Program-made: the position numbers and the translations under genes
Shown here: piece by piece, positions 1 through 64,000 of the stretch
Layout: each line of letters starts with the position of its first letter
Numbering within the stretch: the stretch's first letter is position 1
Notes under the pieces: generated by a model
Told to the model about the DNA's origin: nothing
The model's input: only the letters and a program-made list of their open reading frames with translations
Databases searched by the model: none
Source: Lumbricus terrestris
Taxonomy: Eukaryota > Annelida > Clitellata > Crassiclitellata > Lumbricidae
Reading direction: 5' to 3'
DNA length: 64,000 nt
Assembly (NCBI GenBank): GCA_949752735.1
Contig: OX457043.1
Location: 4,203,867 to 4,267,866 of the forward strand

Positions 1-258
1 TGGAGGCGACATATAGGCGATTCGCGTTCTTGTTGGCAATTATTCGGATAAACGAGGTGGAAATTTCTGTCGAAATGATTTCTCGTAGATTTATGTAGAA
101 CTTATGATTAAATTGGTTATCATCGTGCACTGCAATCAATTGGTCGTTGAGCAAGGTAAATATGTCATTCCGCAGGTTGGTCACGTCTGTGGGGGCCATG
201 TTGCTAAGAAATATTAACGTTGCAGCACGCTTAGCTGACACTTGAGTCATCTGATCGC
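1..258 (-). CDS. Copy A, exon encoding start of propeller II (partial)
   Basis: Acceptor AG at 259-260, phase 1. The first residues are GDQMTQVSAKRAAT, aligned residue for residue with the terminal exon of copy B (30492 downwards). The rest of this exon, including the stop, lies before position 1. Confidence 0.85.
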
Positions 259-3200
259 CTTGAGAAATTTCAGAAAAATCTTATCATTATATAAGACACA
301 GAAAATGCCTTCCCAATGGTTAATCACAGTGTCATAAACATTCATTCACTCTAGATTAAAGCGGACTCTTAAATTATGTAGAGCTAATTCTTGATTGAAT
401 AAATATCAACAAAATAAACGACCTACACTTATTGATTTTGCAAAACAGATTTGATGGATACATTGATAAATGGTCAGTGAGTAATCAAAACGTCTCGAGG
501 GAGTACCTCAGGATTGAATCCTCCCAAGAAAATATCTCGTTGTTGTACAGGGTGGGTAAAAAAGCAGGGCTGTTTTCAAGAAATTTTTAGAACTGCACAA
601 TCTTTTTTCCTGTCCCACCTTCCATGGTAAATTACTTCCAAACGGAGAACAATGACCTTTTTTCCTAGTTTAACTGTAACAGAACTGCTTCTACAACTGC
701 ACCAATCCATTTAGAACTGCACATTTTGTGCACAACTGCACGTTAAAAAAGCCCTGTAAAAAAGATCCCTAAGGTTTTTGATAATCTTGGCCAGAAGTAA
801 GAATTTCGAAATTGAATTTTACAGTCTTAAAGAAAATTCATGTTTACACATGATGACCAGATTTCATCAGAATAATTTCAAACAGAACGAAAGTTATTAA
901 TTTTATCACTTTCAGTGAGACCACCCACAGCTTTTTGACGATTCAAAAACGTAACGCAACAAAAAGTAGCCAAACGCGTCGGTTGGTCCATGGCTCGGCA
1001 AGCGGATACCGTCCGCCCAAAACGGACGTTATCACCACCCACCCACCCAAAAAAAGAAGCCCGAATTCCCCAAAGCAGAGGAACTAGATTAAACAAACAC
1101 TGATCGATGATGTATATAATAATATATTATATTCTTTCAAACCGAAAAGATTCTCTTTACTGCTAAGTATACAAGCACTGGCACTGATAGTCCAAATTAA
1201 TGCGATACCAAGTGTAGACTAGATGATAGACCTAAATCTCCTCAGAATTGATAAAACATTCAGTTATTTCTGTGATTTCCTCGTGCGAAATATAGGCCTA
1301 CTTTCCTTCATCAACTGATAACCAATAATAACTAACCTTCAGTGACAACTTGCAGAGAAAACACGTTGACGACATCCCTGCCGTAAATATCAGTGTCAAT
1401 AATGATCAACTGCTCTCTGGCTTCTTTATAGTGAATCTTTCTGGGGCTTTGAATATCATCTTTCTCTTTTGTCAAGAGAACGTGCTTGGCATTGAACTTC
1501 TGGTTAAACTTGGCGATTTCGCCACTGCGGGAATCATAGGCAATGAACAGGTTCCCTTTAAAAGGCGTTAAGAATGGCGGATGAGCGAAATGCGGCTGGC
1601 TCCAAGCCTCATTCGGTTGAGGACTAAGGACAAGACTTGATCGGCCAATGCGGGTTACGAGAGCAATTTTGTATTCGTTGCGAAACGTTTCAGACCGTTT
1701 ATAGCTCACAATGAACTCCCCAGAGTCCGATCTGATGGCGCAAAAATACGAAGGCGATGTCCATGAATTTAGAGTCGTTGGCAGGGTGATTGATTGCATG
1801 AGTTGAGTTGCAGTTCCATAGAGTTCAATACACCGTGGCGAAATATCATTCCGCAGTACCAACAGTGTCCCATCGCAGCAAACAGATAGAGGACAAGGCT
1901 CTTTTATATTCGGCAACCATATCTTCAAACTGTAGTCCATTGCCGACAGTTTCAACACACCCTTGTCGCTAGTCGTATAAAGGCACATATTTCTCTCGCA
2001 AGCCTTAGTATAATTAGGCTGAGAGCGAACGAGTGGCAGGTAGACATTTGTTATGCATTTGAATGGCGGCAAATCTTCGTAGACTGAGAGAGTGTCGCTG
2101 AATCGTAGATAGATCTTATCCAGTAGACTTGTGACGTCACACAACGTCTGACCGCTTGTTCTAAGCGTCTTTTGGTGCCTTGCCAAAATGAAACGCTTGG
2201 CTGAAAAAGTATCAGTCGTTATAAAAACATTATTATATCGCATGTAGCTTTTTACTGCGACGGTTTTGGTTGGTTGACTCCGATGTGGGAGATACTATTA
2301 TTTTTTTAATTAAATTTTTATTTTATCGAAATTATCGTGGTGCTATTATTAATAGCTGCTTCGCTTCTTCCCCGTTCTTGGCTTGCATCGCTTTCAGCAT
2401 GGTATATAAAGAGGTAATCATAGTCAAAGGGAGGGAGTTCGTCAGCCGTCAGTCGAAGTGAGCCGTCAGCTGTCAGGCAGTCAGCCGCCAGAGTTAAGAG
2501 TCAGTCGAGTCGAGTCGAGTCGAGGTAGAAGTCAGCGCTCGCGAAGTTCGGAGTTGAAGTCAACAGTCGACGTCGTCGTCGGGGGAGAGAAGGATTCCTC
2601 GGCGATCTTTTCGCAGGACAGCTTGCGTGGTCTTCGGTCTTCGAATGGCGGACGTGCCTCCTTGGTCCGCGTCCTCATCTGTCCTCGCGTACACACACCT
2701 CCTTTCGAACAATTTGCAGTTTGGACACACCGCCTCGCCAGCATTGTTGACGGTATTGTTGCATACACTCATAGGCGGAGACTTGTTCCGAACTTTGGGG
2801 GGGGAGTGGGAAGGACGAGCGGCCGAAAAACGATCGCCGAGGAGCGATGCGACGAGCAGGAAAAGGGATTTGTGCCACCTTCCTAAATGTCGAAAGTTTT
2901 TATTTTTCATGCTGCAATTGTGGCATTTTAGGCTGTCATTTTTTAAAATTGCTCATTTTTAGTGCTAATAGTCCTGGTCTAAGACTTCAAAGTGTCTCCC
3001 CATTGTTGAAATGTTTTGAATTTCCACAATGCAATGGTAGCATTTTATGCTATCATTTTAACGAAATTGCTCATCATTTCAGCGCTAAATGTCTTGTTCT
3101 AACACTTCAAAGTGTTCCCCATGTCGAACATTTTTAATCTCCATACTGCAATTGCAGCATTTTAAGCAGTCAGTTTAATTAAGTTGCTCACCATATGAGT

Positions 3201-6200
3201 GCTAATAATACTAATTCAAAGTTTCCCCCTCATTGTCTTATTTTGTTTTAATTTGACTGTAATGGAAACATTTTAGGATGTGATCAAAACAAAATTTTCA
3301 CTCAATCACACAGAAATTTGGAGAGCCTGGCCACTCCGCTGTGCAAGAAGTAGATAACACCCACAGTCAAGTCGAGAAGAAACTTAAAGCACAGGATGCT
3401 TTCAGCCCAATAGGCCTGGTTAGAGTTCTAAAACAGGTTAACCCAAAGAAACCCATGGCAGTTATCCAGATGAGACAGTTTCAGGATTATAAATCTGCAG
3501 CGAATAAGTTAAATTTTTCAACGATACCATACAAGAAAGTGAAAGTCATTACTTATTCAAACAGTGAATCAGATGTTGCTGTCGAATATGGGACTTCCTT
3601 TGACAAAAGTCTTCTCACTAAAGCTCATTATGATGAAACCACTTCAAGAAATCCCCAGGAAGATTTGTAACACACCGCATGCACCGCACAAGCTGCCTTT
3701 CCTATTTATTGAACAATGTATTCCCACTGGAGAATTGTCATCAGAAAAGGCAAGAGCTTTGGAATCTATACTCAAGTTCATGGATGAAACAACCCGGTAC
3801 TTTAAAACTATCATCAAAAGCCCGCAGAAGAGCAAGAACTCGCCAAGTACTTCGACTGCTGAAGAGCCAATGCCACGGAAAAGAAGTAAAGTGATGACTT
3901 TAAGAACAGTTACTTCTGCTTCAGGAAGGAGAGTGAAAAGAGAGGTGACGTTCGGGGACGCAATGCTCAGAAATAGTCATAGAAAAAGAAGACTTAGCGA
4001 TGCATAATTATCATGGACTTTAACTCCTAAGGATTAAGCATTTCAAAGTTAGATCTTACACAGACAGGCGTAAATAAACTTTCTAGGTCTCATTTCATGA
4101 GGTCTCTTTTCTTTCTGCAAGCATGATATTTTATCACGTGAGATAACCGACATTATTTTCTTATGTTGCCTACAATTTTAATAAAGTTTTGTGAGTAGGC
4201 GAATACAGCATTACTTTTTAGCATATAATTACCTACTCATTGTTAAAGCAATGTCGCAATTTCAATGTCTTTGATGCACTTACTGCACTTACCTGGATTT
4301 CATTGCTGAAATTGCTGAATGATTATTTACAATGCTAAATTTAATTGTGATCTTTGCATAACCTTATCAGCGTAATAATCTTACAAAGCAATCTTCTGAA
4401 ATATTGAGGGGATATAAGCACCTCTGTCCCCCCCACTACAAACTTTGGAGGGACCGTCCCCCGCTGTTCCCCCTAAGTCTCCGCCCATGCATACACTTTT
4501 TAACCATTTTTATCTTCTTGTCGAAGAAAATCGATGATAATTGGAGAAACAAATCTTGAATTCTTTCTTCAGTTACACCTCGGAGCCGAGCCGAGTTCAG
4601 CGGGCATTGTCAAGGCTTCAGGGTGGGCCATACTGGAAACTTAGTCGACCCTGAACCGCGTCGCGGAGGGACCCTAGAAGTATGGGGTGATTTGTAACAC
4701 GCATGTACATGTATGTGGGAATGCTAATATCAACCCGCATGTATATGTATATATATATATAATTATGGGCATGGATGTATGCGTATTTGCAGTGGTTTTA
4801 TTATAATAAATAACATTTTTAGTATAATCACTAACCTTAGAAATATATAGTTTCAACTGGAAGACTACACTAGTACACTTGTCTAACATTTCAAATAAGT
4901 GCTTCTTTACAGCAAACAAATTAAAACATTAGCACTTAGTACATCACTGACATTCACTGTCAATAGTCACAAAAGTATGGCCCTTGTTGTGGCCTGTAAA
5001 GGGATAACAGAAGGGATGTAGGCCTAGTTTTACATCCCGCTGATTAGGGTCACTCCAATATTATAGATTACGCAAAGAGTATTACTACGGTGGTCAATAG
5101 GCCTACAGGAAGAATTATTATATCACACAAAGACTGAATCCAAAAATATTAAAACTGACGAAAACTGACCTAAAATCTGAAGTAAATTTGGTCATAGGCC
5201 TAATTATAGTCTACACATCGTAAAAAGTCATTAATTAATTAATTGGAAGGTTGTAATTCACATCACGGAATCTCTTCTAAAGTTCAGCAGACGTACATGT
5301 AGTAGGCCTATTATACTACTGATGGTGTTTCATGCCAAGCTTGAACATTATAGGACTTGATAGTGTATTAAATGTATTAAATGTGTTGAAATGGGGTTGT
5401 AGGCTAGGCCTATGTATATTAGAGACGTTATGGAGGAAATCTCTAATTTATAGCGGAGGGATTAGTTTATGGTCAAGCTGATAGAAAATTCACCTTTTAT
5501 AAATATCGAACACAAACAAACTCTTTCACTTGTGGTGTATGCCTCTTACTCGAAAAGTGTTGCGAAATAGGTGTTATTTTCGCTTGTAGGTAAGCTTAAC
5601 TCACCAACTTGTCTTCTGAATTCCATGTCCTCTATATCCACACGGCCAGGTTTGATACTTGATGTTCTGCTTCCATCAAATCTCTGAAGATGAAAAATAA
5701 CCATCAGCTGCTAAGAAATATAGTGCTTTTACGATTTCTTGGTCTATTCAGCAAAGTGTTCAGAAATACATTAATTTTGGGGTTGGATAATTATTGTATA
5801 ATACGTCCATTTGTTTGATCACAAGAATAGAAATTTGTTCTCTAAGCTTATTCTAAAAATGAATAAAAATTTATAAAGCCTAACTGCGCCGTACCTCAGA
5901 AAGTACACCCCAAGTGAGCTGGAAAAGATTGCGCATTGCCTTCAAAAGATCGCCAGTCAAGTAGATATCTTTCAAATGACTTAGATCCTTAGTTGAAGGA
6001 CACAGAAGCCATATTACGATGCCTCTGTTCCACGAAACTTCGAACACTTCGATGCCATCCATTCCAATGTCAGTATGAAGCTGTCTGAGTCTGCGCTTAT
6101 CGAACCGCTGCAGTATTTCCTTCTGCAATCCATTCACCAGGCGCTCTTCATTTTCTCTTGCTGCTTTTGTTAACCGAGGTGCAGTTATAACTCTACACTT

Positions 6201-6342
6201 CACGAGGACTGACAAATATATAAATATAATATAATTACATGGGAGCATATTTACAATATCGCATAATTGTATTGTATTGTGTGCGTGTGCGTGTGCGTGT
6301 GCGTGTGCGTGTGCGTGTGCGTGTGCGTGTGCGTGTGCGTGC

Positions 6343-6422
<80 letters not shown>

Positions 6423-9400
6423 GCTATGGCAATGCACTTCAACACATTAACTCATTAAAATATTAAAAATCGAGCCCGTAATATGAGAATATACCACCAT
6501 AGGCGCAAGAAATGGATATCGAAAGACACTTTTGAACTGATAGAGAAGAAACGCGAGGCCAAAACAAAATCACTCACGGAATACAAAAGACTGCGCTAGA
6601 TGAAGTACAGAAAGGACTACGAAATAATAAGCAGGAAGAGCTACAGACACTGTGTAGACAAATAGAAGAAAACGCAAAAAATGTAACAGCAGACCATGTA
6701 GTCTTCCAAAAAGAGAAGCGGTTCACTAGCTCATTCACTGGTAGATTCTACACTGGTTCAGTAGGCTAAAAAAGGCAAATCAGAGATGGAGAGAATACTG
6801 CGAGTAAACTATAAGCATGCAGCGAAGAAGTAGAGAGTGTAGAAATTGACATTTAAGAATGAGAACCACCACCGGTAAAGGAAGAGATAATGAAGTCGGC
6901 GTCACGAAAGGCACCGGGACCGGATGATGTGGCCGCAGAACTGTTAAGGTTTGGAGGAGAGATGACAGTGACTAAACTACACGAGATATGCACGATCGAA
7001 AGTGTGGGAGACCGGAGAATGGCCAGAAGAGTGGACTCAATCAGCACTCATCCCACTCCCCAAAAAGGGTGATCCACTTTAGTGTAATATTTACAGAATA
7101 ATCGCACTGGTTTCCCATGCAAGCAGGATTTTGTTGCGCGTGATGCTAGATCGTATGCAACACAAGCTCGATGACGAAATTACTCAGGAACAGGCGGGGT
7201 TTAGGTCAGAAGAGATACTAGAGACCAGATTGTGAAATTTAAGATCGTACTATAGAGAAATCAACAGAAAGAAGTCAATCACTCTATCTTTGTTTCGTTG
7301 ATTTTACTAAAACCTTTGATCGGGTCCGACATGAACAACTATGGATCACCGTGCTCGAAATGGCTTTCTAGTCCAACTACTAAGGAATCTGTGCATACAA
7401 TAACAGGCAAAATAGCAGCAAAATGTCAGGATTGATGGCCACACTTTGACATGGTTCAATGTTAAAAAAGGAGTTTGACAAGAATGCAACCTCTCTTCAT
7501 GCTTGTTTAACATTCTAGCAGAACAGGTGCGTAAGGCACTACTCGCACTAGCGGGATTTTCCGGTGGATTTAGGCTACGATTGGCGGAAACCCATCAACA
7601 ACCTCAGATACGCTGATGATATCGTCCTTATGGCCAGAACGTCGGAAGAACTACAAGACCTCGTGAAACGTGTTGAAAGTGTTGCAGGAGAATATGGCAA
7701 TGAACGTGGCAAAGACGAAAGTCATGACAACTACTGAGAAGGTGCTCAAGATGCAAATTGTGCGAGTGACGTAAAATCAAGGCTGGCCACGGAGATGGCC
7801 AAACTGACAAAGCTATGCATGTCCATCGGCAACAACACCAAATTGCGGCTGATGAAGGCTTTGGCGTGGCCAGTGGCGACTTACAGGTGCGAGGTCCGGA
7901 CGCTGAAGAAGAAGGAAGAAACTCGTTTTCAGATATTTGAGAACAAGCGCCCCGGAAAATTGCTGAGAATCTCGTGTGCAAAAATGATTCAAATGAACGG
8001 GCGTACAAACCGCCCACGGGCCAGAAATGTAGGCCTATAGCCTACTGGGCAATTAGCCCAAATCAAATTTCGAAAACTGCGCTATTTTGGCCACATCATA
8101 AGACAACCGCACGACAGTATTGAAAGCAATCTGCTGACGGGTCTCGTGGAGGGATTTTGAGACTAAGGTAGACCGAGAATTTCGTGGCTTGACAACGTCT
8201 CGCAATGGACTGACCTCGTGGGCACACACACCTGTTGAACGCGGCTCGCGACAGGAGACGTACTTTGGGCAGTGACAATCCATTCGTGTTGCCAACCGTC
8301 GCGGTGCGACGATGGCGATATGACAAGACATGACTATGAAAAGACATTATTGTCAGCTGCCGAAGCAAGAATGCAAGTCACACATCACTGAAAAGTTACA
8401 CCCGCCGGAAAGCGAGACAGATAGCTCTATAAGTTATAAAGTAACTGAGATCATGAATGAATTTAACCACATTGCGCATAATAATATGAACTTCCGTTTT
8501 CTTGAATGCAGCATGGGTCTCTAGCAGAAACATTAAAGTCAGTGCTTGTAAAAATGATTTTAAAGTAAGTGCCTTAGCCTAAAAAGCCTAAACTGCCTTG
8601 AGTTTATTATATTTTTGCCACCGTCGCGTTTGCTTAAACAAAACGAGTTCTTAGCCTTTTAAGGTTAAATCCTGAATTTTATTTGAAGGCCTACGTTACA
8701 CAGCTTATTTTACCTCCTCCTTTATCAATGACATCTGCGATACGGCGCTGGTCAAAAGAACGCAGACAGTCGATGAAATGCTGTTGTTTTTCATTCGGAT
8801 GCGACCTGATCACTTTCAGAAGTTCGAAATTTCTGTCGATTCGGTTCACTAGCTTTCTAATGCGCATCGCTTGTTTCCTTGTAAGACATCCAGCCGAAAC
8901 CAAAGGTTCGATGAGAATATTTGGTTTAATGCTCTCCAGCAGAAAGCGTCGGTTGCTCCGAATGATAGCTCGCGTCTTGAAAATCGTTTGCAAGAAGCCT
9001 AAAACAATAGTTATCGTATGGTAATCGTAAGTGTAATCTCCAAACTTCTAAAGCGCCACTTGAAAGCCGAGTGCGGGCACCAACCTGTTCACGAGCGTTG
9101 CGTCAAGTCAGACAGTTTGTCCGGGGTAGTCCGATGGAGGTCGAATGCGGCTTCCTGTGGTTCAGAGGGGCAGAACAGATGTTAAGGAGGGTGTTGCTTA
9201 GGTCAAGAATTGGAAGGTGTAGGATCAAGTGAATCAGAGTAAAGAGGCGAGACTTGAGTTATAAATGGCAAAGGGTGATGTATCGAAGAACCTGAAGGAG
9301 GTGATGGTAGGTGATTGGCAGTGATGGCGGAGGGACCGAAAATCTGCGGAATTCATGAAGTACTATAGCAGATCCTTCTGACCATCAGCGGTATTCGTGA

Positions 9401-9474
9401 CCATCATCCTCTTCCTCTTCTCCTCCTCGTCTTCCTCATCCTATTATCGCCAACGTCTTCATCGTCATTGTTAC

Positions 9475-9541
<67 letters not shown>

Positions 9542-9607
9542 GTCATCATCATCATCGTCATCATCATCATCATCATCATCGTCATCGTCATCATCATCAT
9601 CATCATC

Positions 9608-9670
<63 letters not shown>

Positions 9671-12600
9671 GTCAACAACAACAACAACAACAACAACAAC
9701 ACTACCATCATTCGTGCATGTTAAACCGCATTATTGCGCCGAATATTGAGTCACTGGACTAGCCCATACGCAGATTACATCACTCTCCATCTTTCACCAC
9801 GAATCTCTAGACAGGAGCCTAACAACGGCACCTGCCCCTCACTCCTAGTACGACACCTTTGCAGGATATAACCATGACTCAAGAATCCGTTTTTGCTATA
9901 ACATTTGACATCAGCAACCTGACTGATGGGCGCCTGTTAACGGCTGTCCCTGCTTTATTACCTTATTATTACTAAACTTTATTATCGCTCCTGTGTGTTA
10001 TTTTACATTATGTGACTTGTAACCTGGTGCGGTAAGTCAACTGGATTTGTCTTGTTTTTCAGATAAAACGATTGTGCTACCATGTTGACCGAAAACACCT
10101 TGTAGTAGCTCAAGGTACCCTACTTGGGCCAAAAGTACACAAAGTACACACTTATACACTGCAGCATGGTCGGCGTAGTTTTTAAAAACATTGCCTGTTA
10201 TGAACTGTTTAAGGTTCGCGAAATCATTGGCGATTATTTCAGTTACTTACGCGACACAATACGATTTTCGGCTGATTTGAAACGGCGTCTTTTTATCGTG
10301 AAATTCCAGTCCTGACTCACCGAGCACAACCACTTTAATACATCTTCTCTTGAAAATCGACGACTTATTGAACAGAAACGAATTTCAAACACTTTCAAAA
10401 GAATCAATTCTAGTACCACAAATGGCAGGCCGTCAATCTTCAAGGCAAACAATAAACAGTAAACAGTCGATTTAACACAACTCAAAATGATCGTATAGGC
10501 TCGTACGCTATCGATACATCTAGGCTATGAAATAATATCTGCAAAAATCGATTTGTAAACCCTCGAACGCAAGTGTAGGCCAAAGCCAAACTTCAAATTA
10601 ATCGAGCTCTTCTTGAAAATTGTCAAGTTATTTTAACTTCGTGCTGCTTAGATTTGAGCTAATGTGAAGACTAGGTCATACAGAAGGATTTTTGGTGGTC
10701 AGGACTCAGGCGGGTTGGCTGAAGTTCAATCCAGACACGTTTGAAGCCATCGAATCCTTAGACCAAGTGTAGGTGCTAATAAAGTTCATTTCAATACTAT
10801 ATTCTACTCCAATTTTTGAGTTTTAATTAAATCAGGCAGTGGCGTAGCCAGGAATTTTTCATGAGGGGTTGTTTTTTTTGGCCTGGCCGGATACCCTTTC
10901 TGAAACCAACCCAACAGTAGCTTGGACTACTGTTGCTCTATTCTTGTTGGTTTGCCTCAATTATTGATATCCCGACTTGACCGTGTTCTTCGGTCCGCAG
11001 CCCGGCTAATTGGGCGAATCCCTAAATATGCATCTGTTTCATCATACATGCGTGATACTCTACACTGGCTCCCTATATCACAGCGTATCGAGTACAGAAT
11101 TGCTTCACTGGTTTGGCGTTGTCTTCTTGGCTGTGCTCCGACTTATCTTGTTGAGCTCTGCTGTCCAGTATCTGTTGTCCTGGCTCGCAGAGTCCTTCGC
11201 TCTGCCTCTAGTGTGAAGGTTTTGGTCCCACGTGTTGAAACCTCAACCTGTCAGCGTCGTGCTTTCTCAGTTGTAGGTCCATCTGTCTGGAATTGTCTCC
11301 CGTTGCAGGTGCGCCTGCTACCAAGGGTTGACTCATCAGTCTTCTACAAGCTCCTTAAAACTTTTTTGTTTCGCCGTGGTTGGATTGGGAGCGCTTCTGA
11401 GTGGATTTCTTGAAGAGGCGCTATATAAATTCTTGAAATGAATGAATGAATGAACAGTATTACAGTAAATATAAAGGGAATAAAGTAACACAGGGAATAA
11501 AGTCACAAAAACAAATGTTACTACAAGCAATTGTTTTGTTTTTGCTTATATAAATGAAAAAATAACCTTTAAACAAAAACATTTCCTAGGCCAATGGGGG
11601 GTTTTAACCCCCGAAACCCCCCCCTTGGCTACGCCACTGAAATCAGGCATGTTTATAGGTCTATAGATCTAAGCTGATAACACGGAGATCAAAGGATCAA
11701 AATGCTGATAAGAGCAATGGTGTCATACACTGGTAAAGGAGATTTGATGAAAATACATAAGGCATCTCTCGAAATCATTCTTGTGCCATGTCACTGTCGC
11801 TGTGAACTCGGCCATAGGTAACATCAATGTTTCGAAGTCTCTTCTCATTATGGTATCAATTGCTTCGACATCGTATACATGTCTTAGGTGGACGAGTTCT
11901 TGCAACGATGCAACATGAAAATAGTAGGCTATTCCGTTATTGAACGTGACGAACATCAACCCAAACTTTTTCAGCTCAAGCGTTTCAGAGAGGGGATCAT
12001 TCAGCTTCTCATTCAATCGCGCCACAACATCCTTAACTTCGCTGTCGTCCACTTTGTTTCCTCCACGATTAAGGTGGCAATATATCTTTGCAGTTGCTAC
12101 AAAATACCAGTAGGCCTAATCAGCATCAGTCCTCGAAAAAGCAAATTGCATTAGACCAGAACTATTAGCGTACCTATGGGCGGAGTTTGGTTTCCGTTTT
12201 GGGTTTTTTTTTGGGTGGGGGGCTAAAAAAAACTTGGTCCCGAACGAGCCGACAGTATTTTTCGTGTCGCCCAAAAAGTCGATGACCTTTTTTAGTCATC
12301 AATTTCAAATGTCATGAAAATAACTATATTACTATATTTTCCCGACCGGAACAGTGGATGACCTTTTTTAATCATCAGGTTCAAATCTCATGAAAATTAC
12401 TATAGGCCTATTAAATTTCCCGACCGAAAAAGTTAATGACCTTTTTTAGTCATTTGGTTGGACGCTCTTAGGGGGGGGTTAAGCCCAAAAAAGATACCAT
12501 TTACACGGTAAAAAACATGAACCTGGGGCTTCTTGTGGGCTTAGTCCCCAGCCCCTGATAAACTCCGCCCATGAGCGTACCAACCATCAACTTTGGACGA

Positions 12601-14489
12601 GAATCCGTTGACTTGAATAAAAAACGAAACGAGTTTTTTACGGCTTTGCTTAGAGGCTGCACGTTACAATAATTATTTGCATTGATCCGTTCCGTTATTT
12701 TAATCAAGTTCCGATTTAGTAAGCTTCACTTAGAATTTGCCTAGGTCTATAAAATAATACGGTTAGGAGCCTTTGAAAAGTGACCTAAGAAAATGTGAGA
12801 GCGCTTCGTTTGATCTATTTCACTTAGACTAGACTACCTCCTCTTTCAAGAATATCCGCTGCGTATTGTTGCTGTTCTGAGGTTCGTAAGGCGCAAATGG
12901 TCTTCTGATAATCCCTGATGCTTCGTTTTCGAAGAATGTCCAGCAACGCTTCGTTTCTCTTCATGTCTCCTGGTTGACCGCATATGAAATCCAGATGCCT
13001 GCGATTCAGAACGCCATTGGAATGAAGCATTTGAGCCAAGTCCGAAGTTCGCTTGATCAATTCTACCAGAATTTCTTGATGGACGTTAATCGTTATCTCT
13101 TCTTTCTCCGTTATAGGGAGATCAATTTCACAGAGCGGATTGTATCTACCCCCACCTGCAAGAGAAGGCCTAGCAATCAATTTCTAAAAGCTGTTAGATA
13201 ATAACAAGTGTGTTTTAGAAACCTCTTTGAAAATGCCCATGTTCCCTCTTCTCACTTTTCAAGCTCTTGCTAAGATAATAATTACTAACTGTGACCAATG
13301 CATTTTGCAACTCCTGAAAAAATTATCTGTGGGCACCGCGCCCATGGTCGTTATCCTCCCAGTTTAACTGAAGGATTATCTATATAATTGTGGGCCTATG
13401 CCTACAAAGTAAGCCATAATATAGCCTACTTTAGCAGGCCTTAGTTCCGATAAGCCTAATAATTCAGTCGTGTGCTGTGACCCTATGCTGTGGAATGGCC
13501 TTCCTTAAGTTCCTGCAGCAACTCGTGTTCAGATTTTACTCTGGAGGTTCTATTGTTTCTGCCCGTGGTCTTAAAACTTTTCTTTATGGCGGGGTTCTTT
13601 GCACTAAGAGCAGATATTATGTGTAAACTTTATAAATTCGTCAGTAGGCCCTAGTAGGTTATAGCATTGCATAGTTGTAGCACAGCATAGTATAGATAAT
13701 TATTAATATAATATAGCCTACATGTATATTATATTAATATAATTATTGGCATTGACCTCTGTCCTCTGTATTAGGCCTAACAACTTCGTGACCGAAAAAC
13801 TGAGATCGTCGCCCAGAGATTGCAGTTTAGCAGGCCTCGTGGTGCTCTTCTTGCTCCTATTGATCAATTTTCTAGTACATAATCTTAAATTTTTACAATA
13901 ACTAATGGGCCATACAATAGCGTACATGACAGTGTGCAAATATAAAGTTATCTACTCCACGACTCCCACGAGTAAGCCAAACATTAGGAAACATTCTGTG
14001 ACAGTGCGCTGAAATAGATGGATTACGTTTAGGAAAATGGCAGTTCTAAGAATGCAGCTTGGCCAATCTAGTGTAGGCCTAATTGTGGGATAGCCTACTG
14101 CTCAATTCTTGCTTAGGCTACGTCTATTTTGCGCTTACATTGATCCAAAGAAGAAATTTACAAATCGGTATATTCTCACCTGCAAGATAGTTTACCAGAT
14201 GACTTTGGTTAGTTTCCTGTAAAATCTCAAGTAAGTGTGGATAGTGATTTTCCTTTTGCATATAATTTACAATGGCTCTATTTTTCGCAGTCACTGAACA
14301 TGCGGATCTGACATTCTGAAATTCCATCTGGGAAAGGAACCCGTAACTTAACAATTTATCTGTTAATCCGAATTCTGGCTCCATATGTAGCACAAGAAAC
14401 TCTAGACTTTCAGCCGTCGGTGAATCTAATTCAGTCAGTTGGTCAACCCTTGCATACACGATCTCGTTGCACCTTGCTGGCATCGTCAT
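1..14489 (-). CDS. CARD/TRADD-N-like/double-propeller protein, copy A (3' partial)
   Basis: Unrecognised family. Nine exons, joined by phase: 14489-14180, 13155-12838, 12096-11729, 10437-10251, 8998-8714, 6208-5895, 5683-5605, 2200-1337 and 258-1, running off the window. Every junction is GT-AG and about 994 codons stay open. Domains in order: CARD-like (about residues 35-103), second CARD-like (about 135-209), TRADD-N-like unit plus extension (210-394), third CARD-like (395-489), TRADD-N-like (490-594), linker (595-620), propeller I (621-908), start of propeller II. No signal peptide, membrane span, Walker A or caspase motif is seen, so a cytosolic adaptor or sensor role is inferred. The start at 14489 is the first ATG in frame before the conserved block; copy B uses a slightly different ATG and a non-coding first exon is possible. 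A complete paralogue lies at 29666-38667. Introns are swollen by transposons. Confidence 0.8.
565..756. mobile_element. hAT-type MITE with CAGGGCT ends
   Basis: 192-bp element in the propeller I/II intron of copy A. It starts CAGGGCTG and ends with AGCCCTG, flanked on both sides by the 8-bp duplication TAAAAAAG. An 8-bp target-site duplication with CAG...CTG ends is typical of hAT elements. A relative lies at 34677-34868 and a truncated one at 39818. No coding capacity. Confidence 0.8.
757..1336. other. Copy A intron remainder with dispersed-repeat fragment
   Basis: Intronic. Around 990-1020 is a segment with CCGTCCGCCCAAAACGGAC that recurs near 25820, so it is a dispersed repeat. Nothing coding is seen. 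Copy B's equivalent intron is only 463 bp, so most of this is inserted DNA. Confidence 0.5.
1337..2200 (-). CDS. Copy A, exon encoding propeller I
   Basis: 864-bp exon, phase 1 at both ends (acceptor TTTTTCAG at 2201-2208, donor GTTAGT at 1331-1336). It encodes 288 residues of short alternating hydrophobic strands such as DKIYLRF, CDGTLLVL, YKIALVTR and GNLFIAYD, typical of a beta-propeller, but without WD40 GH/WD dipeptides. Copy B's exon is 30 bp longer. Confidence 0.75.
2885..3290. repeat. Degenerate tandem repeat of about 118 bp, 3-4 units
   Basis: Successive units share the landmarks 'gcattttaggctgtcatttt', 'attgctca', 'agtgctaatag' and 'cttcaaagtgt...ccc'. Units begin near 2888, 3005, 3122 and 3235 and drift in sequence. 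They lie inside the hAT element at 2770-4489. Confidence 0.6.
3341..4007 (+). pseudogene. Coding stretch in two frames inside a hAT element (captured sequence?)
   Basis: A frame open from 3341 to 3670 (109 residues, charged, mixed helix/strand) is followed in a different frame by 3564-4007. The second part ends in a basic, serine-rich tail with PRKRSK and KREVTFGDAMLRN and a stop at 4005-4007. The two frames overlap, as expected after a single frameshift or across an unseen short intron. I do not recognise the product; it has no hAT dimerisation or DDE features. It may be transposon ORF2 or a captured host gene fragment. Confidence 0.4.
5605..5683 (-). CDS. Copy A, short linker exon
   Basis: 79-bp exon, phase 0 in and phase 1 out (acceptor CTTCAG at 5684-5689, donor GTGAGT at 5599-5604). 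It encodes RFDGSRTSSIKPGRVDIEDM..., a charged linker between the second TRADD-N-like unit and propeller I. The paralogous exon (32791-32872) has one extra arginine codon, which confirms it is coding. Confidence 0.8.
5895..6208 (-). CDS. Copy A, exon of TRADD-N-like unit 2
   Basis: 314-bp exon (acceptor TTTGTCAG, donor GTACGG). It encodes a helical stretch followed by a strand-helix core: RGIVIWLLCPS, then STKDLSHLKDIYLTGDLL. This follows the TRADD-N pattern: a hydrophobic strand, then L..L...Y..G.L. Assignment is by pattern only. Paralogue: 33072-33385. Confidence 0.65.
6279..6420. repeat. GCGTGT / GT microsatellite
   Basis: About 60 bp of a hexamer (GCGTGT) passes abruptly into a pure GT run, in the copy A intron between TRADD-N-like unit 2 and CARD3. 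It is absent from copy B. Confidence 0.95.
6530..8330 (+). mobile_element. Decayed LINE (RTE-like RT) inside a copy A intron
   Basis: Broken reverse-transcriptase frames are readable: KAPGPDDVAAELLRFGG near 6905, SALIPLPKKGDP near 7040, QEQAGFR near 7190, a degraded ADDIVLMARTSEEL block near 7612-7650, and the C-terminal FGHIIRQPHDS near 8087. Many stops and frameshifts make it dead. The equivalent copy B intron (33386-33979) lacks it, so it inserted after the gene duplication or was lost from B. Confidence 0.75.
8714..8998 (-). CDS. Copy A, exon of CARD3
   Basis: 285-bp exon, phase 1/1 (acceptor GTTTTAG, donor GTAAAA). It encodes an all-helical module of about 95 residues: LIEPLVSAGCLTRKQAMRI, then FELLKVIRSHPNEKQQHFID and LRSFDQRRIADVI. 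The hydrophobic spacing fits a CARD (helix, G-h-L turn, E/K..L...I, F...L.....L). Paralogue: 33980-34264, same length. Confidence 0.7.
9016..9360 (-). mobile_element. LINE 3' relic shared with copy B
   Basis: It begins with TCGTAA/GTAATC units, then 'cttctaaagcgccac', and continues with LINE 3' sequence related to the family at 45954-47996. The same relic sits in the same intron of copy B (34290-34630), so it predates the duplication. Confidence 0.65.
9473..9702. repeat. ATC and CAA trinucleotide microsatellites
   Basis: About 65 CAT/ATC triplets with rare GTC interruptions, followed by about ten CAA triplets. It is intronic. Apparent long poly-His, poly-Ser or poly-Met frames here are artefacts. 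Confidence 0.95.
10251..10437 (-). CDS. Copy A, exon of TRADD-N-like unit 1 extension
   Basis: 187-bp exon, phase 0 in and phase 1 out (acceptor TTGAAG, donor GTAAGT). It encodes IDGLPFVVLELILLKVFEIR, a helix, then WNFTIKRRRFKSAENRIVSR. The two exposed hydrophobic strands and helix complete the preceding unit. Paralogue: 35160-35346, same length and strongly conserved. Confidence 0.75.
10837..11639. mobile_element. hAT MITE with CAGTGGCGTAGCC ends
   Basis: Ends CAGTGGCGTAGCCA and TGGCTACGCCACTG with a perfect 8-bp duplication AAATCAGG on each side (10829-10836, 11640-11647). It is interrupted by a LINE fragment at 10920-11452. The same family occurs at 37613-37873 and 40335-40583. Confidence 0.9.
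10920..11452 (+). mobile_element. L2/CR1-like LINE 3' fragment nested in a hAT MITE
   Basis: An open frame from 10922 to 11413 gives the C-terminal part of a LINE ORF2: LDYCCSILVGLPQ, HWLPISQRIEYRIASLV and FSVVGPSVWNCLP. The 3' tail reads GGGAGCGCTTCTGAGTGG...GAGGCGCTATATAAAT and ends in TGAA repeats. Target duplication AACAGTA (10913-10919 and 11453-11459) proves insertion into the MITE. It is 5' truncated. Confidence 0.88.
11729..12096 (-). CDS. Copy A, exon of TRADD-N-like unit 1
   Basis: 368-bp exon, phase 1 in and phase 0 out (acceptor TTTTGTAG, donor GTATGA). It encodes TAKIYCHLNRGGNKVDDSEV, helices, then FGLMFVTFNNGIAYYFHVAS, LQELVHLRHVYDVEAIDTIM and a closing NDFERCLMYFHQ helix. This strand-strand-helix core with L..L..Y fits a TRADD-N-like fold. 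Paralogue: 36091-36458, same length. Confidence 0.7.
12175..12573. mobile_element. hAT MITE with ATGGGCGGAGTTT ends
   Basis: Inverted repeats ATGGGCGGAGTTT / AAACTCCGCCCAT are flanked by the 8-bp duplication AGCGTACC (12167-12174, 12574-12581). Inside are three copies, about 75 bp apart, of the hairpin word GATGACC-T6-AGTCATC or variants (about 12283, 12358, 12434). It lies in the CARD2/TRADD-N intron. Confidence 0.88.
12838..13155 (-). CDS. Copy A, exon of CARD2 (lost in copy B)
   Basis: 318-bp exon, phase 1 at both ends (acceptor CTCTTGCAG, donor GTAGTC), so skipping it keeps frame. It encodes a helical module: LIKRTSDLAQMLHSNGVLNR, IRDYQKTICALRTSEQQQYA and ADILERGG, with CARD-like spacing. 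Only a decayed remnant remains in copy B at 37190-37275. Confidence 0.7.
13470..13610 (+). mobile_element. LINE 3' fragment (relic)
   Basis: Reads as CDPMLWNGLP followed by broken frames resembling the WNxLP region near the end of LINE ORF2. Short and decayed. Confidence 0.35.
14180..14489 (-). CDS. Copy A, first coding exon with CARD1
   Basis: Donor GTGAGA at 14174-14179, phase 1 out. It encodes a short N-terminal arm, then LTDKLLSYGFLSQMEFQNVR, KNRAIVNYMQKENHYPHLLE and ILQETNQSHLVNYLA, a CARD-like six-helix pattern. The start is chosen at ATG 14489-14487. The homologue of copy B's ATG is present here but is followed by an in-frame TGA, so copy A must start later. Confidence 0.65.
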
Positions 14490-15084
14490 CGTAATTCCAT
14501 GCACTAGCTGATATTCAGTGTGCACACTAACTATAATATTACGTGCACCAACTAAAATTTAGGTAATAGCCTATGAACGCTAGATCGGATGCACATGAGC
14601 GCAGGGCCTGTAATAGCAATGGTTTAGGCCTACCATGCAACAGGTCACGCCACATTAACTCACAAGTGAACTCCTCAAAGTGACGATAGGGGGCCTCATC
14701 TATGTACCCTGCATTATCTCAAAGCTGAACGCTAGCTTATAAGTCTATGCCGAGCTACTTGAAGCACCAGTGTCATTAGGCTTCTTGTAGGCTAAGTGTT
14801 TGCATTAAAAACTCATGCTAAAATAACTTGAATTTGCTGAGTAACGCCAACAACGGCACGGTAGGCCTAAGCCGGTAAATTACATCCAGTCTTGATCCAG
14901 AGCAGTAGGCACGACCAAGCTGAGCCGTCAACGTCTAGGCCTACATGTGCATTCAGATATATCACTGGTTAACCGTTAACGCAGAATAAGACAAATATCA
15001 AATTCCTATTCAGACACTAAGCTTATAGCCTAACTGCACACAAAGTGAACCATACACGGTAGGTGTAAACCTCGTGACAGTTCG
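14490..15084. other. Upstream of copy A, no gene seen
   Basis: Unique-looking AT-rich sequence with several TAGGCCTA words. It should contain the copy A promoter or a 5' untranslated exon, but no TATA box or clear initiator could be assigned. Confidence 0.4.
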
Positions 15085-15729
15085 AAGACATCTCTGATCA
15101 TTTACCAATCATAGCATGGTTTGATCTTGGTCCCATCAAACCTCCTAACAAGCCTCAAACACTGACATTTAACTTAGTATCTGATGACCATAAAGCCAAA
15201 TTTTTGCAATCCTTAGACTCTACGGACTGGTCTGATATCCGTGAAGCTTGTACAGAACTAGACACTGATAAGGTCTACATGTATGACCTATTTCTTAGCA
15301 ATTATAAGAAGCTTTATGATGATTCTTTTCCAATTTCCACTAGGACTTATGCTCGTAGCTCTATCCCAAAAAAAGCTCTGGATGACTCGGGCACTGGTAA
15401 AATCTAGTAGGCTAATAAGAAAGCGAAACTATATAGAAAATTCGTAAAAAATCCAAATGAGGCCAACAAGAGGAAATTCATCCTATACAGAAACAAATTT
15501 AAGAAAGTTAAATTGCAAGCCGAAAAAGATTATTATGCATCCGAAATTTTAATCCATAATAATAACTTTTAAAAACCTGGGGTCTTCTGAGGAGTATACT
15601 GGATAGAGATACTAACAGAGAAACTGTAATTACTGGATTGAATGTAAATGGTGAACAAATTACTGACCCTCAGACTATGGCAACTAAATTCAATAATTTC
15701 TTCACAGGCATTGCACAATCTCTTGTTAA

Positions 15730-17798
15730 CCCATTAGTGCCTAGCGTCCCCCAAAATGGGACACCACTTCAAAAATTCACATAAAATTAAATCTGCATTA
15801 AATATGCAATTTAATGTTATAGCCGTTATGCCAACATGCTGATAAAGTGATTCTGACACAAAATGAGCACAAAAAATATTTTTATCGACTGAAAATTATG
15901 TTTTTGATCTCGCCATTGACCTATTTTAGCAAATGTAAACATTGCGGACTTTCCGCGACCTATTTAAAAAAATGTGTCCGCATTTCTACAGATCTGTCTT
16001 TGGTTTCACAAAGGTTGGTATATACTATTACATAAATAATTAGATCAAATTCATTTTGCTAAAATATAACACATGCATTTTATCACTGAAGCGCTGTCCC
16101 ATTTTTGGGGACGCAAGGCACGAATGGGTACGTCAAGTTCAACACACGCAGTTTTGCATCTTGTATGGTATTGTAGTCAGATATTGTTTAAAAAGAAGCA
16201 TAGATGGTTGTTTGTAGGCAGAAGTATCACTCTCAGTGAGAGATAGCGTTATATGATGTTATTTGAATCAAAAATTTATTGACAACTTCAACTGTAGGCT
16301 GCATTTGGCCTATGTATACATGTATAGCCTACATGAATATTTCACACGAATAGAAATTGTCCAGAATCTACTAGGCCCATGCAATGTAGTGCAAAATAAT
16401 AGTCAAAATTCACTCATTCTGTTGTTTGCAGTTGCTAGAAAATTAAATTTAATAATTTAATTTATATTAATTTTTTTGAAATAAATAAGAAAAAAATCAG
16501 TCGCTATGTAATTTGTCATTCTAGTCTAAGGTGTCACCCAAACTCAAGAAATGCCGTTGTGCATTGTAATGCATATCACTTTCCTGTTACATTTTCCTGT
16601 TAGGCCTGCTACAATATCAGGTAGGCCTAATGACTAGGCAACGGTATCGCACTATGTTGAATACACCACTCGGCTTTTGGTCTGATTCACATCCATGTGG
16701 ATGAGTTGGTACATGGATCCCAACCCTGGATTAGTCGGGTGGCATATTGGTTGTCAATCCAGTTGATTCCTACTAACAACTAGTGGTCCTTTACCACTTC
16801 TTTACCACTCTCAGCCTGCAACTAAGCCATTGTTGGCTACACAGAATGCTCATTGAATTCACCACATGGTTACTTTGCTCGGTCAGACCTATAATAGAGT
16901 TGGAGTCCGTGGGTTCCCAACTTGGTGCGGTTGGTTCATAGCAACAACTATGTTGTGTAGGCTGCTATGACTTATTTACCATTCTGTGACTGCTACAGCA
17001 GATGAGCAAAATATACCATTATTGAGACAATGCAAGTCAACAAATGTGAAGATTTTCACTTCCTATGGTCGAGCTGTACAAAATAGAAAAGTGAGGGCCA
17101 GGGCATGGATCTGAACACACAGTAGTCTGTCATGGAAAGGATAAGCTGGCTGGACAAACCAGAAAGTATGAACTTCACTTGCTAGCACCAAATCCCATCT
17201 GTTGTAACTCAGATGCATTGTGCGAATGAAAGTCTGTGAAAGTTTGGGGAAAATGAAATATCGGTCCACATAAGGAGGGCTAGGCCAATAATCTACTACA
17301 CAAGACTAGTCACTAGTACTTTAGCAATTGAATAGCTTCATGTAACTGTTTTATGAGCCTTCTGTAACAGTGTTGGTTGCCATTGCTACAGGATATTGAT
17401 CTGAGACACGAACAGCAATAATATGATTTGCTGCGTGTAAGCAATTCATTTCAAAATGTGAGCATTTTGGCATATAAATGCATTCAACCATGCCATTTTT
17501 GTTGCAATTTTGCACATACATTTTATTTTAAGTTATTCTGAGTGCAAATTATTTATCTGTTTTCTTAATTTGACTGTATCAACAGTCTTGAGTGATGTAA
17601 CCTGCACACATCACAATGTAAATCTTCACGTACCCATTCGTGCCTAGCGTCCCCAAAAATGGGACGCTTAAAAAAACTGCTCCTAAAGCACCAAAAGCTG
17701 AAATTATACAGAATTTGTGTTAGGTATTGTCCAAACTCATCATTTGCAACAAAGTTTTCATATTTTGAGATGAATTTGAAAAATCAGGCACTAATGGG
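15730..17798. mobile_element. piggyBac-like element with TTAA duplication
   Basis: Ends CCCATTAGTGCCT and AGGCACTAATGGG, flanked by TTAA at 15726-15729 and 17799-17802, the hallmark of piggyBac. A second, inward pair of near-identical repeats lies at 16096-16128 and 17633-17665. No intact transposase was found; a minus-strand frame near 17063-17269 is short and broken. Non-autonomous. Confidence 0.85.
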
Positions 17799-18434
17799 TT
17801 AATAAAATACCTGCTGCAACTAACTATTTTCTCCCCTACTTGTCCCAACCCCTTCCACATTCTATAGCATTAATCCCGTCTACACCTTGTGAAATAATGA
17901 ACCTTGCGCATACCATTCGCACTACGCATAGTAAAGGAGTCGATGGAATTGGCCCTGCCATAGCCCTATTAACATTGACTAAAATTGCAATTCCGCTATG
18001 AGAGATTGTCAACTGCTCATTTACCACTGGAGTATTCCCCTCTGCATTGAAAACTGCCAAGGTCATACCCATTCATAAAAAGGGCCCGAGGTACAATGTT
18101 TCTAACTACAGACCGATTTCTGTACTCCCATTCTGAGCTAAAAAATTTAAAAAATTAATGTAGGCTACGCACGTTTAGATAGTCTTTTTTTTATCAAAAG
18201 AGAAAGTACTATTTCAGTCTCCAACAGGGTCATTCTACCTACATGCCCCTTCTAAGCATACAAGACAAAAATCTCTAATGCAATTGAAAATAATGAATAC
18301 TCCCTTGGTATCTTCCTTGATGTAGCTAAACCTTTGATTCTGTAAATCATCATACTTTTATAAAATAAACTGTTTAACTATGGAATTAGAGGAACACAAT
18401 TACAATGGTTTGTTAGCTATCTTGAAAATCGTTT

Positions 18435-18808
18435 AAAACTGGTTTCTGTTAATAATTATAATTCTGATCTACAACTCATTTCTCACTGTGTTTCTCAAGG
18501 ATCTAATCTTGGACCTCTTTTATTTTTAGTCTATATTAGGCCTAATGATTTACCTAATGTAGGCCTATCGCCTTCTGTGTATTTTGTGCTATTTGCTGAT
18601 GATTCTAACTTATTTCATTTAAAAACTGGTTTCTGTTAATAATTATAATTCTGATCTACAACTCATTTCTCACTGTGTCTCTCAAGGATCTAATCTTGGA
18701 CCTCTTTTATTTTTAGTCTATATTAGGCCTAATGATTTACCTAATGTAGGCCTATCGCCTTCTGTGTATTTTGTGCTATTTGCTGATGATTCTAACTTAT
18801 TTCATTCT
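18435..18808 (+). repeat. 187-bp tandem duplication across the RT active site
   Basis: Segment 18435-18621 is repeated almost exactly at 18622-18808. It spans the RT motifs QGSNLGPLLFL and FADDSNLF of the host LINE, so the catalytic block is present twice. 187 is not a multiple of 3, so the frame shifts. Confidence 0.9.
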
Positions 18809-19163
18809 GATAAATCTATTGATACCCAATTTTACACTGTTAATTCTGAGCTTCACCGAGTCGTTGATTGGTTTAGATCGAATAAACTTAGGCCTACTCT
18901 AAATTTAGATAAAACCAACTAGGCCCTACATCCTCTTCAGATCCCATAAGAAAAAATATCCCAATGAACTTCCTATTCTGCTTATTGAAGGGACTCCTAT
19001 CCCCCAAGTAACATCCGCAAAATGTTTGGGCGTATAGGCTACAATGGCCAGCTTCTAAATTGGAACGAACACATCAATAATATCTCTAGCAAAATTGTTA
19101 AGACTGTTGGTGTGCCATTTCGCTCATCTAAACTGATTCCTGTATCTATCCGGTCTATGCTAT

Positions 19164-20195
19164 TGTAGCGAACCTGGCGGCCCGCTCTCCTTGCTAAGCT
19201 CCGCCCACTCGAGGCAAGTTCCTTGTTAGCTCCGCCCCTTGAGGCAAGTTCCTGAGGCAAGTTCCTTGTTAGCCACGCCCACTCGAGGCAAGTTCCTTGC
19301 TAGCCACGCCCCTTGAGGCAAGTTCCTGAGGCAAGTTCCTTGCTACCCCCCCCTTCCTGAGGCAAGTTCCTTGCTAAGCCACGCCCCTTGAGGCAAGTTC
19401 CTGAGGCAAGTTCCTTGCTAAGCCACGCCTACTCGAGGCAAGTTCCTGAGGCAAGTTCCCTGCTAAGCCACGCCCCTTGAGGCAAGTTCCTGAGGCAAGT
19501 TCCTTGCTACCCCCTCCCTTTGAGGCAAGTTCCTGAGGCAAGTTCCTTAGCGGTCGAGGCAAGTTCCTTGTTAGCCCCTCCCTCCAGAGGCAAGTTCCTT
19601 AGCGGTCGAGGCAAGTTCCTGAGGCAAGTTCCTTGCTAGCTCCGCCCACTTGAGGCAAGTTCCCTAGAACTTGAGGCAAGTTCCCTAGATTAGGTGCCAG
19701 CCCGTAGATTGTATAAATAGACGTGGACAGATGACACAGACGGCTCTCAGACGATACAGTGCGAGGCGGAGCTCTCGCAGAGGCAGACAGTAGATACCGT
19801 CATCGACGAGGAGCGACGAGCAGGAGAAGACGTCTGGACGGCGGCGTGGCTACGTGCGAGAACGACGACGGAGAGCGACACACGGACGGACACGGACGGA
19901 ACCGACGTTGACAGCCCTGCAGAATACGGCCATCCCTGGGGTGCAGAGGCTTTCCTATCGTCGTCTGGTTTCGTGCTACAATAAATCGTGTCGCAGAAGA
20001 TATCGTGTCGTTGTCTGACTTCCGGGTTGATAGGCAGCAGAACTGCATCGAGTAAGTCCTTCGAAATACCACGAAGGCCGGACTCATACCCTTTTGGCGA
20101 GGGGGTTGCACGCGGACGGTACCTACACACACATCGGATTTCCTACCCTCGTGGAGGGTGGATGCTCAGAAGTGCACCATCTTGTTTTCGCTACA
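19164..20195 (+). repeat. 5' LTR with array of 12-bp units
   Basis: 1032 bp. The U3 part (19202-19693) holds about 21 copies of GAGGCAAGTTCC separated by CCACGCCC or CCGCCC boxes. A TATA box (TATAAATA) lies at 19712-19719 and AATAAA at 19980-19985, giving a U3-R-U5 order. Confidence 0.92.
19712..19719 (+). promoter_or_regulatory. LTR TATA box
   Basis: TATAAATA follows directly after the GAGGCAAGTTCC/GC-box array and precedes a GC-rich leader. It is repeated at the same place in LTR2 (about 23821). Confidence 0.8.
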
Positions 20196-20196
20196 C

Positions 20197-20213
20197 TGGT
20201 ACCAGAAGTGGGG
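20197..20213 (+). other. Primer-binding site
   Basis: TGGTACCAGAAGTGGGG begins one base after LTR1. Its complement resembles the 3' end of a metazoan tRNA-Leu ending in CCA (from memory, one mismatch to the UAA isoacceptor), so Leu-tRNA priming is likely. Confidence 0.7.
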
Positions 20214-20258
20214 TGTGCAGTTCTTCCTGCCAGCGACGACAACCCGAGGTAACCGAAG

Positions 20259-22721
20259 ATGCTGATGGAAGAAGACGAAATCACGTTCCGGAATCCAGCT
20301 TCCGAGGAAATTCGCACGTCTGCCGACGTCTTTACTCCGACCGCTCGGGGATCGTCCATGGAGAAACGGTCGAACCGGAGACCGCTGATCGAGGAGCTCG
20401 GTTCCGATGACGAGGAGAGACCGGCGAGAAGCCTGTTGGAGGACGTCGATAGCCTGATCCGACGCCGATCTACGCCGATGAAACCCGGTCGCTTCGACGG
20501 AACAGGTTCGTTCGAGTCGTTTTTGGTGCAATTTGAGGTGTGCGCTAGCCATAACAAATGGACGGCTGCAGACAAGGTGGACCATTTACGATGTGCGTTA
20601 GAGAAAGCCGCAACGCAACTTATCTGGGATTTTGGAGCGCGGCCAAATGCAACCTACGAGGAACTTGTGGAACGTCTCCGCCAGAGATACGGGACGGAAG
20701 GACAGGCAGAAACCTTCCGGGCCCAGTTATACTACAGACGTCAACGGCCGGGAGAAAGTCTCAGCGACCTGCTTCACGAGGTCCGCCGACTCGTAGTCCT
20801 GGCATATCCCGTTCCGTCCAATGAGACTACCCAGATAATTGCGAGGGACTCGTTTCTAGAGGCACTGCGAGACCGCGAACTTTCGCTGAAGGTTAGAGAG
20901 CGAGAGCCAAAGACTCTCGATGAAGCTTACCGGACCGCCCTGCGACTGGAAGCTTACCAGCAGGCCTCCGAGAACGACGACCGCCGAAAAACGCCGAATC
21001 GGGTACGAGGGACTCAGGAAACCGACCTGAGTGCCCAGCTGCAAGCGACGCTCGACCGATTCCTAACGGCGCAACGAGACGACCAACGCGAATGGCAACG
21101 CGAAATGGAGACGAGGATCGACCAACAGCTTCGCGAGCTGCGCAGTCAAGCATCGCCCAACGACGGACCGGGACGAGACCGTCGTCTTGGAGACCGCACC
21201 TCTGGAGATCGTCCACGGGAAGCTCCGAGGCCGGCGGTGACCTGCTTCAACTGTGACCGAGTCGGTCACGTGGCTCGGAACTGTCGACAACCGCGCCGTT
21301 TCCGGAACCGCGGGAACGACGCTGGAACTGACGAGACGGAGGATTCGACGCCTCCGGTAGCCGTGAACCACACAACCCGTCCGAAGTTGCCGAATCGTAA
21401 CAGCAACAACGCTGTCTACGTACGAGGGACGATCCACGGACGTTCTCAACTATGCCTGATCGACACGGGATCGGAAGTCAGCTTGGTGCCTTCATCAACT
21501 GTCGACGGGTTAGAGCTTCGTTCAAGTAATCGTTCTTTGATGGCTGCTAACGGGTCTGATATTCGGGTCCTGGGAGAGGTCCTGGTCCCCATAGATTTTG
21601 GGAGAGGTTTTAGTGTCCCGACCATGTTTTTGGTATCCGACCAGATTACAGAACCCATGTTAGGCATGAACTGGCTCAGGGAACATCGCTGCAGATTAGG
21701 GTTTGGTGCTGGTGCTTTGTTTGTGGGCAGGAAACGCATCTCTCTTGTAAAGGGGAACGGTTCCATGTGGTGCCGACGTGTGATCGTCGCAGAAGAGGTT
21801 GTGGTATCCCCCAAATGTCAGGGTGATGTTCCGGTTAAAACCATGTATGGGAATGTGTCCGCGGTTGCCCCCGCATGGATGACCGAGGCCCAGGAGATAC
21901 GCCCCGGAGACCACCTGGCCCGTGTAGCGGTAGATGGTAAAGCTAACGCCCAGGTGCGAGTTGTGAATTTAACGGAGGACCCGGTAACTTTCACTAAGGA
22001 CCAATTCTTGGGAGGATTACGCCCTGTGCAGGTGGAACAGAATAAGTCCGGTATAATGGGAGAGGTTTGTCAGGTCCCACCTAGAGAGGTATTTCTTGAG
22101 GATTTTTCCAAAGAAAGGTTACCTAGGAAACGGGTAGACGATTTGATAATTCAGCCTGTAGACAAACAGGATAGCGTATTGGTTGCTTCGCCCGTAAGTC
22201 GAGTACTACTGCCGCAAAAGAAGTCTGTGTGTGAAAATTTGGATGATTTACCTTTGATAGCAGTGCAGCATAAGGTTTTTCTTAGCGGGATTTTCGGCTG
22301 TAGTAAATACGTGGGTACCCCCCTGAGGTTGAAATTTGGCGGGATCCCCTTTCGTAAACCTGGCCGTAAGATTTGCCAGTGTGTGGGAGAAATTAAATGC
22401 GGCCATCGGAGAAATAGGGACGAGGTTTTCCCACACGCCCCTGTCGTTGAAGTGGCGTTGTTGCGTGAGGACGTGACATGTGGACGAAAGACGGGTCCAC
22501 GGGTCGACCCGACCCATGGTCGACCTCGAGAGTCAACCCGACCTATGGTCCACCAGAAGGTCGAACCTCGACCTTGTCTCGGAAGACACTCGCCCGAAGA
22601 GAAGGACTCGACGGAAGCCCCGCGCTCCCGACTTGCTGTTGGGGATTTTGCCGGTCGAGGCTACGTCGACGACAGCGGACCCCGGAGACGATTGAGATTT
22701 CGGACTCGGACTAAATTCTGA
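20259..22721 (+). CDS. Gag-protease polyprotein of the LTR element
   Basis: 820 residues. The N-terminal third is a capsid-like helical region (FDGTGSFESFLVQFEV at about residues 80-95, then RLRQRYGTEGQAETFRAQLY). A CCHC zinc knuckle, CFNCDRVGHVARNC, is at about 329-342, and an aspartic protease motif, LIDTGSEVSLVP, at about 400-411. The remaining 400 residues follow the protease but contain no RT motif. The C-terminal tail is Arg/Pro-rich and may be a remnant after deletion of pol. The ATG at 20259 is the first long-frame start after the PBS. The frame is fully open, so this gag is probably still expressed. Confidence 0.85.
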   Translation: MLMEEDEITFRNPASEEIRTSADVFTPTARGSSMEKRSNRRPLIEELGSDDEERPARSLLEDVDSLIRRRSTPMKPGRFDGTGSFESFLVQFEVCASHNKWTAADKVDHLRCALEKAATQLIWDFGARPNATYEELVERLRQRYGTEGQAETFRAQLYYRRQRPGESLSDLLHEVRRLVVLAYPVPSNETTQIIARDSFLEALRDRELSLKVREREPKTLDEAYRTALRLEAYQQASENDDRRKTPNRVRGTQETDLSAQLQATLDRFLTAQRDDQREWQREMETRIDQQLRELRSQASPNDGPGRDRRLGDRTSGDRPREAPRPAVTCFNCDRVGHVARNCRQPRRFRNRGNDAGTDETEDSTPPVAVNHTTRPKLPNRNSNNAVYVRGTIHGRSQLCLIDTGSEVSLVPSSTVDGLELRSSNRSLMAANGSDIRVLGEVLVPIDFGRGFSVPTMFLVSDQITEPMLGMNWLREHRCRLGFGAGALFVGRKRISLVKGNGSMWCRRVIVAEEVVVSPKCQGDVPVKTMYGNVSAVAPAWMTEAQEIRPGDHLARVAVDGKANAQVRVVNLTEDPVTFTKDQFLGGLRPVQVEQNKSGIMGEVCQVPPREVFLEDFSKERLPRKRVDDLIIQPVDKQDSVLVASPVSRVLLPQKKSVCENLDDLPLIAVQHKVFLSGIFGCSKYVGTPLRLKFGGIPFRKPGRKICQCVGEIKCGHRRNRDEVFPHAPVVEVALLREDVTCGRKTGPRVDPTHGRPRESTRPMVHQKVEPRPCLGRHSPEEKDSTEAPRSRLAVGDFAGRGYVDDSGPRRRLRFRTRTKF

Positions 22722-23261
22722 AAGAAGAAAAAGACGCGGAGGGTGAGCGGTTGCTTCAGTACTAGAAACGATTAATCATGGCCTTTTAGTTTTGGCCCGT
22801 TGGTCGTCGAATTGTTATTTTATATTTGTGGTTGTGAACCAATAAGCGTGCTCTTCACTTCTTCAGAGACTTTTCCTATTGTGGACTGATGATATGATGG
22901 ACGATTTAGAGATCGCATATATATCGTATACGTAGAATGCCTAAAAAAGGGGCGCTTTTCGTTTGGGCCGTTGGCCACTTTTGTGTTTATGTGCCTTAAA
23001 TATTTCTTTAAGATGTGTACGTTTTTGGGCCGTTGGCCACATTGTGTGAACGACGGAACAGTTTAGTCGGAACTTTAACGTAAACTTTTATGAGACCCGT
23101 TGGTCTTTTGGTTGAACAGTAGGGTCAGGGACGACCAAGGACATTGTATTTTTGAGACTTGGCCCGTTGGCCGCTTTGTTTACACCCAGTTGGGTTTTGC
23201 TTTGAGCCATGTGGCTCGTCCCTATTTTTAGTTTGCGGGAGTGGGGACACTCCCATTCGTA

Positions 23262-23273
23262 GTGGGAGGGAGA
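23262..23273 (+). other. Polypurine tract
   Basis: GTGGGAGGGAGA directly precedes LTR2, as expected for plus-strand priming. Confidence 0.8.
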
Positions 23274-24304
23274 TGTAGCGAACCTGGCGGCCCGCTCTCC
23301 TTGCTAAGCTCCGCCCACTCGAGGCAAGTTCCTTGTTAGCTCCGCCCCTTGAGGCAAGTTCCTGAGGCAAGTTCCTTGTTAGCCACGCCCACTCGAGGCA
23401 AGTTCCTTGCTAGCCACGCCCCTTGAGGCAAGTTCCTGAGGCAAGTTCCTTGCTACCCCCCCTTCCTGAGGCAAGTTCCTTGCTAAGCCACGCCCCTTGA
23501 GGCAAGTTCCTGAGGCAAGTTCCTTGCTAAGCCACGCCTACTCGAGGCAAGTTCCTGAGGCAAGTTCCCTGCTAAGCCACGCCCCTTGAGGCAAGTTCCT
23601 GAGGCAAGTTCCTTGCTACCCCCTCTCTTTGAGGCAAGTTCCTGAGGCAAGTTCCTTAGCGGTCGAGGCAAGTTCCTTGTTAGCCCCTCCCTCCAGAGGC
23701 AAGTTCCTTAGCGGTCGAGGCAAGTTCCTGAGGCAAGTTCCTTGCTAGCTCCGCCCACTTGAGGCAAGTTCCCTAGAACTTGAGGCAAGTTCCCTAGATT
23801 AGGTGCCTGCCCGTAGATTGTATAAATAGACGTGGACAGATGACACAGACGGCTCTCAGACGATACAGTGCGAGGCGGAGCTCTCGCAGAGGCAGACAGT
23901 AGATACCGTCATCGACGAGGAGCGACGAGCAGGAGAAGACGTCTGGACGGCGGCGTGGCTACGTGCGAGAACGACGACGGAGAGCGACACACGGACGGAC
24001 ACGGACGGAACCGACGTTGACAGCCCTGCAGAATACGGCCATCCCTGGGGTGCAGAGGCTTTCCTATCGTCGTCTGGTTTCGTGCTACAATAAATCGTGT
24101 CGCAGAAGATATCGTGTCGTTGTCTGACTTCCGGGTTGATAGGCAGCAGAACTGCATCGAGTAAGTCCTTCGAAATACCACGAAGGCCGGACTCATACCC
24201 TTTTGGCGAGGGGGTTGCACGCGGACGGTACCTACACACACATCGGATTTCCTACCCTCGTGGAGGGTGGATACTCAGAAGTGCACCATCTTGTTTTCGC
24301 TACA
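23274..24304 (+). repeat. 3' LTR
   Basis: 1031 bp, near-identical to the 5' LTR, including the 12-bp array, TATA box and AATAAA. It ends at TCGCTACA, followed by the CTAT target duplication. Confidence 0.92.
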
Positions 24305-24308
24305 CTAT

Positions 24309-24780
24309 ACTATTCTCTTATTATTTAACCTGCTGTAATTTAATTTGGACGTTTACTTACAAATATAATTTTGTCAGACTAGTCACCGTTCAAAAATATG
24401 CAATCCGTTTTAAAGTTAGTATTCCTCGCCGAGCCCACACCGCTCTGTATTTCAAGGAATTTGGATTATTAAAGATCGATCAAATTATAGGCACTTGCAA
24501 ATAGGAGAGTTTATGTACCGCTACAACCATGGCCTATTACCACTAAGTCTTGTATTTAATGATTTCTTTAGCCTTACCTCTGATCGCCACTCTCATTCAA
24601 CTAGAAAATTAACTGTTTATGACCTTCCCTACGCACATACTAACACTCGTCGATTCTCTATACAATGTACTGGCTCCCAATGTTGGAACTCTCTCCCTAC
24701 ATATCTTTATTCCCAACCTAACACAAGATTAATTAAGCATAAACTTCGCCTTTATCTACTTAAAACACTTCCTGATATGT
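24309..24780 (+). pseudogene. LINE ORF2 C-terminal part downstream of the LTR insertion
   Basis: It continues the LINE frame interrupted at 19163 (SIRSML joined to YYSLI). The end is readable as YKYNFVRLVTVQKYAIRFKV, then RAHTALYFKEFGLLKI, GSQCWNSLPTYLY and LRLYLLKTLPDM with a stop at 24780. At least one frameshift lies near 24490. Confidence 0.75.
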
Positions 24781-25122
24781 AATGGTTATGGTTTCTGCTC
24801 AGAGGTTTCGCCAAGCCCTTAGTTAAGTCTTAGTTAAGTCATTAGTTAAGAGTTGTTTTTCTTGTTGTAGGCCTACTCTATTTGTCGATTGCTTAATAAT
24901 TTTTTTCTCCCCCTCATAATCTTTATATTCCTACAATTGAATGTTCTGTCATGTTTTTCTTTTATATTTTACATGAATTATGGGTGGCCCTATAAGCAGG
25001 ATTTTCCATCCCTTCTGGGTCTCCCCTTCTTCCCCAAATTATGTTAATCTATTATTCAATGCCATAATTGTATCATGTTTGTTTGTTGTTTTGGTTGAGG
25101 AAAAATAAATAAATAAATAATT

Positions 25123-26224
25123 TAAAGTTCCGCAAGTCTTCGCGTTCTATAGGCTCCGTCGATGTCACGAAGAATGGTCCTTAAAGCCTACCGAAAGGCA
25201 AACCGTAAACTCCAACTTTCTGAAGGACCAATTCATCACTGGGTGCAGTGCTGCGCCGTGTCACTGTAGTCACTAGGAGATCCGTTCCGTTTGCACAGGT
25301 TCCCTGTAGTGAGCGTGTGCAAAGTATTGGCCTACCTGCTCAGTGCTCAGGCGCAAAGTGGATGTCGTTTAGGTACAGAGTTGGAAGAAGTAGGACTGGT
25401 TGAGTAGGATATACAACTTATCTAAAGGAAAGTCTATAGTTGTGAGTCACTGCTTAATCTAGACGTCTCTGTGGGGGGAGTTTCCCCAGAAATGAGAATC
25501 CCCAAAAATCGAGAGGCGTCCACATGTATCGGCCTACGCAGCGTTTTCATCCTCAGATGACATACATACATGATAATTATGCAACATCCCCCCACCAAAT
25601 ATTCTACAGGTTTATACATGCGAAGAATTTGACTGCGAATTATTGAAGACTTTAAAATAATCAGCAGATTAAAAAGTTAGGATTTCTAAAATTGCCAAAC
25701 AGTCATCAGCTTTTTTGGGAAGTAACTTAGGCCTAGGGGCCTACATGTTTCCTGGAAGAAAGTTTGGTGAGAGACATTGGGTCAAATGGTGTTGTCAGTT
25801 TCTGGCTGAGCGGTGCCGTCCGCCCAAAATGGACATTTTTCACGCCGCCCCTCCAATAAACCTAAATTTACCTTAATTTTAAGACGTTGATTACTTTCGA
25901 TGGATTTCGAATTTTTGGACTTCTACAAGCTGACCTAGAGAAATCCATCATTCACTGTTAATTGGGCAGCACAAAGGCTATTGCGGGTCCGGTGCTGTGA
26001 ATATCCTCCAGTGGCCCTTTTCTGAGAACCCACCGGCACCACGCACATTATTTATTAAAACCGACCAAGAGGCGGATTAAGGCAAGTTCAGCATGTTCGG
26101 TCTAATATGGCCCACACTTTCGGACCCATTCACGCAAAAGAAACAACTTTCAATGAGTCATTAACTTGTAAATTTTAATCGTTAAAAGGGTAAAAATTCC
26201 GAACTCCAAAATCATTCAAAACCA
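25123..26224. other. Intergenic, dispersed-repeat fragments only
   Basis: No gene seen. A segment near 25820 repeats the GTCCGCCCAAAATGGAC motif found near 1010. Other parts look unique. Confidence 0.5.
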
Positions 26225-26229
26225 CTCAT

Positions 26230-27110
26230 TTTAGCATTGACTACAACTTTCGCCCATGTGTGCGCCCGGCCCCTTCTTCTTCTGGTTCTCTGCCCCTAGG
26301 TAGGTTCGGCTGTCCAATGTCTCCACTCTTCCCTCCGCTGGGCCTTCTCCTTTAGTCTTTGGTATCCAATCCTCGTCATCATCGTATCCAACATCATCTG
26401 TCGTGGTCTTCCTCTTGTTCTTTTCCCCTCCATTTTGCCTTCTATCACAGTTTTTACCAGGTTGTCTCCTCTTAGCGTATGCCATATCCATGTCTTTTGT
26501 CTTTCTCTGATTGTTTTTGTCATTGTTCTTTCCTCTCCAATCCTTTCCAGCACTTCCTCGTTTGTTCTGTGTTCCGTCCAGCTGATCTTCTCCATTTTTC
26601 TCCAAGTCCACATTTCAAACGCTTCGATTTTCTTTATGTCCTCTTTTCTCATGGTTCAGGTTTCGGAACCATACAACACCACACTCCACACCAGTGTTTT
26701 TATCATTCTTTTCTTGAGGTTTCTGCTTAGTTTTCCTCGTAGTAGTTCACCTCTTTTCGTAAACGCCTCCTTTCCCATTGCGATCCTCCTTCTTATTTCC
26801 TTATGACATTTAGCGTCTGTTGTCATCAGGTTTCCCAGTTAGCAAAATTCCTTCACCTGTTCTATCTCCTTGCCTTCTATTTGGATGTTGACTGTAGCTT
26901 CTTTTCCCTTGCTGATCTTCATTACTTTTGTCTTCTTGATGTTGATCCTCATACCGTATTCAATTGACGCTGTGTTCAATCTGTCCATCACTTCTTGCAG
27001 CCCCTTCTGGCTTCTCGCCAACATTGCCTGATCGTCCGCAAACCTCAGCGCCTTAATCCATCTTCCTCCATCTTATTATCATCTGCCCGACCCCTATTGG
27101 GGTTTTAATT
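26230..27110 (-). mobile_element. Decayed LINE with RTE-like C-terminus
   Basis: Minus-strand frames give the RT active-site region ALRFADDQAMLARSQKGLQE (about 27045), MRINIKKTKVMKI, then VVLYGSETWTMRKEDIKKIE and the C-terminal block KRTRGRPRQMMLDTM (26350-26420). A frameshift or stop occurs near 26830. Related C-termini are at 43235-43600 and 58430-58600. Confidence 0.8.
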
Positions 27111-27203
27111 ACCAGGGAGATTTGTCTCTAAATCAGTCAGAAATTCTAGTAAGACTTTTTCCTGCTTGCTTGAACAATTACAAGCCTACGTCGCCTGATC
27201 GAA

Positions 27204-27334
27204 ACTCAAACGCTATGTGACGCATTATAAAATAATATTTTATAATGCGTCACATAGCGTTTGAGTATAGACCTACAGTGCACACACACAAATTACCATA
27301 TTATGGTAATTGGTGTGTGCACTGTAGGCCTATA
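27204..27334. repeat. Two adjacent long hairpins
   Basis: First palindrome 27204-27266: perfect 31-bp arms around one central base. Second 27267-27334: about 33-bp arms with one mismatch or two and a 2-base bulge around a 3-base loop. They abut, forming a cruciform-prone pair. Confidence 0.9.
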
Positions 27335-27934
27335 TAGCAGAGGCTGGCAATATGCGGCCCGTGAGGCTTTATCCGCTTTTTATGTTTTATATTTTATATA
27401 GTAAAATTTAACGTGATTATATCCTAGCAATTAACAAAGTCCATGTAACAAAGCCATCGTCGTGACAGCAAATAAACAACTAATATTCATGAGCAAAGCT
27501 AATGACGTAACAATAATGTGTGTAGAACAATAATTATTATTAGGGTCGCCATTATACAGAACTAGATGTGGGACCCGGCGTTGCCCGGGAAATTTTGTGT
27601 TTTCGACACTACTCCTCTGGGGTACCCGGTGTTGACCGCTAAATTTCGGGTTTTCGCCAACCCTGCACTCACCCCCGCTTCCCCCAAAACAAAACATGAC
27701 CCGACCCTGCGTGGCGAGTGTGTGTGCTGACTGTGTGTGGTGACCCTGGTCGCTCTCTATCTCTAGCTGCAAAGTTTGATGTGTAAAGCTGCAAACTGAG
27801 CGAATATGTGAAAATGTCGAAATTTCGGCTTCTCATCTCCACGCAGGCCCCCGTGGTGAGAGAGAATCACCAACCTCTCCACTGGGTTGTTCTGATGGTC
27901 AATAGTTGCGAAACTGTAGACGTATAATTCCGGA

Positions 27935-27935
<1 letters not shown>

Positions 27936-28014
<79 letters not shown>
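27936..28014. repeat. CA microsatellite
   Basis: About 38 CA dinucleotides in an uninterrupted run. Confidence 0.95.
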
Positions 28015-28018
<4 letters not shown>

Positions 28019-29665
28019 TCCATATTCTCCTTTCTCTGTCGTATCTGCACTGAATGAGAGTGCATATCAATAACTTGGTTAAAACGATTATTGAAGGCTG
28101 TCGGTTGTGTTAGTGTAGTTAAAATTTCTGTGATCTGCGTTTTTGTGAATAGCCTATTATTGTTTCAACTGCTTAATTGTAACCAGTTGCGGTTTGTCAA
28201 CCGGATTGTTGAATAAACGAAAATCATTATTATTATTATTGTTAGTATTATTATTTTTATTTTTATTATACATGCGAGAGGCGAGAACAACGTCATGACA
28301 AAAAAATTGCAAAAAAGCGTTTTATGATGATTTATATGGGCGCTAATTATGCGTCGATTTAAAACGTTAATAAAAATTTATTTATCTCGGGTTTTAAAGT
28401 GAATTGAGGGCTGGAAAATAGTCGACCTACAAATTTGCATAAGAATATTTTTTAAAAAATTCGCTCGAAAGTCGATCGTTTAGGAGCCTTTCTTGGGACA
28501 TCACTCATCCAGACATACATACGACAGAAGGACAAACATTGAGCCTTATGATGTAGAATGGCCCGTAGGCTATCCTAACAAAGTAACACCATACATAGGT
28601 AATGACGTAAGAACAGTGTTGTGGACCAATATCGTCACAATAGATGCTACAGTGACAGCAACTTGCTCATATCGAAGTTAATGACGCAAAGAACTTCCAC
28701 AACAAAGAGAAGCCGCCACAATGTGAAGTCCACAGAATAAATGAATAACGAGCATAATTTAAGCAAGTTTAATAAAGGGAATGACGTAATAATAGTGTTT
28801 TAGAACAAAGAGATGTCGCCGCAATAAAATTTCCATAGCATTAAGCCAATAAATACTTATAATTTTTTTGTCCTTTTGTTATGATTCAGTGGGAGATGTG
28901 CTCTACAGTTTTTCCTAACAGGAACAGAGTCACCAAATCTATTCGGCCCCTCAAAAACTGTGGGTCCGGGTGCTGCAGCACCCTTAGCACCCACCTTATT
29001 ACGGGCCTGACTTACAAGCAAGCATGCAACCTTTGCCAGAAGTCAAGTCGAACGGTCCACCAAAAGACCAGCAACCGCTTGAGCAGGGACCTCAATATGC
29101 CGATAACGTAGGGACGCGGCGGTATAGAAGTTTGTTCTGAGCCTTGTAGCTGGACGGTTGCGGGAGAACTACCGGAGAAAATGGTCGGCTTACAGCCGCT
29201 GCTGGAAGGAACTTTTGGCAGCGCAACTCGTTGAGATCGCGACGATAGCTAGGCATATAGGTCCCTAGTCAAAGATTGAATAAAAGATTGTGGGAAAGAT
29301 TTAAGAAAGGACTGTAAAGAGATTGTAGAAAAAAAGAAAATGTCCGACGTTGAGTTATCAACGTCGGGTCTGACAGAGCGCAGAACTCAGGATTCACCGT
29401 TCAACTTGATCAGTCAAGTGTGCGAAAATAAAAAAGTTGGTTTAGTGGATATCTTGCCTCCAAAAAATTCCGGACAATTTGGAATCAATCCGGAACGTGG
29501 GACACAAAGGGCAGATTCGCGGCGAATCCGGGACGATTGACAGCCCTAAATAAAACTGACGAGCACTAGGTCTATTATAGTACGAGAAAGATTAATAACA
29601 TATAGGCCTGCAAAGTTAGGCTATGCTTAGGCTATTATAATGTAGTGTGAATAGTTTAAGCAGAA
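28015..29665. other. Region downstream of copy B, no gene seen
   Basis: Contains an ATT-rich stretch (28228-28268) following a LINE-tail-like sequence (CCAGTTGCGGTTTGTCAACC, about 28180), and a short perfect hairpin at 29343-29366 (CCGACGTTGA, 4-base loop, TCAACGTCGG). The copy B 3' UTR must lie at its right end, but no AATAAA could be assigned confidently. Confidence 0.4.
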
Positions 29666-30492
29666 TTAATTTCTCTCTTCTATGGTGAACACGTCGACTA
29701 TAATTGATGAACTTGTGTGGGCAACGATGAGCTGTTGTTTGTCCTTCTTGTAACACATAAACAACGGATTGCTACAGTTCAGCAGAGTGTACTGTGTATT
29801 CAGCTCAGAATCGAGCAGAATCACACGATTGCCTTCCGCATCCGTAGCGATAATGCGATCCGAAGAGTACCAAGCCATTGACCAGATTAATCCAGGCTGA
29901 TCCAATTTGTCGTCTGGTTTGGGTCGCAGGTAAAATCCACCATCGCTCGCCAGCATCAGAATATTACCGTAGTTCCGCTTCTCCGGTGTTCTATAGACTA
30001 CAGCAAACAGCCCGGATGATATTTCGACCACTTGTGCGATTTCGTCCATGTATGGGGGCAACTTGACGTCAATCACGCTAGCTGAGTTCCGGATTTCAAA
30101 TCTGGCTGGAAAAGTGTTTGTCGTCAATATATCACCGTCAATGGACATAGACATGCTGTTAGGAGAGCTAATAGCAATTGGATCACCACTTCCTATGAAG
30201 CCTGTGGCACTTCGAAAGAGTCCAAATGCTGCGTCGGTTGAGGCGACATATAGGCGATTCGTGTTCTTGTGGGCAATAATTCGGGTAAAGGAGGTGGAAA
30301 TTCCAGATGAAATGATATCTCGTAGATATATCTGGTACTTATGGCTGAAGTCATCATTGTCTTCGTGTACTGCGATCGTTTGGTCATTGTACAAGATAAA
30401 TATGTCATTCTGCAGGCTGGTCACGTCAGAGGGGACTCTGTTGGTAATCAACGACGCAGCGCGTTCAGCTGACACTCGAATCAATTGATCGC
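29666..30492 (-). CDS. Copy B, last exon: propeller II
   Basis: 827-bp terminal exon (acceptor TTTTTTTAG), stop TAA at 29666-29668. It encodes 275 residues of strand-rich repeats (DVTSLQNDIFILYNDQTIAV, GNILMLASDGGFYLRP, DRIIATDAEGNRVILLD). It is homologous along its length to the propeller I exon. Confidence 0.8.
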
Positions 30493-33400
30493 CTAAAAAA
30501 ATGTTTAGCAAATTTCATAATTTATTTTTATCAAAACACGATTAATCAAATGACACAGAAAATGCGTTCCCAATGATCAATAACATAATTATTCACTCAC
30601 ACTGGAATAAAATGGACTCTTAGGATTAGATAGCCTAGCGACACTCTATTTTTTGCTAAACAAGCAAAAATGCAGGACCTGCACTTGTGGATATTGCAAA
30701 AAATGTGAAGGATATAATTTATCTCTATGTATACGAGTATATTTTGCAAATAATTTCTCAAACCGATTTTTTTACCGCCAAGTAAAAAGATAGTAGCACT
30801 GATAGTCTCAATTAATGTGATGTGAAGTGCAGAATGTAGATGATAAATCTATTCCGAGGGTAAGCCTAATCTGTGAATTTGTCGAGCATTTAATTATTTC
30901 TGTTATTTCATTCATGCAAAATACAGGCGTGAACTGATAACCAATAATAACTAACCTTCACTGTCAACTTGCAGAGAAAAGAGGTTGACGACATCCCTGC
31001 CGTGAATATTAATGTCAATGATGATCAACTGCTCTTTGGTTTCTTTATAGTGAATATTTCTGGGACTGTGAATTTCATATGTCTCCTTTGTCAAGAGAAC
31101 GTGCTTTGTGCTGAACTTTTCGTTACACGTGACGACTTCGCGACTGTTAGAGTCATAGACAAAGAACAGATTCCCTTTAAAAGGTGTTAGGCATGGCGGC
31201 TCGACGAAATGCGGCTGGCTCCAAGCCTCTTTCGGTTGAGGACTTAGGACAAGACTTGATCGGCCAACGCGGGTTACGAGAGCAATTTTGTATTCGCTGC
31301 GAAAAGCTTCAGATCCTTTGTAGCTCACAATGAACTTCCCAGAGTCCGATTTTATGGCGCAAAAGTACGAAAGCGATGTCCATGAATTTAGAGTCGTTGG
31401 CAGGGTGATTGATTGCACGAGTTGAGCATCGGCTCCATAGAGTTCAATACACGGTGATGAAATAAGACTATCTTTCCGCAGTGCTGAAATATCCTTCCGC
31501 AGTATCAACAGTGTCCCATCGGAGCAAACAGATAGTGGACATGGCTCTTTTATATCCGGCAACCATATCTTCATACTATTATAGTCCATTGCCAACAGCT
31601 TCAACACACCCCTGTCGCTAGTCGTATAAATGCACACATTTCTCTCGCAAGCTTTAGTAAAATTAGGCTGAGAGCGAACGAGTGGCAGGTAAACATTCTT
31701 TATGCATTTGAATGGAGGCAAATCCTCGTAGATTGAGATTCTCTCGCTGAATCGTAGATAGATCTTATCGCGTAGACTTGTGACGTCAAACAACGTCTGA
31801 CGAACTGTTCTAAGCGTCTTTTGGTGTCTTGCCAAAATGGAACGCATAGCTGAAGAAATATAAATCGTTACAATAACATTATGACACCACATTGCTTCTT
31901 ACGCATGTAGGCCACATGTATGTACATGTATGGATGCTATTATTCCCCACGTGTGTATGCGTGGACATAGGATGTATGCGTAGGCTACTTGCAGTGGCAT
32001 TAGTGCAATAACTGACCTTTTAGTGTTGTAACTAACCTTCGAAATATCTTTCAACAGGAGAGCTACACTTGTTCTAACAAATCAAATAAAAGCTTCTTTT
32101 ACAGTAACCAAATTAAAACATTGAAACGTCACTTTCAATAGTCTCAAAAGTAGGGCCCGCGTTGTGGCAAGTAAAGAAGATTGTACAATGGATTTAGGCT
32201 ATAGGCTGCATCTCGCTGACTAGGATCACCCTAATAGGCCTACTGACTACGTAAAGAGTTTCTCTATGGTGGTCAATACCAGAAGAATAAAGATATTTAA
32301 ACTGGCACACACTGAATTAATATCTTAACTACACTCGGTCATAATTATAGTATACAATTACACATCGTAGAAAGTCATTAATTAATTAATTGGATGATGG
32401 TAGTAATTTCCAACACGGAATCTCTTTCTGAATGTCAACAGATGGAGCAGGCCTAGCCTACCACTTATTGGATTTCATTCCAAAGTTGAGTTGAGCACCT
32501 TAGGACTTAGCAGTGCGTTACAATGGGCTAAAACGGGGCGGTATATGCAGGTGAGTGCGTATTACAGAGCGTATGCATAGACTCTATTAGAGGTGTGCTG
32601 GATGAAACCTCTAAACAACAGAAGGAGCCGTTTATGGTCAAGCTGATGGACAAATTCATCATTTAAAAATATTGTACTCAAGTCACACATGTTCTTTCAC
32701 TCTTGGTATGCTCCTTACCCGAATAGGCTAGTGTTGTAAAATATGAGATGGGCCTATAAAATTATGTCTGCTCAGGTAGGCCTAACTCACCAACTTGTCT
32801 TTTGAATTCTATGTCCTCTATATCCACACGGGTAGGTTTGATTCTCGATGTTCTCCTGCTTCCATCAAGTCTCTGAAGACGAATAATAACCGAAAGCTGT
32901 TAATAAATTTCGTGCCATTCACGATTCAGCAAAGTGTTCAGATATGAATTTATGTGAATATTCTAATAACCTATTATGCGCGTAACATGGTCATCCGTTT
33001 GACTCAAAGCATAGGAATTTGCTCTGTATTCTAAAAATGAATGAAATTTATAAAGCCTAATTGCACCGTACCTCAGAAAGTACGCTCCAAGTGAGTTGAA
33101 AAAAACTGTGCATGGCCTTCAGAAGGTCACCAGTCAAGTAGATATCTTTCAAATGACTTAGATCCTTTGTTGAAGGGCACAGAAACCATATCACGATGCC
33201 TCTGTTCCACGAAACTTCGAACACTTCGATGCCGTCCATTCCAATGTCATCATAAAGCTGCCTGAGTCTGCGCTTATCGAATTGTTCCAATATCTTCTTC
33301 TGCAATCCATTCACCAACCTCTCTTCATTTTCTCTTGCTGCTTTTGTTCGCCGAGGTGCAGTTGTAACTCTACACTTCACGAGGACTAACAAAGTTCACA

Positions 33401-36400
33401 CATGACAACATAAGCTTAATATTATGCGTGTGAGCATATCGCGTATCTTTTTTTTATATGTGTATGCCTATGCACTTCAACTCGTGCACTAAAAATGCGA
33501 AAAATCGAACTGGTAGGCCTACTATGAGATGATATTCTGACATGCCGAATCAACAATTGAAGCTACATATCGCCGATTCCAATAGGCCTACAAGCAATAT
33601 TTTGTGGTAGTGGTAGGCGACGCCGGTAAGCGAGACCGATGGGTACGCTTAAGTTAAAAACTAAATGAGACCGTGAATAAATTTGACAACATTGCGCATA
33701 ATTGCATGAATTTCTGTTTTCTTCAATACCGTGCACAGGAGACTCTAATAGAAACGTTACAGTTTGTGAGTGTCAAACTTAGTAGACAGTAGGTCTAAGT
33801 GGCCGCATCTAAAAGAAGGACTAAACTGCCATGAGTTAACCATAATTTTTATCTTAACCATCGTCTCGTTAGACTCGTTTGGTATGACGAGTAGTTGCTT
33901 AAGCAAAACGAGTTCTAAACATTTTCACGGTTAAATCCTGAATTTTATTTGTAGGCCTACATTCCACAGCTAATTTTACCTCCTCCTTTCTCAATGACAT
34001 CTGCAACACGACACTGGTCAAAAGAACGCAGGCAATCGATAAAGTCCCGTTGTTTTTCATTCGGAAGCGACCTGATAACTTTCAGGAGTTCGAAATTTCT
34101 GTCAACTCGGTTCACTGGCTTTCTAATTCGCATCGCTTGTTTCATTGTAAGACATCCAGACGAAACCAAAGGTTGAATGAGAATATTTGGTTTAATGTTC
34201 TGCTGCAGAAAGCGTCGGTTGCTCCGAATGATAGCGCGCGTCTTGAAAATCGTTTGCAAGAAGCCTAAAATAAACCCGTAGTAATCATTATGGTAGTCGT
34301 AAGTGTGATCCCTTAACTTCTAAAGCGCCACTGGCACGTCGAGAGCGGTAGCACCAACTTATTCACGAGCGCTAGCTGTCTCGACTTATTAAGGTTGTTC
34401 ACAAGTGTAGTCCAAAGGAAGTTGAGTCCGGCTTCCAGTGGGACGGATGGGTAGGTGAGATGTTAAGGTGGGAGTCGCTTAGGTCGAGAAATCGAAGGTG
34501 CAGGATCAAGTGAGTCAGGTTAAACAGGCGAAACTTAAGATATGAGTGAAAAGTCCGAGGATGGTGAATAAAGGATCCTGCATGATGGTAGTTGAGTGGC
34601 AATGCTGGTGAAGCGATCAAAATCTGAGGAATCATTTAGGAAGAACTACTTGATCACCGAACTTATTATTATCACCCAGGGCTAATTTAAAGAAATTTTT
34701 AGAACTGCACAGCCCCTTTTTTCCTTTCCCATCCTCCCTGGTAAATAACTTCCAATCGGAGGAAAATGACCAATTGGGCAAGTTTTAACGGTACAGACGT
34801 GCTTCTACAACTGAAAAATTCATTTAGAACTGCACATTTTGTGTACAACCGCACGTTAAAAGAGCCTGTCGTCACCTTGCATCTCCAGCATAGACATTGG
34901 TGCACTAATAACGCTTCAATCATGTATGACTAGCCTATATTGCCAGAAAACACATTGCAGTACTGCCAGTACCGGTAACTCCCTCAAGGTAGCCCGGTCA
35001 GAAGTGCACAGAAGCAGAAATATTTCATTCACACTTATGCACTTCACGATGATCGGCGTTATTTTCTAAAACATTGCTTGTTAAATTAATTGCTTAAGGT
35101 GCGTGAAGCGTAAAGTTATCGGTAAGTATATAGTTGAGTTACTGGGTAGGCCTACTTACGCGACACAATACGATTTTCGGCTGATTTGAATCGGGTCCTT
35201 TTAACCGTGAAATCCCAGTCCTGGCTCACCGAACACAACCACTTTATTACATCTTCTTCTGAAGATCGATAATTTATTGAACAGAAACGAATTTCAAACA
35301 CTTTCAAAAGAATCATTTCCAGTACCACAAATGGCAGGTTGTCAATCTTCAAAGTAAAACACCAGACAGTTCTTTTGACATAATGCAATAATTATGATCG
35401 TAGACCTATCATTGTTATGTTTCACTATCGAGACATCCACCGAATAAAATTTTTGAAGGTCCATTATATATTTTTCTAAACCCTCAATCGCAAGTCAAAC
35501 CTAAACTCACACTAGTCAAATGCCTCTTGAAATTTATGCTTGTATGAGGCACAAGATCCACTTGTCTGGAGAATACAGAGCACAGTGACCATTACCTCGG
35601 GCTGTGTTGAGGCCGAGTGAAGTCGGAAGGGGAAGCCCATGTATTTACACTGTGTCCTGGGAAAAGGGAACCATTCTGTAAATATGAAAATAAATGGTAA
35701 ATAGTCATCGATATTTTAAATTCAAACGCCTTTTAAATCCATGACTTATGCGTCTAATACTGGTGAAAATATAAAAGTCCCACTTATCGAGTAACGTTAA
35801 TGCCATGCTAATAATTAGAATTGGGCGGATGTAAAGACTGCAGCAGGATTTCTGGCAGTAGGACGATCTTTCCGAGATTTAACACAAAAACCTTTTAAAC
35901 CGTCGATTACTTAGTTTAAGTAGGAGTTACCCCTTAGAAATAAGTCTATATAAGTCTTATGCATATTTCATGCTGCTCAAACTAAGTCTGAATTACACGA
36001 GGTACGTTTATTCGGTCAACCTCTATTATAGCCTACCGAAAACGAGGTGATCAAAGGATTAAAATGTGGATAAACGTAATAGTTCCATACACTGGTAAAG
36101 GAGACTTGATGAAAATACGCAGAACATCTCTCGAAGTCATTCTTGTTCCATGTCACTGTCGCTGTGAACTCAGCCATAGGTAGCATCAATGCGTCGAAGT
36201 CTCTTCTCATAATAGTATCAATTGTTCCACCATCGCAAATATCTCTTAGGTAGACGAGTTCTTGCAACGAAGCAAAATGAAAATAGTAGGTAATTCCGTT
36301 ATCGAACGTGACGAACTTCAACCCAATTTTTTTCAGCTCAAGCATTTCAGCGATTGGATCATTCAGCTTCTCATTCAATCGCGCCACAACATCCTTAACT

Positions 36401-38667
36401 TCTCTATCGTCTACTTTATTTCCTCCACGATTAAGGAGGCAATATAACCTAGCAGTTGCTGCAAAATACCAGTAAATCTGTCAGTATTAAGAAATGTAAA
36501 GTTTTGTCAAATGGCTTTATATAGGACTATTAACGTACGAACCATGAGCTTTTCAACGAGAGTCCTTTGCATGTCTGGGTTCTCCGTATATGTGCGGGAC
36601 CTTGTTTTTGGCGACTGTTCTAATATTATTTCTATTATTCGAACGAGTGTGTTTTTCACTGCCTATTTGGTCTTAAGTTTGACATCGTTAAGACCAACTG
36701 TAGCTGAAATCTTTAAACATAAATAATTATTATGAAAAATAGTAGTGGATTCAACATGACATTGTCATAATTATAGTCTAGGCTATAACTTGAACATAAT
36801 AATAGAAAGGTGTGTTTTTATTTGGCAACCATTACAATCACAGCGCTGTTCAATTACTTTAGGCCTACATATCCTAAATCGCGTTGGATGCCAATGCAGC
36901 GCCAGATCTCTCAGCAGCTTTGAAACCTTTCACCGAATATTGCAAAGCGATCGTTTAAATGCAACCGTTGGGTCTACTTACACAAGTCATGTAGGCTACA
37001 CGCTGCTAAACCAGAATCGACCCGTTCAGTTGGTTTTTATCATGCTTCGATTGAGTAAGCCTGAATTCACTTAGAATTTGCTTATAATATAATATTGGCT
37101 AGGAGGTTTTTGTTAAATGACCTCGGAAAATATAAGAGCACTTCGTCTTATCAAGTTCACTTGGGCTCTACCTATTTTAGAGACTCTTTTAAGAATGCTT
37201 GCCGCATTGAAGTCTTGGGGTCCGTAACGAGCAACATGTCATGTTCTCCTGATTAGCCCCTGATGCTTCGTTTTCGGTCCTTTGCGCTGATCCTGGCTCA
37301 CTCTTTGTAATATGAATATTATTTTAATTGGAGTTGAAATCATGGATAAATAATGTTTACATTGGAGTCCTTTGACCTTCGATCTTTGACCTTGCCCTTT
37401 GACCATGCGATTACGCATGGAATCTCGTGGTGCAACGATGTCATCAAGACACGTGGGCTGTGACGTCAATTCCGGTGGGCTACAAGCAGCGGTCATCTCA
37501 CTGCTAATGCTTACCGTTTTAAGAGAGCATAAACGCGTAATCCTGATACGTCGCTATACTCACATTTCAGCAGTAGGATATAACAGTCCAGTTAAGGTAT
37601 ACGCCCTATAGGCAGCGGCGTAGACAAGAAGTTCGTGGGTTGAACCCGCTCCATTTGCTTAGGAAAAAGTTTTTAAAGGTTGTATATCCACTTAAATAAG
37701 AAAAACAAACAATTGTTTTTTTGCAGTAATAATTGTTTTTCTTACTTTATTCCCTATGTTGCTTTGTTCCCTTTTTATTTGCTGTAGTACTGTTGGGTTG
37801 GTGTCAGGAGGGGCATCTGGCCAGGCCATAAAACCCCTAAAACCCCCATTATAAATTCCTGGCTACGCCACTGCCTATAGGTCTACTTCACAGGCCTTGT
37901 TATAGGTAGGCCTAACAAATGAATAGGCTGGTTACTAGTTATTTGCTCTATGAAAAACGAACAACTTATAAATAATTCTGTGACGGGCCGCTGAAATAGG
38001 ATTGCGTTTAGAAATCTGCCAGCACTGCTGTTGGCACGATTCTAAGAAGAAAGTTCGAGAAGTCTAGAGACTCTATAGTCTATACTATAGAGTCTATAGG
38101 TTTATGTCTATGCTACGCTAACAATAGGCTAATCCCAGTGCCTAAAGTGTGGAAAAACAAGTGCCTGGACGCCCCTTACCTTTCCAAAAGAAGTGCCTGG
38201 ACGCCTCTTACCTTTCCAGTCTGTGCTCGCCAATAAGTGGCTGGACGGCGTTCAGATTTTAAAACAAGTGCATGGACGCCGTCCATGACCGTCCAGACAC
38301 ACTTTAAGCCCTGGCATATCCGAAGAAGAAATCTATGAATCTGTGTAGGCTCACCTGTTGCGTAGTCAATAAGTTGACTTCTGCTAGTTGTCTGTAAAAT
38401 CTGAAGTATCTGTGGAAAGCGATTCTCCATTTGCAAATAGTTAACTACAGCTTCTTTTTGCACAGTGACTAGCCATACAGATCTGACGCTCTCAAATTCC
38501 AACTGCGAAAGCAACCCGTAGTTTAACAATCTATCTAATGATCCACGTTCTAGCACAAGAAATTCAAGGATTTTTGCCATTGCCGAGTCTAATTCAATCA
38601 TTTGGCCGATAGGATCGTCAACGCTTGCAATTTTCGCAATTTTCTCCTTGCGCCATTGTAATTTCAT
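29666..38667 (-). CDS. CARD/TRADD-N-like/double-propeller protein, copy B (complete)
   Basis: Eight exons: 38667-38355, 36458-36091, 35346-35160, 34264-33980, 33385-33072, 32872-32791, 31849-30956 and 30492-29666. The sum is 3270 nt, exactly 1090 codons including TAA, with GT-AG borders and matching phases throughout. Order: CARD-like (about residues 33-104), TRADD-N-like plus extension (105-289), CARD-like (290-384), TRADD-N-like (385-489), linker (490-516), propeller I (517-814), propeller II (815-1089). It lacks the CARD2 exon of copy A; phase symmetry lets exon 1 splice directly to the TRADD-N exon. No signal peptide, membrane span, ATPase or protease domain. Death-fold domains suggest assembly of signalling complexes; the propellers suggest ligand or partner binding. 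Both are inference. No named family recognised. Confidence 0.85.
30956..31849 (-). CDS. Copy B, propeller I exon
   Basis: 894-bp exon, phase 1/1 (acceptor TTCTTCAG, donor GTTAGT). Same content as 1337-2200, plus a 30-bp in-frame insertion near 31455-31490 that creates the repeat LRKDISALRKDSLISS. Confidence 0.8.
32791..32872 (-). CDS. Copy B, short linker exon
   Basis: 82-bp exon (acceptor CGTCTTCAG, donor GTGAGT). It encodes RLDGSRRTSRIKPTRVDIED..., one codon longer than the copy A exon. Charged linker before propeller I. Confidence 0.8.
33072..33385 (-). CDS. Copy B, exon of TRADD-N-like unit 2
   Basis: 314-bp exon, same borders as in copy A. Core RGIVIWFLCPSTKDLSHLKD, then IYLTGDLLKAMHSFFQLTW. 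Confidence 0.65.
33980..34264 (-). CDS. Copy B, exon of CARD3-equivalent
   Basis: 285-bp exon, phase 1/1. Helical module with LVSSGCLTMKQAMRIRKPVN, NFELLKVIRSLPNEKQRDFI and DCLRSFDQCRVADVI. Confidence 0.7.
34290..34630 (-). mobile_element. LINE 3' relic shared with copy A
   Basis: Same relic and same intron as 9016-9360. Minus-strand frame reads SFIHHPRTFHSYLKFRLFNL, resembling the C-terminus of the LINE ORF at 46110-47990 (FHSKLKTLLFQ). Confidence 0.65.
34677..34868. mobile_element. hAT MITE, CAGGGCT family
   Basis: Relative of 565-756. Starts CAGGGCT and ends AGAGCCTG. The flanks TTATCACC and TCGTCACC are a decayed 8-bp duplication (6 of 8 match). Confidence 0.7.
35160..35346 (-). CDS. 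Copy B, TRADD-N-like unit 1 extension exon
   Basis: 187-bp exon (acceptor TTTGAAG, donor GTAAGT). Encodes IDNLPFVVLEMILLKVFEIR, a helix, then a basic segment ending KSAENRIVS. Confidence 0.75.
36091..36458 (-). CDS. Copy B, exon of TRADD-N-like unit 1
   Basis: 368-bp exon (acceptor ATTTTGCAG, donor GTATGG). Encodes TARLYCLLNRGGNKVDDREV, LKFVTFDNGITYYFHFAS, LQELVYLRDICDGGTIDTIM and a closing DFERCSAYFHQ helix. Confidence 0.7.
37190..37275 (-). pseudogene. Remnant of the lost CARD2 exon in copy B
   Basis: The minus strand aligns with the 3' third of the copy A CARD2 exon: CGAAAACGAAGCATCAGGG is identical, then ATTCTT(A/G)AAAGAG near the donor. The 5' two thirds are replaced by unrelated sequence, the donor GT is gone and frames are broken. 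Flanking intron DNA (37040-37180) still matches copy A (12700-12830). Confidence 0.8.
37613..37873. mobile_element. hAT MITE, CAGTGGCGTAGCC family
   Basis: 261 bp, ends CAGCGGCGTAG and CTACGCCACTG, exact 8-bp duplication CCTATAGG (37605-37612, 37874-37881). It lies in the copy B intron left by CARD2 loss. Confidence 0.9.
38355..38667 (-). CDS. Copy B, first coding exon with CARD1
   Basis: Starts at ATG 38667-38665; donor GTGAGC at 38349-38354. After a basic N-terminal arm (MKLQWRKEKIAKIAS) comes a CARD-like module: LERGSLDRLLNYGLLSQLEF, KEAVVNYLQMENRFPQILQI, LQTTSRSQLIDYAT. Confidence 0.7.
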
Positions 38668-39375
38668 CCACTAACTTGTAGGCCTACTTAAGCCTTTATG
38701 AAAGCTAGAACGCATGGCGACCTGTATCACATAATGGCAATGGATTCCCATGCAGGTTACGTCATATTTCCTAAGCAATGGACACTTCATTGTAGTTATC
38801 ACAAAGCTTTAGGCTAGACTTCTTCTAGCCTATAGGCCTACGCCTATAGGCCTGGTACAATATCATAGCCGACCGTTAACTCTAAACTGTTCCGACTTAA
38901 AAGCAGTGAAGTTCTACGAAAATGTCATTAAATGTCATGAAGTTTCCTGTCAGTTTTGCGGTAAATCTGATGCTAAGATATCCAACCACATAGTGCGGCG
39001 GTAGGCCTATCAAGCTCAACCGTAAGCGCTTAAATTCAAAATCAACGGCTACCGTAACACAGAAACCAGCGGGCCATAATATAATTAATAGCCTAGCTGC
39101 GTAGTCACGACGTAAAGCCTATAGCTAGTAGCCTGGTAGCCTACGGAAACTGTCTACGCCTTCTGTCAGACCTGCCCGAATAGACCTACCGCTTCATGCA
39201 TGTAGCTCAGTCAGCGTTCGCTTTCTAGGTCACCTATCAAAACGACCAATAATTATTATTAAAGACTAGACTATAGTCGCAGTGCATCCGGTTATTCACG
39301 AACGTTGCCATGCTATCAGCTGAGTCGTCATCCGTTTTGCAAAGGGTTCTGGTCGAGAGTGGGTGCAATTTATTA
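38668..39375. other. Upstream of copy B, no gene seen
   Basis: Probable promoter or 5' UTR region of copy B. Many TAGGCCTA words. No core promoter could be assigned. Confidence 0.4.
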
Positions 39376-39748
39376 CAGAGGCGACTACAGAAATTTTCGA
39401 AGGGGGGCCAACAATTTCGGTTTTGGAACCTGGTAAAAAAAATCGTCTTTGGTCGCCGAAAAATCTGATGACCCTTTTTAGTCATTTGTCGAATTCTCGG
39501 AAATAGACAATTTTATCCGCCAAAATAGTTGATCTTTTTTTAGTCGTGCAGCACTTTCCTATCTGTCTTCTCCGTCACTTTCCCCCACTGTGTTGTTGAA
39601 GGGAACTTGAAGCCCTGTACGAACAGCTCATAGGGAGGGCCTACGAAACTGATGGTGCGGGCACGTGCACTTTCCGCGCCAGAAGAGCTGGTGAGAAATA
39701 AAGAAATTTCTAAATGGGGGCCATAGCCCGCCCCTGGATCCGCCCCTG
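39376..39748. mobile_element. hAT-like MITE, CAGGGGCGGATCC family (eroded)
   Basis: Left end CAGAGGCGACTACAGAAATT matches the inverted right end of the element at 51653-52130; right end is GGATCCGCCCCTG. It contains the GATGACC-T-AGTCAT word twice (about 39471 and 39527). No intact target duplication is seen. Confidence 0.65.
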
Positions 39749-39817
39749 GGTGCAGAGACAGTAGCTGCTAAGTCGGTGTCGTTTCGGTCGAGAATTGGAA
39801 GGTTGATCAGGACACTG

Positions 39818-39925
39818 CAGGGCTTTTTAGCGTGCAGTTCAACACAAAATGTGCAGTTCCAAATGGATTTGTGCAGTTGTAGAAGTACTTCTGTGCATTT
39901 AAGAATAGAGCAATCTTTGTAGGCT
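39818..39925. mobile_element. Truncated CAGGGCT-family hAT MITE
   Basis: Starts CAGGGCTTTTTAGCGTGCAG and follows the inverse of the 565-756 element ('acaaaatgtgcagttc', 'tttgtgcagttgtagaag'). The far end is missing. Confidence 0.65.
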
Positions 39926-40334
39926 ACTTCAAGCAAATGGCATCGATAGCGACGATAGGCCTAGGTCTAATACAGTAAGTTGCTGCAGCTTTAAGGTTAG
40001 CCTGTTTTTGTGGCTCACATAGAAGCTACAGGCCTAAGTCTACAGTTCGCTCGGTGTTTAGAACTGGCCGGTCTAACCTCGAAAGCTCGGATCTCTCTGT
40101 TGATTGGTAGCCTGCGCCTTCACTTGATACGCTTTCATTGGTATTTTCATAATCTCCTGCTTTTAATTTCATCATCTAGGCTAGTAATTCTATTTAATTC
40201 TATTAATATTAATTAAAGGTTTCTGGTGGCGGGACAAACGGCCGTTCCAAGGGATGGCAACCGAGCGCTAAGGCTTCGTCTTAATAATTCCAACAAATGT
40301 ACAAATCCCGGCTGTAGCCCTATTATTCCTATAG

Positions 40335-40583
40335 CAGTGGCGTAGCCAAAGGGGGGGTTTCGGGGTTAAACCCCCATTGGCCTAGGAAAAAGTTTTTGTA
40401 AAGGTTATTTTATCCAACTAAATAAGAAAAAACAAGTGCTTGTAGGCCTAGTAACAATTGCTTTTCTTACTGTTACTTTATTCCCTTTTTATTTACTTTA
40501 CTGTTGGGCAGGTGTCAGAAATGGCATCCGGCCAGGCCATAAAACCCCCAATCTCCTATCATAAATTTCTGGCTACGCCACTG
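40335..40583. mobile_element. hAT MITE, CAGTGGCGTAGCC family
   Basis: 249 bp, ends CAGTGGCGTAGCC and GGCTACGCCACTG. Flanks TCCTATAG and TCCTTATA form an imperfect 8-bp duplication. Same internal sequence as 37613-37873. Confidence 0.85.
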
Positions 40584-41656
40584 TCCTTATAGGCCTATTC
40601 CGATCTTTAAAATCGGACATTTTTTGTAGACCCTCTAGCCTACCGTTAATTTTCTTCATTCTTTCAGTGCACAACGTATAGGCCATAGCCTATAGGTCTA
40701 GGCTAATAGTAAAACCGGTCGTGTACCCCCACTGCAATATTATAGACTAGATGTAAAAATTCAACTCTGAAGTTTTCTGGGATGAAAGGTCATTTCTGGG
40801 GAACTTCCCACCCCACCCCGGATATGCCTTGATTAAACACTGCTTTAGGCCTACATCCAATTTTAGGCCTACATCCAATTTCAAATTCACACTACCTTGC
40901 AAACCTTAAAATACACTTCGGCCCATATTTACAGCGATTGAATAGCCACTTGCACTTTTTGCAGCGCTTAACAGGCCCTATTTTAACAATTAAAGCGCTT
41001 TAGGCGTGATAAAAATCTACGACTGTAAGCGTTTACGTTTTTATTTACAAGTTCAGCAATAAACTCAAACGCCAAGTGTAGCATGCAGAGACTGTAGCCA
41101 TGCATGTTTAAACGAAATGCAACGTTTTAATATAGTAGCGAAAACGCCAGATAGGATCTAGGCCTATAGGCCAAACAAAATAGGGCCTAGTAGGCAAACA
41201 TAAATGCATAGGCAGAACAAACTGTCAAAAAGTTATCGTTACAAATTTTTGTCCTCGAATTCACCTAAAAGTCGTTTGAACTAGTCAATTTAACAGATGT
41301 TAGCCTATAGTGCATTTGACAATAGAAATAGAACTTCGAAATTGTATCGAATCCATGCTACAAGAGCCAACATCTGCATTATCCACAAGATTCACAACCA
41401 AAACATTCGGAAACAACCAAAGTAGCCTACGATTAGCTCAACATATTCGGTCACCGCCATTTAAATGCTTGCAAGTCTTGTGCAATATCAGTTTTTACAT
41501 TTCGAAAAAAACTAACGGGTAGGCTAACGTTATGACTAGCCTAAACGGTGAAAATATTTTACACATTTTGACGTAGCAAGCGCTGCAGGTATGATCAACG
41601 ATTTTGCTTTTAAAAAAGCACTGCAGATCAACGTAAGCAAACTTGGAGAAGACGGC
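40584..41656. other. Probable 3' UTR / intergenic
   Basis: Downstream of the membrane-protein stop at 41657 (minus strand). A minus-strand AATAAA lies near 41040. No other coding signal. Confidence 0.35.
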
Positions 41657-42790
41657 CTAAGACAGACGAGGATAAAGTACGGTGGCTTGACGTGTTCCTT
41701 CCTGTCCGTTACATCCATCGACTGCATTCAACACAACCCTTTCCGCCTGCGTCGATCTAAAACCGCTCGATTGGTTACCTCCGCAAACGGAAACCGGAAC
41801 AACGCTGCTTCCCTGCTGTACGCTCCAAGGCGCCGCATTCAGCACTACGCGTCCATCCTGAGTAGGGTTCCAGCGCTCGTAGTTCGACGTAGCTGCAGTT
41901 CCGCTTAAGGCGATCCGCGGCCATGGCAACGTAGGCTGGTACCCTGCTGACCAGTTATCGTTTGCTGCTGACGTTGTGAAACGGTTCGGATTATAATTAT
42001 TGTCGTTGATTTGGACTCGTGTAACGATCTGCTGGGTTTCCGCGTCTGGTTTATGGTAGAAGTAGGCAAGGCTGGACTTAACTTTCTCATCGTCAATCAT
42101 TTCCTTTGGACGAGAATCATCGACGTTTTGTCCGTTTGCCTTATTGGCTTCAGTCATCGATTTCTTCTTATTTTGACTTTTTGCAGCCCTTGTTTTCTAT
42201 GCAAGAAACAAGATCAGTTTGAGAGATAAAAACAAGCTGAAAATGTTAGAGTTAAAATTAAATAAAGTGACCGAAGGTGAACTAATTTATAGATCCATAT
42301 GAAATGTCATGTCTTTACGTCAGTTGCCGTTTAGATATTAGACCTACATGTAGGCCTAGGCTTTAAAAGCCTACAAGTTAGGCGCAGGGCTGTAATCGAG
42401 GGTAGGCGGTACGCACTTCACAAATATTTTGTGTGTGTAGCCTATACGGTGAATCTGGCCTCCAGACAGCCGGCCTACACAACTGTAGCGTTTAGGCCTA
42501 CTCATCTCTAATTTAGGCTACGAGTAGGCTAGCCAACAATTCTGCTTTAATGGGCCGGTTTTACCCGACAAACAACAACAAAGCCAATAAAAATTTTTAC
42601 GTAGCCTGCGCAATAATTCTGTATGGATGGTCTCTAACAATAATAATTTAATATAGGCCTAACGTATAGGCCCTACACGTTACCTTATTGGCCATCTGGT
42701 GTCGGCAAAGACATGCGCAGGTGACGGTCAGAGCCAGGACTAGGATGCCGACGACACAACCGAGCACGATGACGAGAATCAAGAGGTCAC
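41657..42790 (-). CDS. Single-pass membrane protein with ITIM-like tail (3' exons only)
   Basis: Two exons are supported: 42790-42684 (acceptor GATGCAG, donor GTAACG) and 42196-41657 (acceptor TTGCATAG, stop TAG). The first encodes one membrane span, LLILVIVLGCVVGILVLALT, followed by CACLCRHQ. The second encodes a cytoplasmic tail of about 180 residues, basic next to the membrane (KTRAAKSQNKKKS), then tyrosine-bearing segments (SLAYFYHK, NNYNPN, AGYQPT, SNYERW) and a C-terminal TVLYPRLS. VLYPRL fits the ITIM consensus (V/I/L/S-x-Y-x-x-L/V). Extracellular exons are not identifiable in the window. A cell-surface receptor is inferred; family unknown. Confidence 0.65.
42684..42790 (-). CDS. Transmembrane exon
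   Basis: 107-bp exon, phase 1 in and phase 0 out. Encodes a hydrophobic 21-23 residue span ending in cysteines (TCACLC) that could be palmitoylated. Confidence 0.7.
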
Positions 42791-43234
42791 CTGCATCAAC
42801 AGACACACACATACACACACACACACACGATATAATATACTCAACATGGTGAATTTAATTGCAACAATTAGACACGATGCGTTTCTTAAAGCCGTATTTA
42901 CGGGGGGGTTGGGTGTTTGAACAGTGAAGTTAGTGAACACCCCCCCGCCAAATAAAATAATGCAAAAATGAAATAATGCGTAAGCCTATTACACGACATA
43001 AGAACTAAGGGGGGAGGATAAGTAAATAGGCTATTAATTTTGAGTGATTTATTTTCTTATTTCTTATGTGAAATGTGACAAAAGATTAGATCAAGACTAC
43101 GATCTAGTCGATGATGATGATGAGCATGAGGACGTGGAAGCTGTTGAAGTTCTGACAAATTATTTCAGCTTGAGTAGCCTACACCCCTCCAAACAAAACT
43201 TCCAGCCAACAGTGAACTTTGCCGCGTGAATGGT
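42791..43234. other. Intron with short CA run
   Basis: Short CA repeat near 42805-42830 just upstream of the transmembrane exon. Nothing coding seen. Confidence 0.4.
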
Positions 43235-44633
43235 TGATGATGTTCCAGCTCCAGCTTCATCCACCCTCGGCACGAGGGTTGGTCGCATTTGGGACAATTC
43301 TTCTCCATCCTCTCCTGTCTTCGGTTACTCTCAACAACTTCTCTGTTGGTAAACCCGACCATTCACTCATGTCGTCCAACCACCCCCTCCTAGGTCTTCC
43401 TCTTGATCTTGCTCCCGGAACCGTTCCTTGCATAATCTCCTTCTCCAAGCAGTCTCCCTGTTTCCTCATTATGTGTCCAAAGTATGACATCTTCTTTCCT
43501 TTGATAGATTCAAGTAGACTCCTTTCTACACCAGCCGTCTCCAGTACCCAAGCATTTGGGTTTTTTCTCAGTCCATTATATACCAAGGATTTTTCTTATG
43601 CCTTTCATTTCAAATGCCTTTATTGAAGTTTATTCTATCTTCATCAATCTTTTTGATTGTCCAACTCTCACAACCATAGCCTACATCATCACTGGCCATA
43701 CAAGCGTCCTCATTAACTTAACTTAGTGGATTGTTTGATGCTATGTCTTTTCCACAATTTCATCAGGTCTGCACCTACTCCATATCTTCTCGCAATTCTT
43801 ACTCTTATCTCCTTGCTACATTCCGCGTCTTCTGTTGCGAGTGAGCCTAAGCACACGAATGTGTCCACTTGTTCTATTTTGATATACTGCACTTTGTCAC
43901 ATTGTTCGCCGGTCAGCGCCATACACTTTGTTTTCTCCCCATGTTGATCTCCAGACCTTTCTTTCGACCATCCCTGTCCAAACGAGACACCAGATCCGGT
44001 GTAGTGCGATATGCAGTCCGGGCAACATAAACGGTCCGGCCACGCCCACTTCGCTGCTAGGAAACAATCTCGCACGACTTACGTGCGAAATCTAATCCGT
44101 TGACAAATACGGTCCGGGTGGCTTGACCAACTTTGTTAAAATGATAATTATATTCTGTTTATTCAGCATAATAACTCGGTGCGCAAAACCCATTGTAATT
44201 CACTCATGTAAGTGTTATTGTGGGGTAGTAACATTACGAATATGCAAACGTATTTAGTAGAAAGCGTGATTCCAAGGGACGAAGCGGTGTTAAGTACCGT
44301 TGGGTATGCTATTTTTAGAATGGAAAATCCGCGTTGGAAAAATGAACTAATTGATGCATCCGATTTGAAATTGTATTGCTTATAAATTAAGTGCGTCCTA
44401 TGTTACGGGCATCTTATTTTAAAGTGTTTGCCTGTGTGTGACTGTTTGTTGGCTTTCGTCTGATTGTTTGTGTGTGGATTAAAGTTATGAGAACACTAAC
44501 GAACTAAATCATGTATTTTATCGTAAACACCTTTTTCTCACGATCTTGCAAACCTATATAAGAATTAACTGCCGTAGAACTACGCCACTGGTTGCACCAT
44601 TGGGATGTATTCTATATATAATTATTATATACG

Positions 44634-45082
44634 CTAGAGAGAGCATGACGTATCTGCCCTGCAGTCAGATATGAAGTCACAAATTTAGCCTACATCACTC
44701 GTATCGTATGGACCAATCATAGGCGATTTCTCATACGGACCAATCACACACAGTCTTACAGCATCGATTTGAAAAATAAATAAAACGACATGAACATTTT
44801 TAAAATAAGACGAACATATCGATTTTTATTTATTTTATATATTTATTTTATTTGATTAATTTTGCAGTTTCTTGCAATATTGACAAGTAAACATCGACAA
44901 GTTCGTCTTATTATAAAAATGCTGATATTATTTTATTCATTTTTCCAGATCGATGCTGTAAGACTGATTGGTCAGTATGAGAGTCGCCTATGATTGGTCG
45001 GCACTATTAGACAGATATGATGTGATTGGTCGGCACTATTAGACGGTGACGTCAATATGGAGACGTGATACTCTCTCTCTAG
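44634..45082. mobile_element. Foldback MITE rich in CCAAT boxes
   Basis: Ends CTAGAGAGAG and CTCTCTCTCTAG. The two halves are inverted copies: left 'ataggcgatttctcatacgg', right inverse 'ataggcgactctcatactg', both followed by GACCAATCA...AGTCTTACAGCATCGAT. There are five CCAAT/ATTGG words and one TGACGTCA (CRE) near 45048. Confidence 0.8.
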
Positions 45083-45953
45083 TGATATATTCATTATATA
45101 ATACATCTCTATGGGTTGCACTCTGCCAGTGGGGTCCAAATCGTTGCTCGTTTGGATCCTCTATCTTGATCCATTAAGAATACAATCCCATATAATAGGC
45201 CTAAGTCAACGTCTGACCCTCATGCAGTTATTTTTACGTTTGGCTTTCGATTAGCGCTTTATAAGTTCAAATATAGGCCTAACGATTAGGCTACTCCTAA
45301 TCAGAAGGTGCAGTTCTGCCACCCTTGCTATTTTTATTTCAGTTACACAATATTGTGTAGTTCATAGTCTTGTGAATGGAATAACTGGCCTTATTGCAAC
45401 TTGCAAGAGTTAGCCGCTCACATAAAACAGTGCCATTGCTGTTGTAATTCAATGTAAAAACTAATATGTGAAACAAATTATGCTTGACAAGAAATTAAAT
45501 TATTTATCATAATCGACATATATTATTGTCTATGCCTAACTTTTAAATCGGAATAGCAACGTGAGACTAAACATGTTCAGTGCTGCGACTATAGAAAATA
45601 ATTTTTAAACAGTTCTTCAGTTTCATAACGTGTATAAAACCCTACACTTCTGCAGGTCTTTAATAATGAGCTTTGTTCAAATGCATTAGCCTATGTTTCA
45701 ATTGAGAACAAGATCCATTATTAAGGAACTTTATAAAAGAAAACAGGGTGTCTAACGGATATAATTTTCAATTTGTTAACATATACTTTAAACACATCTG
45801 TCTGACTCCACCACTGGTTGCACTCTGCAGGTGTCAGTCCCATGTCTGGATAAAGAAGGAGGGCGTCGCTAGTGACCTTTGTTATAACAAAGTGACGTTG
45901 AACTTGAACTTCAAATATTACTACAGCCTACATCTGTCTCTTCAGGTTCTGTG

Positions 45954-47996
45954 AATCGTAATCGTAATCGTAATCGTAATCTCGAAACTTCTACAGCGCC
46001 CACAAAAGCCAAGTCGCGGGAACCAGCTTATTCACAGGCGCTCAATCAAAACAAAATCGATAGGCAGCGGGTCAAGTCCGGAGAGTCAGGCAGGCAGATA
46101 GATGGACGGCTAAGGTGGGTGATGTTTAGAGTTGAAGTGGCGGGGGATGTAAGGAGAAGAAGAATCAGGATAGGATTTTTGAAAGAGCAATGTTTTCAGT
46201 TTTGAGTGAAAGACCTGTGGGGAGATAGCGAGAGGTGGAGTTTTGGTGAGTTCGTATGATGGGTCGGAAGTTTGCCGAAGTGCTGGCGGAAGTTTGTTCC
46301 AGAGAGGTGGAACGGCAATGCCTATGGAGCGGTTTGCGAATTTCAGTGATGAAGTGATGGGAGGGCGAAGCAGTGTAATGGAGGATGAGGAGCGTGTTGA
46401 ACGAGGTGGCTGGATGGTGAACAACTGACGAAGGTAGAACGGCTGGGATGATTGAAGTGTATTGTAAGTGAGTGAGAGGACTTTGTATTCGATGCGTTCA
46501 GGTATTTTGAGCCAGTGAAGTGATTTCAGGACAGGAGTGATGTGGTGACGTTTGGGGGTTTTCGTCACTGCACGGGCGAGGGCATTCTGGATAGCTTGGA
46601 GGCGGTTAATTTGGGTTATATCAATGTTTAGGAAGAGAGAGTTGCAGTAATCAAGTTTCGCATGAACTATGGATGTGGCTATTGTGGATGCAGTTTTAAA
46701 GTCAAGCATAGGTCGGATTCTGCGGAGATCTCGTATGTGCATGAAACAAGTGCGGGAAAGTTGGGTTATGTGGTCGGAGAAGCTAAGATGCTGGTCAAAG
46801 ATTACACCTAGGTTTCGGACAGGAGAATTTGCGGAGAAAGTGTGGTTGGAAGAAGAGTCATTGTTGAAGGAAATAGAGGGATCAGGAATTTTCTTGAGTT
46901 GCTCTCTGAGGCCAATTAGTATAAATTCTGTCTTGGAGGGGTTAAGGCAGAGGAGATTTGAGGTCATCCAAGAGGTGATTTGGGTGACCACAGAGAGAAG
47001 ATTATTTATGGAGTCAGAGAAGCTGCTTGGAGAGAAAGAGATGAATAATTGGGTGTCGTCAGCATATAGATGATGGTCGACTGTGGATGCTTTTATGAGT
47101 GAACTGAGTGGAGTGGTGTAGAGGATGAACAAGAGGGGCCCGAGGACAGAACCTTGCGGAACACCACAGGTGAGGGGGCGTGATTGAGATGATGTTTCAA
47201 GTGTTTTGACTGAGAAAGTGCGTGATGAGAGATAAGACTGAATCCAAAGGAGAGCAGTGTCGGTAAAGCCAAAGCAGGAAGACAGTCTTTGGAGTAGTAT
47301 GTTATGGTCGATGGTGTCAAAGGCTGCAGAGACATCAAGGAGGCAAAGGCAGGAGACTTGTTGATGAGAGATGGCAGAGACAAGTTTATTGTAGAGTGAA
47401 GTGAGAAGTGTTTCGGTGGAGTGCTTTTTAGTAAAGCCGGACTGGTTTGGGTTAAGGAGTGAATTTGAAGTCAAGTAGTCATTGATGCGAGAGAGTACGA
47501 CACGTTCTGTTAGTTTAGAGATGAATGAGAGGTTGGAAACAGGTCGATAATTAGAAAGGATTTCCTTATCAAGTGATGGTTTTTTTAGAAGTGGAGTTAC
47601 CAAAGAATGTTTGAAGAGGAGGGGAAAGTTGCCAGTAGATAAGGAGAGGTTGATTATTTGTGTGATGATGGGGACAATGATAGATGCGCACTCTTTCAGT
47701 AGGGCGGTAGGTATAGGGTCGAGTTCGCACTGCTTGTTTGGGAGAGATTGTAATAAATTGGACACTTCAGACTCTGATGTTGGGCTAAAAGCAGATAGTG
47801 ATGATTGAGGTGGGGAAGACGGAAGGTCGTGAGTGGAGGAGGGTGTATCTGCAGGTGAATCGATGGTAGATTTTGAGAGGAGTGATTGCAGAGAGAGACG
47901 GATAGTAGTTACTTTGCCAGAGAAGAACGAACAAAATGAGTCAGCGATTGAAGAAGATGGTAGAGAGTTTGGAAGTGGGCTAGAGGAATTCTAACT
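45954..47996 (-). mobile_element. L2/CR1-like LINE, 5' truncated
   Basis: 3' end at 45954-45982 is made of GATTAC/ATTACG repeats. Next come the 3' UTR with GAGCGCCTGTGAATAAGCTGG and a long ORF2 frame (46110-47990). The 5' end is cut near 47996, before the RT palm, and the endonuclease is absent. Confidence 0.88.
46110..47990 (-). CDS. LINE ORF2 reverse transcriptase (N-terminally truncated)
   Basis: The uninterrupted frame covers the RT: VTPLLKKPSLDKEILSNYRP, LTERVVLSRINDYL, NQSGFTKKHSTETLL, LLDVSAAFDTIDHNIL, CGVPQGSVLGPLLFILY and the active site HHLYADDTQLFISF, then the thumb and the C-terminal SLHWLKIPERIEYKVLSL and VPPLWNKLPPALRQ. The frame continues upstream of ATG 47765 to about 47990, so the insertion is truncated inside ORF2. 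Lack of stops implies a young copy. It belongs to the same broad clade as 10920-11452. Confidence 0.9.
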   Translation of the reverse strand, partial: NSSSPLPNSLPSSSIADSFCSFFSGKVTTIRLSLQSLLSKSTIDSPADTPSSTHDLPSSPPQSSLSAFSPTSESEVSNLLQSLPNKQCELDPIPTALLKECASIIVPIITQIINLSLSTGNFPLLFKHSLVTPLLKKPSLDKEILSNYRPVSNLSFISKLTERVVLSRINDYLTSNSLLNPNQSGFTKKHSTETLLTSLYNKLVSAISHQQVSCLCLLDVSAAFDTIDHNILLQRLSSCFGFTDTALLWIQSYLSSRTFSVKTLETSSQSRPLTCGVPQGSVLGPLLFILYTTPLSSLIKASTVDHHLYADDTQLFISFSPSSFSDSINNLLSVVTQITSWMTSNLLCLNPSKTEFILIGLREQLKKIPDPSISFNNDSSSNHTFSANSPVRNLGVIFDQHLSFSDHITQLSRTCFMHIRDLRRIRPMLDFKTASTIATSIVHAKLDYCNSLFLNIDITQINRLQAIQNALARAVTKTPKRHHITPVLKSLHWLKIPERIEYKVLSLTYNTLQSSQPFYLRQLFTIQPPRSTRSSSSITLLRPPITSSLKFANRSIGIAVPPLWNKLPPALRQTSDPSYELTKTPPLAISPQVFHSKLKTLLFQKSYPDSSSPYIPRHFNSKHHPP

Positions 47997-48440
47997 AACC
48001 ACTCTGATCATCCATCCTCAAAACAACTTAATCTCTCGGCTCTTGTCACCCAACCCTTAACTCTGGTAGCTATTTAACACTATTTAATAATACTATAAGG
48101 TCTAAGCAACCCGCCTCTTGTTTTCCGCAAGAAAGCAACCCGGATCATATTTGTCAACGAAAACGAGGCAGTGGTGTCTAACGTTGCTCTCTGACGTCAT
48201 ATGTCACGTGGACCAATGACAGAAGGTTTCGGACCGTTTTTGTTGCCGGACTGTATATCGCCCTACACCGGCATTTATTTTTCTGTACTTGCTATTAACA
48301 ATTTAACACTAGCATATATATGTCATCTGCATAACGTAAGTTTCTTATCCTTCTTCCTACACTTTGAATACCTATAGGCCTAATGTGTATCCTTTCAGGG
48401 CTTCCCTCATGACCATTTCCGATAGTATGTTGAACAAGGA

Positions 48441-49165
48441 TCACCATCCTTGTTTAACATAATGATGATATTAACGAAAATAAATACATGATTAGGCCTA
48501 ACGGTCCTGCAACATTTGAATCCAACAATAAGAATAGGCTACCTTCGGCGTAAACTTCAAGCATATCTGTCCATTATATCACCATTCCCTGTAGGCCTAC
48601 GACATACTATAGCAGGTGTTAACGTTCATCAATTCCGTTCAACTTTTATTCCCTTATTCCAATATTTACACCACATTTCAAGTATCTTTCCAAAACAACT
48701 TACTGCTCTCTGGGTTTGCGTTCGCCATTTTCCCCACCGAAAACCTGTGCACAGCTGTCTCCTCCGAACTCGAAATCTAAACCTGCTGTAACTTCTTCGT
48801 TGCTAACCGCAGTCACTCTGCTGACTTCGAACCCATGTATAGACAACTGCAAACAAAACGCTCAGTCACCGAACGTAGATCGTGTCACCTGCTGATAGTG
48901 TGATCCACGTTTCCGAGAGAACGAGAGGAGTGGACGACTGGACGTGCAATGTCGTGCAGCATGACTGAATTCGACGAAAGTCACGCTTCAATGAATAGGC
49001 CTTCGACAGAGTGCAAGAGAAATCAAGTATTGAGCGCTAGAATTGAGACGCTTTATTGCCAATAATATATAGACCTATATATATATAATTATATACATTA
49101 TATAGCCTATTATATGCATAGCCTACATTGTAAATATTGAACATTATATAGGAATATAAGGGTTC
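48441..49165. other. Intergenic, nothing recognised
   Basis: Short open frames only; ends in an AT-dinucleotide-rich run (49065-49110). Confidence 0.4.
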
Positions 49166-51251
49166 TAGGACAATTATCCCCCGGACAATTACCCCCGGAC
49201 AATTACCCCATGCATGCATACATACACACATACATATGTACACATACATACCTGCATGTTAGACAATTGTTTGTTCATCAAATGCAGGGCCTACTACGCC
49301 ATGGGGGGATGGAAGCAGACTGCTTCCAATTTGGGCCAGGGGGGGAAAGGTTTCCCCCCTGTGAAAAAGTCCATCTGTCTGGATTTCCTCCTGGTAAATC
49401 CCCCGAACAATCCCGTAATAACACAGGGTAAATCTTCATTTAATTTGACTTCTGCTTAACACTCACATAAATTTGTCCTTGCGCTTCCATCACATTCGCA
49501 CCCATCAGGACTTGCCACATGGGGGGGAGTAAGTAGACTGATCCAACTTGTGCCAGAGGGAAATCCCCCCTAATGATAGATGGGTATAAGAGATTTCCTT
49601 CTCCCTCTGTTCCACTCCTTCCCGCACACCCATGAAAATTTCCCTTGAACGTTCATCCCGCCATCTCAAGGGTATATAACTATATTCATTTAGTAGGCTA
49701 GGCTATGACCTTTGCTTTACAGTCACATTTGCCCCTGCACGTATAGGCCTGTGGCGCTCGCTCTCACAACTCATAATTCGGCCTAATTACATTAGTTGTT
49801 AACATTTTGTTTAACAATATTGTATCTACTGACACTGCATTGGTTTTATAATATAGGTCGCAAATAAAATGAACGATATTTTAAGAATAAATTTTAGTGA
49901 TAGGAGGCAAAGAAGCAACATTAAATTACCGGTAGTAGCTTACTTTTGATTATAGTAAAGGTTTTTAGTCTGTTTAAGTGAACATTAATCAAACAATAAA
50001 AGCATGGTTGCCAATAATTGAAGTTCAAAATCAAGTAAAGCAAATGGCTTATAAATTCCTCCCTCAAACATTAAAGCACTATTGAAGTCTATACAAATGC
50101 AAATTTCTTACACTTTTGTAGCCTACATTTGAGGGAAATGTTCGAGGGAATTGTCCTATTGAAACACTCTGTTGGAATCCAGAGAGGAAATTACGGGGAG
50201 TGGTCCTGGGAAATGTCCATGGGATCTGTCTGGATCAGAAAATGGATGTTGCTGAGTATTGTACAACTGACAGTAGACCAGTGTGAGAATTGTGAAAAAA
50301 TAACTGGGGGGGTTGGACCATTATCCACTTGGAATTGGGGTGTAAAAAACATACTTTAACATGGGGCTCTAAGAAAGACTGGGGGGGTCGAAACCCCCAA
50401 CCCCCCCGGCAATTCTCACCCTGCAGTAGACTAGGCCTACTCAATTTGATATACCAAAAGAAATTGATATTTTACTGAATGCTCGACCTTTCAAAATTCA
50501 CATGACTACTACAGTGTTTAACGCACTGCTAACCCATAATGAGAAATTTTTGAATGTTACCATTATATTGTGCAAATTTAAAATAATTAAATCATGGGGA
50601 GGCGACATTTTATGATATCCTAAACCACGCTTCTGAGCATTAATTCACCTGCAATTTTGTGAAGATGACAGCTTTAAGAGGTACAATTACAGCGTGCAAA
50701 TCCAAAAAAGTGAAATTTTCGTGACTTTATCGCTCATAAACAGCTAGCAAACAAGAGCCTAAAACATGCGCTCTAGTCGATGACAACAGCTAAAAATGCG
50801 TTGGTTTCTGGGGCTCCGCCCCAGACCCCGCTAGGGGAGCTCACGGCGCACCCTCAGGCCCCCTAGTCGCTATGGGCTTCGTGCCTTCGGCACTTGCAGC
50901 TTCGCGCCTTCGACGCTTGCAATATAGGCAAAAAGTTTCTGTTAGGGGGGAATGCTTCCACCTCTCAGGGGGGGATAGTAGGCCCTGATCAAATGTATGC
51001 ATTTATGCGTGTATGTATGTATGTATGTATGCAAGCATGTATGTACGTATGCGTGTATATATATATGCGTGTATATGTATGTGTGCATGTGTATATATAA
51101 ATATGTGTCTGGGTGTAGGCCTAATTGTCCTCAGGGTAATTGTCCTAGGGAAGTAATTGTCCTAGGGGTAATTGTCTTAGGGTTGATTGTCCGGGGTGGT
51201 CATTGTCCGGGGTAATTGTCCGAGGGGCTATTGCCCGGGGATAATTGTCCT
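49166..51251. mobile_element. Element bounded by inverted arrays of GGACAATTAYCCCC
   Basis: Left array 49166-49210 has three GGACAATTAYCCCC units. Right array 51123-51251 has about eight inverse units (GGGTAATTGTCC and variants). The outermost bases are inverted copies (TAGGACAATTATCCCC / GGGGATAATTGTCC). No transposase inside; the interior has G-runs and TA-rich microsatellite (51001-51110). Confidence 0.65.
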
Positions 51252-51404
51252 GTTACCGAATATAAGCGATGTATGGGTCTACCTAATAATTAACGTATAT
51301 TATAATATGCATGTAGGCCCTATATATTTTAATTGTACTTATGCAAACGCGTGATCGTGTAGGCTTGCGTATGTATTATACATGTATAATTGCGTGTGCA
51401 TGTA

Positions 51405-51560
51405 TTGTCTCGTTTTTATTTTGATCATTTGTAAAGCGCCTCCAGTAGGGTGAACCGTTCAGAAGCGCTCCCAGTGCGTAAGACCACGCGGGAAGAAGCA
51501 GGCTTTGAGAAGTGAGGAGAAGAGGGCCTGCGAGACAGAAGTGTAGAGCGAACAGAAGGA
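51405..51560 (-). mobile_element. L2-like LINE 3' end
   Basis: Minus-strand LLKACFFPRG followed by the conserved tail GGGAGCGCTTCTGAACGG...GGAGGCGCTTTACAAAT, as at 11390-11452. Confidence 0.65.
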
Positions 51561-51652
51561 TAAAATAGATTCGAAAGAGAAATACAAATAATTCACGAAA
51601 ATGATTGAAACTTAACCATAGCAGTTCTAGTAGGCTAGGTCTATGCCATGGA

Positions 51653-52130
51653 CAGGGGCGGATCCAGGGGGGGGCCAATCCGGCCATGGCCCCCCCATTT
51701 AGAAATTTCTTTATTTTCTACCAGCCATTCTGTCCCCAAAAGTTGACTTGCCCCCCCGCGAGTAGCTCCGTATGTCCGTGCCGCGCCGTGGCGAAGAAGG
51801 TCATCGTTGTTTTGGGTGGAGGCCGGATGGAAAAGGTATGTTTTGGGGGAAATTCCAGGCTGATGACTTAAAAAAAAGGTCATCAGTTTTTTTGGCGGAT
51901 GGAAAAGGTATGTTTTGGGGGAAATTCCAGGCTGATGACTTAAAAAAAAAGGTCATCAGTTTTTTTGGCGGATGGAAAAGGTAGGCTATGTTTTGGGGGA
52001 AATTCCAGGCTGATGACTAAAAAAAGGTCATCAACTTTTTCGGCGGATGGAAGACGAAAATTTTCCCCGGTTTCCCGGACCAAGACCCAAAATTTTGGCC
52101 CCCCATCGAAAATTTCTGTATCCGCCCTTG
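51653..52130. mobile_element. hAT MITE, CAGGGGCGGATCC family, with internal tandem module
   Basis: Ends CAGGGGCGGATCCAG and CTGTATCCGCCCTTG, exact 8-bp duplication GCCATGGA (51645-51652, 52131-52138). It holds three tandem units of about 73 bp (from 51834, 51907 and 51981), each with GATGACT-A(n)-GGTCATC. Confidence 0.9.
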
Positions 52131-52204
52131 GCCATGGAGACCGAGAAGTGAAGTATATTGGAGGAACGAAGTGTAATCTGGGAGGAAGCTGAATAATGCC
52201 GATG

Positions 52205-52300
52205 TATAATATGCATTCATTCATTTCAGACATTAATTTTATATAGCGCCTCTTCAAGAGTATCGAACTACTCAGAAGCGCATTATAGTAACTGTGAGTC
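52205..52300 (-). mobile_element. L2-like LINE/SINE tail
   Basis: Inverse of GCGCTTCTGAGTAGTTCGAT...GAGGCGCTATATAAAAT ending in ATGAATGAATG. Confidence 0.65.
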
Positions 52301-52596
52301 GAAAGGTGGGCACAGCTAAAAAGCGTTACGAATTCGCTTTAATTAGACTGGGCATAATGAGAGCGTATCCATGGCAATTTCTCCAGCACTCGCTGCATGA
52401 TCCTCACAATCATCGATAACGCTCTACTAATTTACATTGGAGTTCGATAGGTGCCGCAAGTCGACTCGACTCTCAATCGAAAAACTTATTGCTGCCCTGA
52501 TGAGACTATTATTATTTTGAACTTAGTTGGCTATCGCACACTTAACAAAGATCAATAGTTTGTATAGAAGCTCTGCAACCAACTCATAATAATCTT

Positions 52597-52803
52597 ACTG
52601 GGAGTGTAGTGAGTATATTCGTTGCCTTGCAGCAGGGAGGGTTCCAGGTTCGAATCCACCTAAAGCCACCGTGTAAGGACCTTGGGCAAGTCCTGCACTT
52701 GCAATTGCTTGGGCGCTTCGGCGTGAAACTCCGATGCAGTGTCCGCGCTGTAGGCGGGAGCGCCTCTGAGCAGAGAGATTGAATGGAGAAATAAATAAAT
52801 AAA
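52597..52803 (+). mobile_element. tRNA-derived SINE with LINE-like tail
   Basis: The head resembles a tRNA: GGGAGTGTAGTGAGT (box A region) and a perfect box B, GGTTCGAATCC, at 52647-52657. The body contains ACCTTGGGCAAGTCCTGCAC. The 3' end, GGGAGCGCCTCTGAGCAGAG followed by AAAT repeats, matches the tail of the L2-like LINEs here. Not a functional tRNA gene. Confidence 0.8.
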
Positions 52804-54664
52804 TCTGTAAACAACGCATTGGAAATGTTATAGAGTTACAGGATTGGATATGGATGCATTATAGAAATACTGTGCACTGTTGCACAGAAAAGGACTGTGC
52901 ACATTGACGTTGAAAGACAAACTGCACATTTGTCTGTGTAAAAATCACCTCAATAAATAAATGAAATAAAACTGACACTGACCTGTGCACATAAAATGAA
53001 TAAATGAACTGTAAATTGATTGCTTGGTTAGGAAGTTTTCATCAACGCAATTTGTTCTGTGGTGAAACTTCTTCCAGACACCCAGCACATGATGCCATCA
53101 ACTTTGATTGGAAATCCGTTGGCTGCGTTCCAATTTGGTGCATGCCACTGTATTATGTGTGATGTCACTGGTGTGTGTGGAGAGGGAGAAGGGGCACCAC
53201 TGGCGATTCTTCTAGTCTCCTATGCACTGTCATACTTATTTATAAAATTTCCATTTCCGTCCTTAAGAACATTTATCATAATTTAAGTGGTACCATTAAG
53301 ATCACCTTAATAAATAAATAAATAAAGTTGACACAGACCATGTGCACATAAAATAAATAACTGATAATAAATAAAATTCACTGATTGAATTATGCTTGAT
53401 CAATGTAATTAGGGCAACCCTGTTAGCAACCTAACTTAAGATTTACCTTATGACACCAATAGGCTACATGTCACCATCTGAACTATGTTCTTGTGCTATG
53501 TTATGTGTATACGGTGATTAATAAAGTACATATGGGAATACTGTTTGATTCATAGAATATATAATAGAAAAATGGTTGATATCTATAACCTTACCTTACT
53601 TTAGAACTGTAATTTCTTAAAGAGAGTGATTTTTAAAGTGAATGCATGTCAAAGAAATGTCACTCAATTTCTTGCACAATAAATACACATATCTACTCAG
53701 GCTGAAAAACATCCGAGAAGAAATCAAAGTTCTATATGTACACAGATTCGAAAATAACACGTTCGATTACACAGTCTTCGAAATAAACAGCAAAGCGTTT
53801 CAATGTGGAAAATAACATCGCCTCCCTCTCAGCAACAAAATAATTCCCAACACCTCTGGGTAATAATTAGCAACGATCCAAGAGTTCTTCTTAGCATCTC
53901 AGTGAAAAACTGGTCACACTTGTGGAACAGAAATACAAAATCAAAACACTAAATTAAATCCAAAATCAAACACTAAATTAAATCGACACCAAAAGCGTAA
54001 GCAGCATGCACCCAAATTTCTAAACAACCCGCAACAGTTAAGTTTGATGCCACACGAAAACTCTCAATGTCTTTCGACTTCTACATTAGATAACTTTTAA
54101 TCAGCATCATCATTCTCAAGTCACAGCTGAAATTAAATATGCAGCCAAAACATTTACTACACAAACGTTTACGAAGACTATATCGTTCGAATTAGTGAAT
54201 GAAATGTTCTTGTCCACATTAGATAGGATTAAAGCATTCAAGACACAAGAGAGTCAAGTGATGTTGCTCTAAAACTTTAATAACCGACAAAACATCATAT
54301 TTTAAATTTACTTCCATTAAGACTATGACACAAGACCTACTCTGGGAGTTCAAATAAATTATTAATCATTCACACATACCTGTCAACTATTATAATTCAG
54401 TTTAAATGTTTGGTTGAGATAGCTTCCTAACATGCCAAAAATCACGAACTCGCATTTGGTATTTTAATTTAATTTGGAGCCTCAGTTAATGTCAACACAG
54501 TGAAAAAAAAAAAAAATCAACCGGGTCATGCACATTGTTTTATTCACTTGCCCGACAGTGACGTGACAAGACGCTCACACAGACAGGCTTCTAACATCAA
54601 GGGCTGCAAATCAAAAATTAAAATCAAATATGTATAAGTAATATTCGAACTCTGCCTACAATGT
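52804..54664. other. AT-rich intergenic with a duplicated segment
   Basis: A block 'atcacct(c/t)aataaataaat...gacac(t/a)gacc...tgtgcacataaaat' occurs at 52946-53010 and again at 53298-53360. No gene seen. Confidence 0.45.
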
Positions 54665-54795
54665 GAATATTCATTTCATGCAAATTACTTCAATGCATGA
54701 ATATTCATTTCATGCAAATTACTTCAATGCATGAATATTCATTTCATGCAAATTACTTCAATGTATGAATATTCATTTCATGCAAATTACTTCAA
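54665..54795. repeat. 34-bp tandem repeat with POU octamers
   Basis: Almost four exact units of a 34-bp sequence (starts 54665, 54699, 54733, 54767). Each contains ATGCAAAT, the POU/Oct octamer, next to the palindrome ATGAATATTCAT. Confidence 0.92.
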
Positions 54796-55808
54796 GCCGC
54801 ATTGCAAAAAACCTGCAGCAAATGTTCACAACTGTCAAGTCTTAAGCAAATATTATAGCTATGATGAACAAATAAATGTATGGACAACATTGGACATGTT
54901 ATACATTTTGCATACACTATTACTCTAAAGACTAATTCTCAACAAGGATCAGAGTACTTACTATTCATTACTTCGGTTTAATAGACGGGTGAAACCAACC
55001 CATACTGTGCATACTGTTGTGCGTTTTACGTACACAGTACACACTGAAGAAAACAACACCACTAAATTCCTCCACCACATTCTGGACAATACCACATAAC
55101 CATTGTATCAGCCTCTCTCTTACAATTTGTTAATCTTAAAGAAATTCTTGCAATTTATTTCTACAAGTTATTTTTACAAGCCATGTCGTATATCACTCTG
55201 AACATTACATCAAACGTTTTCTTTCAAACCCCGTCTTTTATACTTTAAATTGCTCATGAACACTTTTTTGAAAGCTCTACTTTCTAACCCCTCTACACTC
55301 TCAGTCTCTCACCTTAAAGTCTTGTACTATCACTCAGCACTCTAATTTCTAGTGCCCAGAAAACACCCTACAGCTGAATTCCACAGCCCACGAAAATTTG
55401 CATAATAATTTTCATCAGGAATATCTAGATCTTATACCCCAGTTTACCCACTAAACTCTGTTTACACATACATCAAATGAATTACAATAATAATCACTTT
55501 TTTACAATGAACTTAAATACAAACAATCCATTGATGTAATACCTTGCACTAAAGACATAGGCCACCGATACTATCAGCTGTATAATGTAACACTGTATTT
55601 TGAAATGCTGCATAGCTGACCACATCTATAGGGTTCCTTGCAAGTTCTCCCTTTGACACATAGATTTAATCTGACCTGCATAATGATTCATCTTTCTCCT
55701 TATCAGAACTCTAACAGAAGTACAATGTGCTCCTCCATGCAAAACATGTTACAAGCTAACAAATGAAAAGTGCCCAAGACTCATTCGTACATTGCAAACA
55801 CATACCGA
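54796..55808. other. AT-rich intergenic, nothing recognised
   Basis: No repeat ends or coding signal identified by eye. Confidence 0.4.
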
Positions 55809-56155
55809 CAGGGCTGTACTCAAGGGTATACGCGGGGCCGGGTATACGGCATATACTCGCCTCCAGGAAAAAATGACAACGTATACTCACCTCAAAAAAC
55901 GAGGGTACACGCGGGTATACAGTGTATACCCACCTCAGTAAGACAAGGTGGGTACACGCAGGCAAAAATCGCGAATTACGAAGGGAAAAAATCATGAAAG
56001 TAGAGCGTTTTACGCTGTTTTAAAGGTTTCTGTGCGAAATATCACGGGAAAAAACTTTGATGACTAAAAAAAGGTCGTCAGAAACTTGTTGCCAAAAAGT
56101 CGATTTCTTCCGGCGGCAGCGTGTACTTTCCTCAAAAGTTCTGAGTACAGCCCCG
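55809..56155. mobile_element. hAT MITE, CAGGGCTGTACTCA family
   Basis: Ends CAGGGCTGTACTCA and TGAGTACAGCCCCG, exact 8-bp duplication CATACCGA (55801-55808, 56156-56163). It carries repeated GGTATAC words and one GATGACTAAAAAAAGGTCGTC (about 56058). Confidence 0.9.
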
Positions 56156-56239
56156 CATACCGATATATATCTCCTCGAATCAAGGTCAGCGATAAATTAA
56201 CGTAGATACCAGCAGTGGCATATTAAGTCAAACGGAATT

Positions 56240-56570
56240 GGGATCCACTGGTGCATTTGATCGAGCAGTAAAACACGCACACACAAAAGTATTGGGATTC
56301 GTGTGCAGCATTTTATTTGACAGAGTGCCCAACAGAGAAAAGGTAACTCGGAATTTATTTGAGGCATTTGACGAATTCATCCAAAACCGCAAAATAAAGT
56401 AAGACTTATTAGATCATGCATTTGACAGAGCCAAATCGCAGAAACAGAAAACGATGATCAACTTGAGGCATTTAACCGAGTACTCAAACACACACAAACA
56501 GGAAATAAAGTTATTTGTATAATCATTTGAGGCATTTGATAGGGCTCCCACAAAACAGAAGCAGACAATG
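56240..56570. repeat. Degenerate tandem repeat, units of about 50-60 bp
   Basis: Six spaced occurrences of (GAG)GCATTT(G/T)A followed by GA-rich sequence and AAACAGAAA-like tails. Confidence 0.5.
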
Positions 56571-56903
56571 GGCATTTAAAGTACTACATAATCAAACAAA
56601 ACAAGACAAAACAGCAGCCTGCTCAAATAGTCCAAATAAACCCATCTTGCAACGTCTAGCTACAATCCCTTCCTGCTGCTAACAATTTAACTTCCATAGA
56701 AATGTAAAGTCTCATCTACTGTATCATTAGACCCTAAAGAGAGGTCAAACACAATTTCTCTGGTTTCAGCCCCTTTTCAAAGAACGCAATAACCCCAAGG
56801 AGGAAGCCACATGCATATGAATCATTAGCCTTGCATTCAAGAGCATACGACCATACGCAGATTAAATTCGACCACAGGAGACAATGAAAAATGATCAACA
56901 ACT

Positions 56904-56909
56904 TTTATT
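56904..56909 (-). terminator. Candidate poly(A) signal of the EPT1 homologue
   Basis: AATAAA on the minus strand about 1.04 kb after the EPT1 stop. Position is plausible for a 3' UTR; there are other candidates. Confidence 0.3.
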
Positions 56910-57948
56910 ACACCAAGTTCTCATCTCACGAGACACAGTTATCACTATTACATTTGTATGTCTTTCAAGTCTCGTTATCTAACAACTAAATATATCAACT
57001 GCACTGGCCAACCATGATTGAAGCACCTGCTCTATGTCCATATACACAGCAACACGCTACGGCAGGGTTCTTACGCGCACTCTACGCATTACAAGCCAAG
57101 CTTACCACAAGAAACAGCTTTCCCTTCAACCCTTCAAGAACGATGAACATGCATTACACATCCAAATAATGCTTAAAATATTCTCACGCAATAATTCACG
57201 CAAATGAATGCTGTACAGGATTCAACTCATAGTTATCAGCTTCGGAAACTTTTAGCACGAAGTCAGAGAGCAGGAAATGCCTCAATCTGTAATTTGATGT
57301 CGATCAAAATACTTATTAAAAAGTGGCTCGCAAAAGACGGAAACATGTAAAGATTTTGCACATTAAAACTAGGTCATAAACTTTCGTGAAAGACAATAAA
57401 GCTAAATTTGTGAAGTAGAGAAATGGAAAGAATTGAAACGGTCGACTGTCAAACCTTCAAATTAATACTACGAAACAAAAATTGTTCTCCAAGATTTGCT
57501 TTGGGTAAAGTTACAACAAAAGCATGGATAAAGTTTGACCAGCATTGAGTAATATCAAAGGAATTTAAGCAGTCATCGAAACCCACAAGCATGCTACGGA
57601 AAACATTCTCCAGTTTTCGGAACTTGTCGGCGCATTCTGACAAATTGCACAAAACTATCGTTCTCGAACTCTCGTCGACGCAATAAACAAAAGTCGACAT
57701 CGCAAGCCCATTCATCTAACTGCTACTAGTCATTTAATCAGACTGCTCGCGAGTCATTTAATCCAGCGTTTTGTCCACTTCTACAGCGTTTTGTCCACTT
57801 CTACAGCAAGTCCTGGCTAGCAAACATTATCAAAATATGTAGAAGTCATACAACTGCGTGTGTTGCAAATGGACCCAATGATGGCCGACGGTCTGGGCAA
57901 GACAAGTGTTGGAAATGTATGGTTTGGGACACTCCTCCTAGTCCTAGT

Positions 57949-58026
57949 TTACTGTTGAATCTCGCTTTTGTTCGGTCGTAACACAGAGAAGACGTAAATG
58001 TTGAAATGTTCGGACAGCTCCTTCAC
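57949..58026 (-). CDS. SELENOI: EPT1 homologue, last exon
   Basis: Acceptor TTTCAG at 58027-58032. Encodes VKELSEHFNIYVFSVLRPNK and SEIQQ, then TAA at 57949-57951. The position of vertebrate selenocysteine is covered by ordinary codons. Confidence 0.9.
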   Translation of the reverse strand: MKELSEHFNIYVFSVLRPNKSEIQQ

Positions 58027-61000
58027 CTGAAAGAAGATAAGAAGAAACAAAGTCGTTCTCAGTTCCTTTTGCTCACACATCCACCATGAAGAACCATGCC
58101 TTCTCGCTGGTAGGACCCTCGACCTGGAATGACCTTTCCTTGACGCTCTGCTCTCTTTCTATAACTCCTTTCAGGAATTCATCCCTCGTCTTGAGATGAC
58201 TTTATTTGGATGCACTGGGGCTGGGAGCACCTCTGCGTAATCACCTGAAGAGGCACTATATAAATTCATTTGGTGAAACGTCAAAAAACCTCAAATTTAT
58301 GTGTGGTAATCTTCAATTTAATTGATCCTACCTCATGGAAAACAAATCAGCGTTTCTGAGTAGCCCACCTTTTAGAGACGCTATATAAAATATCCTAAAT
58401 AATAATAGTTATTCATTTTACTCTTAAAATGGATGGAAAAAGACGAGAGGCAGACCAAGACAAAGATTGTTGGACTGGATGATGAAAGACACTTATCAGA
58501 AGCTGAAAAATAAAGCAGAGAACAGAGAAGAATGGAGACGTCAAACATTCGAACATTCTGCCTAAGGGCAGAGAACGAAAAGAAAAAGAAGATTCAGAGG
58601 CACATTTCAGGATGGCTGTGAAACCTGGGATGAGGTCTAATTTCTCGAAGATTCATATTTTACTCTTAAAATAATTTAATTATAAATCTTCACGGATCAT
58701 TGATACCTCGGGTCAACAATAAAAAAATAGATGTCACTAATCACAAACACAAAATTTCCACTCACCACACAGATTCCGTAATGCACATGTGCAGCAGTGA
58801 CGAAAATACAGTAAGCGAACAAGAGGTAGAGCTCCAGTACGCCAAGATGTATTGTCAAGACGCCAGTGACGATCGCGATCAGTGGAATTAGCAGCCAGTT
58901 GAAAGCTTGACACCGGGTGTTGCTCATACCATTTACAATACACCGACACTAAAAACATAAGTTTTAAAAAACCGATGTAATGTAAAATAAGAAATAAAGT
59001 TGCATAAGAATGCTTCCATAATAGAAAATAAAATAACCAAGGAATCACAGAGTTAGTACCTGTTAATATCAAATAAACTAATTGCAAGTAAGAGGTTATG
59101 TAGCATCAGTGTGCTCATAATATAGCAGATAAAATTATGTTGAAATTACACAGCATGTGAACATCACATAATTTATTAGTAAATTAAAGAAATAAATTAC
59201 AGCAAATAAAACTATTAAAACGTTACAGTGTAGGCCTATGAACGAGCTTTAATAATTAGCTAAAGAATTTATTATCCAATTGCATATGTAGCAGAATAAG
59301 CTCTAAACACCAAATAAACTAATTTATTACTAATTATAGCTATTTACAAAGTGTAAGAACAGATTAGTGGAAACTTATTGAAGCATTGTTTATGCTAGCC
59401 ATGTATCAAGAAAAACTGCTTTACAACAAAATCATGTTGTAATGAATTAATTTTCTACAAATGAATTATGGGATTCAATTTCAGACTGCACTGAATCTGA
59501 AATCTTGCAATTCAATCAATATCAAAACAATTCTTGAATATTTCCGATTCTATGAGATTTTCACCGATAAAAGTCGCATGTTAAATTCTGGACCGTTCAG
59601 AAGTGCCGGCTTCCATGCAGTCTGCAACTTGATCCCATACTTTCAATGCCTTCGAAAGCAATTGAAGACCATTTCATTTGATCACGGTTAATTTGATCAT
59701 GGTCTAGTTTCTCTTTGCCCTGCATTGCCTTCTGCAGGACTTGTCCAACTCTTTCTACAAACTACTTAACCCTTTCCTCTTTGGTTGCGCCTGCGTTGGG
59801 AGCGCCTCTGAATGATTATCTTGAATGAGTGCTACATATATTCCTGAAATGAACGAGCGCATGAGTTGACTACATTTCCATTAACATACAGCGATGTTGG
59901 AGAAGATGGTTCCAGAAGCCGTGAAGAAGAGACGAGGATGTCTGTTGAGGATGTTGTAAGAGGAGCAATGCGCCCATACGAAGAACAGAAAAAACTCCAG
60001 AAAGGCCGGCATCAGCGGACGCATTGACTCGTACGCAGACAAGTTCTTTCCAGTCTTATCACGGTAGGAACTGCAAAGTTGTCAATAAAGAAACAGTTCA
60101 ACTCCAATGGCAAAAATCAAATTCAGTTAAACGGAATGATCGTGTACACAAGTAATATTCTATCTGGATTCATAAAATAAAATTTCAAAACAACAAAACA
60201 GTCGATGCAACTGCGTTTGAACGACTTGCACTGGATTCTTACGCAATGACTATTCTTCACGGAAGGTTCAAAACTGTGCAATCCATTTCACAAAGCAATC
60301 ATTCAATCAATCGTCAACTATATACAATCATCAAGTATTCAATCAATCATCAAGTATTCAGTCAATCATCAAGTATTCAATCAATCATCAACCATATATA
60401 GTCAATCATCAAGTATTCAGCCAATCATCAAGCATTCAATCCATGCAAATTTTGTACAAAGTTCAATTCAATACTTACATGTAAACGTTCCAGATACACA
60501 TTGGCATTCCAAACGCCCAAATGGACACTACGTACAACAAAACACAACAACTTTAATAAACAAAAGTCAGACGGTAACTAGTTTCAACGACAAATAGTCA
60601 GGTAAAATTTTTTATGCAATTACAACACAACATCTTAGCACATTCTTCCACAGATAATGTGAGCTCCTCCATCACTCTACCATGACCCTCCAAGTTTTCT
60701 ACACATTGATTCCATTACTGATAAATCTCTGAATCTTAACATCATGTGGGGGCCATTGCCCAAATCCAGAAGCTGGTCTGTTATGCTTGGATCTAAAACC
60801 AACGCATGTAATCTTCCATACAATACCAGGGTCCCACAGTATGTCCAGAGTAAACTATCAGTGATATCCAAAATCCTCCCAGTCTATCACACCTTAAAAG
60901 GACTATTCCATGCCCACACACTAAATGAACTAAATATATGATACACAATCCAATCTCCTCAAAATGTGTTTTGGCAGACTACTCCCACATGGAGAAGACG

Positions 61001-62154
61001 GTGGAATCCACCATATCGGACATTCCAGGCTGCGTATTCACATGATGTATAAAAACGTTTACTAGGCTTTATTCGCTGCTCCTTTGTGCTTGTTAACTGT
61101 CGCGTTATGTCGACAGGTTATTCTGTCAATTAAACGAATATCTATATATGTTCAATTCCAATTAAATTAGAAACCGCAGAGAAAGACTTACAGTGCATGA
61201 CTAGTTCGAAGAAGTCACTCGGTGTTATTCCGAACACACTCATCTTCCACATCTTGTATTCACCGAGAAACGTCACCGTGTAGATCATCGTCATACTCTA
61301 TCAACACCATCCAACAGAACAGCTAAGGCAGACTCAGAGCGATGAAGAACATTGTATCAATTGAATTGTTATAAACTTCCATTCCAAATATGTGACACTG
61401 TAGCGACTCAAACCCATCACATGTCGGTTTCTCATCTTTTTATGCAGTCACACGCTGCAATGGCTCTGCTTTAAAATACTTTTTACTTAATTAAACTATC
61501 TTCTTTCCAACTGAAATTATGCTTGTTTGACCTTTTCATTACGCTTAGAGCAGAGGTGTCAAAAGAGCTGGCCCAAGGGTTATTTCTAGCCTGCCGACGA
61601 TTTTTTCTGGCCCGCGGAGCCTTCCCTAAAGATTACAAAATTAGAGGATAAAAGTTCAAATTTTTATATTCTACAGTCAGCGCCAAATACATGGAGTTTT
61701 TTTTACTGACGTCACTTTTGCTCAGACGCACAGCTCTGTGTAGACTGTATATCTATGGCTTCCAGTTGGTTGTCTGTTAACAAAATTATGAAAGTTACTA
61801 AACACTTATATAATTCTTATAATATTTAAAATGCTGTCAAAACTTAATAAGAAGCAAAACGTGGACACTGAATCACCCTTCGATTACTCACCAGCTGACT
61901 GAGGTCGTAGGCCCACGGCAGATACAGCACACCAGTGTTGTACTTCTCCCAATGCGAAGCAATGAACATGACCATAACAGCGATGAGGACGTAGAACATT
62001 CTTTCGGGGTTGATGCTGTAGTCACCTCGACCAAACACGGAGTAGATTCCGATCGGCATGAAGAGCGTCGCCCAACTATCCAGTCCATGGTCGAACAGCT
62101 CTCCCAGTGGACTGCTTGTGTTCGTTCGACGAGCCTGCTTCCCATCGGTTCCAT
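57949..62154 (-). CDS. SELENOI: Ethanolaminephosphotransferase 1 (EPT1/SELENOI homologue), 3' six exons
   Basis: Transfers phosphoethanolamine from CDP-ethanolamine to diacylglycerol (Kennedy pathway, ER/Golgi membrane). Exons 62154-61892, 61297-61192, 60527-60479, 60070-59890, 58948-58766 and 58026-57949 join in phase to 286 residues plus TAA. The first holds the full CDP-alcohol phosphotransferase signature DGTDGKQARRT...GELFDHGLDSW with all catalytic Asp residues, then SHWEKYNTGVLYLPWAYDLS. Later exons match SELENOI closely: SYRDKTGKNLSAYESMRPLM, LNRHPRLFFTASGTIFSN, MSNTRCQAFNWLLIPL, HVHYGICVVKELSEHFNIYV. Several membrane spans are evident. The C-terminus ends RPNKSEIQQ with no UGA selenocysteine. 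The N-terminal roughly 100 residues must lie upstream of 62154 and were not found. Confidence 0.93.
58056..58285 (+). mobile_element. L2-like LINE 3' end in an EPT1 intron
   Basis: Reads KNHAFSLVGPSTWNDLS, like FSVVGPSVWNCLP at 11270, and ends with GGGAGCACCTCTGCGTAATCACCTGAAGAGGCACTATATAAATTC. Confidence 0.75.
58430..58600 (+). mobile_element. RTE-like LINE 3' end in an EPT1 intron
   Basis: Broken frame with LLDWMMKDTYQKLKNKAENR and EEWRRQTFEHSA, matching the C-terminus of the 26230-27110 LINE (EEWRHWT). Confidence 0.65.
58766..58948 (-). CDS. SELENOI: EPT1 homologue, exon with MSNTRC block
   Basis: 183 bp, phase 0/0, acceptor TTTTTAG, donor GTGAGT. Encodes CRCIVNGMSNTRCQAFNWLL, two membrane spans and HVHYGICV. 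Confidence 0.92.
59690..59860 (+). mobile_element. L2-like LINE 3' tail in an EPT1 intron
   Basis: Contains NSFYKLL and the tail GGGAGCGCCTCTGAATGATT...CCTGAAATGAACGA. Confidence 0.65.
59890..60070 (-). CDS. SELENOI: EPT1 homologue, exon
   Basis: 181 bp, acceptor TTTGCAG, donor GTATGT. Encodes SYRDKTGKNLSAYESMRPLM, a membrane span (FLEFFLFFVWAHC) and SYNILNRHPRLFFTASGT. Confidence 0.92.
60301..60442. repeat. Minisatellite of about 20 bp in an EPT1 intron
   Basis: Repeats of CAATCATCAAGTATTCAATC with variants, about six units. Confidence 0.85.
60479..60527 (-). CDS. SELENOI: EPT1 homologue, 49-bp exon
   Basis: Acceptor CGTAG, donor GTAAGT. Encodes SIWAFGMPMCIWNVY, one membrane span. Phases match both neighbours. 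Confidence 0.85.
61192..61297 (-). CDS. SELENOI: EPT1 homologue, exon
   Basis: 106 bp, acceptor TTGATAG, donor GTAAGT. Encodes SMTMIYTVTFLGEYKMWKMS and VFGITPSDFFELVMH, aligning with the SELENOI region after the YDISQ motif. Confidence 0.88.
61892..62154 (-). CDS. SELENOI: EPT1 homologue, catalytic exon
   Basis: 263 bp, acceptor TTTTCAG, donor GTGAGT, phase 1 in (first base of the first Asp codon is in the previous exon). Carries the signature D-G-x2-A-R-x8-G-x3-D-x3-D and two following membrane spans. Confidence 0.93.
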
Positions 62155-62551
62155 CTGAAAACACAAAAGATCGACGCTCAAATCCAACAACCGGAGATTA
62201 CAGTAAAGTATCTGACGTAGTTAATCTCAATGAGGTTCTGCGTTAGCATAAAAGTCACGCTGGACATACGGAAAGAAACTTCTTTTGTCAACGTTTCGAT
62301 TGTTCAATTAAATCGTAGTGATGTTTGTTTATCTGTTGCTCGAACTCCTTAAATTCTTTATTCCAAAACTGAGTATTTCTCGTCTGCCTTCAAATCAAAC
62401 ATCTGGAAACAGGTTTAAAAAATAATAACTTATATTATCTTCTGCATTTAAAGTCATTTTTTCATACCGACTGTCCCCTGTTACCATTCTGTTTCAAGAC
62501 ATTGTTCCCACCTCATGTCTAAAAATTTAAAACTTTTAGACATCATGGTAC

Positions 62552-63303
62552 TTAGGCCAAAAAAATAATGTTGTGTTTCCGGTAACCCGACCGACCCTCT
62601 TTTACCGCCGCGACTCAAATAATTTTGTAAAAAAATTTATTTAAAAAAAATTTTGAGCAAAAAAAAATTTTATTAAAAAATTTTTTAAAATTTTTTTATT
62701 GACATAATACGGCGACATTGCCTTCCGTATATAGTTGGATCTTAGGCCAAAATTATGTTGTGTTTCCGGTAACCCGACAACTCACTTTTATTGTCGCGAC
62801 TTGGAAAATTTTGTGTAAATTTTTTCACGCCTGCCTAAGTACTTCCTGGTTGCCAGTCTTGAGAAACCTCTAGCCTTATCATTTTCATTTGAGCCACCTC
62901 TAACGGTGACTAGGGAAAATAAATCTAGCAACCTCTAGGTGTAACTAGCCACTGGCTCGGCCAGTCTGGAACAACCCCTAGCAGTGATGTTTTGTTCGCA
63001 CTCATCTTCCCCTTCCCTTCCCACTTTATCTTACCAGAAAAGATATAAAAAAATGAAATTAATAGAATTGTTTTCTAGAGCAATTTTAGGTACATACAGT
63101 CAGGAAATAGGCAGTTTATACTTGCTTAGAACCCGTACTTTGTTGCAGCGTGTACCTTTATGCAAAAAAGAGTAGTTGGGTATAATTTTTCGGATAGTCA
63201 CTGTATAAAATTATTTTACCAAAGTAAAAATATTTTTCGACCTACCTACCCAATTTTTTAGAGCTCTGTTACCAGAAACACAGCATTATTTTTTTTGGCC
63301 TTA
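62552..63303. mobile_element. MITE with TTAGGCCAAAAAAATAATG ends
   Basis: Left end TTAGGCCAAAAAAATAATGT matches the inverted right end TAAGGCCAAAAAAAATAATG; both continue TGTGTTTC(C/T)GGTAAC. A second copy of the left end lies at 62742. The interior is A/T homopolymer-rich. Class unknown. Confidence 0.75.
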
Positions 63304-64000
63304 CAAATGCACAATACAGTGATGGGTACACAACAGTCTAGTGGTTTGTATGCTGAACTGCCAAACCAGAAGTTTTACGGTTCAAATACCATAGGTCTAT
63401 TAATAAAGCACTAGCAGAAAGGTGTCCCTGTTATCCAGATATTCATCCCTTACGACCTTCCCCCTGTTACAATCCAGTTATTATGAATCATGCCACTGTA
63501 AGTAAATGATGTTTGATGATTACAATCAATTGATTGATTGAAACTGATTCATTGATTGAATACAAAACAGATCTCTTGCGATTTGTGTTCTTCTAAAGCC
63601 ACTATGAAATGAGTGCATCACCATACAGCGTGGTGGAACAACAAACTGCAAGGGAAGTGGTCGGACAGTCTTGCGTCTTACAACTCTTACAAGCAAAGAA
63701 AGTGGAGCCACTTCTTACAGGTCTACGACTTTTTCCTACAGTTGGCTTAACCCTTGAACTACGAGCAACACCAAAAGACATGGAAACCAATGCAGTCCCT
63801 CAGTATAAGGTAATTGAACTGCTTCTTCATTTTTTAACAACTCAAAAACATTTTTATCCTTGTGACATGACATCTCCAATGAACTACATGTATAGCAAAA
63901 GTTGTCTGTTTGAACTTGCACTGCACTCATGAAGGGTCCAAACAGCTGGTGTGTAATTCCACAGTCTCACACATGCTCACATACAACACAATATGGCACA
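63304..64000. other. Right edge, nothing recognised
   Basis: A 107-codon plus-strand frame (63609-63932) has no recognised domain and no splice support. The missing 5' exons of EPT1 are not seen here. Confidence 0.4.

What the first reader, a model, noticed from the sequence alone, without database searches (positions are those of the whole stretch)
29666..38667. Candidate new death-fold protein family: CARDs + TRADD-N-like units + two propellers, no ATPase
Seen: an 8-exon gene whose exons sum to exactly 1090 codons, with CARD-like and TRADD-N-like modules alternating before two propeller domains. Known: in APAF1 and NLR proteins a CARD is joined to a propeller or LRR sensor through an NB-ARC/NACHT ATPase, and TRADD-N domains act in death/immune signalling. 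Inference: this protein couples a sensor to death-fold assembly without an ATPase switch, a layout I cannot match to a named family.
Basis: partly seen in the sequence, partly recalled or inferred. Interest (0 to 1): 0.9.

Follow-up and report, generated by a model that had tools for sequence, protein, structure and literature searches.

The report
ATPase-free death-fold receptor gene array
This stretch of an unnamed, probably animal genome holds one of at least seven side-by-side predicted genes that string together CARD-like cell-death modules, predicted TRADD-N-like units, a possible F-box and predicted propellers, with no ATPase motif found in the window; the proteins would likely act as immune sensors inside the cell, a kind already described, in a combination I did not find in print.

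Summary
The gene model holds: eight minus-strand exons, 3,270 nt = 1,090 codons. A paralog in the window (gene B) repeats the eight exons at matching splice sites, without stops, dN/dS 0.42. Module profiles over 264 kb find seven such genes (A-G), all on one strand over about 215 kb, in the order CARD, CARD, TRADD-N-like, F-box-like, CARD, TRADD-N-like, one or two propellers. Gene A has lost the second CARD exon; a relic remains.

CARDs are secure: three gene B exons pass Pfam's cut-off. Propellers are well supported, NHL-type. TRADD-N rests on topology and a modest, tied fold match. Exon 3 is a possible F-box: best copy (gene G) 17.4 bits against 20.5; gene A's own copy matches none.

Gene C is a mosaic: 5' half like D, 3' half like A/B, switching inside one intron.

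DED-TRADD-N-propeller proteins without an ATPase are described in amphioxus (Kaur 2021), so the kind is known. Several CARDs, doubled TRADD-N-like units and perhaps an F-box make this a new variant. Function is inferred.

The parts
38355..38667 (-). Gene A exon 1: first CARD (diverged), ends in phase 1; start codon uncertain
   Evidence: its gene B counterpart passes Pfam CARD (24.2 bits, cut-off 23.9); A's own exon has no Pfam hit
37016..37276 (-). Decayed remains of the second CARD exon (X) and its downstream intron in gene A
   Evidence: 68% DNA match to gene B 12681-12931; only the 3' half of the exon aligns
36091..36458 (-). Gene A exon 2: TRADD-N-like unit 1 (betaalphabetabetaalphabeta)
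35160..35346 (-). Gene A exon 3: possible F-box, by homology to the copies in genes E, F and G
   Evidence: No F-box match for A's own copy; B 8.0, C 8.6, E 14, F 13.4, G 17.4 bits against cut-off 20.5; A-B-C profile finds E, F, G copies; hhalign to 16 own-genome F-boxes 19.95, 0 of 60 shuffles reach it, prob 28%
33980..34264 (-). Gene A exon 4: third CARD, phase 1-1
   Evidence: Pfam CARD 22.0 bits, under cut-off; gene B counterpart 31.5 bits, over it; APAF1 CARD
33072..33385 (-). Gene A exon 5: TRADD-N-like unit 2, lowest dN/dS (0.17)
   Evidence: unit 1 vs unit 2 hhalign prob 94%, 0 of 60 shuffles reach the score
32791..32872 (-). Gene A exon 6: short linker exon
30956..31849 (-). Gene A exon 7: NHL-type propeller 1
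   Evidence: Profile of 9 propellers hits Pizza7H 7.1e-7 (summed over repeats) and PknD NHL 5.7e-4; Foldseek best rows read as propellers, best E 1.9e-3, model pLDDT 42.9
29666..30492 (-). Gene A exon 8: propeller 2 and stop codon
   Evidence: Homologous to exon 7 (E 6.6e-6)
14180..14447 (-). Gene B exon 1 (CARD), conserved part
12838..13155 (-). Gene B exon X: second CARD, 318 nt, phase 1-1
   Evidence: Pfam CARD 29.8 bits, over cut-off
11729..12096 (-). Gene B exon 2 (TRADD-N-like unit 1)
10251..10437 (-). Gene B exon 3 (possible F-box)
8714..8998 (-). Gene B exon 4 (CARD)
   Evidence: Pfam CARD 31.5 bits
5895..6208 (-). Gene B exon 5 (TRADD-N-like unit 2)
5605..5683 (-). Gene B exon 6 (linker)
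1337..2200 (-). Gene B exon 7 (propeller 1)
1..258 (-). Gene B exon 8 (propeller 2), cut by the window start; the match continues to window coordinate -565 in the genome

Best explanation
Gene A is one of at least seven tandem predicted genes whose products carry CARDs, predicted TRADD-N-like units, a possible F-box and predicted NHL-type propellers, with no ATPase motif found in the window, and it would likely act as an intracellular immune receptor whose propellers capture a target and whose CARDs then cluster to start signalling. Shown: the exon chain matched between two copies, CARD identity in gene B, the module order across seven sets of exon hits, a decayed CARD exon in A, and the mosaic of gene C. 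Predicted from profiles or models: TRADD-N fold, propeller fold, F-box. Inferred only: target binding by the propellers; clustering of captured receptors in place of an ATP-driven oligomer; CARD-CARD recruitment of caspases or adaptors; the TRADD-N-like units as a hinge between sensor and CARDs; SKP1-cullin recruitment by the F-box, if it is one, as a second output. CARD exons X and 4, the exon pairs 2+3 and 5+6, and exon 7 begin and end in phase 1 (within the pairs the intron is phase 0), so such units can be lost or exchanged without shifting the frame; this fits the CARD loss in A and the swap in C.
For: Exon chain and constraint. CARD: gene B E1 24.2, X 29.8, E4 31.5 bits vs cut-off 23.9; five-exon profile hits APAF1 1.1e-7, NOD1, RAIDD. 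Propeller. TRADD-N-like. F-box. Array: E5 has 3 matches in the own genome, in A, B and C; module HMMs seeded with three copies each, run over 264 kb, give CARD1 in 7 of 7 genes, CARD2 6, TRADD-N1 7, exon 3 (F-box-like) 6, CARD3 7, TRADD-N2 7 (D partial, 18 bits), propeller 7, second propeller 3 (A, B, C); every hit listed is on the minus strand. Mosaic C: E1/X/E2 87/87/78% identical to D and 28-37% to A/B; the later modules 73-87% identical to A/B and 21-38% to D; collinear DNA matches switch between -12336 and -12727. No Walker A in the window. Precedent: amphioxus DED-TRADD-N-propeller proteins (PMC8195603).
Confidence: 0.5

Rival explanations
1. The protein is mainly an SCF-type ubiquitin-ligase substrate receptor: the propellers bind substrate, the F-box binds SKP1, and the CARDs only place it at death-fold assemblies.
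For: Exon 3 is kept in 6 of 7 genes, its best copy matches Pfam F-box at 0.0042, and the profile beats 60 of 60 shuffles against own-genome F-boxes; F-box with propeller is the layout of FBXW7 (recalled).
Against: All F-box matches are below cut-off and gene A's copy has none; E and F lack the LP pair; D has no hit; up to three CARDs are more than placement would need.
Confidence: 0.18
2. Gene A is a decaying copy of the array: it lost the second CARD exon, its first CARD is diverged and its start is unclear.
For: X relic; no Pfam hit for A's E1; an in-frame stop lies directly before the start codon.
Against: No stops, dN/dS 0.42 against gene B, splice sites kept.
Confidence: 0.12
3. It is simply another TRADD-N expansion protein of the kind described by Kaur et al. 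2021, with nothing new in its working.
For: Same kind of layout (death-like domain, TRADD-N, propeller) and a lineage expansion.
Against: Up to three CARDs instead of a DED, two TRADD-N-like units where single copy is the tendency in that paper, F-box not mentioned in its main text, switch Ser absent in 12 of 14 units.
Confidence: 0.33

Closest known systems
TRADD-N lineage-specific expansions (Kaur et al. 2021, PMC8195603), amphioxus NCOA6-clade type
   Same: N-terminal death-like domain, TRADD-N-like fold, C-terminal propellers, no STAND ATPase, expanded gene family
   Different: CARDs (up to three) instead of one DED, two TRADD-N-like units, possible F-box, NHL-type rather than WD40 propeller, switch Ser absent in 12 of 14 units
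APAF1 (CARD-NB-ARC-WD40)
   Same: CARD of the same kind (best PDB match) and C-terminal propellers
   Different: No NB-ARC found; no Walker A motif in the window; propeller NHL-type
F-box/WD40 SCF substrate receptors (FBXW7, beta-TrCP; recalled)
   Same: An F-box-like exon and a propeller in one chain
   Different: CARDs and TRADD-N-like units; F-box match weak and separated from the propeller by a CARD and a TRADD-N-like unit

Membership tests
CARD superfamily | CARD recognised by profile over the family cut-off | tested here: met
   Three gene B exons over Pfam cut-off; APAF1 1.1e-7 with the five-exon profile; gene A E4 22.0 bits, below cut-off 23.9, E1 no hit
TRADD-N superfamily | RRM-like betaalphabetabetaalphabeta sandwich with kinked helices | tested here: inconclusive
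TRADD-N superfamily | Tiny residue + Ser in the beta2-beta3 turn | tested here: not met
   Absent in gene A (0 of 2 units) and in 12 of 14 units of the array; SS present in unit 2 of E and F (by eye). Kaur et al. call it strongly conserved, not invariant
TRADD-N superfamily | Sequence-profile link to known members | tested here: inconclusive
   No Pfam or PDB sequence hit; the own-genome NCOA6-family (PF13820) search did not complete
APAF1/NLR STAND receptors | NB-ARC or NACHT ATPase between CARD and sensor | tested here: not met
   Pfam on the spliced product lists CARD alone; no Walker A motif in six frames of the window; none on the coding strand of the array in open frames of 60 or more residues
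NHL-type propellers | Profile similarity to NHL propellers | tested here: met
   PknD NHL 5.7e-4 and Pizza7H 7.1e-7, the latter summed over repeats with no single stretch passing alone; no Pfam NHL hit; blade number not determined
F-box proteins | F-box motif over the family cut-off | tested here: inconclusive
   Of 6 copies none passes 20.5 bits: G 17.4, E 14, F 13.4, C 8.6, B 8.0, A no match; hhalign score above 60 of 60 shuffles but prob 28%
F-box proteins | SKP1 binding | not testable with these tools
   Needs a binding assay

The most novel reading that the evidence does not exclude
A CARD-SCF receptor: an ATPase-free death-fold sensor that uses an F-box to couple target capture by NHL propellers directly to ubiquitination as well as to CARD assembly, remodelled by exchanging whole exon blocks between tandem copies at introns, as gene C shows.
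Probability: 0.22. Interest if true: 0.75.

Novelty: new variant of a known kind. Interest (0 to 1): 0.5.

Why it matters
It would be a death-fold receptor that signals without an ATPase switch, and, if the F-box is real, one chain that joins cell-death assembly to ubiquitin tagging. The array also shows, in neighbouring copies, how such receptors are remodelled: one CARD exon decayed, a second propeller in three of seven genes, and one gene whose halves match two different neighbours with the switch inside an intron. That makes modular diversification of TRADD-N-type immune genes testable within one locus.

Tried and rejected
Three protein searches found no relatives: full length (7,992 candidates scored, none at E<=0.001), propeller region (1,135 candidates, none at E<=1), CARD/TRADD-N region (248, none at E<=1). 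The collection may hold few animal proteins, so this says little about distribution. Rfam: no match at gathering score in the window; tRNAs: none. Upstream exons: minus-strand frames upstream of A and of B share two matches, which read to me like parts of retrotransposon frames; Pfam on ten chosen upstream frames found only a CDP-alcohol phosphotransferase exon over its cut-off. PDB searches with single exons or small profiles gave nothing significant for TRADD-N or propeller, and none for exon 3. Papers: F-box with CARD/TRADD-N searched, CARD with NHL, TRADD-N, echinoderm CARD/NLR, APAF-1 variants (listings only); PMC2575513 and PMC2246300 seen as passages only. Kaur et al.'s supplementary architecture tables were not read, so an identical layout there cannot be excluded.

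Full report
Observation. The finding describes an eight-exon gene at 29666-38667. It is on the minus strand. Choosing GT/AG sites with consistent phases gives eight exons of 3,270 nt, 1,090 codons including TAA. The strongest support comes from the window itself: tblastn with the product finds a second gene on the same strand with all eight exons in order, from 14447 down to the window start; its last exon continues to -565 in the genome. The seven introns of A have counterparts at the same places in B, with GT and AG at all 28 boundaries. Across the compared codons there are no stops and dN/dS is 0.42. E5 is lowest (0.17), E7 higher (0.53); E6 is 1.63 on 26 codons, too few to weigh. For E1 only 85 and for E8 only 83 codons could be compared. 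Gene B carries one more exon, X, between exons 1 and 2; gene A keeps only a relic that aligns to its 3' half.

Exon 3. Aligning six copies shows invariant residues of the form I, LE, IL, K, L, SVS, W. Scanned one by one against Pfam with E up to 10, the copies match F-box as follows: G 17.4 bits (0.0042; F-box-like also, 0.0047), E 14 (0.051), F 13.4 (0.076), C 8.6 (2.5), B 8.0 (4), and gene A not at all; the cut-off is 20.5 (one search counts five of six). The A-B-C copies find those of E, F and G at 1.5e-7 to 4.8e-9, so the six are homologous. Against an alignment of 16 F-boxes from the same genome, the six-copy profile scores 19.95; 60 column shuffles reach at most 15.57, but the reported probability is 28%. 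I read it as a possible, divergent F-box with an insertion. Against: E and F lack the LP pair, D has no hit, PDB has none.

The array. The window lies at C9:4203867-4267866 of a 1.06-Gb genome. Module HMMs over 264 kb find seven sets of exon hits, A to G, every listed hit on the minus strand: CARD1 in 7, CARD2 in 6 (not A), TRADD-N1 in 7, exon 3 in 6 (not D), CARD3 in 7, TRADD-N2 in 7 (D partial, 18 bits), a propeller in 7 and a second one in A, B and C. Spliced models were not built for C-G, and the array may extend beyond the part fetched. Gene C is a mosaic: exons 1, X and 2 are 87, 87 and 78% identical to D, while everything from exon 3 on is 73-87% identical to A and B. Apart from short, non-collinear repeats, the DNA matches change from D-type to A/B-type between -12336 and -12727, inside the intron between TRADD-N1 and exon 3. 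CARD exons X and 4 are phase 1-1; the pairs E2+E3 and E5+E6 and exon 7 also begin and end in phase 1, with a phase-0 intron inside each pair. Loss of X therefore keeps the frame, and so does an exchange at the same intron.

No ATPase. There is no Walker A motif in six frames of the window and none on the coding strand of the array in open frames of 60 or more residues. A CDP-alcohol phosphotransferase exon lies upstream on the same strand. An ATPase exon without a canonical motif cannot be excluded.

Function. The likeliest working is a receptor inside the cell: propellers capture a target, clustering brings CARDs together, and the F-box, if real, adds ubiquitination. All of this is inference from the parts. 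Kaur et al. 2021 (sections 8 and 10-13 read) propose that TRADD-N sits between sensor and effector as a switch through a conserved Ser; that Ser is absent in 12 of the 14 units here by my reading, so the switch, if any, must mostly work otherwise.

Novelty. Kaur et al. describe DED-TRADD-N-propeller proteins in amphioxus and TRADD-N expansions in echinoderms, so the kind is known. Their main text does not mention F-box; searches listed no paper that I could identify from the listing as describing this combination. Their supplementary tables were not read. I call it a new variant of a known kind.

Noticed in passing
L004-L006 (window coordinates -21.0 to -4.7 kb): Gene C of the array is a mosaic of a D-type 5' half and an A/B-type 3' half, switching within about 390 bp of intron 2.
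   Followed up: yes
20253-22721 (+): Open frame of 822 aa with zinc knuckle (over cut-off), aspartyl protease and Ty3 capsid matches (below cut-off): a Ty3-like element between genes A and B.
   Followed up: partly
46110-47990 (-): Open frame of 626 aa with a reverse transcriptase match (RVT_1 118.8 bits), upstream of gene A.
   Followed up: no
61847-62197 (-): Exon with a CDP-alcohol phosphotransferase match over cut-off (31.3 vs 22 bits), probably part of the next gene upstream on the same strand.
   Followed up: partly
whole window: TAGGCCTA occurs 51 times against a mean of 0.6 in base-shuffled copies; I recall this palindrome as common in echinoderm genomes, which is a hint and no more.
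   Followed up: partly
565-753, 34677-34866, 39818-39894: A short repeat, 83-88% identical in introns of genes A and B and upstream of A; a copy also lies in gene C at -11725 to -11529.
   Followed up: no
38600-38667: Gene A's first exon begins right after an in-frame stop, and the tblastn match to gene B starts only at residue 20, so the start of the protein is uncertain.
   Followed up: partly
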